A DNA stretch of 64,000 nucleotides. Source: a virus. The position numbers and the translations under genes are program-made. This document shows positions 1 to 64,000 of the stretch, in pieces (the stretch's first letter is position 1; the number at the start of each line of letters is the position of its first letter). Location: positions 28,903 through 92,902 of IMG/VR virus record IMGVR_UViG_3300044213_000060. One strand, written 5' to 3'. The notes below the pieces were generated by a model. The model did no database searches, was not told the DNA's origin, and saw only the letters and a list, made by a program, of their open reading frames with translations.

Positions 1-3000
1 AGATATTTAACCGCCTTATCTCAGTTTGGCAACGTTACAACAAACAAACACCTACAACCAACAGACATTCAAATTAATGGGTATGTTAACACAGATGGAA
101 CTGTTGTTCGCACAGCTGGCTATATAAACTGGGTACGTGATTACTTGACTAATTTAGGCATTAGCAATAGTTCTAGTTATATTAAAAATATTTTGCTAAA
201 TCTTAATGTGCAGTTAGCTTATCACGTTGGTGGTTATACTGATAAAAATTATATAACAGTCTTAGCAGAACAAAGCAGTCCTAGCAGTATCAACGATAGC
301 ATCGTAGTTCCAAATGAAAACTATACTATCACATTGAACAAATCTTCGCCTACTGGTAAAATTTCTTATAGCGCAGTTATTGTTGAACGAACAAACAGTG
401 GATACACAGTAACTGGATATAATTTAGCTAGTCCTTATTTTACAGTGATTCCAAGTCAAGTTGACAATAATTTTTATACTATAAAATCTGGCAGTGCCAG
501 TGTATCAGTATACAGAAACTACAGACCTGTAAAAGTGCAGTTTAATTATGGCACTGAATTTACTTCTGTTCAACAGTTAGCTGATTTTCTAGTAGGATAC
601 CAACGATATTTAAAAAGTCAAGGGTTTGTATTTACAAATGTAGATCCGGATCTTCAAGAAACACTAGATTGGACTGTGAGTATCAAAGAATTTTTGCACT
701 GGAGTCAACAAGGTTGGGCCCCAGGCAATGTTATTGTATTAAGTCCAGTCAATACAAAATTAACTGCTGTTACCAAGTTATCGGTTGTTGATGAAATAAA
801 AAATGCACCGTACAGCAGTAAAGTGTTAGATGTTAACTTTGCTACAATTAAATCTAACAATTTCTCAATTGCTAGAACTGGTAATCAATTTGACATTACG
901 AGCATCAGTGGACAAACAATTGCATTTGCAGAATTAGATCTAGTACAGTTTGAGCAGACCATTGTGTTTGATAACCAAACAGTGTTTAATGATATTATTT
1001 ACAGTCCCGAAACCGGTAATAGACAATATCGTTTAAAACTTGTTGGCAACAAAACCGGTGACTGGGATGGTAGTTTTAGTATTCCAGGATTTGTATATAA
1101 CAATAATCAAATCAATGATTGGCAACCCGGCACAGATTATCAGAAAGGTGATCTAGTCAAGTACAAATCAAGTTATTATACTGCCATAGCAGACACATCG
1201 GGCTCGGCTACATTTGTTATTGCCAATTGGTCATTGATAGATGGTGCAACCATCAAGTCTGGTTTATTAAATAATTTTGGTTATAACTCGGGTAAGTTTA
1301 ATCGCGTTTATGACATTGACAATCCAGTTGAAGATGCATCTTTGTTACAATTCAGTCAAGGCTTAACTGGATTTAGATCTAGAAGTTATCTAACAGATAT
1401 CGGTGTAGACAACGACACACAAGCCAAGTTTTATCAAGGCTTTATTAAACAAAAAGGCACATTAAATGCTGTGAACGCATTCCAAGGTGCACAGTTTGGT
1501 GCGATAACTTCTAACATAGCATACAATGAAGAATGGGCTATTCGTGTTGGTGAATACGGTGCGTTAGACAGCAACAACTACATTGAAGTTGTTCTGCCTG
1601 AAACTAATATTCATACAAGTCCAACACCGATAGAATTTATTGAAAATACTGCAGAACGTCCTTACGATATACAAAGTTATAATGAAAATGATGTCTATAG
1701 AATATCAGGATCGTATAGCCCTGATATATTAAAAACACGTACTAGAGATGTTGTTAACACACAAGACTTGCCGACTGCAGGCTATGTTAACCTAAATGAT
1801 GTTGACGCCACTATTTTTGACATAAGAAACTATGCGGTACTAGATGCGGTTATCAACAACATCCGCGACGGATATAAAATTTGGGCTGCAAAAAGTTTTG
1901 ATGGACAATGGAATGTTTATAGATCTTCGGGACTAAACAATACAGTTTTGCAAATGAGCTATACAAACGATAGCCTTGTAAAAGTATATCTAAACCGAAC
2001 ACATAATTTGTCCAGTGGTGATGTTGTTGTAATTAAAAACTTTGATTCACGCTTTGATGGTTTTTATCAAGTGTTTGGATCAGATAGTAGTACAACATTT
2101 TTTGTGGTAATGTACCAAAATCTTGACGTCGTACAAAAATTAAAAACCTTATACGGATCTGGTGTTATATTCCACTTGACCAGTATGCGTATCACACAAC
2201 CTAGTCAAGTACTACAACTTACTCCGCCTACCGGATGGATAAATGGCGACAAAGTTTGGATAGATGGCACGGCCACAACAAATTGGGAAGTCTATAACAA
2301 AACTGATCCTTGGGCATTTGAACAAACACTATCACTAAATCCAAGTGAATACATCGGTAATGATCAATTTGGTACCAGTGTAAAATTTAATTCAGACTCT
2401 ACAGTACTATATAGTGGAAGTCCTAATACTGGAATGGGCCGACTGGCAATATTCCAACGCAGTAGTGCCGATAATTCTTGGTCTTCTGCAGGAACTATAG
2501 CACCAAACGGAAATGCAACAGTACAGTTTGGACAAGCAGTTGATACTGGTAAGCAAACAGTTGTAGTCGCTGCTCCTGGCAGTAATTCTGGTGCAGGATA
2601 TGTTTATGTTTATAAAGCACAAAGTGCTGGTGTTGGCTTATCACAGATTTTAACCGCACCAAATGTTGCATTAACAAATGCTGGGTTTGGGACTGCAGTT
2701 TCTGTTAGCAAAGACGATCGTTGGATGTACATAAGTTCCCCGGGAGTAGGTGAAGTATATGCTTATGCTAAAGTAAGCCAGCCTATTGTTAATACTACTT
2801 TCACTGTATACGGCAACGAAGTTACAGCTAACTTATCGTCACAAGGTATCGGTAGTACATTAACAAATGTTGGTGGCAACAGCGGAAACTTTACTGTTTA
2901 TAATGGTTTAACTTCTTTAATTCCCGGTAACGATTATACATTTACTGCACATTCTATTAGTCTAACAGCACCTGCAACTCAAAGCAATGCTAGTGTTTCT

Positions 3001-6000
3001 GGTACCGGTGTAATAAATCAAGTTTATACATCACCGTTTGTTATTGGACCTGTAAAACGAATTCGTGTTGATAATAATGATGGCTCTGGTAGTATTATAA
3101 AAACAGAAGGAAACATAGACGCTGGACAAGGCGACTACAGAATTTTTGCAAATAGTTCTTCGATTAGCACAATAGTATTTTCGTCAACTGCAACACCAAC
3201 ATTAAATGCAAACATTTATATTGAAAATGGTACAAATTATGTATTTTATCAAAATGATTACTATACTCTAGAACACGTAATTTCTGCAGATCACACAACT
3301 AGTTTTGGCAGCAGCATAAAGTCTAGTACCGATGGTACACAATTGGCTGTTGGTGCTAAAAAATATTCAGTAAACGGATTTAATGAAGCCGGGGCGGTAT
3401 TTGTATACGGACGCAGCATTGAGAAATTTACCGGATCTGGAACAAACAATAGATTTATTACAAAAGATCCAGTGCCACCAATACACTATGTTGAATTAAA
3501 TGGTGTTACACAACGAGAAAACGTTGATTACGCAGTAGTGGCTGGTACAGTAACTTTTGCAGTTCCTCCTACGCCAGGAAGTACAATAAGCGTAGACACA
3601 AATCAATTTAGATTAATAAATTATTTTACTGATACGGCTCCTAGCGCATACGAACACTATGGAGAATCGGTTGAAATATGCCCACTTGATTGCACAGTAT
3701 ACGCAACAGCACCAAGATATAAAACTGCACACTATGTTGAAGGAGCAGTTTTTAGATATACTAACCAAGGAAAAGTCTACGGAACTATTCTTGGAACTGT
3801 ACAAAATCCTACAGTAACACCAGGAGACTGGTTCTCTATTAACGGATTTAAAGTTTCTTTTGATGGATCAACACTAGATAGCGTTGTAAAAAATATTAAC
3901 AATGCATCAATACTTGGTGTGCAGGCTAGCAACTTAAATGGATATCTATATATTGAAAGTATTTTGTTAACATCATTTAAGAAATTAGATATTAATCCTG
4001 GCAGTGGGACTGCATTAACTGATTTAGGATTGAATGTTTTTGTTTATACTCAAACAATAACAAATCCTGTGGCAATTAACAATCAAAGATTTGCATCTGG
4101 TATCGCAGTAGCCGATACTGCAGATACAATTTTAGTTTCTAGCAGTGGCTCGACTACATATTTAGATAATACGTTTGATTCAATAACAACAACATTTGAT
4201 AGTGGTGCAACTAAATTTACGCATCCTATACCAAATGCTGGCGCAGTTTACGTGTTTGATCTAATGACAAATACCAGCGCAAGTGCAGCTAATCCAGCAT
4301 TATTTGCTTATACTCAGCAATTAGAAGCACCAAATATTTCCGGTGGAATGAATTTTGGTGCCAGCATGGCGGTAGCCAATAACTATATGGCAATTGGCAG
4401 CAACCTAGACTCTGAATACAAAAATAATGGTGGAGTTGTATCTGTGTTAGCAGGGTCAGGTGTAAAAGGTTGGGAATTGATTAGAAGCCAATCACCTGCA
4501 GTAGATTTAAACAGTCTTGGGCATGCATTTATATACAATAATAAAACACAGCAGATTATTCAACATTTAGATTATATTGATCCTGCTAAAGGTAAGATAC
4601 TCGGGGCCGCGGAACAATTTATTGACATTAAGTCTGAGTTTGACCCGGCGGTATATAATAGTGCGTTGCGTACCGATGTGGTTAATAAAATAGAATTAAA
4701 TTGGAATAGTCAACAACGTGGACGTACTTGGTGGGACTTGAGTACAATTAGATACGTTGACTATGAACAAGATACAATAACATACAGAAGCAAAAACTGG
4801 GGAAGATTATTTCCAGGATCTGTAGTGACAGTGTACGAATGGGTAGAAAGCAATTACTTACCAAGTCAATATGTGTCAAGCGGTGGTGATGGCACACCAA
4901 AATATCCCGACGATACAGCATACTGTTCTGTGGTACAAGTTAATCCGTCTACAGGAATAGTCACAAGTACATATTATTTCTGGGTAAGCAAAAAAGTTAA
5001 TGTTGATTTTATTTCTGATAATGGTAGAAAAATCAGCACAATTGAATTAGAAAACATTATACGTAGTCCCGAAAGTCAGGGTATATCGTACTCGGCGTTG
5101 TTGGCACCTAACGCAATGAATTTATATAATATTTCTGATAAATTAGTTGCCAACGAAGTAGTACTACATCTAGATACAACACAGTTAACAAATACAAATA
5201 TTATTCACAGTGAATATCAATTGATAACAGAGTCATCTGCTGATACTGTGTTTCCAAAACGTATTATTACTAAACTAAGGGATAGTCTTAGTGGATTGAA
5301 TTCTACAGGCCAAGTTGTTCCAGATCCTACATTAAAAGCCAGTGATAGATATGGTGTATTGATTAGACCTCGTCAAGGATTGTTTATTAACCGTCAGACC
5401 GCAGTTGAAAACTTTGTTGACAAAGTCAATCAAGTAATGGCTGCAAACCCTGTTGCGTTACAATACAATATTACTACACTAAAATCAAGTCAACCTGTAC
5501 CAGCTGGCTCTTATGATCTTGCAGTTGATATGTATTCTGAACTCGATTATATCAATCGCTCAACACTATCGGATGGATCCCGCGTATTAGTTAATAGTGA
5601 TTCTAACAATAACGGATTATGGGTAATCTACAGTTATGTTGCTGCTGACGATTCGTGGACAGTCAATAGAATTCAAAGTTATAATACTTCGTTGTATTGG
5701 ACTTACTCTGACTGGTATGCAGTTGGATTTGATACATCGCGAAAAATTACCAAACAAGTTGCAATATACGCCGACATAAAATTATTATCTTATTCTGCTG
5801 GTGATATTATTAAAGTATTAAACAACGGAAATGGAAACTGGTCATTGTACGAAGTACTTGACAATTTGTCTTTGCAAATTGCCGGGGTACAAAATGGAAC
5901 AGTACAACTATTACCAAGTGTATACAATTTGGCCGAAGGCAGCATGGGATTTGATGCTGATAACTTTGGTATAATCAGATACGATCAGAATCCGTTTATT

Positions 6001-8457
6001 GAGTTAGGATACATCTTTGATGCAATTTATAACGATATATTTGTTGGCGATCTAAGTATAGAATTTAATAATTTATTCTTTACGTTGGTAAATTATATCT
6101 TTACAGAACAACTAGCACCCGATTGGATATTTAAAACCAGTTTTGCAACAGTAACACACTATTTGCGTACTCTAGCTCAACTGCCAAGTTTTGTTAATGA
6201 TAATCAAACATATTATCAAGATTACATCAACGAAATCAAACCTTATCGTACACAAGTGAGAGAATACCTTCCTGTATACTCTGGCACAGATCAAGCCGAC
6301 GGTCGTATCACAGACTTTGATTTGCCGGTGTATTTTGATACAACATACAACAGGTATCGTCCACTTGATAATGCTAATATTTTTGATGCCAACGTTATCG
6401 CTACCACGGATGAGTATCAAGATTGGTTGTTAAATTACACCTATAGTGTAACTGAATTGTTGATTGAAAATCCTGGATCTGGATATACAGTTCCTCCTAT
6501 TATTACTATTAGCGGTGGCGGAGGATCTGGGGCAACAGCGATTGCTGAAATTAATTTAGACTTTGGTACAGTCACAAATATTATAATTACAAATCCTGGG
6601 TCAGGATATACAACTACACCTACAGTAACAATTAACGGTAACGGCATTGGTGCTACTGCATATGCAATATTAAATAATGAATATTATTCTACTAGTACCG
6701 CATCAAGTTACAATAAAGTTAGAAACTTAAACACTACAATTAAATTTGATAGAATAAACTATACAAGTAACGTACAAACTTGGTCTGCAAATACTGCGTA
6801 TGCAAACAATGCCATTGTTAGCTATAATGGAGTAGCATACCAGGCAGTATCAGCTTGGAATACATATACAGACACAGTATTTGATCCATCTAAATATACA
6901 GAACTAACAGGCGACTTCTTTACACAAGCAACAGATAGAATCTCTGCTTACTATCAACCAGCAACAGGTATGCCGGGGCGTGATTTTGCACAGTTAATGA
7001 CTGGTATAGATTATCCTGGTACTGAAGTTAAAGGATTAGAATTTACTGCTAATACACTTAACATATCTTCAAATGTTATAGGTTTTAACTATCAAGGCAT
7101 GACTATAACCAGTGCCAATACTTCTAAAATTGATTTTGTGGCGCTAGGATTCTCTGCGGATAAAACTATTGAAGTACGCGGATTAGTTCCGTTTGCATTT
7201 GACAATAATGCTAGATATACCATTTTAAGCGTTACATCAAATGCTATGATGCTAACCGGAGCACCTGTAACAACTATTAGTAGTTTAGTATTGTCATCTA
7301 ATGTAACAGTTAACGCTGGGGATTTCGTACAACAAACATATAGTCCATCTGGTACCGGATTAGTAACTGCCAATGGTAGAGTGGTTAGCTCAACAACAAA
7401 CTCTAATGTTATATCTGTTATTAGTACCAATGAATATGTTGTTTCAAATACCAATTATTTGTTAGTTAACAATGCAAATGTACATGCTACAGTTGCAAAT
7501 GTAATGCCAACTGGAACTGCTGATGTTGAACTAATTTATTTTGATGACGCGAACACTAGTAGACTTGATACTATTATTCAAAGTAGTTATACTGATACTG
7601 CGTTAGGTACAAGACCTGAAGATATTAATGTTGATGGTGGTGCTTATGTTGATCAATACAATAGTCATGCACCAGAAGAACTAATACCTGGTCGTATGTA
7701 TGATACATTAAGTCTAAAAGTAATGCATGTTGATGGTGGATATTCTTGGGCATGGGAATATTTCTACGATATGAACGGTTCTAGACAGTACTATCGTCTA
7801 AGTGATCAACACTCTACGACGCTTCGTGCCAACTTGAATGTTACAGATTCCAATATTCAAGTGGTAAATGCTGCTAGACTATCTGCACCAAATACTCCAC
7901 TTGCACTTCCTGGTGTAGTCTACATTAACGGTGAAAAAATAACATATTATGGAATTGACTACACAAATAATGTATTAACACAGATACGTAGAGGAGTCGA
8001 TGGTACGGGAACACCTCAGCGCCACCTAGTGAATTCAACTGCATTCGACAACAGTCTAACACAAGAAATACCTTGGAATTATGTTAATACTGAATTGTAC
8101 TTAACTGGTACAGGTACTAAAACCGCATTTAACAGTAATGTTGACATTTATGGGGTCACTTCTGTTAAAGTTAATGGAAATATAGTACAAAATTACAAAT
8201 TTGTATCTAATACTATTTCACCAGTTAGTGAGTGGGATATAGAATTTTCAACTGCACCGCCACTAGGAGCAAATATCGCAATTACTAACCAATCAGAACG
8301 TAGTTTCTTAACCATGACCGGAAATACAATTGTTATTGATTCCCACAGCGGCGGATTTATAGTTGCAAATACAGTTGCTGCAACTTTTATGAAACAATAC
8401 GGGTTAGCTTCATTCTTGAGTAATACATTCTCGTATACGGATCAAAAAATTAGTTGA
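1..8457 (+). CDS. Giant virion structural protein, tail-fibre/baseplate type (5' end outside window)
   Basis: The frame is open from base 1, so the gene begins left of the window; the first possible internal start is a TTG at 145. At least 2818 residues remain. Visible parts in order: a W-Y-G-D module like chitin-binding CBM5/12 domains near base 1110; about seven FG-GAP-like repeats (FG, then an A-x-G/S-P turn, then V-Y-V-Y) between about 2340 and 4480, as in integrin-type beta-propellers; two glycine-rich PGSGYT units near 6465 and 6590; a second W-Y module near 6780; and a C-terminal R-R-G-V-D-G-T-G segment near 7990 typical of T4-like marine phage structural proteins. It probably forms part of the baseplate or host-contact fibres. 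Assignment to a specific T4 gene (for example gp7 or a fibre) is not possible by eye. It is followed 19 bases later by the next structural gene. Confidence 0.85.
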   Translation, partial: RYLTALSQFGNVTTNKHLQPTDIQINGYVNTDGTVVRTAGYINWVRDYLTNLGISNSSSYIKNILLNLNVQLAYHVGGYTDKNYITVLAEQSSPSSINDSIVVPNENYTITLNKSSPTGKISYSAVIVERTNSGYTVTGYNLASPYFTVIPSQVDNNFYTIKSGSASVSVYRNYRPVKVQFNYGTEFTSVQQLADFLVGYQRYLKSQGFVFTNVDPDLQETLDWTVSIKEFLHWSQQGWAPGNVIVLSPVNTKLTAVTKLSVVDEIKNAPYSSKVLDVNFATIKSNNFSIARTGNQFDITSISGQTIAFAELDLVQFEQTIVFDNQTVFNDIIYSPETGNRQYRLKLVGNKTGDWDGSFSIPGFVYNNNQINDWQPGTDYQKGDLVKYKSSYYTAIADTSGSATFVIANWSLIDGATIKSGLLNNFGYNSGKFNRVYDIDNPVEDASLLQFSQGLTGFRSRSYLTDIGVDNDTQAKFYQGFIKQKGTLNAVNAFQGAQFGAITSNIAYNEEWAIRVGEYGALDSNNYIEVVLPETNIHTSPTPIEFIENTAERPYDIQSYNENDVYRISGSYSPDILKTRTRDVVNTQDLPTAGYVNLNDVDATIFDIRNYAVLDAVINNIRDGYKIWAAKSFDGQWNVYRSSGLNNTVLQMSYTNDSLVKVYLNRTHNLSSGDVVVIKNFDSRFDGFYQVFGSDSSTTFFVVMYQNLDVVQKLKTLYGSGVIFHLTSMRITQPSQVLQLTPPTGWINGDKVWIDGTATTNWEVYNKTDPWAFEQTLSLNPSEYIGNDQFGTSVKFNSDSTVLYSGSPNTGMGRLAIFQRSSADNSWSSAGTIAPNGNATVQFGQAVDTGKQTVVVAAPGSNSGAGYVYVYKAQSAGVGLSQILTAPNVALTNAGFGTAVSVSKDDRWMYISSPGVGEVYAYAKVSQPIVNTTFTVYGNEVTANLSSQGIGSTLTNVGGNSGNFTVYNGLTSLIPGNDYTFTAHSISLTAPATQSNASVSGTGVINQVYTSPFVIGPVKRIRVDNNDGSGSIIKTEGNIDAGQGDYRIFANSSSISTIVFSSTATPTLNANIYIENGTNYVFYQNDYYTLEHVISADHTTSFGSSIKSSTDGTQLAVGAKKYSVNGFNEAGAVFVYGRSIEKFTGSGTNNRFITKDPVPPIHYVELNGVTQRENVDYAVVAGTVTFAVPPTPGSTISVDTNQFRLINYFTDTAPSAYEHYGESVEICPLDCTVYATAPRYKTAHYVEGAVFRYTNQGKVYGTILGTVQNPTVTPGDWFSINGFKVSFDGSTLDSVVKNINNASILGVQASNLNGYLYIESILLTSFKKLDINPGSGTALTDLGLNVFVYTQTITNPVAINNQRFASGIAVADTADTILVSSSGSTTYLDNTFDSITTTFDSGATKFTHPIPNAGAVYVFDLMTNTSASAANPALFAYTQQLEAPNISGGMNFGASMAVANNYMAIGSNLDSEYKNNGGVVSVLAGSGVKGWELIRSQSPAVDLNSLGHAFIYNNKTQQIIQHLDYIDPAKGKILGAAEQFIDIKSEFDPAVYNSALRTDVVNKIELNWNSQQRGRTWWDLSTIRYVDYEQDTITYRSKNWGRLFPGSVVTVYEWVESNYLPSQYVSSGGDGTPKYPDDTAYCSVVQVNPSTGIVTSTYYFWVSKKVNVDFISDNGRKISTIELENIIRSPESQGISYSALLAPNAMNLYNISDKLVANEVVLHLDTTQLTNTNIIHSEYQLITESSADTVFPKRIITKLRDSLSGLNSTGQVVPDPTLKASDRYGVLIRPRQGLFINRQTAVENFVDKVNQVMAANPVALQYNITTLKSSQPVPAGSYDLAVDMYSELDYINRSTLSDGSRVLVNSDSNNNGLWVIYSYVAADDSWTVNRIQSYNTSLYWTYSDWYAVGFDTSRKITKQVAIYADIKLLSYSAGDIIKVLNNGNGNWSLYEVLDNLSLQIAGVQNGTVQLLPSVYNLAEGSMGFDADNFGIIRYDQNPFIELGYIFDAIYNDIFVGDLSIEFNNLFFTLVNYIFTEQLAPDWIFKTSFATVTHYLRTLAQLPSFVNDNQTYYQDYINEIKPYRTQVREYLPVYSGTDQADGRITDFDLPVYFDTTYNRYRPLDNANIFDANVIATTDEYQDWLLNYTYSVTELLIENPGSGYTVPPIITISGGGGSGATAIAEINLDFGTVTNIIITNPGSGYTTTPTVTINGNGIGATAYAILNNEYYSTSTASSYNKVRNLNTTIKFDRINYTSNVQTWSANTAYANNAIVSYNGVAYQAVSAWNTYTDTVFDPSKYTELTGDFFTQATDRISAYYQPATGMPGRDFAQLMTGIDYPGTEVKGLEFTANTLNISSNVIGFNYQGMTITSANTSKIDFVALGFSADKTIEVRGLVPFAFDNNARYTILSVTSNAMMLTGAPVTTISSLVLSSNVTVNAGDFVQQTYSPSGTGLVTANGRVVSSTTNSNVISVISTNEYVVSNTNYLLVNNANVHATVANVMPTGTADVELIYFDDANTSRLDTIIQSSYTDTALGTRPEDINVDGGAYVDQYNSHAPEELIPGRMYDTLSLKVMHVDGGYSWAWEYFYDMNGSRQYYRLSDQHSTTLRANLNVTDSNIQVVNAARLSAPNTPLALPGVVYINGEKITYYGIDYTNNVLTQIRRGVDGTGTPQRHLVNSTAFDNSLTQEIPWNYVNTELYLTGTGTKTAFNSNVDIYGVTSVKVNGNIVQNYKFVSNTISPVSEWDIEFSTAPPLGANIAITNQSERSFLTMTGNTIVIDSHSGGFIVANTVAATFMKQYGLASFLSNTFSYTDQKIS

Positions 8458-8476
8458 TAGGATTTAACCCGATAAA

Positions 8477-9148
8477 ATGAACACGATAAATAATAATATG
8501 AACAACAACGAACAATCACAAACCGTTGACGAAGCAGGTGCTTTATATGTCCGCGGGCATATTAAAATATTTGATCCCGAATCCGGGGAAGTGTTTGTTA
8601 ACAAAACAAATGCCATTCACTACGAAAATATCAGTGAAGCTATTGCTTACTGTTTGGCCAATAAAGGACAAAGTTATATATTTGAAATGAATTTTGGTAA
8701 TGGTGGAACAAGTATTGATCCAACTGGTATTATTACATATCTACCACCAAATACAAATACTCAAAATGCTACGTTGTATAATGCTACATTTACTAAAATT
8801 GTAGATGACACCAGCAGTTATAATCCTGACCCGGCAAGAAACAAGATACAAATACGTCATATTCCTGGAAATATCTACAGTGACATAGTTGTTACCTGTT
8901 TAATTGACTACGGCGAGCCTAGTACACAAAGTGCCTTTGATACAAGCACAACACTTAATGATACATTCACGTTTGATGAATTGGGACTAAGAGCTAGAAG
9001 TACAGACGGCACTATTGGACTTGCTAGTACCGGTAAATTATTGACACACGTAATCTTTCATCCTGTACAAAAAAGTTTAAATCGTTTAATTCAAATTGAC
9101 TATACAGTCCGTATTCAAACTCTAACAAATTTGAGTTCACTGGGGTAA
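8477..9148 (+). CDS. Virion structural protein, probably tail/baseplate
   Basis: This 223-residue protein lies between the giant structural gene and the first fibre gene. The N-terminus is Asn-rich and the body reads as beta-rich. A conserved-looking C-terminal stretch (residues about 185-215, THVIFHPVQKSLNRLIQIDY) is of a kind I associate with small structural proteins of T4-like marine phages. A second ATG at 8498 would remove seven residues; neither start has a good Shine-Dalgarno sequence. The sequence GATAAATA at 8485 resembles a T4 late promoter, which would favour the second start. No enzymatic motif is seen. The role is inferred from position. Confidence 0.7.
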   Translation: MNTINNNMNNNEQSQTVDEAGALYVRGHIKIFDPESGEVFVNKTNAIHYENISEAIAYCLANKGQSYIFEMNFGNGGTSIDPTGIITYLPPNTNTQNATLYNATFTKIVDDTSSYNPDPARNKIQIRHIPGNIYSDIVVTCLIDYGEPSTQSAFDTSTTLNDTFTFDELGLRARSTDGTIGLASTGKLLTHVIFHPVQKSLNRLIQIDYTVRIQTLTNLSSLG

Positions 9149-9151
9149 TCA

Positions 9152-10840
9152 ATGAGTTATCAAATTAACAAAAGCAACGGTGATAGTATTATAGTATTAG
9201 ATGGTACTAAAGATACCACCAGCACAAGTTTGACTCTTATTGGTCGCAAAAGTTTAAATTATGGGCAGTATGAAAATCAAAATTTTGTAAGACTGTTAGA
9301 AAATTTTGCATATACATTACCACCGGTAAATGCTATAACTGGACAACTTTGGTATAATACTTCTAATCAGACATTAAATTTATATAATACGCAAACTTGG
9401 AAACCATTGGCAACAGAAGAATTTGTTGCCAACTTATTTTCAAATAGTACAGAGTTAGCCAATGTAGTAGTAACAAATTATGTAACAACATATGGTTATT
9501 CTGATTCTAATGTTGCTGCATATATACCAACTGATCCTAGTTTTACAATTTTACAAGCTAATGTTGCAGCTCTTTCTCTAGGATTAACGGCTGCAAATGC
9601 TTATTCGGTATCTACAAATGCAACAACGCAGGCAGCGATTACAAGTTTAAATTCATTTATTAGTGTAGTTAACACCCAATTAAATTCATCAATTTCTAGT
9701 ATATCTGCAAATATTGGTGCATTTGAAACGTATGCTAATATTAGTTTTGATACAAAATCAACTACAAACTCTATACAAGCAAACATTGGTGCATTTGAAA
9801 CTTATGCTAATTTACAGTTTTTGTTAGTTCAAGGAAATACCGCAACTATAACAAATCAACTTGTTTCATATGAATTGTATGCAAATGCACAAATGTCATC
9901 GATCCAAGGCTATGTGAATTCTGTTAATTCTAATGTTGGTACTCTTGCATCTAATTTAACTACATTTGAAACTTATGCTAATTTAGCATTTGGCCCCAGT
10001 TCGCCAAGTTCATATAGTAATAGTAATGTAGCCGCATATTTGCCAACTGATCCTACTATTAAATCTATACAGGCAAACATTGGTGCATTTGAAAATTACG
10101 CCAACACAACATTTACTGTAAGTAGTTATAACAATAGTAATGTAGCATCTTACCTGCCATCTGATCCTACTATTACAACAATACAAGCAAACATTGGTGC
10201 ATTTGAAACGTATGCTAATACTCAAATACGAACTCAATCAAATCTCATATCAAACATAAATGCCAATATTGGTGCATTTGAAACTTATGCTAATGCTACG
10301 TTTTCAACAAGTGGCGGAAGTAGTTATGGCAATACAAATGTAGCTGCATATTTGCCATCGTACACAGGAAATGTATCTGCTAATTATGTTACTGCAAATA
10401 GATTTAACTTTGCAAATGGTGTAAACATACTAAGCACAGTTAGCGGCGGCAGTGGCGCACTACCATCACGAACAACAGTAACAGTTAGTACTGGAAATTT
10501 ATCTGCGGGTGCAAGTGCAAATATTAATGTTGCTGGATATAAAGGCTATGCCTTATATGCAATATCAACAACTGCTAACGCATGGGTAACAGTCTACTCA
10601 TCAAACAGTTCTTTATCTAGTGATTATAGTAGAAGTATCACAACTGATCCATCGCCTGGATCAGGGGTAATAGCAGAAATGATTTCTACAACAGGTTCTG
10701 CAACACAATATTTTACTCCGGCAGTTGTTGGGTTTAATACCGAATCACCGGTTACTACTAACATTCCTATCAAAGTATATAATAATGGGGGCACTGGTAC
10801 TATATCAGTAACGTTAACATTATTACAAACGGAAAGCTAA
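9152..10840 (+). CDS. Tail-fibre protein with ETYAN repeats
   Basis: This is a 562-residue fibre-like protein. The first 90 residues (Y-x-I-N-x-S-N-G-x-S start, then T-S-x-S-L-T-L-I-G, Q-N-F-V-x-L-L-E-N-F and G-Q-L-W-Y) match the N-terminus of the fibre gene at 12731, so both probably dock to the same baseplate site. Residues about 185-395 hold at least five near-identical N-I-G-A-F-E-T-Y-A-N units plus degenerate ones, interleaved with S-N-V-A-A-Y-L-P-x-D-P segments; a repetitive trimeric shaft is likely. The C-terminal about 120 residues read as a beta-rich tip rich in Thr, Ser and Gly. It starts 4 bases after the preceding stop. Confidence 0.8.
   Translation: MSYQINKSNGDSIIVLDGTKDTTSTSLTLIGRKSLNYGQYENQNFVRLLENFAYTLPPVNAITGQLWYNTSNQTLNLYNTQTWKPLATEEFVANLFSNSTELANVVVTNYVTTYGYSDSNVAAYIPTDPSFTILQANVAALSLGLTAANAYSVSTNATTQAAITSLNSFISVVNTQLNSSISSISANIGAFETYANISFDTKSTTNSIQANIGAFETYANLQFLLVQGNTATITNQLVSYELYANAQMSSIQGYVNSVNSNVGTLASNLTTFETYANLAFGPSSPSSYSNSNVAAYLPTDPTIKSIQANIGAFENYANTTFTVSSYNNSNVASYLPSDPTITTIQANIGAFETYANTQIRTQSNLISNINANIGAFETYANATFSTSGGSSYGNTNVAAYLPSYTGNVSANYVTANRFNFANGVNILSTVSGGSGALPSRTTVTVSTGNLSAGASANINVAGYKGYALYAISTTANAWVTVYSSNSSLSSDYSRSITTDPSPGSGVIAEMISTTGSATQYFTPAVVGFNTESPVTTNIPIKVYNNGGTGTISVTLTLLQTES
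9708..10294 (+). repeat. Direct repeats encoding N-I-G-A-F-E-T-Y-A-N
   Basis: A block of about 30 bases encoding A-N-I-G-A-F-E-T-Y-A-N recurs near 9708, 9780, 10073, 10189 and 10262, with a degenerate copy near 9958. Spacing is irregular (about 70-210 bases). Another shared segment encodes N-V-A-A-Y-L-P-x-D-P (near 9511, 10026 and 10140). Copies differ mainly at third codon positions, so the repeat is held at protein level. It is a coding repeat of a fibre shaft. Confidence 0.85.
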
Positions 10841-10841
10841 T

Positions 10842-12668
10842 ATGGCAGTATTAGCAAACGTTTTGGCGTCTACTGCACCAAATTCGGCTACAACGTCTAT
10901 AGCTGATACTAATGAAGTTATAACCGCAAGTGTTCTAATAAGAAAATCAACATTTAACGGCATGTCGTTAAAAGAGTATGCCGACGGCATTATAAACGGT
11001 ACAATAACAAAAATATTATCTCATGATGAATTTAAAGATGCATTTGGCTCATCTCGTGATGAGCTGGCTCTTGTTGCTAACTATGTGCAACAATACGGTA
11101 TCACAGTGCCAGAGACACATAGAACTAGTGGCACAGTAAAAATGCAAGGAACAGTGGGTGCATTTAATTCTGCGTTTGGGATTACAATTATAAATGTAAT
11201 TGACTCTGATAGAAGTTATATAAGTTATACAGGGCAAATAACTGTTCCCGATAATCTAGCAAGCATCGTAGAAAATATTCTAGGATTAGACACATCATTT
11301 CAAGCTAGCCATTATGCTGTTGTTGGGGACAGGGCAGCATTAACTAACGCAAATCCCAATGCTGGATCTTATGCACCATTAACTCCTATGCAGGTAGCGC
11401 AAGCGTATAAAATGCCTGCTAGTTCGGGGTATGGTCAAACCATTGGTATTGTTGAATTAGGCGGCGGCTATACCGCAAACAATTTATTGAAAACTTTTGT
11501 CACGGGCGGGTATGACTATGTAACAACGAACACTTATCCTGGCTATGGATTTAGCAAAGTTCCAACCGTTGTTGACTATCTTTACAATGGTGCTAGTAAT
11601 ATACCTGATTTAAGTGCGTCTGTTGAAGTGATGTTAGATATATCAGTATCGGCAGGCATAGCGCCTGGTGCTAAAATTATAATGTATTTTGCAAAAAATA
11701 CTGACAGTGATTTTGTTGGGGTATTTAATGCTGCCGTAAACGATAATGTAAATAACCCGAGTGTACTATCATTGAGTTGGGGAGGTGCAGATTGGGCGTA
11801 TTCTGATTCATTGATTGCATCATTTGAATCAGTTTTTCAAACTGCAGTTGTAAAAGGCATAACAATTTGTGTAGCCACAGGAGATTATGGCTCTCAAGCA
11901 GTCAACGGCGATCTTGCACCGTTAACGGTACAATATCCTGGATCTAGTCCTTATGTATTGGCCTGCGGTGGCACCAATTTATTGCTAAATTCCGATAATT
12001 CAATATTATCAGAAGTAACTTGGAATACAAATGATAACGGAACCGGCGGTGGCGTTAGTGGGGTAGCTCCAAGCCAATCAGTTATTAATACAGGTTTTCC
12101 ACCTTCGGGCGGAGTCCCGCAGTATACTGCAAAACATTTTGCAGTACCAAGTTGGCAATCTGGAATAACCAGTCAAACATGGCAAGTAACTCCAGGAACA
12201 AAAATTGCTTTAACCGGCAGAGGGGTACCAGATGTCTGCGGCAATGCTTATCAACTAAGTGGATATTACTTCTGGTATGGCCCCGATCCTAGGCCGTTTT
12301 ATGCTCCCCAAGTTGGTGGCACAAGTGCAGCTTCACCACTTTGGGCAGGGTACATTGCTAGATTAAATGCGTTAACTGGTCGTAGGCAAGGATTTATTAA
12401 CGCTAAACTATATGCAAATCCTGGATTATTAAATGACATCAACGATGGTGGTAATAATGCCTGTACAAATCTTGCAGTAAACGGGTATATTGGATATTAT
12501 GCAGGAGCAGGGTGGGACGCATGTACTGGCCTTGGCAGCCCCAACGGAACAGCAACTTATAAAAGTTTAAAAGTAGGTAGTACATTTCCTAGATCAAATT
12601 ATGGATTTAGGCCTGCAACAGGACAAGCATATCCACGCCTTGCTGCAAAGGTACAAAGAAATGCATAA
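10842..12668 (+). CDS. Sedolisin-family (S53) serine-carboxyl peptidase with propeptide
   Basis: This 608-residue protein has the full layout of a pro-kumamolisin/sedolisin. Residues about 30-160 are the activation propeptide. The catalytic domain follows, with the Glu262/Asp266 pair (S-V-E-V-M-L-D-I), the oxyanion-hole Asp348 in G-D-Y-G-S, and nucleophile Ser495 in G-G-T-S-A-A-S-P. The C-terminal calcium site is visible as N-D-I-N-D-G-G near 531 and G-W-D-A-C-T-G-L-G-S-P near 558. All key residues are present, so activity is expected. Family members are acid-active endopeptidases that self-activate. No classical signal peptide is seen. The gene lies one base after one fibre gene and just before another, so the enzyme may ride on the virion or process tail proteins (inference). 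Confidence 0.93.
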   Translation: MAVLANVLASTAPNSATTSIADTNEVITASVLIRKSTFNGMSLKEYADGIINGTITKILSHDEFKDAFGSSRDELALVANYVQQYGITVPETHRTSGTVKMQGTVGAFNSAFGITIINVIDSDRSYISYTGQITVPDNLASIVENILGLDTSFQASHYAVVGDRAALTNANPNAGSYAPLTPMQVAQAYKMPASSGYGQTIGIVELGGGYTANNLLKTFVTGGYDYVTTNTYPGYGFSKVPTVVDYLYNGASNIPDLSASVEVMLDISVSAGIAPGAKIIMYFAKNTDSDFVGVFNAAVNDNVNNPSVLSLSWGGADWAYSDSLIASFESVFQTAVVKGITICVATGDYGSQAVNGDLAPLTVQYPGSSPYVLACGGTNLLLNSDNSILSEVTWNTNDNGTGGGVSGVAPSQSVINTGFPPSGGVPQYTAKHFAVPSWQSGITSQTWQVTPGTKIALTGRGVPDVCGNAYQLSGYYFWYGPDPRPFYAPQVGGTSAASPLWAGYIARLNALTGRRQGFINAKLYANPGLLNDINDGGNNACTNLAVNGYIGYYAGAGWDACTGLGSPNGTATYKSLKVGSTFPRSNYGFRPATGQAYPRLAAKVQRNA

Positions 12669-12705
12669 ATACAAGAAATTCGGTGTTTTTGTAGCATCAT
12701 AAATA
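12664..12705 (+). promoter_or_regulatory. Two possible late-promoter motifs (CATAAATA)
   Basis: CATAAATA occurs at 12664-12671, overlapping the end of the protease gene, and at 12698-12705, in the 62-base gap before the second fibre gene. T4-like late promoters have a TATAAATA core without a -35 box, and these differ at the first base. The gap is the largest in the structural region, which supports a transcription start here. The motif is short in AT-rich DNA and may be chance. Confidence 0.3.
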
Positions 12706-12730
12706 ATTAAAAGGTTAGGAACAAACAAAA

Positions 12731-14215
12731 ATGGCTTATACAATTAACTTATCAAACGGCAACAGCCTACTAGGAACAACAGGCCTGCCTGATGGTACTG
12801 TTGATACAACATCATCGAGTTTAACACTTATTGGTAAGAATTATCCTGGGTACGGTACTTTCTTAAATGAAAATTTTGTATATCTATTAGAAAATTTTGC
12901 AAAAAGTACCAGTCCGGCTAATCCATTGCCCGGACAACTATGGTGGGATTCTGGTAACAAGATTTTAAAAGTTAATGCGGCTAGCGCACCTGGAACCGCA
13001 GTTTGGAAAGCATTGGCTGCGATTTCAAGTAACAGCAGCGCACCATCAACACCAAACATTGGTGATATGTGGTGGAATACGAGTACAGGACAGTTAAATG
13101 TATATTCTGGCGCAACAGGTTGGACAGTCATTGGACCGTTAAGTTCAAGTGCAGTTGGTAATTCTGGTGCTATCCCCGATCTTATTGTTGATTCTAGCAG
13201 CCAAACACACGTTGTTATTAAATTTTATGTTAGTAGTGTGCTTGTTGGTGTATGGAGTAAAGATTCAACATTTAGTACAACTATCGCTGGCTTAACAACA
13301 ATTAATCCAGGTCTAACACTCACTGGAGGTATCAACCAACAGTTTTCTGGTAATGCAAGTGCTGCATATGGTTTAATAAATTCTTTAAGTGGTGCAGTTA
13401 TTTCTGGGCAGAATTTCTTACGTAAAGACATTGCAGACAATACACCTAACGCATTTAGTGTATTAAATAACACTGGATTTACAGTTGGTAATAACAGTGA
13501 TCACAACATCTATGTTGACGGTTATGGAGTTGTTAGAAGTAGAAATACGGTTGTAAACAAAGATTATGTAATCAGTATTAACAATGGCTCGCAAGTTGAC
13601 GTAATGAAAGCTAATGCAACTTCTGGTAAAATGGAATTGTACGGCGATCCTATTACAAGTTTAGGTATAGCAACAAAACAATATGTAGATAATATATTAG
13701 GTGGCGGAGTAGGTGGTAATAGCACTTTTACCAGTAATATTGTGCCAACCGCAAACTTAGCATATAATCTTGGTAGTAGTACTGCATGGTGGAATAATAT
13801 TTACGGAACTGCCATCCACGCACAATATGCCGACTTAGCAGAACGTTTTGAATCAGACATGCCACTTGATGCTGGAACGGTAGTTGAAATTGGTGGTCCT
13901 GCAGAAATCACCGCAGTTGGCGATGATTTAAGTGAAAATGTATTCGGCGTCATAAGTACACAAGCAGCTTATTTAATGAATTCTGGTGCAGGAACAAATG
14001 AAACACATCCACCAGTTGCAGTGCAAGGACGAGTTCCTGTTAAAGTAACTGGTCGAGTTTGTAAAGGCGATAGGCTTGTAAGCGCAGGTAATGGATTAGC
14101 CAGATCTGCTGCTAAATCTGAGATTACCCCATGGAATGTTATCGGAAGAGCATTAGCATCTAAAGACACAGACTCGGTTGGTGTAGTTGAGGCAATAGTA
14201 AAAATTAACAGTTAA
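12731..14215 (+). CDS. Tail-fibre protein with C-terminal Y-A-D-L-A-E domain
   Basis: This is a 494-residue fibre-like protein. Residues 1-90 are clearly paralogous to the N-terminus of the fibre gene at 9152 (S-L-T-L-I-G, then N-F-V-Y-L-L-E-N-F and P-G-Q-L-W-W). A second W-W-N-T-S-T-G-Q-L-x-V-Y segment follows near 115. The C-terminal about 130 residues begin with Q-Y-A-D-L-A-E-R-F and continue with G-T-V-V-E-I-G-G and V-P-V-K-V-T-G-R-V, a domain seen at the ends of many marine phage fibres and similar to the Peptidase_G2/intramolecular-processing type; whether it cleaves itself is unknown. AGGA lies 13 bases upstream of the ATG. Confidence 0.8.
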   Translation: MAYTINLSNGNSLLGTTGLPDGTVDTTSSSLTLIGKNYPGYGTFLNENFVYLLENFAKSTSPANPLPGQLWWDSGNKILKVNAASAPGTAVWKALAAISSNSSAPSTPNIGDMWWNTSTGQLNVYSGATGWTVIGPLSSSAVGNSGAIPDLIVDSSSQTHVVIKFYVSSVLVGVWSKDSTFSTTIAGLTTINPGLTLTGGINQQFSGNASAAYGLINSLSGAVISGQNFLRKDIADNTPNAFSVLNNTGFTVGNNSDHNIYVDGYGVVRSRNTVVNKDYVISINNGSQVDVMKANATSGKMELYGDPITSLGIATKQYVDNILGGGVGGNSTFTSNIVPTANLAYNLGSSTAWWNNIYGTAIHAQYADLAERFESDMPLDAGTVVEIGGPAEITAVGDDLSENVFGVISTQAAYLMNSGAGTNETHPPVAVQGRVPVKVTGRVCKGDRLVSAGNGLARSAAKSEITPWNVIGRALASKDTDSVGVVEAIVKINS

Positions 14216-14229
14216 TCAGGATAATATAA

Positions 14230-15195
14230 ATGACATACGCTTCAGGTCAGTTAATAACAACAACAGAATATAATACATTTGTTCAAGGCGGTGACGCTGC
14301 AACAGCAAACGTAGCCTGTATAAACAATATATGGGGTACAGGATACGGTAGTGTAGGCTATGGCCAAGGTACAACACTAAGTGCAGTAAGTTCTCAAGGA
14401 ACTATTACTGCTACACAATGGGCTTCTTTGTTTGCTAGAGTTAATAGTATTATTACACACCAGACAAACACGACACCAAATTTTGTACAACCAACTGCAG
14501 GAACAATTGTTAGTGCAAATGCAACTGTAAATACCAACATCACAAACGGTTATAACAATGCAGCAACTTTTGGTAGTTTAGGTACAACAACTACAGGCAG
14601 CAACTTTACTGCAACATGTACAGTAGCAACCACTACTAGTGCAAACACATTTAGTATCACACGTACAGTAACTTTTGCAAGTGCAGACCAAGCACGTTAT
14701 TTCTTTAATGCTGGTGGTCAGTTGACATTTGCAGTAACAGCAACAAATAATGACGGTACAAGCCGCTCTGGCGACCTAGTAACACTAGCACAGACTAACC
14801 TAGCTACATTTAGTAGATTTAGTTCTGCTGGTTCGGGAACCACAACAAGTGCCACAGGTGGTACAGGTAGAAGTGGTACAGGGGGTACTGCAAACACTAA
14901 TGCTACAAATATCGGTTACTATCAACTAACTGCAAGTCCACAGACATTAGTGTCTCTAACAAGTACAACCAGTGCATACACAAGTGATACTGCAGTATTA
15001 ACAGTCACAGGTGGTGCAGGTACTTCAACAGGTGGTCGTGGTGCAGTAGTTACATTCACCTTAACAATGACATCTGCGGCACGTAGTAGCTCGTTTAACC
15101 AAAGTATTGGCGTAACATATACAACACGGGTTGATATTGTTAATCCGGAAACAACTAACTTGTCCAACAGTTGGGGCACTATTACTATTACCTAA
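14230..15195 (+). CDS. Virion structural protein, Thr/Ser/Gly-rich
   Basis: This 321-residue protein closes the structural block. It has an N-terminal region with N-N-I-W-G-T-G-Y-G-x-x-G-Y-G-Q near residues 28-45, followed by beta-rich, very Thr/Ser/Gly-rich sequence. It lacks Lys almost entirely, as in some fibre tips. AGGA lies 8 bases upstream of the start. No enzymatic motif is visible. Its position after the two fibre genes and before a terminator-like hairpin makes a fibre tip or accessory tail protein the best guess. Confidence 0.6.
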   Translation: MTYASGQLITTTEYNTFVQGGDAATANVACINNIWGTGYGSVGYGQGTTLSAVSSQGTITATQWASLFARVNSIITHQTNTTPNFVQPTAGTIVSANATVNTNITNGYNNAATFGSLGTTTTGSNFTATCTVATTTSANTFSITRTVTFASADQARYFFNAGGQLTFAVTATNNDGTSRSGDLVTLAQTNLATFSRFSSAGSGTTTSATGGTGRSGTGGTANTNATNIGYYQLTASPQTLVSLTSTTSAYTSDTAVLTVTGGAGTSTGGRGAVVTFTLTMTSAARSSSFNQSIGVTYTTRVDIVNPETTNLSNSWGTITIT

Positions 15196-15211
15196 TAGTA
15201 GCCAGTTAGAC

Positions 15212-15240
15212 TTGACAATATATGGACAGGTTGTTATAAT
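15212..15240 (+). promoter_or_regulatory. Sigma-70-type promoter TTGACA-N17-TATAAT
   Basis: A perfect -35 box (15212-15217) and perfect -10 box (15235-15240) are separated by exactly 17 bases. The predicted start is near 15247, about 20 bases before the ATG at 15268. The -10 box lies in the loop of a 9-bp inverted repeat, so a regulator or the hairpin itself could control it. It likely drives the long plus-strand module that follows. Confidence 0.8.
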
Positions 15241-15256
15241 CTGTCCATATTCTTTT
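15221..15256 (+). terminator. Hairpin TATGGACAG...CTGTCCATA with T-rich tail
   Basis: A 9-bp perfect inverted repeat (15221-15229 with 15241-15249), an 11-base loop and a following T-rich TTCTTTT tract form an intrinsic-terminator shape just after the structural genes. The stem is only moderately GC-rich. Because it encloses the -10 box of the promoter at 15212-15240, it could instead, or also, be an operator. Confidence 0.5.
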
Positions 15257-15267
15257 ATATATACTAT

Positions 15268-15588
15268 ATGTCTAACTTAGAAAATCTAGTAAATCAAACA
15301 CGTTTGGCAACAGATTACGCCAAAAACAAAACTTTATTACGAGAAAAGATTCAAACGGATCTACATTTTGCCTACAACGGTGGATTGTTTCGAGCAGATC
15401 CCGCACAATACACATTTGTAATATTGTGGCAAGGTGATTCGGATGCATTGTTTTTGGAAGATACTTATGGTAATCCTATAAAGATCGAACAAAAAGAATT
15501 TGTCAAACTATCCACAGAACACTATCAACGAGTAATGAACCGTTGGCATCAAGAACATGCAGAACTCAAACGAATCCGTAAAGTCTAA
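15268..15588 (+). CDS. Hypothetical phage protein
   Basis: A 106-residue protein, the first gene after the strong promoter at 15212. It has an alpha-helical N-terminus and a middle segment (residues about 45-80: F-V-I-L-W-Q-G-D-S-D-A-L-F-L-E-D-T-Y-G) that reads as small beta strands, then a basic helical end. It does not match an enzyme family I recognise. No clear Shine-Dalgarno sequence precedes the ATG. The next gene overlaps its 3' end by 32 bases. Confidence 0.6.
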   Translation: MSNLENLVNQTRLATDYAKNKTLLREKIQTDLHFAYNGGLFRADPAQYTFVILWQGDSDALFLEDTYGNPIKIEQKEFVKLSTEHYQRVMNRWHQEHAELKRIRKV

Positions 15589-16369
15589 AGGTGTGTTAAT
15601 ATTTGCATTTAATACTGCTGAAACCGATTATGTCGGTATTGCAGATCGTGCTGCTGCTCTTGCACAAAAAAATTTACAATTACCAGTAACATTAATCACT
15701 GACACAGATAGCCAGCCTAAATTTGCATACGATAAAATTGTACGCATTACACAAGAAGACAGCAAAAATGTTAGACAAACAGTAGAAACAAATCAAACAG
15801 TGACCTGGCGTAATCTTGGAAGATATCAAGCATATAATCTTAGTCCTTACGATCAAACTATATTAATTGACAGTGATTATTTTGTTCTTGACTCAAGTCT
15901 CGCAACATTATTTGATAAATCAGAATATCAAATAATGTATAATAATTATGGACTTAATGGGCACATCAATAATATTATGGGTCCAATGAGTTTGCAGTAT
16001 GTATGGGCAACTGTTATTGTATTTGATCGGTCTAATTTGTCTGAAGCGTTATTTGATCTTGCAGGAAAAATACAACGTAATTATGGGTATTATTGCAGTT
16101 TGTTTAATGTTCCTGCAACGAACTATAGAAATGATTATGCGTTTGCAATGGCGCACTATATCGTATCAAACGATCCTGGGCATTTTATACCTTACAGTAT
16201 GTTTACCGTTGACACAGCCATAGACTCTATTGAACTTGCTGAACGTATTACTATTAAAACTCCTAATACCGCACATATTGTTCCTGTGCAAAATTTACAT
16301 ATAATGAGTAAACAATTTTTGACCAGCAACAAATTTGACCGATTTTATCAGGCAGCAATAAATGTTTAA
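15557..16369 (+). CDS. GT-A-like glycosyltransferase-related protein
   Basis: This 270-residue protein opens with a Rossmann-like strand (V-L-I-F-A-F-N-T) and has a D-x-D motif at residues 105-107 (I-L-I-D-S-D-Y-F-V), the usual metal/sugar-nucleotide site of GT-A glycosyltransferases. The order of elements (aspartate strand, then R-Y-Q-A-Y before D-x-D) fits GT8-like enzymes. The ATG at 15557 overlaps the previous gene by 32 bases; a GTG at 15593 is an alternative that would remove 12 residues. The donor and acceptor cannot be told. It precedes a second protein of similar design. Confidence 0.55.
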   Translation: MQNSNESVKSKGVLIFAFNTAETDYVGIADRAAALAQKNLQLPVTLITDTDSQPKFAYDKIVRITQEDSKNVRQTVETNQTVTWRNLGRYQAYNLSPYDQTILIDSDYFVLDSSLATLFDKSEYQIMYNNYGLNGHINNIMGPMSLQYVWATVIVFDRSNLSEALFDLAGKIQRNYGYYCSLFNVPATNYRNDYAFAMAHYIVSNDPGHFIPYSMFTVDTAIDSIELAERITIKTPNTAHIVPVQNLHIMSKQFLTSNKFDRFYQAAINV

Positions 16370-17201
16370 TCATCAAGCACAACAGGGATTTTTAACATTA
16401 GCCATTGGCGCAGATTATCTACGTATGGCTTATGCACAAGCATTGAGTGTCAAAACTGCAATGCCTGATGCACTATATGCAGTGGCAGTTGATGCAGAAA
16501 CAAAACTATTGATTACAGATAAACACATGACAGTATTTGATTATGTAGTTGATGTTCCTGAATTTAACAATCCAATGCAAGCAGAGCCTGAGTTATTTTG
16601 GGTCACTCCGTTTAAAGAAACAATTAAGTTAGAAGCAGACTTGTTAATACCGCGCAACATCAACCATTGGTGGACGGCATTAAGGCACAGAGAGTTAGTT
16701 ATTAGTACCAACTGCAGAGACTATCGCGGCAACATTGTTGTGGATACAACATATAGACGATTATGGGCAGATAATAATTTACCAAATGTCTATAATGGTC
16801 TAATGTATTTTAGATTTACTAGAGAAAATTTAGAATTCTTTATGTTAGCACGTGATATATTTGCTAACTGGGATGCCATTAAAGAAGAATTAAAAAATTG
16901 TAGAGATGATGCGCCCGAAACAGATCAAGTATATGCATTGGCTGCTAGCATACACGGTGTTGAAAGATCTACTATGCCCAGTTTAGATTTTTTCACAATG
17001 ACCCACATGAAACCACACATACAAGGATGGCCGTATGACACAGTTTGGCCTACTGCGGTTATTACCGAAGTTTACGATTCAGTTATAAGAATTAATAATG
17101 TAGAACAACTGTATCCGTTTCATTATCATGAGAAAGACTGGCTAACTGAAGATATAATAAATACATATGAATCAATTAGATCCCTTAGAAGAATTTCTTA
17201 A
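16362..17201 (+). CDS. GT-A-like glycosyltransferase-related protein, second copy type
   Basis: This 279-residue protein overlaps the preceding gene by 8 bases. The N-terminus (L-T-L-A-I-G-A-D-Y-L-R-M-A-Y) and K-L-E-A-D-L-L-I-P at residues 89-97, where a D-x-D would sit, resemble GT-A enzymes. V-Y-N-G-L-M-Y-F-R near residue 155 resembles the acceptor-side strand of GT8-like proteins. The metal motif is E-A-D rather than a strict D-x-D, so catalytic activity is less certain than for its neighbour. Confidence 0.5.
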   Translation: MFNHQAQQGFLTLAIGADYLRMAYAQALSVKTAMPDALYAVAVDAETKLLITDKHMTVFDYVVDVPEFNNPMQAEPELFWVTPFKETIKLEADLLIPRNINHWWTALRHRELVISTNCRDYRGNIVVDTTYRRLWADNNLPNVYNGLMYFRFTRENLEFFMLARDIFANWDAIKEELKNCRDDAPETDQVYALAASIHGVERSTMPSLDFFTMTHMKPHIQGWPYDTVWPTAVITEVYDSVIRINNVEQLYPFHYHEKDWLTEDIINTYESIRSLRRIS

Positions 17202-17529
17202 AGCACTAGCATCATTGCCCGAACCAGTTGTGCCAGAACCAAAAGAGTATAGAATATACTACAATGAAACTGGTAGAATAACAATGTTGTCCATGACCAA
17301 TCACCCCGAAGGTGATTATATTGTTGTAGATTTAGAAACTTTTGAAAACTATACTAGATACGCCGGAGTCAAGGATAAAAAACTCATACCGGTTGCACAA
17401 AACAGTGGATATCAAGTACAATTGTCAAAAGGTTTATTGGGTTTTACAGTAGTAGCAGGACATGCTGGATTACTAATAGAAGACGAATCTTATCAAAATA
17501 CGGAGAACTATGGCTACACAAATCGTTGA
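17167..17529 (+). CDS. Hypothetical phage protein next to homing endonuclease
   Basis: A 120-residue protein overlapping the previous gene by 35 bases. It has an acidic, proline-rich N-terminus (P-E-P-V-V-P-E-P-K) followed by a beta-rich core. I do not recognise the family. Its last codons overlap the 3' end of the opposite-strand homing endonuclease gene by 16 bases, so its C-terminus may have been altered by that insertion. Confidence 0.55.
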
Positions 17530-18092
17530 TGTTGCAACAATTTTCTACGTTCGTTGGACGCTTTAACTCCGGCGGCAATTTTGTCTTTTGTCTCTTGAGA
17601 ATACACCCGCCGTTTATTGGATTCTGCTATTTCGGCTTTGGATTCTGGGGTATGTTGTGGACCAGCAACTTTGCCCTTCTTGTGAGAAGGTCTCCCTTTA
17701 AGTTTTTCGGACCGTTGTTTCTTTTCTTCCTCGGTCCATAGTCTTCTTTTCTTTTTATGTGTAAACGTTTTTCCTTGCATTTGCAATCCTTTAGCAAGGC
17801 GTTGACTTGTAGTCCACACCCTTCCGGATGTTCCGTCACCACCATCGGTTTGATTTCGGAGTATCCCAGTTCCCAAGTCTTTGCGTCCGTACCATTTTAT
17901 AAGTTGTCGCTCAATTGCAAGAGCACCAATTTCTGTTAAATTTTGTTCAATTATAATGATACGATTTAGTTCGCTTGGTATTCTGATATATTTGCGATTG
18001 TCCGAAAATGCTCGCTTACCTGAGTCTTTTCCTATATAATAAGGGGTGCCATCTGTTCTTAGATAGGCATAGACATAAAAGTGTAAATACAT
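17514..18092 (-). CDS. GIY-YIG homing endonuclease with NUMOD3-like tail
   Basis: The 192-residue protein has a GIY-YIG nuclease domain at the N-terminus (V-Y-A-Y-L-R at 7-12, P-Y-Y-I-G-K at 17-22, likely catalytic Glu61 in A-L-A-I-E-R-Q). The Lys/Arg-rich C-terminal half holds repeated K-G-x-x-x-x-G-K and H-T-P-E-S-K...S-Q-E-T-K-D-K-I-A segments of the NUMOD3 type that bind DNA. It is the only gene on the minus strand between 1 and 47750, as expected for a free-standing mobile gene inserted into a plus-strand operon. A Shine-Dalgarno AAGGA precedes the start. Confidence 0.92.
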
Positions 18093-18172
18093 TGCTGATA
18101 GTTCCTTATAAACTGTTAGAGCAGGTGGATGCTTCCAACATCGCGATCTGCACTATTATTTATTAAAAAAAA

Positions 18173-19078
18173 ATGAAAAATCCTGAAATAATCGATGTAG
18201 CTGATCTTGATACAATATATTTGACATATGATGAACCTCAAAAAGAAGAATTCTGGATTAAAATCCAAAATATGGTACCTTGGGCAAAGCGTGTTGATGG
18301 AGTTAAGGGCAGCGATGCTGCCCATAAGGCCGCAGCCGATGCCAGTGAAACTGATCGTTTTGTGCTTATTGACGGAGATAATTTGCCCGACGCTGATTTC
18401 TTTAACCTGCAGTTACGTTTGGATAGTACCAATGCTGATTGCGTGTTTCGTTGGCGGGCTCGCAATAGTATAAACGGCCTAATGTATGGCAACGGCGGAA
18501 TGAGTTGTTGGACCAAAGACTTTGTTTATAATATGAAAACACACGAAGCATCCGACGGTGCTGATGATACTGCAGTGGAGTTTTGTTTTGACCCCAAATA
18601 TTGGGCCATGCACGACTGCTACTCAACTACATACCCAGACGCAACCCCATTCCAAGCATGGCGTGCTGGATATCGTGAAGGTGTTAAGATGTGTTTAGAC
18701 CGTGGCACTAAACCTACTATTGCCGAATTTGAGCAAAGAGTAAACGGCCGGAACTACGACAACTTATGCATTTGGCAATCAGTTGGAGCAGACAACCCCA
18801 ATGGTCTGTGGGCTATATATGGTGCACGACTAGGTACTATTATGACCATGAACGAAGAAACCTGGAACTATAGAGATGTGCAAGACTTTGATAAACTAAA
18901 AGACCTTTGGCAAACATTCGGCAAACTTGATCCGGCTAAAGAATTAGAAAAACTAACCAAGTCTTTAACTAATAGACTAGGATTGCCGGTTACATTATTA
19001 AATGCCGAAGCAAGCCGGTTCTTCAAGCATCATTATCGTGCAGTATTTCGAAATCAAGGACCAATGGTACGTGAGTAA
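18173..19078 (+). CDS. GT-A-like phage protein related to the 1404-residue repeat protein
   Basis: A 301-residue protein. Residues 15-70 (L-T-Y-D-E-P, A-K-R-V-D-G-V-K-G, A-H-K-A-A, then V-L-I-D-G-D-N) have the layout of a GT-A nucleotide-sugar-binding fold with D-G-D at 67-69. The segment F-Q-A-W-R-A-G-Y-R-E-G-V-K-M near residue 165 matches T-W-R-T-A-F-R-E-V-V-K-L near the C-terminus of the 1404-residue protein at 47750, suggesting shared ancestry. The start follows a poly-A tract without a clear Shine-Dalgarno sequence. A glycosyltransferase or sugar-binding role is inferred. Confidence 0.6.
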   Translation: MKNPEIIDVADLDTIYLTYDEPQKEEFWIKIQNMVPWAKRVDGVKGSDAAHKAAADASETDRFVLIDGDNLPDADFFNLQLRLDSTNADCVFRWRARNSINGLMYGNGGMSCWTKDFVYNMKTHEASDGADDTAVEFCFDPKYWAMHDCYSTTYPDATPFQAWRAGYREGVKMCLDRGTKPTIAEFEQRVNGRNYDNLCIWQSVGADNPNGLWAIYGARLGTIMTMNEETWNYRDVQDFDKLKDLWQTFGKLDPAKELEKLTKSLTNRLGLPVTLLNAEASRFFKHHYRAVFRNQGPMVRE

Positions 19079-19778
19079 TTTAACAGCAATTTCTTTTTAT
19101 CCCAGAGGCGGAGGAAATAGATACCTACGTTATATTAAGGGGGATGATTTTAGTTTACCAAATATGTCATATGATCAATTTATTAAAGATCAAATTTTAG
19201 AACATAGATATTTATTGTCAAGTCCGCCAAAAACCAATAATGATTTTGTACTAACGCATTGTGCTAATGTTAAAAGAATAAACGAAGTTCTTGCCCCGAC
19301 AAACATTATTTTTATAAAAACTGACTTTAAAAACAGTTTGCAAAGAGAATGGATGCTACATGGAAAATTTAGATATTCATCTACTAGAATTAAAAAAACT
19401 TATGATAAATTATTGTTAGAAACATATAACGATATCCGTGCTATGCATTGGCCAATAATTGATACGATAGATGAATTTTATTGTTTAAATGAAAACATAA
19501 AAAATGAAGTTATTACACAAATTAAAAATTTAACAATAAATGAAACGCTAAACTCGGCGTGGGCTACTATTTGCTGGCATCACCAATACTACGAACGCTA
19601 CACAGCTGATTGTAGAGTAGATGTTAATGTTGATAATGATAATAATGAATTTGCTAATATGATGCGTGAAGAGCTAGCAAGATATCCAAGTGAATTATTT
19701 GATTTTTGCTGGAAAATTTATACACAATATAGACCTAACGCTAAAATAACAGACTTATACGAAAATGACAAAAAGTGA
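19071..19778 (+). CDS. Unknown protein preceding the radical-SAM cluster
   Basis: A 235-residue protein from a GTG start at 19071 that overlaps the previous stop (GTGAGTAA); the frame is open further upstream to an ATG at 19002, but that would give a 77-base overlap. Recognisable features are S-F-Y-P-R-G-G-G-N-R-Y near the start, L-T-H-C-A-N near residue 60 and a W-P...I-D-E-F segment near residue 130. The family is unknown to me. It overlaps the first radical-SAM gene by 14 bases and is probably co-translated with it. Confidence 0.55.
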   Translation: MSNLTAISFYPRGGGNRYLRYIKGDDFSLPNMSYDQFIKDQILEHRYLLSSPPKTNNDFVLTHCANVKRINEVLAPTNIIFIKTDFKNSLQREWMLHGKFRYSSTRIKKTYDKLLLETYNDIRAMHWPIIDTIDEFYCLNENIKNEVITQIKNLTINETLNSAWATICWHHQYYERYTADCRVDVNVDNDNNEFANMMREELARYPSELFDFCWKIYTQYRPNAKITDLYENDKK

Positions 19779-21150
19779 TTTTATGGCTAGTGCCGAGTGG
19801 ATGAAAGATAATCTCGGCGAAGGCTTGTGTTTAGCTAAATGGAAGCAAGTTAGCCTGCATTTACCTACAGGCTTAAACAACAGTTGCTATCATCCTCCAC
19901 TGCATGCTATTGACGCCGATGTATTAAAAGACAATCCGGGAGCATTACATAATACAGCACACAAAAAAGCTCAACGTAAAATAATGCTTCGTCATGAACG
20001 TCCTGGTGAATGTCAATATTGCTGGAACATGGAAGACTTGGGTAAACTAAGTGATCGTCATTATAGATCTGGAGAACGTTGGGCCGCAGAGGAATATGAT
20101 ACAATTGTAAATAGTACAGGAGACGAAAACGATGTTATCCCTTCATACGTTGAGGTTAATTTTAACCACGCTTGTAATTTGGCTTGCAGCTATTGCAGTC
20201 CTCAGTTTAGCAGTACGTGGCAAACAGAAATCGACCGTTATGGTGGCTATCCTACTAGTACTATTCACAACGACCCTAGTCATTTCACTGGGCGCAATCG
20301 TCCTATTCCCGCCTCCACTGATAACCCCTATGTAACGGCATTTTGGGAATGGTGGCCCACTTTATATCCTAAATTAAAACACTTTCGTATGACTGGCGGT
20401 GAGCCATTAATGGACAAGAATACATACCGAGTATTTGATTATGTGTTGGCTATACCTAACCCAGAATTGCATTTAAATGTAACAAGTAATTTTAGTGTCG
20501 AAGATGCATTGTTTGAAAAATATATAAATTATGTAAAACAGTTATGCAGTACCAATATTGAACATTTCATGCAGTATGTAAGTTTAGATTCTGGAAAATA
20601 CACTCACGCCGAATATATTAGACACGGCTTAAACTTTCATCGTATGCAAAATAATGTGCATAGATTCCTTGGTGAGATTCCATATCGTAATAGTCTTACA
20701 TTTATTATTACAATGAATAATTTAAGTGTATTGGGCTTACAACAACAACTGGAATGGATATTGGATTTACGTAAATCCTATAGCTCAACTTATCAACGTG
20801 TATGGTTTGACACTCCAGTATTGCGTCGACCAGAATGGCAGAGCCTGCAACTGTTACCACCTGTGTATGCAGGAGTATTAGAACGTACTGCAGACTGGAT
20901 GGAAGCAAACTTAGAAACCCCAGATAAACCATTTTGTGGATTTAAAGATTATGAAGTTCAGCGTTTACGCAGAGACATAGCATGGATGCGAGAAGGTAGC
21001 AATCTAGACCCTGACTATGTTAAACTACACAAAGGGAACTTTTATCGATTCTTTAACGAACACGATAAACGTAGAAAAACAAATTTTTTATCAACTTTCC
21101 CGCAGATGAAAGAATTCTGGAAAGAATGTGAATACTATGCCAAAAATTAA
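19765..21150 (+). CDS. Radical-SAM protein 1 with N-terminal SPASM/twitch-like cysteines
   Basis: This 461-residue protein carries the radical-SAM cluster motif C137-x3-C141-x2-C144 (A-C-N-L-A-C-S-Y-C) and G-G-E-P at 211-214 for SAM binding. Before it lie four cysteines, C22-x18-C41-x41-C83-x2-C86, the arrangement expected for an auxiliary iron-sulfur cluster domain placed at the N-terminus instead of the usual C-terminus. The spacing is identical in the genes at 22267 and 23613, so the three form one subfamily. The C-terminus carries D-K-R-R...F...F-P. The reaction is unknown. It is the first of eight adjacent radical-SAM genes. Confidence 0.93.
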   Translation: MTKSDFMASAEWMKDNLGEGLCLAKWKQVSLHLPTGLNNSCYHPPLHAIDADVLKDNPGALHNTAHKKAQRKIMLRHERPGECQYCWNMEDLGKLSDRHYRSGERWAAEEYDTIVNSTGDENDVIPSYVEVNFNHACNLACSYCSPQFSSTWQTEIDRYGGYPTSTIHNDPSHFTGRNRPIPASTDNPYVTAFWEWWPTLYPKLKHFRMTGGEPLMDKNTYRVFDYVLAIPNPELHLNVTSNFSVEDALFEKYINYVKQLCSTNIEHFMQYVSLDSGKYTHAEYIRHGLNFHRMQNNVHRFLGEIPYRNSLTFIITMNNLSVLGLQQQLEWILDLRKSYSSTYQRVWFDTPVLRRPEWQSLQLLPPVYAGVLERTADWMEANLETPDKPFCGFKDYEVQRLRRDIAWMREGSNLDPDYVKLHKGNFYRFFNEHDKRRKTNFLSTFPQMKEFWKECEYYAKN

Positions 21151-22297
21151 TTTAGTAGAAAATAAGACATTTTGTATGCTACCTTTTATTCATACTATGT
21201 TAGATGAACACGATAATTTAAGACTTTGTTGTTTTTCTAATAAAGTAAAATCTTTCCCTGTTGATTTTAATTTTAAAAGCGACAAAATTCTTAATGATGT
21301 TAGATCAAAGATGCTAGTAGGCGATAAAGTATCTTATTGTGAAACATGCTATAGTATAGAGGACTCCGGAGGCGAAAGTTTTCGTAGTATAAATTCTCTG
21401 GAATGGATGGAAAAATTAGGTATATCAGACACTGATGATTTAGAACCAGAGTTAATTTATTACGACATACGTAATGATAATTTATGTAATTTAGCATGTA
21501 GAATTTGCCACCCGGCGGCAAGTAGTCAGTTAGAAAAAGAATATAAAAAACTCAATTGGGTAATATGGCCGCGTTCACCAAAATTAAAGATAACAGATAT
21601 TGTAAATTATTCTACAGTTAAAAAGATGTATATAGCCGGGGGCGAACCTACAATTATGCCATCATTTAGAGAATTTTTAGTTAAAGCAATCGAAAATAAT
21701 AGAACTGATATCGAGATAAGAATGTTAACCAATGCAACAAATCTAAACAAAGATATCTTGTCATTATTGTCTAATTTTAATCATCTAGAAGTATCTATTA
21801 GTATTGATGGGTTTGATGACGTAAACACTTATATAAGATGGCCAAGTGATTGGAATTCTATAGTAAACAATATAGAAAAAATACTAAAAATAACTAATTC
21901 TGTGTCTATCGGAATCGATGTAAATATTTGGAATATATGCAGTTTATATAAATTAATTGATTTTTTGGAGAATAAATTCCCGGGGGTAATTATTAATTTA
22001 ACTGAAGGATGGCCAACAGAAGGTATAAACATTAGACCATTTAATTTTCCAAATAAAGAATTGGCGGTCGAAAGATTAAATTTAATTAAACATTCTATTA
22101 CATACCAAACTAAAACTTTGTTTAAAAATAAAATTGATTATTTTATAACTCGAATTCAAACAGAACCTATAGATTATGATGCACTAAAAAAGTTTTTTAC
22201 CTATAATGATGCACTTGATGCTAGTAGAGAAGTTAAATTAAAAGATTATATACCGGAATTAGAAGCATGCCGAGAATTAATAACGAAACAGATTTAG
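21137..22297 (+). CDS. Radical-SAM protein 2 (SPASM-like N-terminus)
   Basis: A 386-residue protein from ATG 21137; a GTG at 21128 adds three residues. An N-terminal set C13...C31-C32...C68-x2-C71 has the spacing of SPASM domains, and the radical-SAM motif is C117-x3-C121-x2-C124 (L-C-N-L-A-C-R-I-C), with G-G-E-P at 168-171. It belongs with the C-x17-C-C subgroup (genes at 24950, 26259 and 28454) rather than with its immediate neighbours. It overlaps the previous gene by 14 bases and the next by 31, so the gene order looks fixed and co-translated. Confidence 0.92.
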   Translation: MPKINLVENKTFCMLPFIHTMLDEHDNLRLCCFSNKVKSFPVDFNFKSDKILNDVRSKMLVGDKVSYCETCYSIEDSGGESFRSINSLEWMEKLGISDTDDLEPELIYYDIRNDNLCNLACRICHPAASSQLEKEYKKLNWVIWPRSPKLKITDIVNYSTVKKMYIAGGEPTIMPSFREFLVKAIENNRTDIEIRMLTNATNLNKDILSLLSNFNHLEVSISIDGFDDVNTYIRWPSDWNSIVNNIEKILKITNSVSIGIDVNIWNICSLYKLIDFLENKFPGVIINLTEGWPTEGINIRPFNFPNKELAVERLNLIKHSITYQTKTLFKNKIDYFITRIQTEPIDYDALKKFFTYNDALDASREVKLKDYIPELEACRELITKQI

Positions 22298-23616
22298 AAT
22301 ACAAACACAGAGTGATTGATGTTAAGTCAACATCATTCTGTGGAGCAAAATGGTACAACGCCACTATCTGGTTGGGGTCAGGCATGACCACCAGTTGCCA
22401 TCACCCATTGCCGCATAAAGTGGAGGTTGGTGATGTAGTACGAAATCCCAAAGCATTGCACAACACGCAACAAAAAAAGATGGAGCGTGAACAAATGCAA
22501 AAAGGTGAACGACCAAGTGGTTGTGAATACTGCTGGAAGATAGAAGATATCGGCCGCGATAATATTAGTGACCGTGTTTATAAGACAGTTATCTATTCAG
22601 ATGAAGATTTAGCTTATGCATATCGTACTCCTGCAAGCCGAGATATTAATTTACAGACTCTTGAGATCGCCTTTGATCGTACTTGCCAGCTTGCTTGCAG
22701 TTATTGCAACCCAGCTTTCAGTTCTACCTGGGTCCGTGATATTGATCGTAATGGGCCTTATACCGATCTTGTCAGTGATGGCCGTAACCATTTTACGCAT
22801 AATCACAGATCATCGCAACTATACCGATTTGGCGAAGAAAATCCATATGTCACAGCCTTCCACAAATGGTGGGAATCAGATTTACATCGAACACTAAAAG
22901 AACTACGTATTACAGGTGGGGAACCGCTTATGTCAGGCGAAACGTGGCGACTTATTGATTGGTTTAAAAGTAACAAAGGTAAGTCAAAGACTAGGTTAGC
23001 CATTAACAGTAATTTAGGCCCCGATGTAGATATAGATCGTTTGTTAGATTCAATTGACGGGGTCGAAGTAGACTTATATACTAGTAATGAGTCTATGAGT
23101 TTGCAAGCAGAATATATTCGCGATGGTCTTGTGTTTGATGACTGGGCAAACAATGTAGAACGATTGCTTGATAGCGGTAAGTTTCGTGGACTACATGTTA
23201 TGTGTACAATAAATGCATTGTGTTTAGACAGTATTGATAGTTTTCTAGAATGCGTTTTACAATGGAAAACCGAATATGGTCAAGATGCTATTAATTTTAC
23301 ATTAAATATATTAAGGTTCCCAAGTTTTCAATCGCCATTGGTGTTTACTGATGATTTACGTTCTTATTACAAAAACAAGTTAGAAACTTGGTTTAAGAAT
23401 AATAAGCATTCAGAGTTTTTACATGAAATGGAACAAAATCAAGTTCAACGATTAATTGATTATCTTGATGTTGTTAAAACTCCGCATGCTGATGCCGCAG
23501 AAAGATCTATGCTAGAGAAAGATTTCAAACAGTTTTATACTCAATACGATTTAAGAAGAAATAAAAATTTTGTTGACGCATTTCCAAATATAGCAGACTG
23601 GTACAATTCGATATGA
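22267..23616 (+). CDS. Radical-SAM protein 3 (SPASM/twitch-like N-terminus)
   Basis: A 449-residue protein with C25-x18-C44-x41-C86-x2-C89 at the N-terminus and the radical-SAM motif C140-x3-C144-x2-C147 (T-C-Q-L-A-C-S-Y-C), followed by G-G-E-P at 217-220. It is a close paralogue of the next gene (shared S-T-S-F-C-G-A-K, W-W-E-S-D-L-H and L-K-E-L-R-I-T-G-G-E-P segments), so the pair arose by tandem duplication. The C-terminus has F-Y-T-Q-Y-D-L-R-R-N-K-N-F, a signature repeated in most members of the cluster. The substrate is unknown. Confidence 0.93.
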   Translation: MPRINNETDLEYKHRVIDVKSTSFCGAKWYNATIWLGSGMTTSCHHPLPHKVEVGDVVRNPKALHNTQQKKMEREQMQKGERPSGCEYCWKIEDIGRDNISDRVYKTVIYSDEDLAYAYRTPASRDINLQTLEIAFDRTCQLACSYCNPAFSSTWVRDIDRNGPYTDLVSDGRNHFTHNHRSSQLYRFGEENPYVTAFHKWWESDLHRTLKELRITGGEPLMSGETWRLIDWFKSNKGKSKTRLAINSNLGPDVDIDRLLDSIDGVEVDLYTSNESMSLQAEYIRDGLVFDDWANNVERLLDSGKFRGLHVMCTINALCLDSIDSFLECVLQWKTEYGQDAINFTLNILRFPSFQSPLVFTDDLRSYYKNKLETWFKNNKHSEFLHEMEQNQVQRLIDYLDVVKTPHADAAERSMLEKDFKQFYTQYDLRRNKNFVDAFPNIADWYNSI

Positions 23617-24953
23617 TCAAAGTATTCGATCCTTTAGAATATAAAAAAATAAAGATTGATAGCAAATCCACAAGTTTTTGTGGAGCAAAATATTATCTTG
23701 CAACTATGTGGCTACAAGCAGGAATGACGGCCAGTTGTCATCATAATCCTTCGCATGCAATAGATATTAACGAAATTGCATTAAATCCTAGTGCACTACA
23801 TAATACAAAACAAAAAAAACAAGAACGTGAAGATATGCGGCAAGGATTAAAACCCAGTGGTTGTCATTATTGTTGGAATATAGAATCTATTGGCGATCTA
23901 GCTGTAAGTGATAGAATTTGGAATAGTCATGCAAACAGTGATGAAGAATTAGATCGAGCTTTTGCAGCAGACTATGACGAAAATTTTAATTTAACTAGAT
24001 TGGAAATTAGTTTTGACAGAACTTGCCAATTCGCTTGTAGTTATTGTAGTCCATGGGTAAGTAGTTCATGGCACAAAGATATAAAAATAAACGGCACATA
24101 TAAAAATCTAGAGGTAGAAACTAGACGGCAATATACATCACCAGTAGACAACGATATGCCATATGCACCAAATGAATCTAATCCATATATAGATGCATTT
24201 TTTAAATGGTGGGAATCAGATCTACATAAAACATTAAAAGAACTACGCATCACTGGCGGGGAACCTTTTATGAGTGGACATTTTTGGAGATTGATAGGTT
24301 GGCTACAACATCATAAAGATCAAACAACTGCAACATTTGCTATTAACACTAATCTCGGTTATAATATAAATGAATTAGAGAAATTGTTTAATAAAATAAA
24401 TGGGAATAATGTAGCCTTTTATGTTAGTATTGAATCCGTCGGAGGAAAAAGTGAATATGCACGTGATGGGTTAGATTGGAACGTATTTCATAACAATTTA
24501 GAATATCTTTTTAAACAAAACTGTAAAGTATACATAATGAGTACAGTGAGTGCTATAACATTAGACGGAATGGTTGATTTTTTAGAATACAGCATGAACT
24601 ACAAACTTAAATACGGAATTTCTATATTACAATATACTATAGCTATAGTAGATCATCCTAATTTCCAAAGCCCACTAGTATTACCCTACTATATAAGAAA
24701 ACAATATGCAGACGAAATACAACAATGGGTTAACAAATATAAACACAATTATCCCATGATCTTGCAAGAAGAATCGCATATTGAGAGATTAATACAATTT
24801 TTAAAAACTCCTGACTCAGAAGAAATAAACGGAGTCCCAATAAAAGATTTAAGATCTGGATTTAAAAGTTTTTTCACACAATATGATCAACGAAGAGGAA
24901 AAAGTTTCACAGACACTTTTCCTAGATTAGCAGAATGGTACAACACACTATGA
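23613..24953 (+). CDS. Radical-SAM protein 4 (paralogue of protein 3)
   Basis: A 446-residue protein with C23-x18-C42-x41-C84-x2-C87, then C138-x3-C142-x2-C145 and G-G-E-P at 215-218. It overlaps the stop of the previous gene by 4 bases (ATGA). It is the closest relative of protein 3 in the window, with the same length and C-terminal F-F-T-Q-Y-D-Q-R-R segment. Retaining both copies with all cysteines intact suggests that they do distinct jobs or form a heteromer (inference). Confidence 0.93.
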   Translation: MIKVFDPLEYKKIKIDSKSTSFCGAKYYLATMWLQAGMTASCHHNPSHAIDINEIALNPSALHNTKQKKQEREDMRQGLKPSGCHYCWNIESIGDLAVSDRIWNSHANSDEELDRAFAADYDENFNLTRLEISFDRTCQFACSYCSPWVSSSWHKDIKINGTYKNLEVETRRQYTSPVDNDMPYAPNESNPYIDAFFKWWESDLHKTLKELRITGGEPFMSGHFWRLIGWLQHHKDQTTATFAINTNLGYNINELEKLFNKINGNNVAFYVSIESVGGKSEYARDGLDWNVFHNNLEYLFKQNCKVYIMSTVSAITLDGMVDFLEYSMNYKLKYGISILQYTIAIVDHPNFQSPLVLPYYIRKQYADEIQQWVNKYKHNYPMILQEESHIERLIQFLKTPDSEEINGVPIKDLRSGFKSFFTQYDQRRGKSFTDTFPRLAEWYNTL

Positions 24954-26272
24954 GTATACAAAAAAATTATGATTACCTGTCTAGATATCCTATGTATATT
25001 GACAAAAATCAATTAACTGAACAACAAGAATTTCGTCTTGTTAAAAGTGATCGTTTTTGCATGATGCCATGGGTTCATATGCATGCGTTTCCGGATGGTC
25101 GTGCATATCCGTGTTGTCTAAGTGATTACTGGCACCCGGTTGGGGATTTGCGTAAAAATACAATGCAGGAAGTCTGGAACCAAAACAGGTATAAAACAAT
25201 GCGCAGAAATATGTTAAATGACAAGCCGTCTAAGGAGTGCGTAAAATGTTATGAACAAGAACAACACGGTGCATTCAGCATGCGTAATGACGCTAATAGA
25301 AACTATGGACATCACATTGCTGAAGTAGATAAAACTACTGAAGATGGTGAAAATCCAGATTTTAAAATTCGTTATTGGGATGTTAGATTTAGCAATCTTT
25401 GTAATTTTAAATGCCGTACCTGTGGTCCTATTTTTAGCAGCAATTGGTACAACGACCATGTAAAATTATTTGGTGTAGTTCCGGATGTATTATCACGACC
25501 CATGGAGCGAGTAGAATATACTACTGGTACTGAAGATGGCATGCTTGCACAAATGGAAGAACATATCCCTTACCTTGAGCAAGTTTATTTTGCTGGTGGT
25601 GAGCCACTTATTATGAAAGAACATTATTACCTGCTTGAAAAATTAATCGAGTACGGTAAAACAGATGTTAGAATTTTATATAATACCAACTTTAGTGAAT
25701 TGCATTATAAAGATAAACATGTATTTGAATATTGGCGGCATTTTAAAAATGTCAGTGTTGGTGCAAGTTTAGATGCTAGTGGTTCAAGAGCAGAATTGAT
25801 GCGTAGTGGTACGGACTGGCAGCAAACACTAGATAATCGTCGTCGCATGATGAAAGAAGTTCCGCATGTAGATTTTTATGTAGGCTCCACAGTAAGTTCA
25901 ATGAATGTGCTGCATGTGTTAGACTTTCATAGAGAGTGGACCGAATTAGGATTAATACGAGCAAAAGATTGGAATGTAAATATTTGTCAAAGTCCGGATT
26001 GTTATAGAGCAGATATATTTCCGGAACAGTTTAAACAGGAAGTTATTAAACCTGCATATGAACGACATATAGAGTGGATCGACAGCCAAGATAATCTAAG
26101 ACGTGCAACCAACGGTTTTAAAAGTATGTTAAGTTTTATATTAAACAATAACGGAGTAGAACATTGGGGTAAATTTATTGAAGAAATTAACAGACTTGAT
26201 CAAGTAAGAAATGAAAATTTTTGGAAAACATTTCCTGAACTTGCAGAATTAAAAAATTATGAACCTACCTAA
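24950..26272 (+). CDS. Radical-SAM/SPASM protein 5
   Basis: A 440-residue protein. The ATG at 24950 overlaps the previous stop (ATGA); the frame extends to 24935 but that start is less likely. The N-terminal domain is the clearest SPASM match in the cluster: C37-M-M-P-W, F-P-D-G-x-x-Y-P-C55-C56, G-D-L, E-V-W-N, and C97-x2-C100. The radical-SAM motif is C151-x3-C155-x2-C158 (L-C-N-F-K-C-R-T-C), with G-G-E-P at 216-219. SPASM proteins usually act on peptides, sometimes on sugars, with auxiliary clusters binding substrate or carrying electrons. Here the SPASM-like part precedes the barrel. Confidence 0.93.
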   Translation: MSIQKNYDYLSRYPMYIDKNQLTEQQEFRLVKSDRFCMMPWVHMHAFPDGRAYPCCLSDYWHPVGDLRKNTMQEVWNQNRYKTMRRNMLNDKPSKECVKCYEQEQHGAFSMRNDANRNYGHHIAEVDKTTEDGENPDFKIRYWDVRFSNLCNFKCRTCGPIFSSNWYNDHVKLFGVVPDVLSRPMERVEYTTGTEDGMLAQMEEHIPYLEQVYFAGGEPLIMKEHYYLLEKLIEYGKTDVRILYNTNFSELHYKDKHVFEYWRHFKNVSVGASLDASGSRAELMRSGTDWQQTLDNRRRMMKEVPHVDFYVGSTVSSMNVLHVLDFHREWTELGLIRAKDWNVNICQSPDCYRADIFPEQFKQEVIKPAYERHIEWIDSQDNLRRATNGFKSMLSFILNNNGVEHWGKFIEEINRLDQVRNENFWKTFPELAELKNYEPT

Positions 26273-27473
26273 TACTATTTGTATGTTGCCTTGGATTAGC
26301 ATAGAAACTAGTCCTGTTGGAACTGCACGCCCATGTTGTATGGCACACGAAGAAATCACCGACGAACACGGGGAAAAATACGATTTAAATCAAACTGATT
26401 TAACCACGATATACCGTAGTGAATATATGCAAAATTTGCGCAGGCAATTTCGCAATGGCCTAAAACCTGAAACATGCTCGCGATGCTGGGATGAAGAAGA
26501 CGCCGGCAGAACCAGTAAACGATTGCACACACAAGATCGATTGAAGGAACTATTTGCACAAGTTGATTGGACCAATGATAACCCTGAACAACTGTGGTTT
26601 ATTGATTTAAAGTTAGGCAATATCTGTAATTTAAAATGTCGTATCTGCGGTTCGTGGTCTAGCAGTAAATGGGCCGAAGAAGAACTAGCATACATGCCCG
26701 AATTAGAAGATAAAAAATCTCATCTTGCATACAAACTGCTACGTGCCGGAGCATGGCCTCGTAAAACAGAAACATTTTGGGACGATTTAAAATCACTGCT
26801 ACCTAACATCAAATACTTTGAGTTTACTGGCGGCGAACCCTGGATGATTCAAGAACATTTTGACCTTCTACAATATGCAGTGGATACGGGGCATAGTCAT
26901 CATATTGATATTCACTATAATACTAATGGTTCCCAGTGGCCTAAGAATCCGCTATTATGGAAAGAATTTGGCCGGGTGGATATTGCATTCAGTATTGACA
27001 ATGTGGGCGATCGATTTGAGTATGAACGCTATGGTGCCAAGTGGGATGAAGCAAATAAAATTATTGATGCCACACATGTTTTAAAAGATACAAGTTTACC
27101 AAATATTACCACACAACTTTGCTTTACGATCAACGTACAAAATGTTTACTACTTAGATGAACTTCTTGCGTGGGCAGATACAAAAGGATTTGGAGATATC
27201 TATTTTAACATGATGCATGGCCCTGCACACATGAGTGTTCAATACATGCCCTTGGCTGCTAAAGAATTAGTATTAAACAAATTAAAAACAACATCTTGGA
27301 CAACCAATAATTATCAACAAGAAATTAACAATATTATTAATTTTATTGAATTAGGTCCTGGCAGCGACGGAAAAGAATTTTTAATTAAAATGAAAATAAC
27401 GGATCAATATCGCCGACAAAACTTTATGGATACACATCCAGAAATAGCTGCAGCAATGGGTTATGGACGCTGA
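26259..27473 (+). CDS. Radical-SAM/SPASM protein 6
   Basis: A 404-residue protein overlapping the previous gene by 14 bases. N-terminal SPASM-like set: C8-M-L-P-W, R-P-C26-C27, and C73-x2-C76-W. Radical-SAM motif C123-x3-C127-x2-C130 (I-C-N-L-K-C-R-I-C) and G-G-E-P at 191-194. The C-terminus ends with D-Q-Y-R-R-Q-N-F-M-D-T-H-P, matching the tail signature of proteins 1, 3, 4 and 5. No cobalamin-binding domain is present, so B12-type methyl transfer is unlikely. Confidence 0.92.
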   Translation: MNLPNTICMLPWISIETSPVGTARPCCMAHEEITDEHGEKYDLNQTDLTTIYRSEYMQNLRRQFRNGLKPETCSRCWDEEDAGRTSKRLHTQDRLKELFAQVDWTNDNPEQLWFIDLKLGNICNLKCRICGSWSSSKWAEEELAYMPELEDKKSHLAYKLLRAGAWPRKTETFWDDLKSLLPNIKYFEFTGGEPWMIQEHFDLLQYAVDTGHSHHIDIHYNTNGSQWPKNPLLWKEFGRVDIAFSIDNVGDRFEYERYGAKWDEANKIIDATHVLKDTSLPNITTQLCFTINVQNVYYLDELLAWADTKGFGDIYFNMMHGPAHMSVQYMPLAAKELVLNKLKTTSWTTNNYQQEINNIINFIELGPGSDGKEFLIKMKITDQYRRQNFMDTHPEIAAAMGYGR

Positions 27474-28473
27474 TTTAATATTTCACCGGCAACATAGAAA
27501 TTTGCCTTCGCCAAAAACAGTTACTAATACCTGTGACTGGCCATGGCATCAATTAAACATTGACAGCCAAGGGCGATTGTTTGTCTGCGGGTGTGATGCA
27601 TGGGTACCGTTTAGTGCAGGTACTGTAAATGATTTTGGTAGTTTTGCACAGGTGTTTGCAAGTCCGGTTGCACAGCAAGTACAAAATGCTATTACCGCAG
27701 GTACATTTGATTACTGCGATACCCGCCATTGCGGAGTTATGCAAAACAATCAAACAACACAATATGATTATTATTTGCATATAGGTATAGATGACAGTTG
27801 TAATTTGTTATGTCCAAGCTGTCGAAAAGATAAAATATTTAGAAGTGATGCTGAATGGATTGATCCTAGACTACAATGGATAGAACAAATAAATCAATGG
27901 ATACAACAAGTTCCTGATAAGACGGTACATATTATGATAGGTGCAAATGGTGATCCATTTGCAAGTTTAATTTATAGACACTTGATTAAACGTGTTGATT
28001 TCGCTCAAAATGTCAGTTTTAGTTTTCGCACCAATGGATTGTTAATGCAAAAACATCTGGCAGAATTTACCATACTGCCCAGGATACGCAATTTAGATAT
28101 TAGCATAGATGCCGCAACTGCTAAAACCTATGCTATTACACGTCGTGGCGGTGATTGGGACATACTAATAGAAAATTTAAAATTTGCTCAGAGTATAAAA
28201 GAACAGTACAATATTAATCTTGTTGGCAATTTCGTAGTACAACGTGCAAACTTTAGAGAAGTTCCTGAATTTGCACAATTGTGTTGGCAGTACGAGTTAG
28301 TGCCTAGTTATCAAATATTACAAGATTGGGGTACATACAAAAACTTTAAAGAAGAATGTGTACATTTCACTGATAGCCTACACTATAATGAATTCTGCCA
28401 AATATTTAAAGACGCCAGCTGGCAAACAGACAAGATTTATTTAAACGCGGTCCATGAGTATATTAAAACCTGA
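27463..28473 (+). CDS. Radical-SAM protein 7, divergent
   Basis: The shortest member (336 residues), overlapping the previous gene by 11 bases. Cysteines C24, C42, C44, C85 and C90 form a looser N-terminal set; the radical-SAM motif is C113-x3-C117-x2-C120 (S-C-N-L-L-C-P-S-C). The usual G-G-E-P is replaced by G-A-N-G-D-P at 160-165. A D-I-S-I-D-A-A segment near residue 214, common in SPASM enzymes, is present. The altered SAM-binding motif and shorter tail set it apart, but the three cluster cysteines are intact, so activity is expected. Confidence 0.88.
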   Translation: MDADLIFHRQHRNLPSPKTVTNTCDWPWHQLNIDSQGRLFVCGCDAWVPFSAGTVNDFGSFAQVFASPVAQQVQNAITAGTFDYCDTRHCGVMQNNQTTQYDYYLHIGIDDSCNLLCPSCRKDKIFRSDAEWIDPRLQWIEQINQWIQQVPDKTVHIMIGANGDPFASLIYRHLIKRVDFAQNVSFSFRTNGLLMQKHLAEFTILPRIRNLDISIDAATAKTYAITRRGGDWDILIENLKFAQSIKEQYNINLVGNFVVQRANFREVPEFAQLCWQYELVPSYQILQDWGTYKNFKEECVHFTDSLHYNEFCQIFKDASWQTDKIYLNAVHEYIKT

Positions 28474-29758
28474 TACACTATGTATGGCTCCGTGGACTCA
28501 CACATATCTAAGTCCACAAACAGAAAGACGCATGTGCTGTGCGTCGCGAGAGCCTGCGCAGAATTTTCAGCAGTATATTGATACTGGTAGTGGTACTGGT
28601 CAGTATATACCGATCACTTTGGATGAACATTGGAATGGGGAGCATCTAAGATCAGTGCGCCTGCGCATGTTGCGCGGGGAAACCCTCCCAGAGTGTGAAG
28701 TATGCAATGACAAGCTATTGAACACTGATGTTTACCGTAGTTATTTTAATCAACTGTTTGGGCATAAGTACGATAGTGTAATTGAAACTACAGATAGCAC
28801 GGGTTATACAACAATGAAACCAGTGTCGTGGGATTATCGTTTTAGTAATCTCTGTAATTTCAAATGCCGTATGTGCGGAGACATGTTAAGCAGTGCTTGG
28901 GAGTCAGAGCAACGCCAACACAACATGGTCGATTATGCTAATCCAAAAAATAATTGGATGCGACCTGAAGTCAAGCAACAAATTGAACAGTTTCAATCTA
29001 CTCAAGTAGAGCAAGAATTTGCCGATGCAGTTGAAGAACACCGTGTCGAAGAGGTCTACTGGGTAGGAGGAGAACCGTTGATGTACGAACAACACTGGAA
29101 GTACATGCAACGTATTGTTGAATTAGGAGATGGACCAAATGTTTACGCACGTTACAACACCAACCTTTCAAGGGTTCGTTACAAAGGTGTTAATTTATAC
29201 AGCGATATTCTTGGGCATTTGCGCGATTGGCAAATTTGTGCGTCAATTGATGGCACCGGCCAAATCGGAGAATACATCCGAACAGGCCTTGACTATGATC
29301 AATGGCTTAGAAACTTCCGTGAAGGAGTTGAGATCGCAACTAACCGACGTCAAATGCGAATTGACTTCACACTCACATTGCCAGGTATGTTCGAAACCCA
29401 TAACATTATGCGATTGTCGCGAGAGCTAGATGTAGATATACTAGCTAAAGTAATTTTTAGTTTTAGCCCGGACATAGTTATGTCACCTTTAGCCCTACCT
29501 AGAGAACTTTTAGAACCCTGGATAGACGAAACAATTAGCAAATTAGCAAGTGGTAGCAACCCGTTAAAGGATATACTTGTCCAACTAAAAACTAGACCTA
29601 CATTTGCGGAACAATGGCCCAATGAATATGCCAACGCCATTGCTCGAGGCAAGGCTCGTGTGTTAAAATTAGAAAGTATACGCACACAGCCTATTACAAT
29701 GGCCGAAATATTAAAGGAAAGACCTGATGTCTACAACTGGTGGCAATCAATTGCTTGA
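28454..29758 (+). CDS. Radical-SAM/SPASM protein 8
   Basis: A 434-residue protein overlapping the previous gene by 20 bases. SPASM-like N-terminus with C10-M-A-P-W, R-M-C28-C29 and C81-x2-C84; radical-SAM motif C134-x3-C138-x2-C141 (L-C-N-F-K-C-R-M-C) and G-G-E-P at 205-208. The stretch R-F-S-N-L-C-N-F-K-C-R is shared with protein 5, marking these two as the closest pair outside proteins 3 and 4. It ends the run of eight; the next gene overlaps it by 32 bases. Confidence 0.93.
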   Translation: MSILKPDTLCMAPWTHTYLSPQTERRMCCASREPAQNFQQYIDTGSGTGQYIPITLDEHWNGEHLRSVRLRMLRGETLPECEVCNDKLLNTDVYRSYFNQLFGHKYDSVIETTDSTGYTTMKPVSWDYRFSNLCNFKCRMCGDMLSSAWESEQRQHNMVDYANPKNNWMRPEVKQQIEQFQSTQVEQEFADAVEEHRVEEVYWVGGEPLMYEQHWKYMQRIVELGDGPNVYARYNTNLSRVRYKGVNLYSDILGHLRDWQICASIDGTGQIGEYIRTGLDYDQWLRNFREGVEIATNRRQMRIDFTLTLPGMFETHNIMRLSRELDVDILAKVIFSFSPDIVMSPLALPRELLEPWIDETISKLASGSNPLKDILVQLKTRPTFAEQWPNEYANAIARGKARVLKLESIRTQPITMAEILKERPDVYNWWQSIA

Positions 29759-30836
29759 TCAATTTGAAATAGTTTTACAGGATAATAATGATCCACTAAC
29801 TGTTTATGTTGATGTGTATGACAATTCACTTGGCCGTAAATGGCTATCTGCACTTAATGATTTAATTGCAAACAATTATCACCTTGAAAAGAATTACTGT
29901 TTTTTTGGATTTGTCAATAGCAAGCGCAATGGTCAGTATATGCTTAATCAAGTAAATCAGTCAATCTCTGCAATTAATAATGCTAATTTAGGATATCACA
30001 TAGATGATTATTTTTCCATGGATAATTGTATCAGTGATAAATCCGAAGATGGTAGAGCATTTGGCAGAAACATTGTGCACGATAAATTTAATCATCTGCA
30101 TAGATATTTTGAAGACCTTCAAGGAGTTAGCGGACAAATGTCGCCGTTCTATCAACAAGCCAATGACGCAATACGTTGGCATATACGACAATTAAATTTA
30201 TTGTGTCACGAATTTGAATCTTGGGCACTTAGTTATCGTAAACAAATAGAAGCACCAGAATGGCAACGGCCCAGCCAATTGATGTGTTGGTTGCATGCCC
30301 CTCGGTTCACGCTAGATGAAGAAGATTATGAATTATTTGGTGTTGACACTATAAATCGCAGTCTCGGGGGAGTCTATGTTGGAGTTAATAAAGCGGTTGG
30401 CAAACATCATTGGGAAGTATTTAATGACGAAGGTAGAGATAGTAGGATAGATGAATTAACAACAACAACACTAAGAAGTCAAACCGAAGCTGCCGGAGAT
30501 TTTGATATAGAATGGGCAAACGATCCTGGAAAATATCATTGGCAACAGCGCAGACTACAAGAATTCAGAGATTGGCTTACTGCAAACAACTTTGACCCTG
30601 ATGATAAAAGTTTAACCATAGGACATCCAAAAGTTGGACAAGTTGATTTAGTTCGTAGTTTTGGTACAGAAAATTATGAAATAATCTGGCGCTTATTGTT
30701 GGATAGATTAAATGTGCAGAGTATATCTACATCTACTGCACAAGCTGTATACAACTATAATTGGTCCAACGCTGATTATATGCAACAACAAATTGAAAGT
30801 TTAAAACCAGGATATGATCTTAGTAGCCGGGGGTGA
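29727..30836 (+). CDS. Unknown protein linked to the radical-SAM cluster
   Basis: A 369-residue protein with no motif I recognise. It is rich in Trp, Asn, Asp and His (for example G-R-N-I-V-H-D-K-F-N-H-L-H near residue 113 and C-W-L-H-A-P-R-F near 187), and G-G-V-Y-V-G-V-N-K-A-V-G-K-H-H-W near 214 could be a binding loop. Its 5' end overlaps radical-SAM gene 8 by 32 bases and its 3' end overlaps the next gene by 23, so it belongs to the same translational unit and may act with the radical-SAM proteins. Confidence 0.65.
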   Translation: MSTTGGNQLLDQFEIVLQDNNDPLTVYVDVYDNSLGRKWLSALNDLIANNYHLEKNYCFFGFVNSKRNGQYMLNQVNQSISAINNANLGYHIDDYFSMDNCISDKSEDGRAFGRNIVHDKFNHLHRYFEDLQGVSGQMSPFYQQANDAIRWHIRQLNLLCHEFESWALSYRKQIEAPEWQRPSQLMCWLHAPRFTLDEEDYELFGVDTINRSLGGVYVGVNKAVGKHHWEVFNDEGRDSRIDELTTTTLRSQTEAAGDFDIEWANDPGKYHWQQRRLQEFRDWLTANNFDPDDKSLTIGHPKVGQVDLVRSFGTENYEIIWRLLLDRLNVQSISTSTAQAVYNYNWSNADYMQQQIESLKPGYDLSSRG

Positions 30837-31548
30837 TAGTTTTATTTTTGGAAATGAATTAACAGATTGGCAATTAAATAAATCAACGCCAAGTAAATTT
30901 ACATTTCCTGCGCTAATTGCAGATTATCTAAGGTTAGATTATTCATGTTGTGCAATACCAGGAAATGCCAATGATGCTATTGCAAGAATGACCATAGATA
31001 GATGCGAAATGCTGTTAAACGAAGGCAAACAAGTTGCAGTGATAGTCGCTTGGACTTTCCCGGAAAGATTTGAATTTCCCTTTGAATTTGAAATTAACAG
31101 CCCTATTAGCCCATGGTCAAGCATTACTGTAAATGATCTAATCAATAAACCTGAAACAAGAAGTTTTGCACGAGAGTTTTATAAAAATATTAATTCTGGT
31201 TGGTTTGCAGAATACAATACAGTAAAAAACATAATTATGCTAGAACAATATTTAAAATCGAAAAATATCAATTATGTTTTTACTGTTGCAGACAACATAC
31301 TTTTAAAAAATCGAAACGATCAAGCATTAAAACCCTATTGGGATTTAATAGATTTTGATTCTTGGTTTCTATTTCCTGCGGCAACAGAGCCACATAATAC
31401 TGTAACACCAAGAGGTTTTTACCAATGGGCTCAAGAGAATAAATATCCAGTAGGCCCTGATCAACATCCACTTGAGCAAGCACATCAAATAGCCGCCACA
31501 CTAATCCAGGAGAAATTTAATGAAATGGTTAAAAAATCTGTACAATAA
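30814..31548 (+). CDS. SGNH-hydrolase-like protein
   Basis: A 244-residue protein with block I G-G-D-S-F-I-F-G at residues 6-13 (nucleophile Ser in G-D-S), a G-N-A-N-D segment near residue 50, and a C-terminal P-D-Q-H-P-L-E-Q-A-H supplying the Asp-x-x-His pair. These are the parts of an SGNH/GDSL esterase or acyltransferase; O-acetyl-esterase activity on glycans is a common role. One of five such proteins in the window. It overlaps the previous gene by 23 bases. Confidence 0.72.
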   Translation: MILVAGGDSFIFGNELTDWQLNKSTPSKFTFPALIADYLRLDYSCCAIPGNANDAIARMTIDRCEMLLNEGKQVAVIVAWTFPERFEFPFEFEINSPISPWSSITVNDLINKPETRSFAREFYKNINSGWFAEYNTVKNIIMLEQYLKSKNINYVFTVADNILLKNRNDQALKPYWDLIDFDSWFLFPAATEPHNTVTPRGFYQWAQENKYPVGPDQHPLEQAHQIAATLIQEKFNEMVKKSVQ

Positions 31549-31621
31549 AATTGTACTGGAAATTCGCTATCGTAAAAAACTACGAGAACTACGCAAAAGA
31601 GATCCGTTTATTTACAAATGA
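31520..31621 (+). CDS. Small basic protein, 33 residues
   Basis: A short gene starting at ATG 31520, 8 bases after a strong Shine-Dalgarno AGGAGA. It overlaps the end of the SGNH gene by 29 bases and its TGA overlaps the next ATG (ATGA). The product is amphipathic then highly basic (Y-R-K-K-L-R-E-L-R-K-R) and ends D-P-F-I-Y-K, an ending I associate with tiny proteins of T4-like marine phages. The role is unknown; the Shine-Dalgarno sequence and coupled overlap make it a real gene. Confidence 0.7.
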   Translation: MKWLKNLYNKIVLEIRYRKKLRELRKRDPFIYK

Positions 31622-32280
31622 TTCAAAGTATTTTAACAATCGGTGATAGCTTTACCTACGGTGAAGAATTAGATAATCGGGAACATGCCTGGCCTTATTA
31701 TCTTGCACGAGGACTAAAAGCCGATGTAGTAAATTTAGGTCAGCCCAGTGCCGGCAACACCGGAATGGTTCGCAAGGCCATGAGTTATAGTGTAACCGAT
31801 GCTCCTGTGGACCTAGTTATAGTAGCATGGTCGAGTGCAGGACGCATGGAGTTTGCTGACGAAAATGGCACCTATGATATATGGCCCGGGTATCTTGGCG
31901 GTAAGTTTACAAGAGACGATCAACTCTGGAGATTTGAAATATTAGAATATATCAACAAATATCATAGTCCAGAATATTTGTTCCAACAATATCTCGTAAA
32001 CATAATATCATTGCAGAGTTTTTTCAAAGCTAACAATCAACGATATCTAATGTTAGATATTGTTGGGCGAGACTACTATAAAAATACATATACAACACGC
32101 ATGCCTCAATTGGCAGGAATGGTTGACCCTACATATTTTATTGGGTGGCCCAATGATGGCATGGCAGAATGGACACAAGGATGTAGACGTGGCTCAGGTG
32201 GGCATTTTCTAGAAGATGGTCACAAGAAAGTGACTGCAAAAATTTATGAACATATTCGGAATCTCGGCTGGATTTCATGA
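31618..32280 (+). CDS. SGNH-hydrolase-like protein
   Basis: A 220-residue protein with block I G-D-S-F-T-Y-G-E-E-L at residues 9-18, P-S-A-G-N-T-G-M near 45 (block II Gly and block III Asn), and C-terminal G-G-H-F-L-E-D-G-H-K-K providing the catalytic Asp and His. The set of SGNH elements is the most complete among the five such proteins here. Likely an esterase or acyltransferase, substrate unknown. Its stop lies inside the carbamoyltransferase gene (35-base overlap). Confidence 0.75.
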   Translation: MIQSILTIGDSFTYGEELDNREHAWPYYLARGLKADVVNLGQPSAGNTGMVRKAMSYSVTDAPVDLVIVAWSSAGRMEFADENGTYDIWPGYLGGKFTRDDQLWRFEILEYINKYHSPEYLFQQYLVNIISLQSFFKANNQRYLMLDIVGRDYYKNTYTTRMPQLAGMVDPTYFIGWPNDGMAEWTQGCRRGSGGHFLEDGHKKVTAKIYEHIRNLGWIS

Positions 32281-33760
32281 TGCAGCCATAACAGTATTGC
32301 AGGACAACAAAATTGTCTTTGCAGGGCACGCTGAACGATACAGCAAAAGAAAAAACGATGCTAATCTCAATGACGATCTTGTTGCAGATGCTTTATCTTA
32401 TGGCAATCCAGATCAAATAGTGTACTACGAACGTCCTTGGATTAAGAAATTACAACAACTATATTCGGGACAGTACAATGAAGCTGCAAATTTTGATAAT
32501 TTTACTATTGGTCAGCATATTCGCAAATATATACATGTTCCTGTTCATCAGGAGCGACTACTATCTTGCCCTAGACGAAATATGTCCCATCATTTATCAC
32601 ACGCTGCCGCGGGATTCCAAACAAGTCCTTACCAAAAAGCCACAGTTGTGGTTATAGATGCTATCGGTGAATTAGATACCGTTAGTATTTACGGTGCAGA
32701 GTATGTTAATGGGCGGGCTCAGTATCGAAAACTATGGGGACAACGTTATCCACATAGCATAGGATTATTTTATAGTGCAATGACACAAGCAGTTGGATTA
32801 AAGCCTAACGAAGAAGAATATATAATGATGGGCATGAGTGCATATGGTACTGATGCTGTAATCACAGATGGGCTATCTACGGTTATAAAAAATAAATTTG
32901 TTGCAGACGAATATGCAATTGAATTTAAGGAAAACTTACATGCAGGTGCTGATTTGCATCCATTTGATTATTTAGAAAAAGAAGATATTGCTTATGGTGC
33001 ACAACGATTAGCTGAACGTTTGATATACAATGTTATGCATCGTGCTAAGATGTTCGACTTTAGTTCAAACTTGGTTTATATGGGCGGTGTGGCACTTAAC
33101 TGTTTAGCAAATAGAAACTTAGGAGATTATTTTGATAATATATGGATTATGCCTAATCCTGGTGATGCTGGCAGTAGCCTGGGCGCTGCCGCCCTTGCTT
33201 ATGGCGGTCCTCTTGTGTGGCGCGATGCTTACCTTGGGACTAATATTGCCGGTGACTATCCTGTTAATGGATTGTTGGATACTTTACTCACTGAAAAAAT
33301 TGTCGGAGTTGCCTCGGGACGAGCAGAATTCGGGCCCAGGGCACTAGGCAATCGTAGTTTGTTAGCGGACCCAAGAGGGCCAGATATAAAGGATCGTGTA
33401 AATGAAATTAAACGAAGACAAAAATTTCGACCTTTTGCCCCAGTTATTCTGGAAGAGATGGTTGATGAGTACTTTGATGTTCCTCGTGGTTGGAGTGACA
33501 GCAGGTATATGCAGCTCGTCGGTAAGTGTAGGCGTCCTGACTTATTTCCTGCTATCGTTCACGTGGATGGGACTAGTCGTATTCAGACCGTTCCACAAGA
33601 TGGATCAGGAATAAGACAACTGTTAGAAAAATGGTATGTAATGACAGATTGCCCAATGTTGTTAAATACTAGTTTGAACATACGCGGAGAACCTATGGTT
33701 AATGACCGCGCAGATGCTGATAGATTTGAAAAAATGTATAACGTAAAGGTATGTAGTTAA
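32246..33760 (+). CDS. NodU/TobZ-family O-carbamoyltransferase
   Basis: A 504-residue protein with the two-domain layout of NodU/CmcH/TobZ enzymes, which activate carbamoyl phosphate with ATP and pass the carbamoyl group to a hydroxyl, often on a sugar. The N-terminal Kae1-like domain has H11-D12 and the metal-site motif H-H-L-S-H at 115-119, with D138 in V-V-I-D-A. The C-terminal domain shows E-F-G-P-R-A-L-G-N-R-S, F-R-P-F-A-P-V and L-N-T-S-L-N near the end. All key segments are present. Placed between SGNH and ferredoxin genes, it suggests carbamoylation of a glycan or nucleotide sugar. Confidence 0.9.
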   Translation: MNIFGISAGFHDAAITVLQDNKIVFAGHAERYSKRKNDANLNDDLVADALSYGNPDQIVYYERPWIKKLQQLYSGQYNEAANFDNFTIGQHIRKYIHVPVHQERLLSCPRRNMSHHLSHAAAGFQTSPYQKATVVVIDAIGELDTVSIYGAEYVNGRAQYRKLWGQRYPHSIGLFYSAMTQAVGLKPNEEEYIMMGMSAYGTDAVITDGLSTVIKNKFVADEYAIEFKENLHAGADLHPFDYLEKEDIAYGAQRLAERLIYNVMHRAKMFDFSSNLVYMGGVALNCLANRNLGDYFDNIWIMPNPGDAGSSLGAAALAYGGPLVWRDAYLGTNIAGDYPVNGLLDTLLTEKIVGVASGRAEFGPRALGNRSLLADPRGPDIKDRVNEIKRRQKFRPFAPVILEEMVDEYFDVPRGWSDSRYMQLVGKCRRPDLFPAIVHVDGTSRIQTVPQDGSGIRQLLEKWYVMTDCPMLLNTSLNIRGEPMVNDRADADRFEKMYNVKVCS

Positions 33761-34081
33761 ATGACTCACTTAGTCACAGATAATTGTATTAAATGTAAAC
33801 ACACAGATTGTGTAGATGTGTGCCCGGTAGATTGTTTTTATGAAGGACCTAATTTTTTAGCAATCAACCCTGATGAATGTATTGATTGTGCAGTATGTAT
33901 TCCCGAATGTCCGGTTAATGCAATTAAAGCCGAAGAAGATGTACCGGATCGAGACATATGGTTTGATATTAACAAAAGATTAAGTGCAAAATGGCCCAAT
34001 ATCAAACGCAGTAAAGAATCATTGCCGGATGCCGACGAATGGAACGGTCGGCCCAATAAGTTGCCGTTATTAGAAGAATGA
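33761..34081 (+). CDS. fdxA: Seven-iron ferredoxin (FdxA / Azotobacter FdI type)
   Basis: A 106-residue protein with cysteines at 9, 12, 17, 21, 25, 40, 43, 46 and 50. This spacing is the same, shifted by one, as in Azotobacter vinelandii ferredoxin I, where they hold one [3Fe-4S] and one [4Fe-4S] cluster. C-P-V-D-C-F-Y-E-G and C-I-D-C-A-V-C are typical, and the C-terminal W-P-N-I...P-D-A-D-E-W extension also fits. It starts directly after the carbamoyltransferase stop. A natural role would be electron supply to the radical-SAM enzymes upstream (inference). Phage ferredoxins are usually plant-type [2Fe-2S], so this type is notable. Confidence 0.93.
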
Positions 34082-34821
34082 CGTTGGAAAATAATTTATA
34101 TTATACCAACAAAGAAAAAAATATATTTTTTGTTGGAGATAGTTTTTGCGCAAGCTATAATAGAGAATTATTTCATAAATTAGGATCTCGTAATTCTCAA
34201 TACGGCAAAAATAATTCTTACATAGACTTAGTAGCAAGGCATTTTAACTGTATTTTACAACCTCATGGTTATGGTGGAAAAAGTTGGTGGTGGTCAAGAG
34301 TTAGATTTTATAGAGATTTAGAGTCCATAGATCTAAATTCAATTTTTGCTATAGTATTTTGTCATACTGATCACAAAAGAATAAACAATTCTTGGAATGA
34401 TAATAATGAACTACAACATCCAGATCTATCGTCAGAAGCCAAAATTTTTTACAAATATTATTACGACAACGAGTTCAACAAATGGGCATGCGAAAATTGG
34501 TTTAAAGAAATCAACGAAAAATTTGCAGATGTAAAGACCGTGCATTTTAATTGTTTTCGGGATACAGTTGAATTGTCGCGTCAATTAAACGGTGTAGTAA
34601 TTAACACTCCTCTTATAGATTTAAGTCTTAAAGAGTTTCCGACATCTACTAATATACGGAAAATGATACTAAATGACAAAAGAACTAATCATTTTAGTTC
34701 GAGAAATAATCAAGTGTTAGCCAATTATATTATTAGACATTTAGAAAACTATACACCTGGTCAATATGAATTGAATTTGTCAGATTTTGAACTTCGAGGA
34801 TTATCTAATACATGGGAATAA
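34078..34821 (+). CDS. SGNH-hydrolase-like protein
   Basis: A 247-residue protein that begins with an ATGA overlap to the ferredoxin gene. Block I is V-G-D-S-F-C-A-S-Y near residue 20, and a C-terminal [10 protein letters not shown] segment near 205 places the catalytic His; a G-G-K-S-W-W-W segment near 65 may stand in for block II. The base composition is more AT-rich and the sequence more Lys/Asn-rich than in its neighbours, perhaps pointing to a different source. Function inferred as esterase or acyltransferase. Confidence 0.6.
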
Positions 34822-34825
34822 TAAA

Positions 34826-35446
34826 ATGACACGAAAAATATTAGTAATGGGTTTACCGGGTTCAGGTAAAACAACATTCAGTCAAAACTTAGTTAAACGA
34901 CTTATGCTGTCGCATAGTGTAAGTTGGTATAATGCCGACAGTGTGCGTGAACAGTTTGACGACTGGGATTTTAGTCCAGAAGGTCGTGCACGACAAGTTC
35001 AACGCATGATTGATTTATCAAACAATTCAGGCAGTGATTTTGCTGTCTGCGACTTTGTTTGCCCTACAGATGAATTGCGCCAAGAGTTCGATGCTGACAT
35101 AGTTATTTGGATAGATACTATTACCGCTGGTAGGTTTGAGGATACCAATAAATTATTTGAGCCACCAACAACATTTACCTACCGTATTACAGACTGGGAT
35201 GAGCATTGGGTAAAATCTATCGCCGCAGATCTGCGCCAAGATCTAAGTGATACACATGTTCGAAGTATAGTTAAAGCTATTTCCTGGAGAGTAATTGGAA
35301 CCACAGAAACATTTTTAATTAGCTGGCTTATAACTGGTCGCGCAGGAACCGCTGGTGGCATTGCAGCAGTACAAGCAGTTGCATCAACTGCATTGTATTG
35401 GTGGCATGAACGAACATGGCTAAAAATTAAATGGGGTAAACAATGA
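34826..35446 (+). CDS. APS-kinase-like P-loop protein fused to DUF2061 membrane domain
   Basis: A 206-residue protein from ATG 34826 (an upstream ATG at 34787 lies inside the previous gene). The Walker A motif G-L-P-G-S-G-K-T sits at residues 9-16, and W-Y-N-A-D-S-V-R-E and the strand before D-F-V-C-P resemble adenylylsulfate kinases. The last about 65 residues (S-I-V-K-A-I-S-W-R-V-I-G-T-T-E-T, then a hydrophobic hairpin ending Y-W-W-H-E-R-T-W) form a DUF2061 domain with two likely membrane spans, a known partner of APS kinases. The substrate may be a nucleotide or sugar rather than APS. Confidence 0.78.
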   Translation: MTRKILVMGLPGSGKTTFSQNLVKRLMLSHSVSWYNADSVREQFDDWDFSPEGRARQVQRMIDLSNNSGSDFAVCDFVCPTDELRQEFDADIVIWIDTITAGRFEDTNKLFEPPTTFTYRITDWDEHWVKSIAADLRQDLSDTHVRSIVKAISWRVIGTTETFLISWLITGRAGTAGGIAAVQAVASTALYWWHERTWLKIKWGKQ

Positions 35447-35607
35447 CCGAAAATAAAAAACCAAATTTTATGGATGCAATCAAAGCTGCACAAGCACAAA
35501 AGAAACGAGTGCCGCAGGCAACAAGTGCAAAAGTTCAACAAGCAAAATTTAAAAATCAAGGATTAAACAGCAGACCCGTTAAACGTTCAGGGGCTCGTGG
35601 CGGCTAA
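35443..35607 (+). CDS. Small basic protein, 54 residues
   Basis: The ATG overlaps the preceding TGA (ATGA). The product begins with an acidic/basic M-T-E-N-K-K-P-N-F-M-D-A, has an Ala/Gln/Lys-rich middle and ends with R-P-V-K-R-S-G-A-R-G-G. The composition suggests nucleic-acid or protein binding, but no family role is known to me. The tight coupling and coding-like sequence support a real gene. Confidence 0.65.
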   Translation: MTENKKPNFMDAIKAAQAQKKRVPQATSAKVQQAKFKNQGLNSRPVKRSGARGG

Positions 35608-35610
35608 ACA

Positions 35611-35967
35611 ATGGACCGCGATGAATGGCAACAACATATTATTGCCATATCCGGATATCCGCCTAATGGATTGCCTGGAGTAGAATGGGTTTGGTGGCGT
35701 AATCCAACTAACGCAAAGTCTTTAAGATTGAACCGTCCGGGATACGAGTTTATACAAAAAAACACCAAACTAGAATTCTACGATGTTGCGGTTATACATG
35801 AATTTTTTCCAAAGCATTTATTACAATTAGAACGATTAATTTCGGCTCCATACTATTTAAAACGTGGCAAAATTTGCTTGCTAGATCAGAAAGATGCAGT
35901 CATGCTGCAACTGCACGGTGGTAATCTGGCACAGTATCTAGACAATCTAGAAATCAACGCACGTTGA
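35611..35967 (+). CDS. Hypothetical phage protein
   Basis: A 118-residue protein starting 3 bases after the previous gene. Recognisable pieces are V-E-W-V-W-W-R-N-P near residue 25, L-R-L-N-R-P-G-Y near 40 and L-H-G-G-N-L-A-Q-Y-L near the end. I associate this pattern with small conserved genes of T4-like marine phages but cannot name a function. Its stop codon lies inside the -35 box of the promoter for the next gene, so it ends the transcription unit that begins upstream. Confidence 0.6.
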   Translation: MDRDEWQQHIIAISGYPPNGLPGVEWVWWRNPTNAKSLRLNRPGYEFIQKNTKLEFYDVAVIHEFFPKHLLQLERLISAPYYLKRGKICLLDQKDAVMLQLHGGNLAQYLDNLEINAR

Positions 35968-35992
35968 CTTGTTTGAATTATTCTAGTATAAT
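35964..35992 (+). promoter_or_regulatory. Promoter TTGACT-N17-TATAAT, predicted leaderless start
   Basis: The -35 box is at 35964-35969 and the consensus -10 box at 35987-35992, 17 bases apart. Exactly six bases separate the -10 box from the ATG at 35999, so the expected transcription start is the A of the start codon. No Shine-Dalgarno sequence precedes the gene, which agrees with a leaderless message. Confidence 0.75.
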
Positions 35993-35998
35993 AATAAA

Positions 35999-37141
35999 AT
36001 GATTGACAAATATTATCAGCAAATCTGTGCAGAATGGGGGATAACACCCACCGCTGACGTTTCCACTGGCTACGAATCAGTATATGATCAACTACGAGTA
36101 TTAAGCAAAGAACGCTGGCTGGCTGCTGATGATGCTGGACGAGAGGCTATACAAGAATCTGCTTTTGAAATTTATCGCAGTGTTGGTATTGTTCCTATCA
36201 CTTACTACAGCCTAGATGGATGCCAGCAACAAATACGTGAACTAACAGAATCTACTAAATCTGTTCGAAATCGCACTCTTGCCATTGGCGGATCAGCAGG
36301 ATCCTCATTTAGTCGTTTTTGGTTTCCGGGTATGCAAGAAGCAGCCTGGGGAGACAATGATACAGTTGGCCTACGTGCAAGATTTAATCACGACGCTAAA
36401 CTACGTCGTGCTATACGTATTTGTTATCAGTTTAGAGACAACGGTGATCAAGCGGTGTTTCCCGCGGCACTGAGAACCGCACTTGAACTAGTCAACGGTG
36501 GTACCATAACGAATTTTAAACCAATGAACGCTCGTGCGGTATGGGAATATATTTGTCCGGTCTGGGGAGGTCGTGTATTAGATTTCAGTGCAGGATTTGG
36601 TGGACGCATGATGGGCGCAATGACCAGTCGCATGCGATATCACTATACTGGCATAGATCCAAATACAAAAACCTATGCTGGATTACAAGCACTTGGTGCA
36701 TTAATCTCAAATGTGGTTGGCACCGACTCTGAGGTGCATTGTATCGGCAGTGAAGATTTTGTACCCGATGCCGGCACATACAATGCGGCATTTAGTTCGC
36801 CGCCGTATTTTAATTGTGAACGATACAATGATGAGCCCACACAATGCTATAATAAGTTTACCAATTTAGACGCTTGGTTTGAACAGTATGCAGAACCTAC
36901 TCTACGTATGGTACATACCGCACTGGCACCAGATGCAATCTATGCGGTAAATATTGCCGACTACCGACAAGGTAAGGCAACATTTGAAATTGTTGATCGG
37001 TGGCGAGCACTAAGTGAACGTATTGGATTTGAATATCAAGAAACTGTTGACATGCTATTAACTACTCGTCCCGGAGTTGGCAATAACCGTAGTGAAAACT
37101 CTACAAAATCGGAGGGCATATATGTCTTTAGAAGAAGATAA
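35999..37141 (+). CDS. SAM-dependent DNA methyltransferase (amino-methylating type)
   Basis: A 380-residue protein with the SAM-binding motif V-L-D-F-S-A-G-F-G-G at residues 193-202, an acidic strand end G-I-D-P-N near 218-222, and the catalytic S-P-P-Y-F at 267-271, where N6-adenine or N4-cytosine methyltransferases have D/S-P-P-Y/F. The order (SAM motif before catalytic motif) fits a gamma- or beta-like class. The N-terminal about 180 residues may recognise DNA. It is driven by its own promoter and makes SAH, which the phage AhcY at 57442 could remove. Protection of phage DNA is the likely role. Confidence 0.8.
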   Translation: MIDKYYQQICAEWGITPTADVSTGYESVYDQLRVLSKERWLAADDAGREAIQESAFEIYRSVGIVPITYYSLDGCQQQIRELTESTKSVRNRTLAIGGSAGSSFSRFWFPGMQEAAWGDNDTVGLRARFNHDAKLRRAIRICYQFRDNGDQAVFPAALRTALELVNGGTITNFKPMNARAVWEYICPVWGGRVLDFSAGFGGRMMGAMTSRMRYHYTGIDPNTKTYAGLQALGALISNVVGTDSEVHCIGSEDFVPDAGTYNAAFSSPPYFNCERYNDEPTQCYNKFTNLDAWFEQYAEPTLRMVHTALAPDAIYAVNIADYRQGKATFEIVDRWRALSERIGFEYQETVDMLLTTRPGVGNNRSENSTKSEGIYVFRRR

Positions 37142-37442
37142 AGATTTAACATGGGCAATCCTTAAAGGTGATGCAAGAGAAATTGCACATTTATATGGTC
37201 CTGAATTGCAAGCACTCGCTCGACATCGGGGGAAGGTACGTTTTCATCGCAGATTTGATGAATTGCTAGAATTTATAATGCAGGTATTACCTAACAAAAT
37301 TGATGTATGTGCAGTTATTAGATGTTGGTTGATTAGATATAACTTACCCGTTGATCCTGAAAAACTACAAAATTTTGATCTTTTTCACAAAAATTACGGG
37401 CATTTTATAGTAGCAGAATCCCAAAATATACCGTGGTTGTAA
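37122..37442 (+). CDS. Hypothetical phage protein
   Basis: A 106-residue, alpha-helical protein. The start at 37122 is set by GGAGG six bases upstream, inside the end of the methyltransferase gene; the open frame extends to 37077 without a better site. R-H-R-G-K-V-R-F-H-R-R-F-D-E-L near residue 30 is basic. Its C-terminal V-D-P-E-K-L-Q-N-F-D-L-F-H-K-N-Y-G-H-F-I resembles the end of the AAA+ protein at 38083 (M-K-N-F-D-E-F-H-A-K-Y-G-K-Y-I), so it may be a detached relative or partner of that protein. A terminator follows. Confidence 0.65.
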   Translation: MSLEEDKDLTWAILKGDAREIAHLYGPELQALARHRGKVRFHRRFDELLEFIMQVLPNKIDVCAVIRCWLIRYNLPVDPEKLQNFDLFHKNYGHFIVAESQNIPWL

Positions 37443-37458
37443 AAAAACAACACTCAAA

Positions 37459-37486
37459 AACCCGCAGATTGTGCGGGTTATTTTTT
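37459..37486 (+). terminator. Intrinsic terminator
   Basis: AACCCGC (37459-37465) pairs with GCGGGTT (37473-37479) around a 7-base loop and is followed by ATTTTTT. It ends the methyltransferase unit. The -35-like hexamer of the next promoter overlaps its descending arm. Confidence 0.85.
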
Positions 37487-37497
37487 GATGTTATAAT
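37469..37497 (+). promoter_or_regulatory. Extended -10 promoter overlapping terminator
   Basis: TG-T-TATAAT (-10 at 37492-37497, TG at 37489-37490) with TTGTGC at 37469-37474, spacer 17. The -35 hexamer lies in the loop and descending stem of the terminator. The same design occurs 557 bases downstream. Confidence 0.65.
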
Positions 37498-37529
37498 AAT
37501 CACTGTAGCAACAAAAAAAGGATACACTT

Positions 37530-38012
37530 ATGGGAACACGTTCAGTTATTGCAGTTATGCATGGGTCTAATGCCAAAGCAGTTTATTGTCATTGGGACGG
37601 GTATTTAGAACATAATGGCGCTATTTTGTTTCAGTACTACAATACCAGTCCGTTAGCTAATCACCTAGTATCACTTGGTGATATTTCTAGCCTTGGCAAA
37701 GTAATTGGTGAGGCACATCCTTTTAGTCAGTTTGATATCAACAAGGATGACCCAGACTTTGACAAATTGATGGCCTTGCACGAGATGGCAGACAAAGAAG
37801 GCTGGACTACATTCTACGGACGCGATCGCGGCGAAACAGGTACAGAACATAAAACATTCACAGACTTCGATCAGTTTGAAGAATATTTTGATTCATGCGG
37901 TGCAGAATATGCATATATCATGAAAGACGGCGAATGGTTTATGTTTGACTGTAACAATCGCGGTATTCGTACACTTGCAGGTGAGTTGCAGGAAAACAAC
38001 ATTAAAATCTAA
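37530..38012 (+). CDS. Conserved phage protein, M-G-T-R-S-V-I-A-V type
   Basis: A 160-residue protein beginning G-T-R-S-V-I-A-V, then Y-C-H-W-D-G-Y-L-E-H-N-G near residue 20 and L-G-D-I-S-S-L near 50. This family is widespread in phages and some bacteria, with no established function that I know. The acidic second half contains Y-G-R-D-R-G-E-T-G. It is transcribed as a single-gene unit from its own promoter, with AAAGGA eight bases before the ATG, and followed by a weak hairpin. Confidence 0.75.
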   Translation: MGTRSVIAVMHGSNAKAVYCHWDGYLEHNGAILFQYYNTSPLANHLVSLGDISSLGKVIGEAHPFSQFDINKDDPDFDKLMALHEMADKEGWTTFYGRDRGETGTEHKTFTDFDQFEEYFDSCGAEYAYIMKDGEWFMFDCNNRGIRTLAGELQENNIKI

Positions 38013-38017
38013 AATGA

Positions 38018-38034
38018 CCCGCTGATTGTGCGGG
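38018..38034 (+). terminator. Weak terminator-like hairpin
   Basis: CCCGC (38018-38022) pairs with GCGGG (38030-38034) around TGATTGT. The following tract (GTATTATTT) is only partly T-rich. Sequence and position mirror the terminator at 37459, so it is a degraded or attenuated copy. Confidence 0.5.
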
Positions 38035-38054
38035 GTATTATTTGATGCTATAAT
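38026..38054 (+). promoter_or_regulatory. Extended -10 promoter, second cassette
   Basis: TTGTGC at 38026-38031, 17-base spacer, TATAAT at 38049-38054, preceded by TG at 38046-38047. The run from the hairpin to TTTGATGxTATAAT is nearly the same as at 37461-37497. It drives the AAA+ gene, whose ATG follows an AGGAG site. Confidence 0.65.
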
Positions 38055-38082
38055 AGAATACATAATTTAACAGGAGTAAAAA

Positions 38083-39195
38083 ATGTCAAGTTCTAGTAAA
38101 GTCAGCGAAGCTCGTACAATTACGCCTAACGAAGCTCGTAGTAGAATTCTTCGTTGTTTCAAGGCTAAACGTCCGGTATTCCTATGGGGTCCTCCCGGTA
38201 TTGGTAAATCAGAAGTCGTTGCTGGCTTAACTGAAGAACTAGGTGGCATTATGTACGATGCTCGCCTTGGCCAAATGGAGCCCACAGACATTCGTGGTAT
38301 TCCGTTCTTTAACAAAGATCTAGGTAAGATGGATTGGGCTCCACCAATTGATTTGCCTGATGAGGAAACTGCTAGCCAGTACCCTGTTGTGGTGTTGTTC
38401 TTGGATGAGATGAACTCGGCAGCTCCTGCAGTACAGGCCGCAGGTTATCAACTTATTCTTAACCGTCGTATTGGTAAGTATGTGTTGCCAGATAACGTCG
38501 TTATTGTTGCCGCAGGTAATCGCGAAAGCGACAAAGGTGTTACTTATCGTATGCCTACTCCACTGGCAAATCGTTTTGTGCACTTGGAAATGAAGCAAGA
38601 TTTTGATTCTTGGCAACAATGGGCTGTTAATAACAAAATCCACAAAGACGTGGTTGGTTATTTGAGCTTTGCCAAACAAGACATGTTTGACTTTGATCCA
38701 CGTAGCCCAAGCCGTAGTTTTGCTACACCACGTTCATGGACTTTTGTAAGTCAGTTCTTGGCCGACGATGGTGCTACAGATGCAGAACTTACTGATTTGA
38801 TTGCAGGTACAGTAGGTGAAGGTCTTGCAGTTAAGTTTATGGCACACCGTAAGGTTGCCGGACAGATGCCTAACCCAATGGACATCTTGACAGGTAAGGT
38901 CAAGGACCTTAAAGTCAAAGAAGTATCGGCGATGTACTCACTAACTATTAGTATGTGTTATGAGCTCCAGGACCAACACGTTAAGTTAGGCAAAGACAAA
39001 TTGTCAGAGTGGCACGCCTTGGCCGACAACTTCTTGCGTTTTATGATTGACAACTTTACAACAGAGTTGGTGGTTATGGGCACAAGGGTTGCGTTGACAA
39101 CTTATAACTTGCCAATGGTACCAGGTAAGATGAAGAACTTTGACGAGTTCCATGCCAAATACGGCAAGTACATTATTGCCGCAAGTGGTAAGTAA
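38083..39195 (+). CDS. cobS: CobS/MoxR-like AAA+ ATPase
   Basis: A 370-residue ATPase with Walker A G-P-P-G-I-G-K-S at 36-43 and Walker B V-V-L-F-L-D-E at 103-109, followed by N-S-A-A-P, typical of the MoxR/CobS branch. AGGAG lies 9 bases upstream of the ATG. The next large gene encodes a zinc-peptidase/VWA protein, the usual partner of MoxR-type ATPases; in bacteria CobS and CobT drive cobalt insertion, and a CobS-like ATPase is common in T4-like cyanophages. Whether this pair works as a metal chelatase or as a protein-remodelling machine is unknown; the cobS name refers to family only. Confidence 0.88.
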   Translation: MSSSSKVSEARTITPNEARSRILRCFKAKRPVFLWGPPGIGKSEVVAGLTEELGGIMYDARLGQMEPTDIRGIPFFNKDLGKMDWAPPIDLPDEETASQYPVVVLFLDEMNSAAPAVQAAGYQLILNRRIGKYVLPDNVVIVAAGNRESDKGVTYRMPTPLANRFVHLEMKQDFDSWQQWAVNNKIHKDVVGYLSFAKQDMFDFDPRSPSRSFATPRSWTFVSQFLADDGATDAELTDLIAGTVGEGLAVKFMAHRKVAGQMPNPMDILTGKVKDLKVKEVSAMYSLTISMCYELQDQHVKLGKDKLSEWHALADNFLRFMIDNFTTELVVMGTRVALTTYNLPMVPGKMKNFDEFHAKYGKYIIAASGK

Positions 39196-39200
39196 ATAAA

Positions 39201-39222
39201 AAAGGGGCCGAGGCCCCTTTTT
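39201..39222 (+). terminator. Intrinsic terminator
   Basis: AAAGGGGCC pairs with GGCCCCTTT around a 2-base loop and is followed by two more T residues. It lies 6 bases after the AAA+ stop codon and is the strongest hairpin in the window. Confidence 0.92.
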
Positions 39223-39240
39223 AACACACTTGGAGTTTTT

Positions 39241-39516
39241 ATGATTGTAACCAAGTTGGATCAAAGATATTCTGGATGGTATGTGTATCCTTATATGGTC
39301 GAACCATTAAAAGGAACAAGATATAGCCTAGACCGTCGCAATGAATTTTTAGTCTGGAGAACATGGTGTTGGGACGCATTTGGTCCTGGCATGGAAAGAG
39401 ACTTTGCTGTGGCCGCAGATGAAAAACCTGTGTGGGCATGGTACAGTGAAAATGCTAAGTTTAGAATATATGTTACCGAACCTGCGCTCACATTATTTAA
39501 ACTAAAATGGGTGTAA
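39241..39516 (+). CDS. Hypothetical Trp-rich protein
   Basis: A 91-residue protein rich in Trp, Tyr and Arg (Y-S-G-W-Y-V-Y-P-Y, W-R-T-W-C-W-D-A-F-G near residue 40, K-P-V-W-A-W-Y near 66). GGAG lies 8 bases before the ATG. Beginning 18 bases after a strong terminator without an obvious promoter, it may depend on read-through. I do not recognise the family. Confidence 0.6.
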   Translation: MIVTKLDQRYSGWYVYPYMVEPLKGTRYSLDRRNEFLVWRTWCWDAFGPGMERDFAVAADEKPVWAWYSENAKFRIYVTEPALTLFKLKWV

Positions 39517-39556
39517 AAAGTGTTGCAAAAATACAACATACCGCCGTACAAAAGTG

Positions 39557-39565
39557 TGTTATAAT
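39557..39565 (+). promoter_or_regulatory. Possible extended -10 promoter
   Basis: TG-T-TATAAT with -10 at 39560-39565, 23 bases before the peptidase/VWA gene. No -35 match is seen at the right distance. It shares the TGTTATAAT core with the elements at 37492 and 41548. Confidence 0.5.
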
Positions 39566-39588
39566 ATAAACATATTAAGGAGAAAGCA

Positions 39589-40842
39589 ATGACAGAAGTC
39601 GCAGAAAAACCCCAAACTGATCCCAAAATTGACCGTGCTGCACAAGAAAAACTTGTTACTGCTCGTATTGGACTATTGCTTAAAGCACCGTTCTTTGGCA
39701 ACCTTGCTACAAGAATGCAGTTAATCAATGCCGATGGCTGGTGCACAACCGCCGCGACTGACGGTCGTAATTTTTACTATAGTTCTGAATTTATCAATTC
39801 GTTGCCACTTAAACAAGTTGAGTTCCTAGTAGGCCACGAAGTGTTGCATGCAGTCTATGACCATATGGGACGTCGTGGTGATCGTGATCCCAAAATTGCT
39901 AACATTGCCGCAGACTATTGTGTAAACTTTGACTTGGTAGAACAAAGAGTTGGTGAAAAAATCAGTGTAGTTCCTATTTTGTATGACACCAAATACAAAG
40001 ACTGGAGTTATGAACAAGTCTACGACGACTTGATACAAAATGCATCTAAGATGAATCTAGATGAACTAGCCAAAAAAATCTTAGACGAGCACTTAGATGG
40101 TGATGGAGAAGATGGCAACGGCGACAGCAAAAAACGTACGCATAGTGGCGGTAGTCGTCCTAAGTTAACTGAGGAAGAAAAGCGTCAAATCCGCGATGAG
40201 ATCAAAGAAGCAGTTCTTGCAAGTGCACAGGCAGTTGGTGCTGGCAACTTGCCTGGTGGTGTTAAACGTTTAATCCAAGACTTGACTGCTCCGGTTATTA
40301 ACTGGAGAGAGTTGTTGCAACAACAAATCGAGTCTACTATTAAATCAGACTTTACTTGGATGAAGCCTAGTCGTAGAGGGTGGCACATGGACGCTGTTAT
40401 GCCTGGAATGATTCCTGGCAATACTGTCGACATCACTGTTGCTATTGACACGTCTGGTAGTATCAGTAACGAGGACCTAAAGATCTTTTTAAGTGAGATC
40501 AAAGGCATCATGGACAGTTACGATGAATATTCTATCAATGTTTTTACTTGGGATACTGCTGTGCACAATCCACAGACATATACAAGTGATAATCTAGAAG
40601 ATATTCTAGACTATGAGCCAGGTGGCGGTGGCGGTACTGATCCTCATGTTATCTGGACTCACTTAAAAGACAATGGCCTAGAACCAAAAAAACTTGTGGT
40701 GTTTACAGACTTTTGTTTCTTTGGTTGGAGTCCAGAAGAAGTAGAGCCATATTGTGATACAGTTTGGATTATTAAAGGCAACCCAAGTGCTCGACCTGAG
40801 TTTGGCGTTTGGGCTCACTACGAAAAAGAAGCTGGACGATAA
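39589..40842 (+). CDS. Zincin metallopeptidase-like/VWA protein (CobT-like partner)
   Basis: A 417-residue protein. Residues about 30-160 hold a peptidase-like domain with H83-E-V-L-H87 (zinc HExxH). A Gly/Asp/Lys-rich linker (about 165-200) leads to a VWA-like domain beginning near 280, with a D287-T-S-G-S-I-S MIDAS motif and G-T-D-P near 338. This architecture is typical of MoxR-associated VWA proteins and matches the role of CobT next to CobS. A strong AAGGAGA ribosome site precedes it. It probably binds the AAA+ protein at 38083 and passes ATP-driven conformational change to an unknown client. Confidence 0.87.
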   Translation: MTEVAEKPQTDPKIDRAAQEKLVTARIGLLLKAPFFGNLATRMQLINADGWCTTAATDGRNFYYSSEFINSLPLKQVEFLVGHEVLHAVYDHMGRRGDRDPKIANIAADYCVNFDLVEQRVGEKISVVPILYDTKYKDWSYEQVYDDLIQNASKMNLDELAKKILDEHLDGDGEDGNGDSKKRTHSGGSRPKLTEEEKRQIRDEIKEAVLASAQAVGAGNLPGGVKRLIQDLTAPVINWRELLQQQIESTIKSDFTWMKPSRRGWHMDAVMPGMIPGNTVDITVAIDTSGSISNEDLKIFLSEIKGIMDSYDEYSINVFTWDTAVHNPQTYTSDNLEDILDYEPGGGGGTDPHVIWTHLKDNGLEPKKLVVFTDFCFFGWSPEEVEPYCDTVWIIKGNPSARPEFGVWAHYEKEAGR

Positions 40843-40843
40843 T

Positions 40844-40933
40844 ATGGCGTGGGCGGGTGTCTTTTTGTTAATAATGTTTGGGCACCCAATCCTTGGGTTT
40901 TTGTTAGCATTCGTAATTACAGTATCGGAGTAA
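40844..40933 (+). CDS. Possible 29-residue membrane peptide
   Basis: ATG 40844 follows the previous stop by one base. The product is almost wholly hydrophobic (F-L-L-I-M-F-G, then L-G-F-L-L-A-F-V-I-T-V), one membrane span. There is no good Shine-Dalgarno sequence, so translation would rely on coupling. Coding status is uncertain. Confidence 0.4.
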   Translation: MAWAGVFLLIMFGHPILGFLLAFVITVSE

Positions 40934-40937
40934 TAAA

Positions 40938-41039
40938 ATGGTTCAAGTGTGGGATAATGATTTATTTTTGTTTTATTGTGATGAATTGGAAGCAGACTTG
41001 TATGCGGATCAAGGTTTCAACATTGTGAGAGAATCATGA
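40938..41039 (+). CDS. Small acidic protein, 33 residues
   Basis: ATG 40938 is preceded by GGAG eight bases upstream and its TGA overlaps the next ATG (ATGA). The product is acidic and aromatic (V-Q-V-W-D-N-D-L-F-L-F-Y-C-D-E-L-E). The function is unknown; the ribosome site and coupling favour a real gene. Confidence 0.55.
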   Translation: MVQVWDNDLFLFYCDELEADLYADQGFNIVRES

Positions 41040-41437
41040 GCGGATACACAACTTATCAACGCTGGCAACGCATCGAAGCACAGGCAGCTATGATGGGATT
41101 TCGATTGGCCAATCCCAAACATGGGGCATGGTGTGGTATTGATCGTGGACCAGATCAAGTTGCTTTGTATGCAAGAAATGATTCGTTGCCCGCATACTCG
41201 CGAGACGCTGAACTATTTGTTGGCACATTCAGCGAAGTAGAAACATTCTTGATAGGTTGGGGCAAAGCACAACAGTATGATTATCTGCTGCGGATGACCG
41301 ACCCAAAGCGTCGCCTTCGGTTTGAAGCAAAGGAAATCGAGCGTCAGCGTTTGGAAAAGGAACGTTTGGAAAAGCGCAAAATGTTTGCTGTGTTGTCCAG
41401 TCGTACCGAAGAGGCTGTTGATCGGCTGGTCAAATAG
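41036..41437 (+). CDS. Hypothetical phage protein with coiled-coil tail
   Basis: A 133-residue protein with an N-terminal Y-Q-R-W-Q-R-I-E helix, a middle segment W-C-G-I-D-R-G-P-D-Q-V-A-L-Y near residue 33, then a highly charged helix (E-I-E-R-Q-R-L-E-K-E-R-L-E-K-R-K, residues about 98-115) that should form a coiled coil. The family is unknown to me. It is coupled to the small gene before it. Confidence 0.6.
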   Translation: MSGYTTYQRWQRIEAQAAMMGFRLANPKHGAWCGIDRGPDQVALYARNDSLPAYSRDAELFVGTFSEVETFLIGWGKAQQYDYLLRMTDPKRRLRFEAKEIERQRLEKERLEKRKMFAVLSSRTEEAVDRLVK

Positions 41438-41446
41438 GAACAACTC

Positions 41447-41575
41447 ATGTTGAGAGACGAAGACGTATATTATCCTACCCATAATCATATGTGGGATTAT
41501 ATACTAATTGGCAGTAATTGCCTGTTGGTATTTTGGGAAATCTATGTTATAATAAAATGCTTAATAGGAGATTAA
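41447..41575 (+). CDS. Possible small membrane protein, 42 residues
   Basis: ATG 41447 is preceded by AGGAA at the correct distance. The product has an acidic/aromatic start (L-R-D-E-D-V-Y-Y-P) and a hydrophobic C-terminal span (C-L-L-V-F-W-E-I-Y-V-I-I-K-C). The promoter for the next gene lies inside its 3' half. Coding is plausible but not certain. Confidence 0.45.
   Translation: MLRDEDVYYPTHNHMWDYILIGSNCLLVFWEIYVIIKCLIGD
41525..41553 (+). promoter_or_regulatory. Extended -10 promoter TTGGTA-N17-TATAAT
   Basis: -35-like TTGGTA at 41525-41530, consensus -10 at 41548-41553, spacer 17, with TG at 41545-41546. It lies 23 bases before the ATG at 41577, which has an AGGAG ribosome site. Confidence 0.6.
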
Positions 41576-41576
41576 A

Positions 41577-41870
41577 ATGGAAATGATTTATTCACAAAAA
41601 GTTAAAACAATTAAACTTGCTCGACCAATTATTGATGATCTCCAGGAGAGATTGCTTCGTGCAGAAGATCTATTACAAGATTTAAGTAGAGCAGTAGAAA
41701 TCGCACAATATTCAGGCCAATACCAATTGGTAGACAGCTTTAGGCAGTCGGCAGAAACTCACTTACAAGATCGCTTGGAAAGGCCTGATTCTAGCATATC
41801 CGCAGACCAACAACGAATTGTTCTTGTCTCTGGTACTGACAAAACAAACGAAAGTGCACATACAACTTAA
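41577..41870 (+). CDS. Hypothetical helical protein
   Basis: A 97-residue protein with a predicted long amphipathic helix (L-Q-E-R-L-L-R-A-E-D-L-L-Q-D-L, residues 22-36) and a polar C-terminal tail. A strong AGGAG site and own promoter indicate good expression. The function is unknown. Confidence 0.6.
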   Translation: MEMIYSQKVKTIKLARPIIDDLQERLLRAEDLLQDLSRAVEIAQYSGQYQLVDSFRQSAETHLQDRLERPDSSISADQQRIVLVSGTDKTNESAHTT

Positions 41871-41882
41871 AAGGATTCGCAA

Positions 41883-42362
41883 ATGATTACATTAAAAGAA
41901 TGGTTAGAAATTGTAGATTATCGTATTACTGAAGGCAGTGACTATTACAATTCTGAATATGGCGATAGTGTTTACTCATTGGACAGTTGGAATGGTGAAC
42001 AAACTGGTCACAGTTTTTCAATAATTTTTGATACCAAAACTCAATCTGTATTCGAAGTGCAGGCACACGACTTCAAACACAATAGGGCATATCGTATGAT
42101 TGCTGATGGGTTTACAAAAAATGATGATAAAGCCTGGGACGACGTTAACTATGTTGATCTAGACGTCGATGACGACTTTATCCAAAAAGCATTAGCAATT
42201 AAAGCCGGAGAAGACTACGATACTCGAGTTAGTATTGAATTAGATCTTGACACAGATTTAGAAATCGAATTATATCGTATAGCGCATAAACGAGATATAA
42301 CTGTGAATCAATTGGTTGTAGAAATTATCGAACACATGCTTAAGAGAGAAAGCAATGATTAA
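41883..42362 (+). CDS. Phage protein with ribbon-helix-helix-like C-terminus
   Basis: A 159-residue protein. The first about 110 residues are acidic and of unknown fold. Residues about 112-155 read as a short strand (T-R-V-S-I-E-L-D) and two helices (L-E-I-E-L-Y-R-I-A-H-K-R and T-V-N-Q-L-V-V-E-I-I-E-H-M-L-K), the pattern of ribbon-helix-helix DNA-binding domains. A role as a small regulator is plausible. AAGGA precedes the start; its end overlaps the next gene by 8 bases. Confidence 0.6.
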   Translation: MITLKEWLEIVDYRITEGSDYYNSEYGDSVYSLDSWNGEQTGHSFSIIFDTKTQSVFEVQAHDFKHNRAYRMIADGFTKNDDKAWDDVNYVDLDVDDDFIQKALAIKAGEDYDTRVSIELDLDTDLEIELYRIAHKRDITVNQLVVEIIEHMLKRESND

Positions 42363-42735
42363 ATCATTAACATCCTCAACCCCTTATTTAGAAGTATCTG
42401 GGGGCAACAATTACAATAGTTTCCATATAGATTCGTATAAGGTTCAGCAAGGTATTGCAGGGCAGGTTCGACACAATGGCAATGATTTTGAAATCAACGA
42501 TGGATCAAGTTGGAGACTATTAGGATCTTCCTATAATACCAATATAAATCTGTCACATGGTGCTACGGCCGCACTCGATTGGGCACAACATAAAATGAAA
42601 GTTGAACGTGAAGCAGAATCACTTGCTGCCTCCAGTGAAACAGTAAAAGCCGCGTTAGCAGAATATCGTGCTATATTACAAATAGCCGAAGAAAGACTCA
42701 ATGTGGTTGTGACGCTAGTCAAAGAACATGCTTAA
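42355..42735 (+). CDS. Hypothetical phage protein, beta N-terminus and helical C-terminus
   Basis: A 126-residue protein. The first half contains G-I-A-G-Q-V-R-H-N-G-N-D-F-E-I-N-D-G-S-S-W, a pattern common in phage fibre or decoration proteins. The second half is a long Ala/Glu/Lys-rich helix likely to be a coiled coil. A structural or assembly role is possible. AGAGAGAA precedes the start. Confidence 0.55.
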   Translation: MIKSLTSSTPYLEVSGGNNYNSFHIDSYKVQQGIAGQVRHNGNDFEINDGSSWRLLGSSYNTNINLSHGATAALDWAQHKMKVEREAESLAASSETVKAALAEYRAILQIAEERLNVVVTLVKEHA

Positions 42736-43027
42736 ATATCAAGAACCCAATCCGCTAAACATCCACGGACTCAGGCAGTTAGACTATCAACCGCCACACT
42801 TTACGCCCGTTCATTTTGAATTATATACGTCAGCAAGAGAATTAGAAAATTGGATTTGGGAGAACCTTGAAGGTAGATTTTATTTTGGGGATCATTTCCA
42901 AAATGTGGTTGAAGACAACAATCGCATACATATTGTCAAGTGTGCGGCTTTTGAAAATGCCAGTGAAGCCAGTTATTTTAGTCTTGTTTTATCTACAATT
43001 AACGTAAAAGAAGAATCAATCTTCTAA
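42728..43027 (+). CDS. Hypothetical phage protein
   Basis: A 99-residue protein overlapping the previous gene by 8 bases. It has no motif I recognise; the region P-H-F-T-P-V-H-F-E-L-Y-T and E-N-W-I-W-E-N-L-E-G-R-F-Y-F-G-D-H suggests a compact mixed fold. It ends this small operon; a 62-base gap with a palindrome follows. Confidence 0.55.
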   Translation: MLKYQEPNPLNIHGLRQLDYQPPHFTPVHFELYTSARELENWIWENLEGRFYFGDHFQNVVEDNNRIHIVKCAAFENASEASYFSLVLSTINVKEESIF

Positions 43028-43054
43028 AAAAAATTTCATCGATTCTAACTCGGT

Positions 43055-43074
43055 TAAATAACTATAGTTATTTA
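43055..43074. promoter_or_regulatory. 20-base perfect palindrome
   Basis: The sequence TAAATAACTATAGTTATTTA (43055-43074) is a perfect palindrome in the 62-base gap before the ATG at 43090. It could be a regulator-binding site or part of a late promoter (it contains TAAATA on both strands). It is fully AT-rich apart from its central C and G, so chance cannot be excluded. Confidence 0.4.
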
Positions 43075-43089
43075 CAAACGGAGTAATCT

Positions 43090-43338
43090 ATGAACGATGA
43101 TACAATTTCTACTACACCGCAACCACAGGCAAGCGCACCAAATTTAGCGTTAGCAGACTTAGTTGCAGTAGTAAACCTAATTCAGATTGTTAGCCAGCGG
43201 GGTGCTATTCGTCCCGAAGAAATGGCAGTAGTTGGGCCACTATATGATAAATTAATTGGCTTCTTAAAAAGCACAGGAGCATTAACTCCGCCGCCGGCTG
43301 CACCTGAAACACCAGATCAACAAGGAGAATCCGAATGA
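43090..43338 (+). CDS. Small phage protein with Pro-rich ends
   Basis: An 82-residue protein with Pro/Thr-rich termini and a conserved-looking helical centre (L-A-L-A-D-L-V-A-V-V-N-L-I-Q-I-V, residues 19-34). GGAG lies 8 bases upstream. Proteins of this design sit next to the following gene in T4-like marine phages, as far as I recall. The function is unknown. Ends in an ATGA overlap. Confidence 0.6.
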   Translation: MNDDTISTTPQPQASAPNLALADLVAVVNLIQIVSQRGAIRPEEMAVVGPLYDKLIGFLKSTGALTPPPAAPETPDQQGESE

Positions 43339-44024
43339 TAAAACATGTGGGAAAACACAACAGTAAAAAAGTTGTGATATTATATAGACAAGTTCCCGGA
43401 GAAGACCATATGGCATTAGTTACCTACAGTGAAACCCTGCCACGGTTAGTACATGACGAAGTCATGAAAGCACTAGAAAGCCCAATTGGTCAAAATGCCA
43501 AAGAGTTTAGCGATGTATTGTTTAGAACAGTTATGGCCGATGGCACTAATGCTTTAACAACACTTCATAAAATGGGATGGATTAAAAAAGTTCCAGCAAA
43601 TCAAGTTTTGGTTACGCCAAATGCTCAAAGCAGTGTGCGTCTTGATGAACTAAATGAAATTCTAAATGAAATGGCTAAAGGTGAAGAAGCAATCTCTAAA
43701 TTAGCCGAACTTGACAGCCAACGTGGGATGGCGCCAAACAAGCGTTCACCTAAACAAGCAAGTCCTGCCGAAGTAGGTATTCGTACCAGTCGTGAAGCAC
43801 AAGGTAATACAAGTGCTGCAGAGTATCTCAAAGACACACTCGATGATACAGATTTAGCAACTCAGCGACTAGCACAAGCATTAAAAATGGAAAATGAAGC
43901 CAAAGGTCTTTTGGCAGAAGCAGCACGACTAAAAGCAGAAGCAAATGCATTACAACCCACAAAAACTAAAAATGTCGGAACAAAAACCAAAAAAGCAACG
44001 ACAGCCAAAAAGCAAGCGGCTTAA
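43335..44024 (+). CDS. Conserved phage protein with Lys-rich tail
   Basis: A 229-residue protein. The N-terminal domain (residues 1-100) has H-V-G-K-H-N-x-K-K-V-V-I-L-Y-R, V-P-G-E-D-H-M-A-L-V and L-P-R-L-V-H-D-E-V-M-K, a pattern I know from T4-like marine phages without an assigned function. It continues as a long helical region and ends in a Lys/Thr/Ala-rich tail that may bind nucleic acid. The next gene starts inside this tail in another frame. Confidence 0.65.
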   Translation: MIKHVGKHNSKKVVILYRQVPGEDHMALVTYSETLPRLVHDEVMKALESPIGQNAKEFSDVLFRTVMADGTNALTTLHKMGWIKKVPANQVLVTPNAQSSVRLDELNEILNEMAKGEEAISKLAELDSQRGMAPNKRSPKQASPAEVGIRTSREAQGNTSAAEYLKDTLDDTDLATQRLAQALKMENEAKGLLAEAARLKAEANALQPTKTKNVGTKTKKATTAKKQAA

Positions 44025-44316
44025 TGTCAGCAGTAAAAAACAATGGGAAGAACTTCTTAAAGGTGTAAACAAAACAGAAGTTCCTGTTAGTTTGTTATTG
44101 AAATTAAACGTTAACTTGAAAGACGGCACAGTAGTAACTATCGACATTCGCCAACTATTAAATGAGGGGTTGAGTGAAGATGAATTACAATACCGTATTG
44201 AAGAAAAATTAGATTCATTAGAACAAGTCATCAACGATGTTGATTTCTTTATTAATGTAGATGCAGTTGTTAGCACAGTTAAACCAGTGACAGATAAGTT
44301 ATTAAAAAATTTATGA
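43972..44316 (+). CDS. Hypothetical phage protein, basic N-terminus
   Basis: A 114-residue protein. ATG 43972 gives an N-terminus of M-S-E-Q-K-P-K-K-Q-R-Q-P-K-S-K-R; the frame is open to 43945, but that start has a larger overlap. A helical/acidic C-terminal part follows (residues 70-114). The gene overlaps the Lys-rich tail of the previous gene by 53 bases, so both reading frames are Lys-rich there. It ends in a 4-base overlap with DHFR. Confidence 0.6.
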   Translation: MSEQKPKKQRQPKSKRLNVSSKKQWEELLKGVNKTEVPVSLLLKLNVNLKDGTVVTIDIRQLLNEGLSEDELQYRIEEKLDSLEQVINDVDFFINVDAVVSTVKPVTDKLLKNL

Positions 44317-44810
44317 TAAACGCAATATTCGCAGTTGATAGTACAGGAAGTTTAGGCCTAGATGGGTCTTTACCATGGGCCCCTATTGCTGAGGATTTTG
44401 CTTGGTTTAAAGAAAATACAATGAATGGCGTCGTGGTTATGGGCAGACGTACCTGGGATGATCCTAAAATGCCAAAACCATTGCCAGGACGCACTTCATA
44501 TGTGTTTACTAGTCGTCCAATCGCCAATGCATACACCGCATCTGGTGATGTTTGTGAAAAACTGAAAAAAATTGAACATGCCTATCCAACAAAAACTATC
44601 TGGGTAATTGGCGGAAAAGACATACTTGAATCGGCAAGGCCTGTGTTAGATAATCTTTATCTAACCTATATTAAAGCACCACATCGTGCAGATGTTAAAA
44701 TACATTTAAATGATTATTTGGTTGGATTTCGTGCAATGACTGCTATACCCACAGAGCACCGTCGTTGTACATTTATGATATATAAAAACGTACTAAAGAC
44801 ACTTGACTAA
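44313..44810 (+). CDS. folA: Dihydrofolate reductase
   Basis: A 165-residue enzyme reducing dihydrofolate to tetrahydrofolate with NADPH. Visible motifs are the N-terminal I-F-A-V-D, L-P-W at 20-22, acidic catalytic residue D28 in E-D-F-A-W-F-K, M-G-R-R-T-W at 43-48 and V-I-G-G at 98-101. The length is normal. It regenerates the folate oxidised by thymidylate synthase, encoded just downstream with its own promoter. Confidence 0.95.
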   Translation: MINAIFAVDSTGSLGLDGSLPWAPIAEDFAWFKENTMNGVVVMGRRTWDDPKMPKPLPGRTSYVFTSRPIANAYTASGDVCEKLKKIEHAYPTKTIWVIGGKDILESARPVLDNLYLTYIKAPHRADVKIHLNDYLVGFRAMTAIPTEHRRCTFMIYKNVLKTLD

Positions 44811-44832
44811 CACTCATAGTGTTGTGTACAAT
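44803..44832 (+). promoter_or_regulatory. Promoter TTGACT-N18-TACAAT with inverted repeat in spacer
   Basis: -35 TTGACT at 44803-44808, inside the end of the DHFR gene; -10 TACAAT at 44827-44832; spacer 18. Only five bases separate the -10 box from the ATG at 44838, so transcripts are predicted to be leaderless or nearly so. The spacer holds AACACT-CAT-AGTGTT (44809-44823), a 6-bp inverted repeat that could be an operator. Confidence 0.65.
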
Positions 44833-44837
44833 ACACT

Positions 44838-45749
44838 ATGAAAACATACTTAGCAGCATTAGAAGAAGTACTGAATAAAGGTACTGTTAAAACGGATCGT
44901 ACTGGAACGGGCACTATTAGCCTATTTGGTATGCAACAACGTTATGATCTTACACAAGGGTTTCCTGCAGTTACTACTAAGAAGTTAGCATGGAAGGCTG
45001 TATGCGGAGAACTACTTTGGTTCATCGAAGGCTCAGGTGACGAACGCAGGCTAGCAGAAATCACACATGGATCGGCAGATGGCAAAGTAACTATCTGGAC
45101 GCCAAATGCATTATCTAGTTACTGGAAACCTAAGGCCAAGTATGCAGGCGATTTGGGTCGTGTCTACGGAGTGCAGTGGCGTCACTGGCGTACTCCTATA
45201 GAGCACAAGAAAGAAACTTTTGTAGACGATTTTGCAAATCGATACAACAGGCAAGGGCTGTTACATGTTCATGAGGTCGACCAACTATCTATGCTGGTAG
45301 AAGGTATACGAAAAGACCCACACGGACGAAGACATATATTATCAGCATGGAACCCAGGAGAGTTAGATCAAATGGCACTCCCCCCGTGTCATGTAATGGC
45401 CCAGTTTTATGTCAGCGGAGACAATCGTTTAAGTTGTCAAATGTATCAACGTAGTTGTGACATGTTTTTAGGCGTCCCATTTAACATTGCAAGCTATAGC
45501 CTGCTCACACACATGGTTGCTCAAGTGTGCGATTTGGCAGTAGGCGAGTTCGTTCACGTTCTCGGCGACGCACATATATATTTAAATCATGTAGAGCAGG
45601 TAAAAGAACAATTAAGGCGTGAACCATTACCTAGCCCACAACTATGGTTGAATCCTGACATCCGCGACATTACTAAGTTTACCATGGCAGATATTCGCTT
45701 AGACGGATATCAAAGCCTTGGCGCTATTCGAGCGGAAATGGCGGTATGA
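44838..45749 (+). CDS. thyA: Thymidylate synthase (ThyA type)
   Basis: A 303-residue enzyme that methylates dUMP with methylene-tetrahydrofolate. Motifs: R-T-G-T-G-T at 21-26 (phosphate Arg), catalytic C184 in P-P-C-H, Q-R-S-C-D at 204-208 and L-G-V-P-F-N-I-A-S-Y at 211-220. It is longer than the Escherichia coli enzyme (264), mainly through inserts around residues 75-105 and 120-145 as in other long ThyA proteins. No Shine-Dalgarno sequence precedes the ATG, which is almost at the predicted transcription start. The next gene overlaps its stop by 4 bases. Confidence 0.97.
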   Translation: MKTYLAALEEVLNKGTVKTDRTGTGTISLFGMQQRYDLTQGFPAVTTKKLAWKAVCGELLWFIEGSGDERRLAEITHGSADGKVTIWTPNALSSYWKPKAKYAGDLGRVYGVQWRHWRTPIEHKKETFVDDFANRYNRQGLLHVHEVDQLSMLVEGIRKDPHGRRHILSAWNPGELDQMALPPCHVMAQFYVSGDNRLSCQMYQRSCDMFLGVPFNIASYSLLTHMVAQVCDLAVGEFVHVLGDAHIYLNHVEQVKEQLRREPLPSPQLWLNPDIRDITKFTMADIRLDGYQSLGAIRAEMAV

Positions 45750-46702
45750 GATATTTAATAACAGGTGGACTAGGCTTTATTGGGCATAGAGTTAGCAATT
45801 ACCTGAGCCAGTTTCATAATGTAACTATTATTGATAGTTTAACTGACTACGGAATAATCCCCAAGTTAGAGTTAGATCAGTTAATTTGCGAACGTTTAGA
45901 ATACGTTAATAAATGTACATTCCTAAAAAACGACATTCGGCAGTTAGCGCATCCTATATTTGAAGTAGATACTGTGATTCATCTTGCAGCCTTTCCAAGA
46001 GCAAAAGTTGTAAATAACAATCCCGTAGAGGGTGCAGATGTATTAACCGCAGGATTATTAAATTTATTAACATTATCTGCACGAGAAAAAATTAAAAGAT
46101 TTGTCTATGTTAGCAGTAGTATGGTCTATGGTGATTTTGAAAATGGCACCACCGAAGATGCTGTGTGCGATCCGCAAGGTATATATGGTATATTAAAATA
46201 CACCGGAGAATTATTAGTTCGCGATTTTTGTACACGGCACGGCATTGAATTTGTTATACTGCGTCCGAGTGCGGTGTATGGTCCTCGTGATGTCGAGGAC
46301 CGTGTAATCAGCAAGTTTCTTGTGGCAGCAATGAATAATCGTGACTTAACTGTTCATGGTGCCGGTGAAATATTAGATTTTAGTTTTGTTGATGATGTGT
46401 CGTTGGCAGTTTGCCAAGCAGCAACAAGTTCTCGAAGTGCTGGAAATACCTATAACATAACACTAGGACATGGGTATACCTTATTAGAAGCTGCAGAATT
46501 AGCAGTTAAAATAACCAACAGTCAAAGTCAAATAATTGTTACAGATAAAAATCCCGATTTCCCTAGTCGTGGCGCATTAAACAGCGATCGTGCTCGAGAG
46601 GACTTTCAATTCTCTCCTACAGTAGAATTAGAAACAGGGTTAACAAAGTACTATGAGTGGCTCAAAAATAATCCCATTTTTCGGAATACAACGTCAGTAT
46701 AA
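45746..46702 (+). CDS. NAD-dependent sugar epimerase/dehydratase
   Basis: A 318-residue extended short-chain dehydrogenase. The NAD site is G7-G-L-G10-F-I-G13 at the N-terminus, H-L-A-A-F near 79, S-S-S near 123-125, and the catalytic pair Y147-x3-K151. This is the set of nucleotide-sugar epimerases and dehydratases (GalE-like). It overlaps thyA by 4 bases and the aminotransferase by 50, so epimerase and aminotransferase are made together, which suggests an amino-sugar pathway. Confidence 0.9.
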   Translation: MRYLITGGLGFIGHRVSNYLSQFHNVTIIDSLTDYGIIPKLELDQLICERLEYVNKCTFLKNDIRQLAHPIFEVDTVIHLAAFPRAKVVNNNPVEGADVLTAGLLNLLTLSAREKIKRFVYVSSSMVYGDFENGTTEDAVCDPQGIYGILKYTGELLVRDFCTRHGIEFVILRPSAVYGPRDVEDRVISKFLVAAMNNRDLTVHGAGEILDFSFVDDVSLAVCQAATSSRSAGNTYNITLGHGYTLLEAAELAVKITNSQSQIIVTDKNPDFPSRGALNSDRAREDFQFSPTVELETGLTKYYEWLKNNPIFRNTTSV

Positions 46703-47762
46703 AAATCTCCGAAACGAATTACTTGATATAACTGATCGAGTATACACCAGCGGCCAAGTATTAGATGGCAACTACACCAAGTACTTCGAACTAGAAATTT
46801 CAGAAAGATGCGATAGAGCCTATGCGGTAGCAATGGGTTCTTGTACGCAGGCACTTATATTTGCAAATGCATTTGGGGCGAAAAAAACAAATAAAGTTAT
46901 GATACCGGCAATAAGTTTTGCTGCAACATTAAACAGTGTAATAATGGGTGGATGCGAACCTGTGTTCTGTGATACTGATGACGCTGGTTTAATTGATTTG
47001 GCAAGTGTTGATTTTGCTATTGCTGGTGCAGGAGTGTCAACAATAAACTATGTGAATCTATGGGGACATACTGTTAACTGGGACAAATTTAGAATACACA
47101 CAGAATTCTTTAACCAGGATCTGTTTATTATAGAAGATGCGGCACAGAGTTTTGGTGCAAGCTACAAGGAAATTCCGTCGGGCAAAATGGGCACAGTAAG
47201 TTGTTTGAGCTTTGATCCTACCAAAAATCTCAACAACTACGGGTCCGGGGGCATGTTGCTTACCGATGATGTAGACATATACAATGCTGCAGTTAACTTT
47301 AGGGACAATGGTAAAATGGACGGGCATCATGACATCGGAACTAACTCAAAAATGAGTGAAGCAGACTGTGCACAGATGTTGGTAAAGTTGAGACACTTTG
47401 ATGCATGGCAGACACGCAGACAACAAATAGCCGACTACTATGCCAGCAACCTATACAGTTATGTGGATTGTGTGTTGCCCAAACACGATGTTACAAGTGC
47501 CTGGAGTAAGTTTGTTATTAGGTTAACTCACAGACACGGACTACGAACACATCTTAGCAACAACGGCGTAGAAACAAAGATACACTACGATAAAATCTTA
47601 ACAGAGTTGCCGATTGGCTATGAATATACTGATTATATAAATGAATCTTTTAGAGAAGCACACGCATTTACTAGAGAGTGTTTGAGTTTGCCAATCTACC
47701 CCGAACTCACAGACGCCGAAGTAGAGCACATTGTTAAATGTACTCTAGATTACTTGCGTTGA
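46653..47762 (+). CDS. DegT/DnrJ/EryC1-type PLP sugar aminotransferase
   Basis: A 369-residue enzyme of the family that aminates keto-sugar nucleotides. PLP Lys is K191 in F-D-P-T-K-N-L-N; E161-D162-A-A-Q-S-F-G-A binds the cofactor ring; N-Y-G-S-G-G near 195-200 follows. The N-terminal G-I-Q-R-Q-Y and S-G-Q-V-L-D-G segments are typical. The start overlaps the epimerase by 50 bases. The 3' end overlaps the convergent giant repeat gene by 13 bases. With the upstream epimerase it could make an amino-sugar for the GT-like proteins. Confidence 0.92.
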   Translation: MSGSKIIPFFGIQRQYKNLRNELLDITDRVYTSGQVLDGNYTKYFELEISERCDRAYAVAMGSCTQALIFANAFGAKKTNKVMIPAISFAATLNSVIMGGCEPVFCDTDDAGLIDLASVDFAIAGAGVSTINYVNLWGHTVNWDKFRIHTEFFNQDLFIIEDAAQSFGASYKEIPSGKMGTVSCLSFDPTKNLNNYGSGGMLLTDDVDIYNAAVNFRDNGKMDGHHDIGTNSKMSEADCAQMLVKLRHFDAWQTRRQQIADYYASNLYSYVDCVLPKHDVTSAWSKFVIRLTHRHGLRTHLSNNGVETKIHYDKILTELPIGYEYTDYINESFREAHAFTRECLSLPIYPELTDAEVEHIVKCTLDYLR

Positions 47763-50700
47763 TAATAATCGTTTAACCAAGCCCATTCAAACGATAACTT
47801 TAGTTTTTCGTAATCCCCGCTGACACTATTGTAATAGTCAACAGCATCACGAGCTCCGGCCAAACAATCTTCAGCAAATGCACCTTTGGCTTGAGTTAGC
47901 CACACATCAAGTCTATGTGCAGTTTCAAGCGTTGGTTCCGTAGCATCAAAGTGTTTTAGTTTAACAACTTCGCGGAAAGCAGTGCGCCAGGTCATCCAAG
48001 CACTTTGGTTAAAATGTGCTGTTCCTGACAGTATTGGCACAGATTCGTGTGGTTGGCTTAGTGTAAAGTCAATACCTGGATTGTTATTTTGCAGAACCAA
48101 ATTCTTGTTGTAACATATTATTCCTTGGTGCCCATATTCCAATCCGTTTAAGGGATTACGTGCATTGAAGATATAGTGCTTGGGTCCTTGCCAGTAGTCG
48201 GGTTGCCAGGTAAACCATGGAAATTCTCCTCCGGCAACTTCCAACTTGGCAAACACAGCAAAGAACCAAGGTGTGCGACTACGACGTGCAGCTTCTTGGT
48301 AGGCCGCAGTACGTCCATTGACTCCACGCACCCATTCAATGTCATTGGTATTGCTTTGATAGCACAGGTGCTCATACCAACGTTGTTCGTCGGGTTCTCC
48401 GTTGCTGATATATACAATATCAATGCCCGGCATAGCACGGCCAGGATAGTAGCCATTATAGGCTTTTTCTATGCGGTCTAGGTAAGGATAATCGTAGATT
48501 TGTGTCCTTAAATCAGCCTTTATGTCCCGGGGTACTATACACGTAGCACCGTTGTTGGTTACTCTTACTACAGTACGATCTTTTTTGGTCCATAAACACG
48601 GAGATTCAGTTCGAAACTGTGATACAGCATCATTGGTAAACATCACATACGGAGTCTCGAAGTTGTAGTTCTTGATTTCTTCTATCAAGTCATCAGATTC
48701 ATAAACATGGACCGGCATTGGGAACACCGGAGCCTGATTTGTTTCAATGTAGTTGATCACATTAAACCAATCCAACAACTCCAACTCAACCATTTGTGTC
48801 TTGAATGATTCCACATGTATGTAGAATGTGTCACCACGTGGTCTACGGGCAGATCCAAAGCAATGTATCATTTCGCGTTGCCAGGGTTCTGGTTGCCAGG
48901 TAAAGTCAAAGTAATCGTAGTTGACCGTACTGTTTAGTATCCAAACAAATTCTGTTTCGGCGGTAGTCATAATACGTTTAAATGTATCAAGATAGTTGTC
49001 TACAAAACGTGTGCGCACAATCTCTGGATATTCGGCTTGTAATATTTTAAACGAAGTGTCGCTTTCGGGATTGCCGTGGTCAACAAAGTAAATGTTATTT
49101 AGATTTTCAGGCTTTGTTACTGTTTGGTTTGTTACAAAGTTCAAGTTGGGAAATTGTTCAATGCCGGCGGCCCAGCGACTGTGTCGTTCAAACTCCCACC
49201 GGTTGATCAAGAATGTGTCTGACCATTTGTTGTGTTGACTTGGGAATACGTGTGTCATATAACTCTGCCAAGGTTGAGCGTGCCAGGTAAAGTCAAATGT
49301 GTTATAGTTGTATTCGCTGCTAATAACCCAAAACTTATTTGTTTTCGAACGTGCCACGCATCTTTGTATAGTGGCCATTATTGAATTTGCATAACGTATA
49401 CGCTGTATGTTAGGGTACTGAGCTTGTAATCGATCAAATCGTACACCGGCAGTGGCATTGTTGCGATCAACAAAGAATATATCTAAGACTTCTACAGATT
49501 TTTTTAATTTTATAATACGAGGTATTTCAGATTCAAATCTAATATCTGTAGCACCGGGTACTGTGTAGGTTAACCCTACGCTGACTTGATGTTCAGTGCC
49601 AAAGTGATAGATGTACGGTGGGTTGCCAGGATCAGGTACCCACGAAAAGTCTATGTTTGCAGCATCTACTTCTTCGGGCACAGTCCACTGTGTTTGATCT
49701 GCAGGTAGTCTAGCACGTGGTTCATCCATGTACTTGCGTTCTGTGGCTCCGGGCATGTGATACTCTACTGTGGCCATTTTTTCTGCGGGATACCACTGAT
49801 TACCAAACACATAGATGTAGGCCGGAGATCCAGGTTCAGGATGCCAGGAGTAATCCCATTCACAGTCAATGATGGTATGCCAATGATGATCGCGATGTTC
49901 GGTCAACTGTGCCGTCGGATACTGCATGTACTTGCGTTCTGTAGCACCTGGCATATGATATTCAACAGTAGCATCAATTTCGGCAGCATAATATTGATTA
50001 CCAAACACATAGTTGTATGCAGGAGATCCGGGTTCAGGCTCCCACGAATAATCAAACGTGATATTTGGATAGTTTCTTATAAACTTATCAGGATTACCAA
50101 TTCTACGAGCCTTTGGCTCTGACATGTATTTTCGTTCTGTGGCGCCATCAACTTGATATTCCAATGCCGGGCGAATCTCGGCAGACATCCACTGATTACC
50201 AAATACATAAATATAAGGAGGATCAGTGGGGTTAGGTTTCCAACTATAATCAAATTCTTCTATGTTGTCTAATAAAATCCAATTTCGATACTTGGCTGAT
50301 ATCTTTGCTACTGCTTCCATGTATTTTATTTCATCTCCGCCGGCACGGAATATCACTGTGGGTTCTAATACAGCAGGATTCCATTGATTGCCCCAGATAT
50401 AAGTCAGTGGGGGTTCTTTGGGGTTTGGATGCCAACTGTAATCAAATTCATCTATGTCGAATTGGTTTTCAAACAACTCAGGTTGTGGTAATCTAACAGT
50501 TCTGGCTTCCATGTATTTTACTTCTGCTGCACCCGGTACAACATATCTTAGACTAGTATGGTATTCTGCAGGCCAATGTTGATTGCCCCATTCATAGATA
50601 TATGCAGGATCACGAGGATTGGGTACCCAAGACCAGTCCCAAATATTTTCGTCAATGGGTTCTAGTATTTCCCAATTTATTCGTGATGGTAACAGGCGTG

Positions 50701-51964
50701 CAACTATGCCTTCTACAAATTTTTCTTCTACAGCACCCGGCACAGTATATTTTACTGTGGGCATGATTGTTCCAGGATAGTGTTGATTGCCAAACACATA
50801 GATATAAGGGGGATCACCAGGATCTGGATGCCAAGAGTAGTCAAACTTTATTGCATGGTCAACAACAATTGTCCAATTTGTATCTGTTGGAGTTAATGTT
50901 GCAATTAATTCATCTACATATTTTTGTTCGGTGGCACCTTCTACATGGTATTCAACTGTAGACATTTTTTCTGCAGCATGCCATTGATTGCCGAACACAT
51001 AGATATAAGGTGGTGCACCTGGATCAGGTTCCCATGAATAATCAAATACACACTGTGCATTTATTTTAAAATTGCCAGGAACACTTCGACGTCGTACCTG
51101 TAATTCTGATACAAATTTATTTTCTGTGGCACCAGGAACACAGTACACCACTGATGCACGAACTTCTGGTGGATGCCATTGATTACCGAACACATAGTTG
51201 TATGGCGGATCTGTTGGATTAGGGCGCCAACTAAAATCAAACTCTTCTACTTCATCTAATATTTCCCAGTTAGTTATGTCTGCGGCCACTTGGGCAACAA
51301 CGTCATCAATATATTTTATTTCTGTAGCATCATGAACTGTGTAAACAATTGTAGGTTCTAATACTGCAGGATTCCATTGGTTACCAAACACATAAGTGTA
51401 TGGCGGATCAAGCGGATTAGGATGCCATGAATAATCAAATTCGGCAACTGCAATGTTAACGCCAAATGCCTGTGGATTATCTATAGCACGAACAACAAAT
51501 GCATCCACTAACTTGACTTCGGTGGCACCTGGTACTACATATGTCACACCTGATGCACTTTGATGTTGATCAGGGAAGTGATAGATGTAAGCGGGGTCCA
51601 TGGGATTGGGACTCCAACGCCAGTTGATGCTTGCAGGATCTATGTGGTCTGGAATTGACCACTGTTCTTTCACCGGCAGTCTATGCACTCGCATGCCGCC
51701 GTCATGATAGCACTCGGCACCTGCAGGATTTTGTGTTAGATACACATTGCCGTTGTTGTTGTGTTGATCAGGCCAGATGTGAGTATAGTCAGATTCCCAA
51801 GGTACAGGTTGATATTCAAAATCAAATCCAGTATAGTCATTGCCGCCATAAATATACCAGTAGAAGCCAGTTCTACTTTTCTTGGCAGCATCTTCCAAGC
51901 TGTCAGCAGCTTGTTCAAATTCAAACAAATTGGGCTTTGGCCCATAATAAAAAACGTCAAACAT
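47750..51964 (-). CDS. Giant repeat protein (1404 residues) related to GT-A-like phage proteins
   Basis: About 15 units of a F-D-Y-S-W-x-P-x-P motif, usually followed by P-P-Y-I-Y-V-F-G-N-Q and P-G-A-T-E-x-K-Y. Eleven units (second to twelfth) are full and recur every about 65 residues; the first and last three are shorter (F-D-F-x-W-x-P-x-P-W). The part after residue about 870 has alternating segments such as I-F-F-V-D, A-E-T-E-F-V-W-I-L-N-S that resemble GT-A strands, and W-R-T-A-F-R-E-V-V-K-L near the end matches the 301-residue protein at 18173. Asp pairs expected at a GT active site are mostly absent. It may be a carbohydrate-binding or scaffold protein. The start codon overlaps that of the divergent gene at 51963. 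Confidence 0.8.
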   Translation of the reverse strand: MFDVFYYGPKPNLFEFEQAADSLEDAAKKSRTGFYWYIYGGNDYTGFDFEYQPVPWESDYTHIWPDQHNNNGNVYLTQNPAGAECYHDGGMRVHRLPVKEQWSIPDHIDPASINWRWSPNPMDPAYIYHFPDQHQSASGVTYVVPGATEVKLVDAFVVRAIDNPQAFGVNIAVAEFDYSWHPNPLDPPYTYVFGNQWNPAVLEPTIVYTVHDATEIKYIDDVVAQVAADITNWEILDEVEEFDFSWRPNPTDPPYNYVFGNQWHPPEVRASVVYCVPGATENKFVSELQVRRRSVPGNFKINAQCVFDYSWEPDPGAPPYIYVFGNQWHAAEKMSTVEYHVEGATEQKYVDELIATLTPTDTNWTIVVDHAIKFDYSWHPDPGDPPYIYVFGNQHYPGTIMPTVKYTVPGAVEEKFVEGIVARLLPSRINWEILEPIDENIWDWSWVPNPRDPAYIYEWGNQHWPAEYHTSLRYVVPGAAEVKYMEARTVRLPQPELFENQFDIDEFDYSWHPNPKEPPLTYIWGNQWNPAVLEPTVIFRAGGDEIKYMEAVAKISAKYRNWILLDNIEEFDYSWKPNPTDPPYIYVFGNQWMSAEIRPALEYQVDGATERKYMSEPKARRIGNPDKFIRNYPNITFDYSWEPEPGSPAYNYVFGNQYYAAEIDATVEYHMPGATERKYMQYPTAQLTEHRDHHWHTIIDCEWDYSWHPEPGSPAYIYVFGNQWYPAEKMATVEYHMPGATERKYMDEPRARLPADQTQWTVPEEVDAANIDFSWVPDPGNPPYIYHFGTEHQVSVGLTYTVPGATDIRFESEIPRIIKLKKSVEVLDIFFVDRNNATAGVRFDRLQAQYPNIQRIRYANSIMATIQRCVARSKTNKFWVISSEYNYNTFDFTWHAQPWQSYMTHVFPSQHNKWSDTFLINRWEFERHSRWAAGIEQFPNLNFVTNQTVTKPENLNNIYFVDHGNPESDTSFKILQAEYPEIVRTRFVDNYLDTFKRIMTTAETEFVWILNSTVNYDYFDFTWQPEPWQREMIHCFGSARRPRGDTFYIHVESFKTQMVELELLDWFNVINYIETNQAPVFPMPVHVYESDDLIEEIKNYNFETPYVMFTNDAVSQFRTESPCLWTKKDRTVVRVTNNGATCIVPRDIKADLRTQIYDYPYLDRIEKAYNGYYPGRAMPGIDIVYISNGEPDEQRWYEHLCYQSNTNDIEWVRGVNGRTAAYQEAARRSRTPWFFAVFAKLEVAGGEFPWFTWQPDYWQGPKHYIFNARNPLNGLEYGHQGIICYNKNLVLQNNNPGIDFTLSQPHESVPILSGTAHFNQSAWMTWRTAFREVVKLKHFDATEPTLETAHRLDVWLTQAKGAFAEDCLAGARDAVDYYNSVSGDYEKLKLSFEWAWLNDYYQRK
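49600..51660 (-). repeat. Tandem coding repeats, about 195-base period
   Basis: Eleven units inside the giant gene, centred roughly at 51610, 51420, 51225, 51030, 50830, 50625, 50425, 50235, 50045, 49850 and 49640. Each encodes F-D-Y-S-W-x-P-x-P, x-Y-V-F-G-N-Q and P-G-A-T-E-x-K-Y. Within a unit the conserved words are similar at DNA level (for example TTCCATTGATTACCAAA in the plus strand), but linkers vary. Units near 50045 and 49850 are especially alike, indicating a recent duplication. Confidence 0.85.
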
Positions 51965-53105
51965 GTATAATCTTCACAGTCATTATGAGAATGTGTTTAA
52001 TCTATTGAACACTATTATAACAGATCCTAGAGTACTTTATCTACATCCTTTTGGATCAACTAAACCAGAAAATCTGGAATTATTGGCACAAAATACAGAT
52101 GGGTGGGATAGTCGTGTCCGGTGGCACAGAGGACCATTGTTTATAATGTATGATCAAGAACCTATACTAGATGTATTTAATGATGAATTATTTACGCATA
52201 TACAAAATTCGTTTCGTGGACCTTTTATATTGGTGACCACAGAAAAAAATAGTGAGACTGTTGATAGGGTTAAAGAAAAATTTGGGTGGCCAATTGTTTA
52301 TTATTTTCATCATGTATTCGCTGCACATGATTGGTACAGGGGGTATCAATTTGATAGTTTATTGATACCGCCAGAAAAAAGAACAATTAATAAAAAATAT
52401 ATAACATTTAATAGACTACATAGTGCAGGAAGAATTTATCGTTGCTTACTTATAAATGAATTAATTAAACATGAAATTTTAGATCAAGGACATGTTAGTC
52501 TCAATGATGTGTGTCCAGAAAATAATTTAGATTATCAAACTAATTTATTACAAACAACTTTTCCAATACCAAAAGAATTAGTAACAGAAACAATAGCAAA
52601 TATAGATCGAGTTCCTAAACCATTAAGAATTGATTATAAAGATCAAGAGTCTATTCCTAACCATAGTATGGTGTTAAGTGCGGTAAGAGAAACTCAAGAA
52701 AGTTTTTTATATGTAGTTACAGAAACCTGTTATTGGGAACAAAAATGTCATTTAACAGAAAAAATATTTAAACCGATTGTAAGTCGTATGCCATTTATAC
52801 TAGTAGGTCCGGCACATAATCTTGAGTATTTAAAATCTTATGGATTTAAAACTTTTGATTGTTGGATAGATGAAAGTTATGACTCTATCAAAGATCCAAT
52901 TCAACGTATGACTGCTGTTGGACAAGTATTAAAATATGTATGCGATAAAACTACAGATGAATTAAAAACAATGCTCTTAGAGATGCAACCTGTTATAGAA
53001 TATAATTATAATTTATTTTACAGTCCAGGATTTTTACAATATGCCTGGGATGAATTTAAAAGTAATTTACAACTAGGGATAAATTCTATCCCCGGCCTTA
53101 AGTAA
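51963..53105 (+). CDS. Putative glycosyltransferase (GT-B/exostosin-like C-terminus)
   Basis: A 380-residue protein. The C-terminal half has Y-V-V-T-E-T-C-Y-W near 247, L-T-E-K-I-F-K-P-I near 261 and M-P-F-I-L-V-G-P-A-H near 272, followed by L-K-S-Y-G-F-K-T-F and D-E-S-Y-D. The E-K-x-x-x-x-x-x-x-x-P-F-I-x-x-G arrangement is that of GT10/GT47-like donor sites. The N-terminal half carries F-I-M-Y-D-Q-E-P-I and Y-Y-F-H-H. It runs divergently from the giant repeat gene, with the two start codons sharing CATG, so the pair may act together on a glycan. Its 3' end overlaps the next, convergent gene by 33 bases. Confidence 0.6.
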   Translation: MYNLHSHYENVFNLLNTIITDPRVLYLHPFGSTKPENLELLAQNTDGWDSRVRWHRGPLFIMYDQEPILDVFNDELFTHIQNSFRGPFILVTTEKNSETVDRVKEKFGWPIVYYFHHVFAAHDWYRGYQFDSLLIPPEKRTINKKYITFNRLHSAGRIYRCLLINELIKHEILDQGHVSLNDVCPENNLDYQTNLLQTTFPIPKELVTETIANIDRVPKPLRIDYKDQESIPNHSMVLSAVRETQESFLYVVTETCYWEQKCHLTEKIFKPIVSRMPFILVGPAHNLEYLKSYGFKTFDCWIDESYDSIKDPIQRMTAVGQVLKYVCDKTTDELKTMLLEMQPVIEYNYNLFYSPGFLQYAWDEFKSNLQLGINSIPGLK

Positions 53106-53360
53106 CACAACAGAAAATTTATCTGTTTTAAATTGTGTATTAAGTTTCTTTGCAAGATTGATGGCATGTCCCGGATTAGAAAAAGAACATTTACGATATT
53201 TAGGACCAGGATAACTGATCAGTGCATTTGATGTTTTTAGATTAATAGGCATGTTGTCATAAAACACCGCCCAGATACCTTCGCTAGACAATACTTGATC
53301 ACTTTTATAGGTAGTTTTGTTAACATTTTCAAGTAGGATAGTTGGCTTGGGTCTTGACAT
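53073..53360 (-). CDS. Hypothetical phage protein
   Basis: A 95-residue protein with a basic, mixed composition (L-L-E-N-V-N-K-T-T-Y-K-S near residue 9, S-N-P-G-H-A-I-N-L-A-K-K-L-N near 61). AAGGA precedes the ATG on this strand. It is the last gene of the minus-strand operon; its 3' end overlaps the convergent glycosyltransferase-like gene. The function is unknown. Confidence 0.6.
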   Translation of the reverse strand: MSRPKPTILLENVNKTTYKSDQVLSSEGIWAVFYDNMPINLKTSNALISYPGPKYRKCSFSNPGHAINLAKKLNTQFKTDKFSVVLLKAGDRIYP

Positions 53361-53402
53361 TATATTTCCTTGATTACTTATTTATCTCTTTAAATACGCA
53401 CT

Positions 53403-53624
53403 TTATTTGAAAGCCCCACCATCCATAGAAATTTGGACAATTTCTGAAGTGTTTACTGCAACTGGTTCACTAGCTAATTCTGCAAAATTTGCTAATAATG
53501 TAAAGATATCGGCCTGTAGCGCACGTGCTTCTTCGGCACTTAACATTAGTTGTCGACTGTTACTTTGATTCATGACCTGTAGTTTTTCATTAAACTTACG
53601 CATGTGAATACTTAACTGTTGCAT
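53403..53624 (-). CDS. Small helical protein
   Basis: A 73-residue protein dominated by two likely helices (M-R-K-F-N-E-K-L-Q-V-M-N and A-E-E-A-R-A-L-Q-A-D-I-F-T-L-L-A-N-F). The ending M-D-G-G-A-F is the kind seen in small phage proteins. The function is unknown. Its start overlaps the preceding gene by 13 bases. Confidence 0.6.
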   Translation of the reverse strand: MQQLSIHMRKFNEKLQVMNQSNSRQLMLSAEEARALQADIFTLLANFAELASEPVAVNTSEIVQISMDGGAFK

Positions 53625-54079
53625 TGGTTTATCCTTTGTTGTGCTTCGTCTGCAGTTTTAAACGGGCCTTGGAATTCGTATCTTTTTAATGTAATAATTT
53701 TTGGACAATATGTTTTTACCCATTGCTGGTTATATTTTACCAGATAATGTCCGGCACAATAAAAACTCTTACTTTTTAAAGTTTTGCTGTATATTGGCAA
53801 TCGTCGGCGTACATCCCATATCTCATTGTGCGGCCTAGAGCTACATGGATAGCCGTGCACGTTGTGACTAATGTTTGTAGATTTTGCTAAACGAGATCGA
53901 TCAAACACAATGTTATATTTTTCGCTTATTAATTTTATAGTGGAAAATACTTCACGTTGATCATCGTGTACATAAACAAAGCCTCTTGGCTCTAATGCCA
54001 TAATAGTAGCAACTTTACTACCATCTTTTTCTACTACCCAACATTTATTTTTAACTATCGATTTTGCTAGCATATTCAT
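53612..54079 (-). CDS. Conserved phage protein
   Basis: A 155-residue protein beginning M-L-A-K-S-I-V-K-N-K-C-W-V-V, with F-V-Y-V-H-D-D-Q-R-E-V-F near residue 35 and H-G-Y-P-C-S-S-R-P-H near 74. The pattern is familiar from T4-like marine phages as a protein of unknown function. A Y-E-F-Q-G-P-F-K-T-A-D-E-A ending may be a small ligand-binding or nucleic-acid-binding fold. It starts one base after the gene upstream. Confidence 0.65.
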   Translation of the reverse strand: MNMLAKSIVKNKCWVVEKDGSKVATIMALEPRGFVYVHDDQREVFSTIKLISEKYNIVFDRSRLAKSTNISHNVHGYPCSSRPHNEIWDVRRRLPIYSKTLKSKSFYCAGHYLVKYNQQWVKTYCPKIITLKRYEFQGPFKTADEAQQRINQCNS

Positions 54080-54080
54080 A

Positions 54081-54443
54081 TTATGAAAGTATGAGACCTA
54101 TTGTAAGATAGGTTATTTGATGAGCCATTTGGTCTAGGCCAAAATCACACCAGAACTGTTTTTCTTTAATATTGTTGTTACCGTAGTTCATTTTCACCCA
54201 ATCTATGTGATAATGAATAATTCCGTCAAATAGTCCTAGTAATAATCCAGCAATAACAAAATTACTACCCCCGGGAATCATTACACATATTAGTGTACCA
54301 AATCCATGTTTGACGCTATGCATTATACCTTTGTAGTCACCATAGATACCTTTGTGATCAATTTCTGTTTGTGTTTGTATTACAAAGTCGCAGTACCAGT
54401 GCTTTATTTGTAATAAAATCAACAAAAAGAAAATTTCGGTCAT
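54081..54443 (-). CDS. DUF3307-like membrane protein
   Basis: A 120-residue protein with about three to four hydrophobic spans. The pattern K-H-W-Y-C-D-F-V-I-Q-T near residue 13, H-S-V-K-H-G near 42, D-G-I-I-H-Y-H-I-D-W near 73 and D-Q-M-A-H-Q near 104 places His/Asp pairs at the membrane edge as in DUF3307 proteins. The role is unknown; several phages carry one. Its ATG overlaps the exonuclease stop (ATGA). Confidence 0.7.
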   Translation of the reverse strand: MTEIFFLLILLQIKHWYCDFVIQTQTEIDHKGIYGDYKGIMHSVKHGFGTLICVMIPGGSNFVIAGLLLGLFDGIIHYHIDWVKMNYGNNNIKEKQFWCDFGLDQMAHQITYLTIGLILS

Positions 54444-55429
54444 GCGGGATATCCTGCAGATAAAAATTCACTAATCTGTGAGACATTGTCGCTAAGCCGA
54501 TTAAGTTCGTACTTACCACAGAACTTTAAAAACTGTGCGCCAACCATCGGACGAGATTTCGTTACAGAATTTGTCGAAATAGTTTCTGTAATAATCTTTT
54601 TAATATTTTCAGGCTGTGCAGTTAGATCAACTAACACACGATTGCGTTCATAGTCATCTAATACACGATGTTCCTGGCCTTCGTGGTCGGTCCAACGTTG
54701 CAGCATTAGATTATTCCACGCATAACCCTTTTTCTCACGGTCTGCGAACGCTTCTTGTAAACCGACTTTATTTTTGGTACCTTTAGTCCGAACACCCGGG
54801 TAGGCGGAGAATATGTTATCGGTTGGATCGCCGCGAACGCATTTTTCAAATAAGATCCAAGTTGGGTCAGGGACCGCTTTTGGCTCCTTAGTTTTTTTAT
54901 CTTTGACTGGGGCACCTTTTTTGTCAAATATGCCCGTGATCGTGTGTAGCTCATCTGTAATTCCGTTATATTGATTCACGTTAGCGGCCAGCAGTTGATG
55001 AAAGTCTGAATCCGAACTTACGATGGTATGGTGATCCTCAGGGTGACTCGAGATCCATCCTGCCACCAAGTCATCTGCTTCCAAGTGCTCGTGCCGGAGA
55101 ACAGTACAATTGGACTTTTCTGATAAGAAGGTTTTGAGATTGTCAAAAGCTTCCCAAAATAGTTGATCTTCTTCTTGTTCTTTTTCTGTGAGCGCGGCTC
55201 GGGCAACTGCGCGGTTTTTCTTGTATGGCTCATAATAATCCTTACGCCACGAACGGCCTTCTAAGCAGAATACAACATGATCGGCATGTTGGTCACGCCA
55301 ACATTTTAATACGCTACTAAGCGTAACATGGATTGCAAAACCCAAACGATCCCAAGTATCACTTTGACGGTGAGCGGCATGTCTGGCACGAAAAAATGTG
55401 TTAGCTGTGTCAACGATTAAATAGTTCAT
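54440..55429 (-). CDS. rnh: 5'-3' exonuclease, FEN/T4 RNase H family
   Basis: A 329-residue nuclease. Metal-binding residues are in place: D7 in I-V-D-T-A-N, E117-x-D119-D120 in L-E-A-D-D-L, D140-S-D142 in S-S-D-S-D-F, and D201/D204 in R-G-D-P-T-D-N. The helical-arch residues R-K-D-Y-Y-E-P-Y-K-K-N-R near 62-73 and the DNA-binding H3TH part (S-A-Y-P-G-V-R-T-K) are also present. In T4 the counterpart removes RNA primers and 5' flaps. The ATG coincides with the predicted transcription start of the promoter just upstream. Confidence 0.9.
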   Translation of the reverse strand: MNYLIVDTANTFFRARHAAHRQSDTWDRLGFAIHVTLSSVLKCWRDQHADHVVFCLEGRSWRKDYYEPYKKNRAVARAALTEKEQEEDQLFWEAFDNLKTFLSEKSNCTVLRHEHLEADDLVAGWISSHPEDHHTIVSSDSDFHQLLAANVNQYNGITDELHTITGIFDKKGAPVKDKKTKEPKAVPDPTWILFEKCVRGDPTDNIFSAYPGVRTKGTKNKVGLQEAFADREKKGYAWNNLMLQRWTDHEGQEHRVLDDYERNRVLVDLTAQPENIKKIITETISTNSVTKSRPMVGAQFLKFCGKYELNRLSDNVSQISEFLSAGYPA

Positions 55430-55435
55430 AGTATA

Positions 55436-55464
55436 ATAATAGCATATTATTATCGTTGTGTCAA
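55436..55464 (-). promoter_or_regulatory. Promoter TTGACA-N17-TATTAT, predicted leaderless start
   Basis: On the minus strand, TTGACA lies at 55464-55459 and TATTAT at 55441-55436 with a 17-base spacer. Six bases remain before the ATG at 55429, so +1 should be the A of the start codon. An 8-bp inverted repeat, ATAATAAT...ATTATTAT (55433-55453), overlaps the -10 region and may be an operator. Confidence 0.75.
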
Positions 55465-56160
55465 GAAATATTCTGCTATTTTTTGGTGAGTTTTTGGTCC
55501 AGGATGCGATCCATCTCTAGCCAAATCAAGCATTCCATACTGAGAAAAAAAAGTATTTGAATCTAATTCGTTAATACTAAAGTTGTATATTTTTGATAAC
55601 ATATAAACTATAGCTTGATTTTTAAAAAACCGATTAGCAGATTCACTTTTAGACATATACCATACATCTTCAATTGATGCAGATTTTGATACTATATTTA
55701 TAATTGGTATTATTTCTGGCCGATTGGGGTAATATTTTTCAAATCTTGATGCTTCTGGCCAAAAAATATATGCAGTCTGCACAGAAAAAAGAGAAACAAC
55801 GTTGGTCATTATTCTTGCAACAGTATCTGTTGTACCACCACCGACTCCAAAATTCAGCATAGGAATACCAGTGGCCTGTTCTATTAAGTTAGACCAACGC
55901 ATGCTTTCTGCAATACCAACCCCCAAAGTATGACTACATCCCAGTGCAATATTTACTTTTTTATCTCGGTACAGATCTAAATTGTATGTTCGAAATCCTG
56001 TACTATTATATACATACGGAATATCAATATTCATCCATTCTTGTCTGTTGGGATTTTTATTTAAATTTTCTTCGGTGTCGGTAGCGTCCCAATACAAAGT
56101 TGTATTACGTGGAGCAGCAGTATATGGTAAAATTCCATGTCTCCAAAAGTTTTCGATCAT
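55450..56160 (-). CDS. SGNH-hydrolase-like protein
   Basis: A 236-residue protein. ATG 56160 is chosen because it overlaps the upstream stop (ATGA); the frame runs on to 56208. Block I reads A-L-G-C-S-H-T-L-G near residue 72 (G-C-S instead of G-D-S, as in several phage proteins), a G-V-G-G-G-T-T-D segment near 105 gives the block II Gly, and the C-terminal D-G-S-H-P-G-P-K-T-H gives Asp and His. Likely esterase or acyltransferase; the C-for-D change makes the prediction softer. The gene's end overlaps the exonuclease promoter. Confidence 0.65.
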   Translation of the reverse strand: MIENFWRHGILPYTAAPRNTTLYWDATDTEENLNKNPNRQEWMNIDIPYVYNSTGFRTYNLDLYRDKKVNIALGCSHTLGVGIAESMRWSNLIEQATGIPMLNFGVGGGTTDTVARIMTNVVSLFSVQTAYIFWPEASRFEKYYPNRPEIIPIINIVSKSASIEDVWYMSKSESANRFFKNQAIVYMLSKIYNFSINELDSNTFFSQYGMLDLARDGSHPGPKTHQKIAEYFLTQR

Positions 56161-56858
56161 CTTGTTAATTCCATTTCTACCATATATTTGAATAAAAAAT
56201 CGGCCCATGCAGAGTGTGCATCTGCGCCAAAGTGGAAAGATTTTGGATTAACTGTTTTGAAACCATTTTTTCGGCACCAATTATAGTAAGTATACTCATT
56301 ATCGTATGGTTTTACGTATCTATGATCCCAGTTGTATACTGGTAAACGATATATATTAAAAGATTCATAACAGGTAAAAAACACATGCGGAATTTCTAAT
56401 AAATTTAGAAAATGGTGAAATTCCCAGATTTTAGCTTCTGATTCCTGTGCTTTTTCTTGGAAGTTTACACTAACAATCCATTCTTTATACCGTTGTTTTA
56501 CAGCCGCAGGCCAATCTTCTCCTACGCCTCCGGCATTGACCTGCCACCAACGATCTTCTTCGAACCATTCTTCTCGTTCCCAAGTGCTCCAACCAATAAC
56601 AACATAATCTGGACGATTGGTCTTTAGATATTCTTTAGTCGTTCTAATAATACGATCATTGCTGCTAGCCGACTCAGCATCACAATGTAAAACTGCAGAC
56701 ATCCGATTAGCAAGTTCACAACCCCAACTTACACGGAGATTGTCTGGATGCGGTTGCCGACCCAATCCACGATATAAGTAGTCATCTTCGGCAAAACAAT
56801 GTGGATTAACTGCTTCGGCTCCGGCTGTATGGCTGTCGCCGTTTACATATAAAATCAT
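56157..56858 (-). CDS. SGNH-hydrolase-like protein
   Basis: A 233-residue protein with block I Y-V-N-G-D-S-H-T-A-G at 4-13, A-S-S-N-D-R-I near 64 (Asn of block III), V-V-I-G-W-S-T-W-E-R near 86 and C-terminal H-F-G-A-D-A-H-S-A-W with the His pair. It is fused by overlap to the SGNH gene downstream, so two different SGNH proteins are made in one unit. This mirrors the SGNH genes near the radical-SAM cluster. Confidence 0.7.
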   Translation of the reverse strand: MILYVNGDSHTAGAEAVNPHCFAEDDYLYRGLGRQPHPDNLRVSWGCELANRMSAVLHCDAESASSNDRIIRTTKEYLKTNRPDYVVIGWSTWEREEWFEEDRWWQVNAGGVGEDWPAAVKQRYKEWIVSVNFQEKAQESEAKIWEFHHFLNLLEIPHVFFTCYESFNIYRLPVYNWDHRYVKPYDNEYTYYNWCRKNGFKTVNPKSFHFGADAHSAWADFLFKYMVEMELTR

Positions 56859-57058
56859 GATAATTTTAGAATTAAAAAACTAGATACAAAAGGGTCTTTG
56901 ACCCAAATCTTTTTAGATTTCAAGTCTATATACCAGCCAAGTCCTCCAACACGATTGTGCAGCCAATACTGTTGAGGACCAACATGCTGGATTAGTAGGT
57001 TTACTGCATCTGTAGTTCTACCACAAAAAGGAAACTCAGCTGATCTCTGTTCTTCCAT
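56855..57058 (-). CDS. Small hypothetical protein
   Basis: A 67-residue protein with G-P-Q-Q-Y-W-L-H-N-R-V-G-G-L-G-W near residue 27 and a hydrophobic end. AGGAA is close to the ATG. It overlaps both neighbours (23 bases upstream, 4 downstream), which supports a coupled gene. The function is unknown. Confidence 0.55.
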   Translation of the reverse strand: MEEQRSAEFPFCGRTTDAVNLLIQHVGPQQYWLHNRVGGLGWYIDLKSKKIWVKDPFVSSFLILKLS

Positions 57059-57440
57059 TTCCTAGGTCCTGTCGGTCAATAACCCGTGGTCTAAGTCCCG
57101 ATGGTTGATTGGCCTCCCACTGTTCAAAGTTTTCCATAACCACATTACGGCAAACATCCTGGAACCAACGATCTACCATGTCGGCATCTGTTTTACCTTG
57201 ATATCCAGCACGAACTAGATTAGTAATAAATTTATCATTCCAGTCTAATTCAAACGCACCATTGCCAATATTATCAGGATCAAGTTCAACCGCAACAACA
57301 CTAACCCATGGCTCACCACGTTCTGTGGCAATATCCTTTTCAGATTTCTTAGGTGCACGCGGCTTTGGTTCTTTTTTTGGTGCCTCGGGTTCTGGTGCCG
57401 AGTCTGATTTTTTCTTGAAAGTGTTGAAGATGTTGAACAT
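57036..57440 (-). CDS. Conserved T4-like marine phage protein
   Basis: A 134-residue protein with a Lys/Pro/Glu-rich N-terminus (residues 8-35), then K-D-I-A-T-E-R-G-E-P-W-V, F-E-L-D-W-N-D-K-F-I near 63 and V-D-R-W-F-Q-D-V-C-R-N-V near 88. I recognise this core from many T4-like cyanophages, where its role is not known. It begins one base after ahcY. Confidence 0.7.
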   Translation of the reverse strand: MFNIFNTFKKKSDSAPEPEAPKKEPKPRAPKKSEKDIATERGEPWVSVVAVELDPDNIGNGAFELDWNDKFITNLVRAGYQGKTDADMVDRWFQDVCRNVVMENFEQWEANQPSGLRPRVIDRQDLGNGRTEIS

Positions 57441-57441
57441 T

Positions 57442-58728
57442 TTAATATCTATATGTGTCGGGTTTATATGGTCCGTTAACGTCCACGGAAATATAATCTG
57501 CTTGTTTTTCAGTTAATCTAGTTAGTGTAGCACCAATTTGTTCAAGATGCAACCTAGCGACCATTTCATCTAAATGTTTAGGTAACAAATATATTTGCCC
57601 ACGTTGATAGTTATCAGGATTGTTAAATAATTCAATTTGTGCAATTGTTTGATTTGTAAAACTATTACTCATTACAAAACTTGGATGTCCGGTAGCACAA
57701 CCCAAATTTACCAAACGACCTTTTGCCAACAGAATAATGCGTTTACCATCTGGAAAAATAACATGATCCACTTGCGGTTTAATTTCTTCCCAACCACAAT
57801 CACTTAATCCTGCAACATCAATTTCAGTATCAAAGTGCCCAATGTTACAGACGATGGCTTGATCTTTCATTGCATCCATGTGTGCACGAGTGACAACATC
57901 AACGTTGCCAGTTGCAGTAACAAAAATATCTGCTTTATCTGCGGCATAATCCATAGTGACTACACGAAATCCCTCCATAGCAGCCTGCAATGCACAAATA
58001 GGATCCACTTCAGTTACCCATACCTGTGCACTAAGTGCACGCAGAGCCTGTGCGGAACCTTTCCCAACATCGCCGTATCCGGCAACAACCGCAACTTTAC
58101 CTGCGATCATAACATCAGTTGCACGCTTGATTCCATCGACTAGACTTTCTCGGCAACCATATAAGTTATCAAATTTACTTTTGGTAACCGAGTCATTCAC
58201 ATTAATTGCAGGAATCTTTAAGGTACCTGCAGCAATACGTTCTAGAAGTTTATGTATGCCAGTTGTGGTTTCTTCGGTAACTCCGATGATACCATCCAAT
58301 AAATCACTGTGGCGATCGTGAATATAACCAGTTAGGTCATGTCCGTCATCAAGGATCATATTGGGAGTCCAACCATTGGGTCCGCGAACAGTTTGTTCTA
58401 TACACCACCAATACTCTTCTTCGGTTTCGCCTTTCCAAGCAAACACAGGTATCCCAAGATCAGCAACTGCAGCAGCAGCATGATCCTGAGTAGAAAAAAT
58501 ATTACAACTACTCCAACGTACACTAGCCCCAAGTGCAACTAGAACTTTAATAAGTACTGCAGTCTGTATAGTCATATGCAGTGACCCTACAATACGAGCA
58601 CCAGCCAAGGGTTGTTGATCTCGATATTTTTCCAATACTGCTCTCAAACCAGGCATTTCATGCTCGGCGATAGCAATTTCTTTATGACCCCACTTTGCTA
58701 AATTTATATCTGCTACTTTATAATCCAT
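57442..58728 (-). CDS. ahcY: Adenosylhomocysteinase (SAH hydrolase)
   Basis: A 428-residue enzyme splitting S-adenosylhomocysteine into adenosine and homocysteine. Substrate and catalytic segments are intact: H51-M-T-I-Q-T, D128-D129-G-H-D, T152-E-E-T-T-T, N-D-S-V-T-K184-S-K-F-D188-N. The NAD site is G-Y-G-D-V-G-K-G at 217-224, and the C-terminal K-P-D-T-Y-R-Y is typical. SAH inhibits methyltransferases, so this gene supports the phage methyltransferase at 35999 and recycles SAM with metK in the same operon. AAGGA precedes the start. A phage-borne ahcY is unusual. Confidence 0.97.
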
Positions 58729-58730
58729 TA

Positions 58731-59138
58731 TTAATCCTTATGATATTTCCATGCTTCATCTGATCCGCCTAGGTGTCCCCAGTCACTATCGGCTACCATA
58801 GTGCTACTTATACCTCCTCTAGGACGAAATTCTATTTCAATACGAATACGAGTTGGTTCGTAAGCAGTTTTAAGATGCTGATACATTACATTTAAACTTC
58901 TTTCGTAACTTATGATCGTATCTCTATACTGATACAAATATTCTTTTAAACTTTTTAATTCTATGGTCTTTTCGTTACCATAAAACCAAATTTTAATTGC
59001 ACCAAAATCGGGTTGATCATGAACACCCAGGAATGTAAATTCAGGTATTGATATTCTCTGCTCAAAGCCCTTAGCTGAATTTGGTAATGATTTTAGTATA
59101 TCGCCGCGTATACTTTGCCATAATTTTTTATCACTCAT
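58731..59138 (-). CDS. QueF-like protein lacking the catalytic cysteine
   Basis: A 135-residue protein that follows the order of QueF, the preQ0 nitrile reductase: P-E-F-T-F-L-G at 32-38, Q-P-D44-[11 protein letters not shown] at 60-68, Y78-E79, and R-P-R-G-G-I at 105-110. QueF has S/T-x-L-C-P-x-T-G-Q-P-D here; in this protein the thioimide-forming Cys is Gly38 and one residue is missing. The catalytic Asp (D44), Glu79 and the R-G-G-I core are kept, but His before Glu79 is Tyr. Normal nitrile reduction is therefore unlikely; preQ0 binding or another reaction is possible. It lies between ahcY and metK. Confidence 0.75.
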
Positions 59139-59150
59139 TATTATATTTTC

Positions 59151-60254
59151 TTAAAACAAATTAATTTGTTCCCAAGGCAAATCAGACTTGCCGAAATGAC
59201 CATAGTTTGTTGTAGAACTATATATAGGACGGAAAAGATTAAAACGTTTGATAATACCAGCTGGAGTTAGATCAACATTATTATTTATCCATGCAGTAAG
59301 ATCTCTATTTAACTCAGTGCCACCGGTTTCTATATAAAAACTCATCGGATCTTTCATACCAATGGCATAACTAATTTGGCAAGTTGCGTTTGGTGCTCGA
59401 CCCGATGCTACAATATTTTTAGCAATGTACCTCATCATATATGCAGCAGATCTATCAACTTTGGTAGGATCTTTTCCACTAAATGCACCACCACCATGCG
59501 GGCTATATCCACCGTATGTGTCAACAATAATCTTGCGACCAGTTAATCCACAGTCGCCATCCGGACCACCTATAACAAATCTTCCAGTCGGATTAATATA
59601 AAATTCGGTGTTATTGTCAACATAATTTGAAGGTAATAACGCACGAATGATTTTTTCTACTTCTGCACGTACAGTATCAATGCCGATATCTGCAGAATGT
59701 TGGGTTGAACAAACAACTTTAGCAATACGTACCGGTTGACGATTATCATCATACTCAAAAGTAACTTGGCTCTTTGCATCAGGTCCTAACCAACTGAAAT
59801 GATTATTAGTTTTTCGAACTCGAGCAAGTTCTTGCACAATCCGATGACTCCAATAAATGGCGCTAGGCATGTAGGTGTCAGTTTCGTTACAGGCATAACC
59901 AAACATCAAGCCCTGATCGCCTGCACCAAACGTATCTGTGCCTAATGCGATATCTGCTGACTGTCCATGTAGCTCATTATAGATCTTTACAGTGCGCCAA
60001 TCAAATCCTTCTTGTTCGTATCCAATGTCTTTGATAGTTTTACGGATAGTACTTTCTACTTCTTCTTTGTGTAAAATACCTTTATATTCACCAGCAACGG
60101 TAACCATATTTGTTGTTACTAATGTTTCGCAGGCACATCGTAACGAGGTATCTTCTTTAGCCATTATCAAATCTAATACTGCATCACTAATAGCATCTGC
60201 TACTTTATCAGGGTGCCCTTCACCAACACTTTCACTTGTAAATAGATAACTCAT
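59151..60254 (-). CDS. metK: S-adenosylmethionine synthetase
   Basis: A 367-residue enzyme that makes SAM from methionine and ATP. It has G-H-P-D-K at 13-17, the ATP motif G-A-G-D-Q-G at 110-115 and the P-loop-like G-G-G-A-F-S-G-K-D at 254-262 with D-P-T-K-V-D-R-S-A-A-Y after it. The length is near normal (Escherichia coli 384). AAGGAAAA precedes the ATG. A phage metK beside ahcY and upstream radical-SAM genes suggests the virus raises SAM supply during infection. Confidence 0.97.
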   Translation of the reverse strand: MSYLFTSESVGEGHPDKVADAISDAVLDLIMAKEDTSLRCACETLVTTNMVTVAGEYKGILHKEEVESTIRKTIKDIGYEQEGFDWRTVKIYNELHGQSADIALGTDTFGAGDQGLMFGYACNETDTYMPSAIYWSHRIVQELARVRKTNNHFSWLGPDAKSQVTFEYDDNRQPVRIAKVVCSTQHSADIGIDTVRAEVEKIIRALLPSNYVDNNTEFYINPTGRFVIGGPDGDCGLTGRKIIVDTYGGYSPHGGGAFSGKDPTKVDRSAAYMMRYIAKNIVASGRAPNATCQISYAIGMKDPMSFYIETGGTELNRDLTAWINNNVDLTPAGIIKRFNLFRPIYSSTTNYGHFGKSDLPWEQINLF

Positions 60255-60592
60255 TTATTTTCCTTTTTAAATTCCTTTACTGCCTTAACCGCAGTTTCTA
60301 ATGTTCGTGCATAGTCTAGGGCCTGTTGCTCGGTCATAACGATGCTTGCTTCGTATTTGACATATCCTGTAGTTAGCAATTGCCAAATATGTTGCCATCT
60401 GTTTTTGCTCCACCAATTTGTCTTTTGTTGAGTATATGTAGTAACCGAAACACCGCTGGCGTCGGCTTCTACCCAGACATTATGATTACAATCGCTATTG
60501 CCACATTGGCAAACTACTCCATACACCATAGAGCCGCCCCAGTCGTTTTGTTTGTACACACCTGCTAAGGGTTCTGTGATTTTAGTAGCCAT
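60251..60592 (-). CDS. Conserved phage protein with Cys cluster
   Basis: A 113-residue protein. V-C-Q-C-G-N-S-D-C-N-H near residues 27-37 looks like a small zinc site; V-W-V-E-A-D-A-S-G-V-S-V and N-R-W-Q-H-I-W-Q-L-L-T-T-G follow, a pattern I associate with T4-like marine phages. The function is unknown. Its stop overlaps the metK start by 4 bases (ATGA). Confidence 0.65.
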   Translation of the reverse strand: MATKITEPLAGVYKQNDWGGSMVYGVVCQCGNSDCNHNVWVEADASGVSVTTYTQQKTNWWSKNRWQHIWQLLTTGYVKYEASIVMTEQQALDYARTLETAVKAVKEFKKENK

Positions 60593-60828
60593 AGTACATG
60601 TTCCTTACTATCATGCCAACGAAATTCAAAAACAGGATCACCGGGCCCAGTCCACATCGCCGACCCTTCCACGGCAGTTGTTAACCACAACCAACGACCA
60701 GTTATATTACAACGGCGTGGCCACCACAGGAAACGTTCCATCCATACTGCTCGACGATAAAACGATTCTTCTAACTGATCTCTATCCCACCCCGGAGGTG
60801 CTTGTGACACTGAATCCAACGGCATCAT
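60565..60828 (-). CDS. Small Trp/Arg-rich phage protein
   Basis: An 87-residue protein from ATG 60828, which overlaps the queE stop (ATGA); a TTG at 60837 opens the same frame but is less likely. It has A-P-P-G-W-D-R-D near residue 10 and many Trp/Arg (R-F-L-W-W-P-R-R, R-W-L-W-L). The function is unknown; nucleic-acid or peptide binding is possible. Confidence 0.6.
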   Translation of the reverse strand: MMPLDSVSQAPPGWDRDQLEESFYRRAVWMERFLWWPRRCNITGRWLWLTTAVEGSAMWTGPGDPVFEFRWHDSKEHVLWLLKSQNP

Positions 60829-61673
60829 GTACCCCAAGCGTTCCGGAATAAGGGAACTTGGAGTCTATCGCTATAACGCCAACCACGTTTCATTGCCGCA
60901 AGTGCAACATTCTTAGCGTTTAAATTATAAACACTTTCTACACCACCTGTGGGCATTAAGTATACATGTCCACTAAACCCGGCCGCTCTATATTCTTTAA
61001 CTGCTCGGTTTGCATCTTTAACATCCTCATCTGTGGCTACTACAAATTTTAAATATGCAGTTCCGTAGTCTTGATAGTCAAACACAATCTCCGGCTTAAT
61101 TGCATCTTCCCATGTTTCTCCACTAACAGGAAGTTTAGCACTAACACTAAAGGTAATTTCTCTGCCGGGTTTACTAGCGGTCCACTCTGTTAAGTATTGT
61201 TTGAATTCTGGAGTTAATGATTGAGTGCCATTTGTTTCAAAAGTAATTTCTTTTAATCCTGTCATTGCAGGATGATCCAACAAGTCTGGGTAAGCACGTT
61301 GCCAACCTAACAATGGCTCGCCTCCGGTGATGACAAGATGCTCGTCCCTCCAGGTGTTATGTGGGAGAATGTGCATGATTCTATCTGCAATGGCATCACT
61401 TGAAAGCATAGGACTAAGTTCTTTAAAATCAGGATGCCAACTAGCGTAACTATCACAACCTGTAGAAACGAGAGGAAGTTCTTCATAATTATTAAATAAA
61501 TGTACCACTTGTGCAATTTCTTCGGCTTCGGTGCTTAGTTCGCCTTTGGGCATGCCAAAACCGGCACATTTAAAATTACAGCCAAAGACACGCAAGAACA
61601 CACTAGGTACCCCCATGTATCTACCTTCACCTTGGATGCTATAAAATAACTCTGCGACTTTTAGTTTACTCAT
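60825..61673 (-). CDS. queE: 7-carboxy-7-deazaguanine synthase (phage QueE type)
   Basis: A 282-residue radical-SAM enzyme converting carboxytetrahydropterin to CDG in the 7-deazaguanine pathway. S-I-Q-G-E-G-R-Y-M-G-V-P-S at 12-24 and T-G-G-E-P-L-L-G are typical. The cluster cysteines are C32-x3-C36, but the third (C73, in G-C-D-S-Y-A-S-W) comes 36 residues later instead of two, so a long loop lies inside the motif. The C-D pair after the loop matches the C-D-T of ordinary QueE. QueC, QueD and FolE are not in the window. The enzyme may feed phage DNA or tRNA 7-deazaguanine, or cofactors unknown. Confidence 0.9.
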   Translation of the reverse strand: MSKLKVAELFYSIQGEGRYMGVPSVFLRVFGCNFKCAGFGMPKGELSTEAEEIAQVVHLFNNYEELPLVSTGCDSYASWHPDFKELSPMLSSDAIADRIMHILPHNTWRDEHLVITGGEPLLGWQRAYPDLLDHPAMTGLKEITFETNGTQSLTPEFKQYLTEWTASKPGREITFSVSAKLPVSGETWEDAIKPEIVFDYQDYGTAYLKFVVATDEDVKDANRAVKEYRAAGFSGHVYLMPTGGVESVYNLNAKNVALAAMKRGWRYSDRLQVPLFRNAWGT

Positions 61674-62025
61674 AAATTGATGACCATTTTTTAAGTTTGT
61701 TGAATTTTGCCTGTTTGTTTTCGTCTAACTTGTCTGTATTTAGAATACCTTGATCTACTAGAATATCTATCATTGCTAACACATCGCCTACTTCTTGTTC
61801 GAGAGTTGCTCGATGCGTTAAATGGGTATGGTATGACATTTCGTCTATACCAAATCTTTGTATTTTACTTACTTCTTGGATTATTTCGGCACATTCTTCG
61901 GAAAGAATAACTAATGCTTCTAATATTTTGCTATCAACTGCATTGATTTTTTTGTATACAGTAAAATTACGTGATTCTCGTTCAGCACGTTGTTCTATGT
62001 GATTATTTAATTTTTTTGCTAACAT
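61666..62025 (-). CDS. MazG-like nucleotide pyrophosphohydrolase
   Basis: A 119-residue protein from ATG 62025, which overlaps the previous stop (TAATG); the open frame extends to 62109. It has the all-alpha NTP-PPase signature E43-E44-C-A-E47 and E78-V-G-D81 that binds magnesium. The N-terminal L-N-N-H-I-E-Q-R-A-E-R-E-S-R-N-F helix leads in. Such proteins hydrolyse (d)NTPs or alter ppGpp in phages. It overlaps queE by 8 bases. Confidence 0.85.
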   Translation of the reverse strand: MLAKKLNNHIEQRAERESRNFTVYKKINAVDSKILEALVILSEECAEIIQEVSKIQRFGIDEMSYHTHLTHRATLEQEVGDVLAMIDILVDQGILNTDKLDENKQAKFNKLKKWSSIYE

Positions 62026-62204
62026 TATTGATTCCAATGACGTATAACACCTGCTACAATGAACAGATTTGTTACTATAGATATTAACACAATTGTTGTA
62101 CGGATGCAAGCAATTAAATCTGCTTCTTTGTCCGAATCACCGGCCTTTTCACCTAATGCCTTTGCCCATAATCTCCAGCATTTTTTAATGATTTCTTTTA
62201 CCAT
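62025..62204 (-). CDS. Small conserved membrane protein
   Basis: A 59-residue protein from ATG 62204 (upstream start at 62243 is possible). It reads C-W-R-L-W-A-K-A-L-G-E-K-A near residue 9, D-K-E-A-D near 25, then a membrane span and V-I-R-H-W-N. This sequence pattern is one I know from T4-like cyanophages; the function is unknown. Coupled to the MazG-like gene by TAATG. Confidence 0.7.
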   Translation of the reverse strand: MVKEIIKKCWRLWAKALGEKAGDSDKEADLIACIRTTIVLISIVTNLFIVAGVIRHWNQ

Positions 62205-62526
62205 CAAATACACAATTGAATAATAAATTTTGTTCGCCATCATTTATTACACGATGGAAAGCACCATCTGGAATTAGTACAATATCTCCAGCGGTAACAT
62301 AAAATGGTTCATCTGACTCATCACCAACAATCATCTGTCCGTGTCCGGAGACAAAAATATAAACTTCTTCTTGTCCTGGGTGACGATGTCCTCTAGTTTG
62401 TTGCCCTACTCGTAATTTGGTACTACTTAATACCAGATTTTTTAATGTCTTGTTATCTTTTAACACATAGGTTTCGTTGTCTTTTACAACTTCTCCACCT
62501 ATGTCATAAATGCTATACTTATTCAT
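62185..62526 (-). CDS. Cupin-domain protein
   Basis: A 113-residue single-cupin protein. Motif 1 is G-H47-R-H49-x4-E54-V-Y and motif 2 G-D-I-V-L-I-P-D-G-A-F-H91, giving the metal-binding H-H-E-H set. Possible roles are sugar isomerase/epimerase-like or dioxygenase activity; many small cupins in sugar-nucleotide pathways look like this. The substrate is unknown. Confidence 0.88.
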   Translation of the reverse strand: MNKYSIYDIGGEVVKDNETYVLKDNKTLKNLVLSSTKLRVGQQTRGHRHPGQEEVYIFVSGHGQMIVGDESDEPFYVTAGDIVLIPDGAFHRVINDGEQNLLFNCVFDGKRNH

Positions 62527-63031
62527 AATCTGCTTCTGTTTTAATAACTACATTGCCCTCATCGTTGGCTTCAATGATACGCACAATATCGCCTGCTTCA
62601 TTTTTAATGGCAATCGGACCCCAGATCCACCAGTCAGTATCACTTTGACGCCAACGATCATCTTCACGATCTTCTAATTCATATGGACTATTTTCCTCAA
62701 GGAATTCACGAATTTCTTCCTCTTCCTCTTCATCAAGTCCTTCGATTTCAATATCATACCAGCAACCGCCATCAAACAGTTCAACAAGTTCAACATACTC
62801 AATATTATTAACTTCACAGTCTAGCATGTTGATACTATCTTTTTTACCATCGCCTCCAGGAAGTTCTACAAACTCAAACTCGGGTGGATTGTCGTCTGTA
62901 GTATCTACCGTCCATTCTCCGTAACGATAACCATTAACAACAGTTACCTTACCTTCGCCTTCACGTTGATAGTATGTTTCAACTTCTTGAACATTCTTTT
63001 TATGATATGTACTTACATTCCATGTTGCCAT
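62519..63031 (-). CDS. Acidic conserved phage protein
   Basis: A 170-residue very acidic protein (runs of Glu near residue 100: L-D-E-E-E-E-E-E-I-R-E-F). It starts M-A-T-W-N-V-S-T-Y-H-K-K-N-V and includes V-N-G-Y-R-Y-G-E-W-T-V and D-T-D-W-W-I-W-G-P. I recall similar proteins in T4-like marine phages without known function. The acidity may mimic DNA (speculative). It overlaps the cupin gene by 8 bases. Confidence 0.65.
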   Translation of the reverse strand: MATWNVSTYHKKNVQEVETYYQREGEGKVTVVNGYRYGEWTVDTTDDNPPEFEFVELPGGDGKKDSINMLDCEVNNIEYVELVELFDGGCWYDIEIEGLDEEEEEEIREFLEENSPYELEDREDDRWRQSDTDWWIWGPIAIKNEAGDIVRIIEANDEGNVVIKTEADYE

Positions 63032-63032
63032 T

Positions 63033-63362
63033 TTAATTCTCCTGCAAAAATATTTCTAATTTTAATTGAAGTTCGGGACCTAACCATCTTACACCTTCGG
63101 AATGATCTCTAAGATCATCCTTGATACTTTCATGTAGCAATATACTATTTGTCTCATGATTGACTCGCAAGAATGATTCTATAAAGTCTTTATTATACGT
63201 GGAATATACAACTTGGTACATAGGTAATGGGTGAGGACCTACGGGTTGATCCCAAACTCTACCTAGTGTACATCCAGGCTGATTGGTGAACCATTCCCTT
63301 ATTGCCATAGCTGTGTATCGTTCAGTGGGTGTACCCCAGTATATGTGTGCGTGATAGTCCAT
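63033..63362 (-). CDS. DOPA 4,5-dioxygenase-like protein
   Basis: A 109-residue protein matching the small bacterial DOPA-dioxygenase family: Y-H-A-H-I-Y-W at the N-terminus, G-P-H-P-L-P-M-Y-Q-V near 42, a S-I-L-L-H-E strand near 74 and W-L-G near 93. The H-x-H and G-P-H-P histidines are the likely iron ligands. Family members open catechol rings, but small bacterial versions mostly lack proven substrates. It is coupled to the small gene upstream (TAATG). Confidence 0.82.
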   Translation of the reverse strand: MDYHAHIYWGTPTERYTAMAIREWFTNQPGCTLGRVWDQPVGPHPLPMYQVVYSTYNKDFIESFLRVNHETNSILLHESIKDDLRDHSEGVRWLGPELQLKLEIFLQEN

Positions 63363-63535
63363 TATTTAAACGTTATAGTATCAAAAATTATTACCATGCC
63401 TGTGAATAACATCACCAGACTAATGGAACCGGGGTCAACGATATAAGTAGCCAATCCTGCGCCTATATTATAACCTCCTAGAGCGTACCCGATTCTTTTT
63501 CGATGCCTACTAAACCAATCTAAAAATTTATTCAT
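63362..63535 (-). CDS. Small membrane protein, 57 residues
   Basis: The ATG at 63535 overlaps the preceding TGA (ATGA) and the TAA overlaps the next ATG (TAATG). The N-terminus is basic (F-S-R-H-R-K-R-I-G-Y), followed by a Gly-rich hydrophobic stretch and a second span (I-S-L-V-M-L-F-T-G-M-V-I-I-F). Two membrane helices are likely. The function is unknown; the double coupling and composition support a real gene. Confidence 0.7.
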   Translation of the reverse strand: MNKFLDWFSRHRKRIGYALGGYNIGAGLATYIVDPGSISLVMLFTGMVIIFDTITFK

Positions 63536-63771
63536 TCTTCAACTCCAAAATGTTTTCGAATCTGTTCGCCAATACTTCGACCGGCCCACGTAGGATGGTC
63601 CTCACAAGTCTGTAACATTTTTCGCACAATCAACTCAGCGAACTTGGCCAATTCTTCATCATAGTTGCTTGACCAGTCAATAGTGTCGCCTTCGGGTCGC
63701 CAACTTTCATCAGCCCAAAAGATAAATCCAGCCTGCTCTGCTAATTCTAAAAATCTTTCTTTGTTCATCAT
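63532..63771 (-). CDS. Small phage protein, A-G-F / K-F-A-E-L-I-V family
   Basis: A 79-residue protein: L-A-E-Q-A-G-F near the start, K-F-A-E-L-I-V-R-K near 43, a conserved-looking I-x-K-H-F-G-V ending. It is paralogous to the next gene upstream. Similar proteins are common across tailed phages with no known role. Coupled by ATGA at both ends. Confidence 0.7.
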   Translation of the reverse strand: MMNKERFLELAEQAGFIFWADESWRPEGDTIDWSSNYDEELAKFAELIVRKMLQTCEDHPTWAGRSIGEQIRKHFGVEE

Positions 63772-63980
63772 TTAACTCCGAAATGTTTTAATACACTATT
63801 CTTTACCTTTAACCGAACATCAGGATGTGAATTTACAGGCATACTTACTTCAGCAACACCAGCACATTCTTTCACAATCAACTCGGCAAACTTTTCAAAC
63901 TTGTGTTCAATGCCTAATCGTTCCATTTCAGGCTGATGGAATCCTGCCTCATTGAATAAGTGTAGTAATCGTTTATTCAT
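63768..63980 (-). CDS. Small phage protein, paralogue of neighbour
   Basis: A 70-residue protein with L-F-N-E-A-G-F, K-F-A-E-L-I-V-K-E-C and a L-K-H-F-G-V ending, mirroring the gene at 63532. The pair probably arose by tandem duplication. Its ATG overlaps the stop of a further gene cut by the window edge. Confidence 0.7.
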   Translation of the reverse strand: MNKRLLHLFNEAGFHQPEMERLGIEHKFEKFAELIVKECAGVAEVSMPVNSHPDVRLKVKNSVLKHFGVK

Positions 63981-64000
63981 TCCAGCAGATCCTCTTCCCA
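63977..64000 (-). CDS. 3' end of a gene cut by the window edge
   Basis: Read on the minus strand from the edge, an open frame gives W-E-E-D-L-L-E and then TGA at 63979-63977, which overlaps the ATG of the next gene (ATGA), the same coupling used throughout this operon. Only the last seven residues are inside the window, so nothing can be said about the product. Confidence 0.5.
   Translation of the reverse strand, partial: WEEDLLE

Follow-up and report, generated by a model that had tools for sequence, protein, structure and literature searches.

Phages with multiple radical-SAM genes, and radical-SAM cassettes in host-recognition islands, are already published. In the accessible part of PMC7029224, pelagimyophages carry GT8-rich host-recognition islands with radical-SAM cassettes, these cassettes distinguish two related phages, and freshwater (Fonsibacter) phages are without radical-SAM genes; the host recognition cluster of pelagimyophages and cyanomyophages combines a T4-like tail-fibre region with GT8 genes there, as seems to hold at the module we describe, but that part of the paper describes neither an ordered core nor fusions nor a counterpart in bacteria. 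Similarly, the accessible part of PMC5332604 gives Fe-S proteins as common in T4-like ocean phages and reports 12 radical-SAM superfamily genes in one genome, that of the T4-like ocean virus TARA_ERS488813_N000010, which, unlike in the present work, were counted as Fe-S proteins without analysis of order or family. The family model for such proteins, NCBIfam NF033640 (N_Twi_rSAM, twitch domain-containing radical SAM protein, curated cut-off 170 bits), carries no description of five ordered sub-lineages, slots or fusions. In the searchable literature, which covers few subscription journals or preprints, we found no ‘N-terminal twitch’ radical SAM, no account of the parts of this module together, and no ordered module, fusions or cellular counterpart.

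The stretch of viral DNA analysed here (64,000 nucleotides, hereafter the window) contains eight consecutive radical-SAM ORFs on the + strand (19765-29758), which we call R1 to R8. Five are core N-terminal-twitch (N_Twi) radical-SAM genes: R1 (19765..21150, clade R1, 295 bits against NF033640), R3 (22267..23616, clade R3, 278 bits), R5 (24935..26272, 392 bits), R6 (26259..27473, 347 bits) and R8 (28454..29758, clade R8, 294 bits). R2 (21128..22297, 253 bits), in the slot between R1 and R3, and R4 (23613..24953, 275 bits), a relative of R3, are accessory N_Twi genes, and R7 (27463..28473) is an accessory, divergent radical-SAM gene with an N-terminal SPASM-like region. The original prediction of eight overlapping radical-SAM genes on one strand is borne out by the ORFs at these coordinates, as are its motifs: each protein has one copy of CX3CX2C with four to five cysteines upstream of it, seven have GGEP and R7 has GANGDP. 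From R1 to R8 the junctions overlap in order by 23, 31, 4, 19, 14, 11 and 20 nt, lengths which depend on start-codon choice, and R8 overlaps the next gene by 32 nt.

The cysteine order proposed as SPASM-like holds for seven of the proteins, as C-x18-C-x41-C-x2-C in R1, R3 and R4 or C-x17-CC...CxxC in R2, R5, R6 and R8, but not for R7, whose cysteines are set apart (C24, C42, C44, C85 and C90, CX4C). R1-R6 and R8 pass NF033640 over their full length (253-392 bits), whereas R7 scores 47.6 bits, under the cut-off, and by this profile is placed outside the family; the N-terminal position of the twitch domain, which had been taken as unusual, already defines this named family. The gathering threshold of PF13186 (SPASM) is reached by R5 (48 bits) and R6 (25.8 bits), R7 (E 0.001) and R8 fall below it and R1-R4 have no match, R5 thus having the clearest predicted SPASM/twitch domain of the eight. 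PF04055 is above cut-off for R2, R5, R6 and R7 and below for R1, R3, R4 and R8, and all eight proteins show the CX3CX2C motif of the radical SAM superfamily. The N-terminal domain profile aligns with the auxiliary-cluster region of BtrN with all four cysteines paired (E 9e-4), the four are invariant in a 53-sequence alignment, and 772 of 836 related viral proteins of at least 300 aa carry both the N-terminal four-cysteine set and CX3CX2C, so the double pattern is not due to chance. Together with the PF13186 matches of R5 and R6, the alignment and the invariant cysteines uphold the predicted twitch/SPASM-type domain, and the N-terminal C...C...CxxC set (CX4C in R7) appears, from sequence comparison, homologous to known auxiliary-cluster domains. 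The aligned four-cysteine domain is shared with BtrN, but here it precedes the barrel. BtrN is the best match of this domain among solved structures; its substrate is an aminocyclitol, which we counted towards a glycan reading. For the majority of SPASM/twitch radical-SAM enzymes characterised so far, the substrate is a peptide or protein. The AlphaFold2 model of R5, the one protein of the eight that was folded (pLDDT 94, pTM 0.90), matches radical-SAM barrels and resembles solved enzymes in the barrel alone (TM about 0.3-0.4).

Five of the eight genes form a conserved core. Across 93 distinct viral loci holding both R1 and R8, the order R1-R3-R5-R6-R8 is kept without exception; it is found in 59 of 59 complete loci, all five genes are recovered by best hit in 80 of the 93, and R1 orthologues occupy the first position in every ordered locus. 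Scattering of single genes through related phages, named in advance as evidence against a pathway, is contradicted by this fixed order. Neighbouring core genes always overlap or lie no more than 10 nt apart, which leaves no room for a precursor peptide between them. In seven loci R5 and R6 are fused into proteins of 837-862 aa (R5/R6 identity 52-58% in six, 46% in L103), and in two (L145 and L151) an accessory radical SAM is fused to R8. Six loci seem to lack R6; in several, those examined, splitting the proteins revealed R5::R6 fusions rather than loss. The identities of R5 and R6 co-vary across loci (Spearman 0.81). Core proteins are 70-76% identical to those of the window, R8 being the most conserved (median 75.6%), compared with 38-51% for the neighbouring virion, small and GT8-like genes. 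R2, R4 and R7 are optional inserts between core genes: an R2 orthologue is absent from most loci and R2 sits on a long branch in both trees, R4 is 45% identical to R3 and falls within the wider R3 clade, and R7 groups in a separate clade with other inserts of the R6-R8 slot (quick tree). The eight genes are therefore not one unit, as first supposed, and a run of eight, though striking, is not unique, as viral records hold up to 16 N_Twi matches. Vibrio phage K566 has six N_Twi matches, it and K567 being cultured T4-like phages with few such genes, and KVP40-like Vibrio phages have a single N_Twi-like gene; these genes are only 21-28% identical and include no core set. Cultured-phage searches with R3, the glycosyltransferase-2-like protein and the proteins at 29727, 14230 and 15268 found no matches, so no cultured isolate with the module is known.

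In a careful tree the core genes fall into five separate clades (support 100/98 to 100/100), in agreement with a quick tree; the fused L150 protein was entered as R5 in the quick tree and excluded from the careful one. Five core lineages and three accessory genes thus replace the two interleaved subfamilies of the original prediction. Freshwater and marine phages both contribute members to each core clade, as does a Bacteriovoracaceae chromosome (L176), from which we conclude that the core module is ancient. Members of all five clades are present in the Bdellovibrionota locus L176/L200, in a gene order differing from that of the phages, and in L172 and L173 R8 precedes R6; gene order is therefore not essential to the chemistry. 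The MAG labels of L172, L173 and L178 disagree (Pelagibacter, Betaproteobacteria and Verrucomicrobia) and their contigs look like phages binned with those MAGs, so we infer no host. Five Bdellovibrionota genomes hold 10-37 N_Twi family matches each (26-37 in three of these), in cellular arrays which differ in order from the phage module and, in some species, include PqqD-like or exporter genes.

The fixed-order core, the two kinds of fusion and the complete bacterial chromosomal counterpart strongly suggest the multi-step pathway that had been proposed. The genes might instead encode unconnected auxiliary enzymes, each with its own host metabolite as substrate, that happened to gather in one hypervariable island, as the variable accessory members, the single genes of KVP40-like phages and the frequency of Fe-S proteins in T4-like ocean phages (accessible part of PMC5332604) would allow; with five orthologues in one order, overlapping, fused, co-varying in R5 and R6 and matched by a five-lineage bacterial set, we regard this as very unlikely. 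For the core it is largely refuted by the fixed order and the fusions, and it is possible for R2, R4 and R7.

Upstream of the module, the window encodes virion and tail-fibre PHROGs, including a tail-fibre-like protein (12731..14215, +; phrog_19602 tail fibre at E 1e-8, with matches to further virion families), and a protein without family (14230..15195, +; in 49 loci) which its neighbours and composition suggest is virion-like; in L010, portal-, baseplate- and gp46/47-like ORFs were recognised by eye only. T4-like phages modify their DNA and the window encodes thymidylate synthase and DHFR, so hypermodification of phage DNA or nucleotides was considered, but the cluster appears to belong to the tail-fibre region rather than to the neighbourhood of replication genes, 15 kb separate it from ThyA/DHFR and no conserved nucleotide-modification partner was found in related loci, making this exceedingly improbable.

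The remaining neighbours, all on the + strand, are mostly of glycan type. Two GT8-like glycosyltransferases (15557..16369, with a DSDYF motif, and 16362..17201) match glycogenin by profile; the alignment containing the first, made up mostly of sequences of the second, does so at E 1.9e-5. A glycosyltransferase-2-like protein with a DGDN motif lies upstream of the core (18173..19078; median identity 70% over 58 loci), its match to PF13641 being weak (13 of 23 family members, best E 0.0012), and a PDB profile search with this family gave nothing useful. Downstream, the gene overlapping R8 (29727..30836) encodes a conserved partner found at R8+1 in 61 of 66 loci and at R8+2 in five; its model (pLDDT 87) has no PDB match at E <= 0.001 in a fold search, which returned unnamed phage proteins only. 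It is followed by an SGNH-like protein (30814..31548), which has no Pfam hit of its own and clusters and aligns with its paralogue, an SGNH/GDSL-like protein (31618..32280; PF19547 E 1.3e-9, PF13472 E 5.5e-6, below cut-off), and by a carbamoyltransferase of Nol/CmcH type (32246..33760; PF16861 5.7e-48, PF02543 1.5e-39, phrog_1601 1.4e-94), present in 84 of 92 loci compared. Such carbamoyltransferases also occur in cyanophages and are therefore not diagnostic. A ferredoxin (33761..34081, Fer4 + DUF3470; PF11953 2.5e-16, PF00037 3.4e-8) is a possible electron donor and is not conserved in related loci, and a P-loop kinase-like + DUF2061 membrane protein (34787..35446; PF09834 2.5e-16, PF01583 1.6e-5) occurs in 42 loci. 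Further away are an NAD-dependent sugar epimerase/dehydratase (45746..46702; PF01370 3.1e-35) and a DegT/DnrJ/EryC1 sugar aminotransferase (46653..47762; PF01041 2.5e-70). Among ten small proteins of the window, a genome fragment, none is an A-type carrier or IscU of the kind in PMC5332604. We counted the weak GT2 assignment, the lack of a known fold in the R8 partner and the instability of some context genes between phages against a glycan reading.

Other companions resemble natural-product sets. AMP-ligase, halogenase and aminotransferase III genes lie near related loci (halogenase and AMP-ligase near L101), carbamoyltransferases and StrB-like amidinotransferases adjoin the Bdellovibrionota N_Twi arrays, and PP-loop, aconitase-like and B12-radical-SAM-like genes, read by eye, accompany them. 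The AMP-ligase, halogenase, aminotransferase III, carbamoyltransferase and amidinotransferase genes also count towards the glycan context. With the BtrN-like twitch domain, the carbamoyltransferase and the DegT aminotransferase, these companions would fit a diffusible small molecule, for example aminocyclitol- or amino-acid-derived, made to act on competitors or to serve the host cell. We consider this distinctly unlikely, as no exporter or carrier protein was seen in phage loci, several such genes lie in neighbouring operons, on the opposite strand or in some loci only, and the glycosyltransferases are the module's constant companions.

The genomic context favours surface-glycan remodelling, the main rival being peptide or protein modification, in which the core enzymes would act on a virion protein, for instance one of the Thr/Ser-rich proteins encoded shortly upstream, or on a RiPP-like peptide from elsewhere, which the glycosyltransferases and carbamoyltransferase then decorate. 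Peptide and protein substrates are usual for characterised SPASM/twitch enzymes, virion genes directly precede the phage module, and in the Bdellovibrionota genomes G118, G083 and G084 a PqqD-like (RRE) gene is found no more than about 350 bp from an R3 relative. In viral records, however, a PqqD-like match was found in 0 of 24, the overlapping core genes leave no space for a precursor gene, no conserved short ORF (at least 40 aa) occurs between them in related loci, and sequence divergence is much faster in the virion neighbours than in the core proteins; a Wzm/Wzt-type exporter is also close by in two of the three PqqD loci. Modification of a peptide or protein is thus possible, though we think it unlikely. 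In Bdellovibrionota a distance of about 4 kb separates a Wzm/Wzt-type (O-antigen-type) exporter from an R3 relative, and an R8 relative is flanked by glmU- and glmS-like genes (identified by eye); both were counted as glycan context. The PqqD-like gene beside an R3 relative in three Bdellovibrionota genomes is typical of peptide modification, and we also counted it against a glycan product.

We give a probability of roughly one half to the glycan reading, that of a conserved five-enzyme module which T4-like aquatic phages carry in their host-recognition/tail-fibre region and which would make an unusual glycan or amino-sugar decoration. Under such a scheme R1, R3, R5, R6 and R8 would work as a set towards a single product, R5 perhaps handing its intermediate straight to R6. 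The phage glycosyltransferases (two GT8-like, one GT2-like) would build the chain, the radical-SAM enzymes may alter its sugar units by oxidation, epimerisation, dehydration or C-C chemistry, and the carbamoyltransferase and SGNH proteins would complete the decoration, which would be displayed on the tail fibres of the virion or on the surface of the infected cell and may alter host recognition or exclude competing phages. Optional genes placed between those of the core (radical-SAM, SGNH and others) could vary the product among phages. More tentatively, the five enzymes may be a new radical-SAM assembly line, common to T4-like aquatic phages and Bdellovibrionota, for remodelled surface glycans of a new class, varied by plug-in accessory enzymes.

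Long enzyme pathways are rare in phages. Here five radical-SAM enzymes have stayed together and in order, their sequences more constrained than those of the adjacent tail proteins, and the phage collection searched contains no cultured phage closely related to the metagenomic ones that carry them. The Bdellovibrionota counterpart means that a laboratory-tractable bacterium might reveal the role of N-terminal-twitch enzymes across the NF033640 family. Should the product prove to be a glycan, radical chemistry would join the means by which phages alter surfaces and host recognition.

An ORF check upheld the run of eight overlapping radical-SAM genes (R1 to R8, 19765-29758, + strand) described in the original prediction, and an intact CX3CX2C together with the N-terminal cysteine set was present in all eight; gene calls here are mechanical, being the longest open-reading frames, and the source of the window (28903-92902) is a 92.9-kb IMG/VR viral record. 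R1 to R6 and R8 score above the curated threshold of the NCBIfam family NF033640 (twitch domain-containing radical SAM protein); R7 lies below it, with a CX4C variant, GANGDP and SPASM similarity that is sub-threshold only.

The conserved unit is five genes (R1, R3, R5, R6 and R8), not eight. In loci from an R5-seeded viral scan these core genes are found each time in this order, interspersed with variable (accessory) radical-SAM genes. The search of viral contigs for a shared gene order, proposed with the original prediction, was widened by a second scan; once duplicates had been dropped, 93 loci carried both R1 and R8, none of which violated the core order. Ordered radical-SAM genes recur as a set of five: the R1-to-R8 span most often holds five radical-SAM genes (49/93), and the window alone has eight. 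Accessory genes sit mostly in the R1-R3, R6-R8 and R5-R6 slots, and core genes, where adjacent, overlap or lie ≤10 nt apart in every case. All five were separate best hits in 80 loci, and one or two were absent by best-hit count in 13, six of which show an R1-R3-R5-R8 pattern; orthologues were assigned as best hits with identity cut-offs and a sample then checked by trees. Viral records are often fragments, and all fetched loci came from scans seeded with R5, R8 or the 29727 family (described below), loci without these being under-sampled.

Splitting long proteins in examples of the R1-R3-R5-R8 loci (L133, L150, L154, L155) revealed R5 and R6 joined in one protein of 837-852 aa, so that R6 only seemed absent. 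A systematic check of long proteins found this fusion in seven loci, some near-identical to one another (the same four plus L157, L158 and L103; 837-862 aa), with R5/R6 at 52-58% identity in six and 46% in L103. Both R5 and R6 come in two versions which shift together, one ~70% and the other ~47% identical to the window's proteins (Spearman 0.81); with the fusions, this co-variation points to R5 and R6 as putative direct partners. A second kind of fusion, between an accessory radical-SAM protein and R8, occurs in L145 and L151. Median identities to the window, from best hits that sometimes mix paralogues, were 70-76% for the core five (72 loci), 70% for a GT2-like protein (18173-19078, +), 65% for a carbamoyltransferase, and 38-51% for the upstream virion-like, small and GT8-like neighbours and the gene at 29727.

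An alignment of 53 diverse relatives shows no variation at four N-terminal cysteines (C42, C60, C102 and C105 in R5) or at the three radical-SAM cysteines. The best solved match of a profile of the N-terminal part only was BtrN, a twitch radical-SAM enzyme (E 9e-4), with all four cysteines aligned to its auxiliary-cluster region. Given this alignment and the invariance, the N-terminal domain is, by homology, a predicted twitch domain that precedes the barrel rather than following it. R5, the sole member of the eight folded, gave a confident AlphaFold2 model (pLDDT 94, pTM 0.90) which matches radical-SAM barrels in structure comparison.

The phylogeny also proposed with the original prediction resolved the core genes into five separate clades in both a quick (n = 112) and a careful (n = 73) tree. 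Every clade unites freshwater-phage genes, marine-phage genes (from L172, L173 and L178, which had been placed in bins of unrelated MAGs) and one or more genes from L176. This contig is part of the chromosome of a Bacteriovoracaceae bacterium, and its array has, as we read it by eye, obgE, rsfS, rlmH and gpmI as neighbours to one side and lgt to the other. The grouping of phage genes with L176 received support of 100/98 (R1), 100/100 (R3), 100/98 (R5), 100/99 (R6) and 100/100 (R8, a clade that holds further Bdellovibrionota members). Because each clade joins phage and L176 genes, the five lineages are judged from the trees to predate these phages, and at least one bacterium also carries all five, differently ordered. 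Within that bacterium's class, 7 of 129 genomes have R8-type genes (E ≤ 1e-60).

Upstream of the phage core lie virion proteins, two GT8-like glycosyltransferases (their profile matches glycogenin) and the GT2-like protein (a weak match). Immediately downstream, overlapping R8, 29727-30836 (+) encodes a phage-specific protein (A1 family) whose fold has no known match; relatives occur in at least 546 viral stretches, about 51 positions do not vary among 40 sequences, and PGYDYSSR forms the C-terminus of many members. SGNH-type proteins and the carbamoyltransferase also lie downstream, the latter directly followed by a phage-encoded ferredoxin (Fer4 + DUF3470, 33761-34081) that was not seen in the related loci compared, and the window's phage further carries a downstream sugar epimerase and DegT aminotransferase. 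In further loci the neighbourhood includes AMP-ligase, halogenase, aminotransferase III and B12 radical-SAM genes; near the module in one viral contig (L101:13304-16010), an AMP-ligase gene adjoins a tryptophan-halogenase gene. In ~40 viral loci (e.g. L104:12605-13633), mainly those with the second R5/R6 version, a StrB/AGAT-type amidinotransferase gene is conserved downstream of the module, on the other strand. Inserted between conserved genes, 17514-18092 (-) is by eye presumably a GIY-YIG endonuclease-like ORF and has no relatives among the compared loci. A 1404-aa ORF (47750-51964, -) shows similarity links to the GT2-like family and no Pfam hit, and 38083-40842 encodes an ATPase (phrog_1297), then a DUF2201 metallopeptidase/VWA-like protein. 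Two papers describe a pelagimyophage host-recognition island with GT8 genes and radical-SAM cassettes (PMC7029224) and a T4-like genome carrying 12 radical-SAM genes (PMC5332604); nothing closer was found in the literature searched.

Five Bdellovibrionota genomes reached from the loci contain 10-37 matches each to the NF033640 family. In four genomes (G033, G034, G036, G037) 16-37 such matches are arrayed with PP-loop, aconitase-like, carbamoyltransferase and dioxygenase-like genes; amidinotransferases as well as carbamoyltransferases occur within Bdellovibrionota arrays, several bacterial neighbours being named by eye. In G094 an R8 relative sits between what we take, by eye, to be glmU-like and glmS-like genes. 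A PqqD-like gene adjoins R3 relatives in G118, G083 and G084, with a Wzm/Wzt-type exporter and glycosyltransferases a few kilobases away in two of them. This association sustains the live alternative that the core enzymes modify a peptide; PqqD was found in none of 24 viral records searched. By locus, the PqqD-like gene stands beside family members in L205-L208 (Bdellovibrionota), with Wzm/Wzt-type exporter genes in L206/L207.

Our main reading, at a probability of roughly 85%, is that the core constitutes one pathway; that its substrate is a glycan, suggested by the neighbour genes in both phages and bacteria, we give an even chance. Candidate chemistries may include epimerisation, dehydrogenation, dehydration and C-C bond formation. 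The five enzymes, of which R5 and R6 would act as a pair, would form a single pathway, encoded in what is probably the tail-fibre/host-recognition region, that may remodel a glycan.
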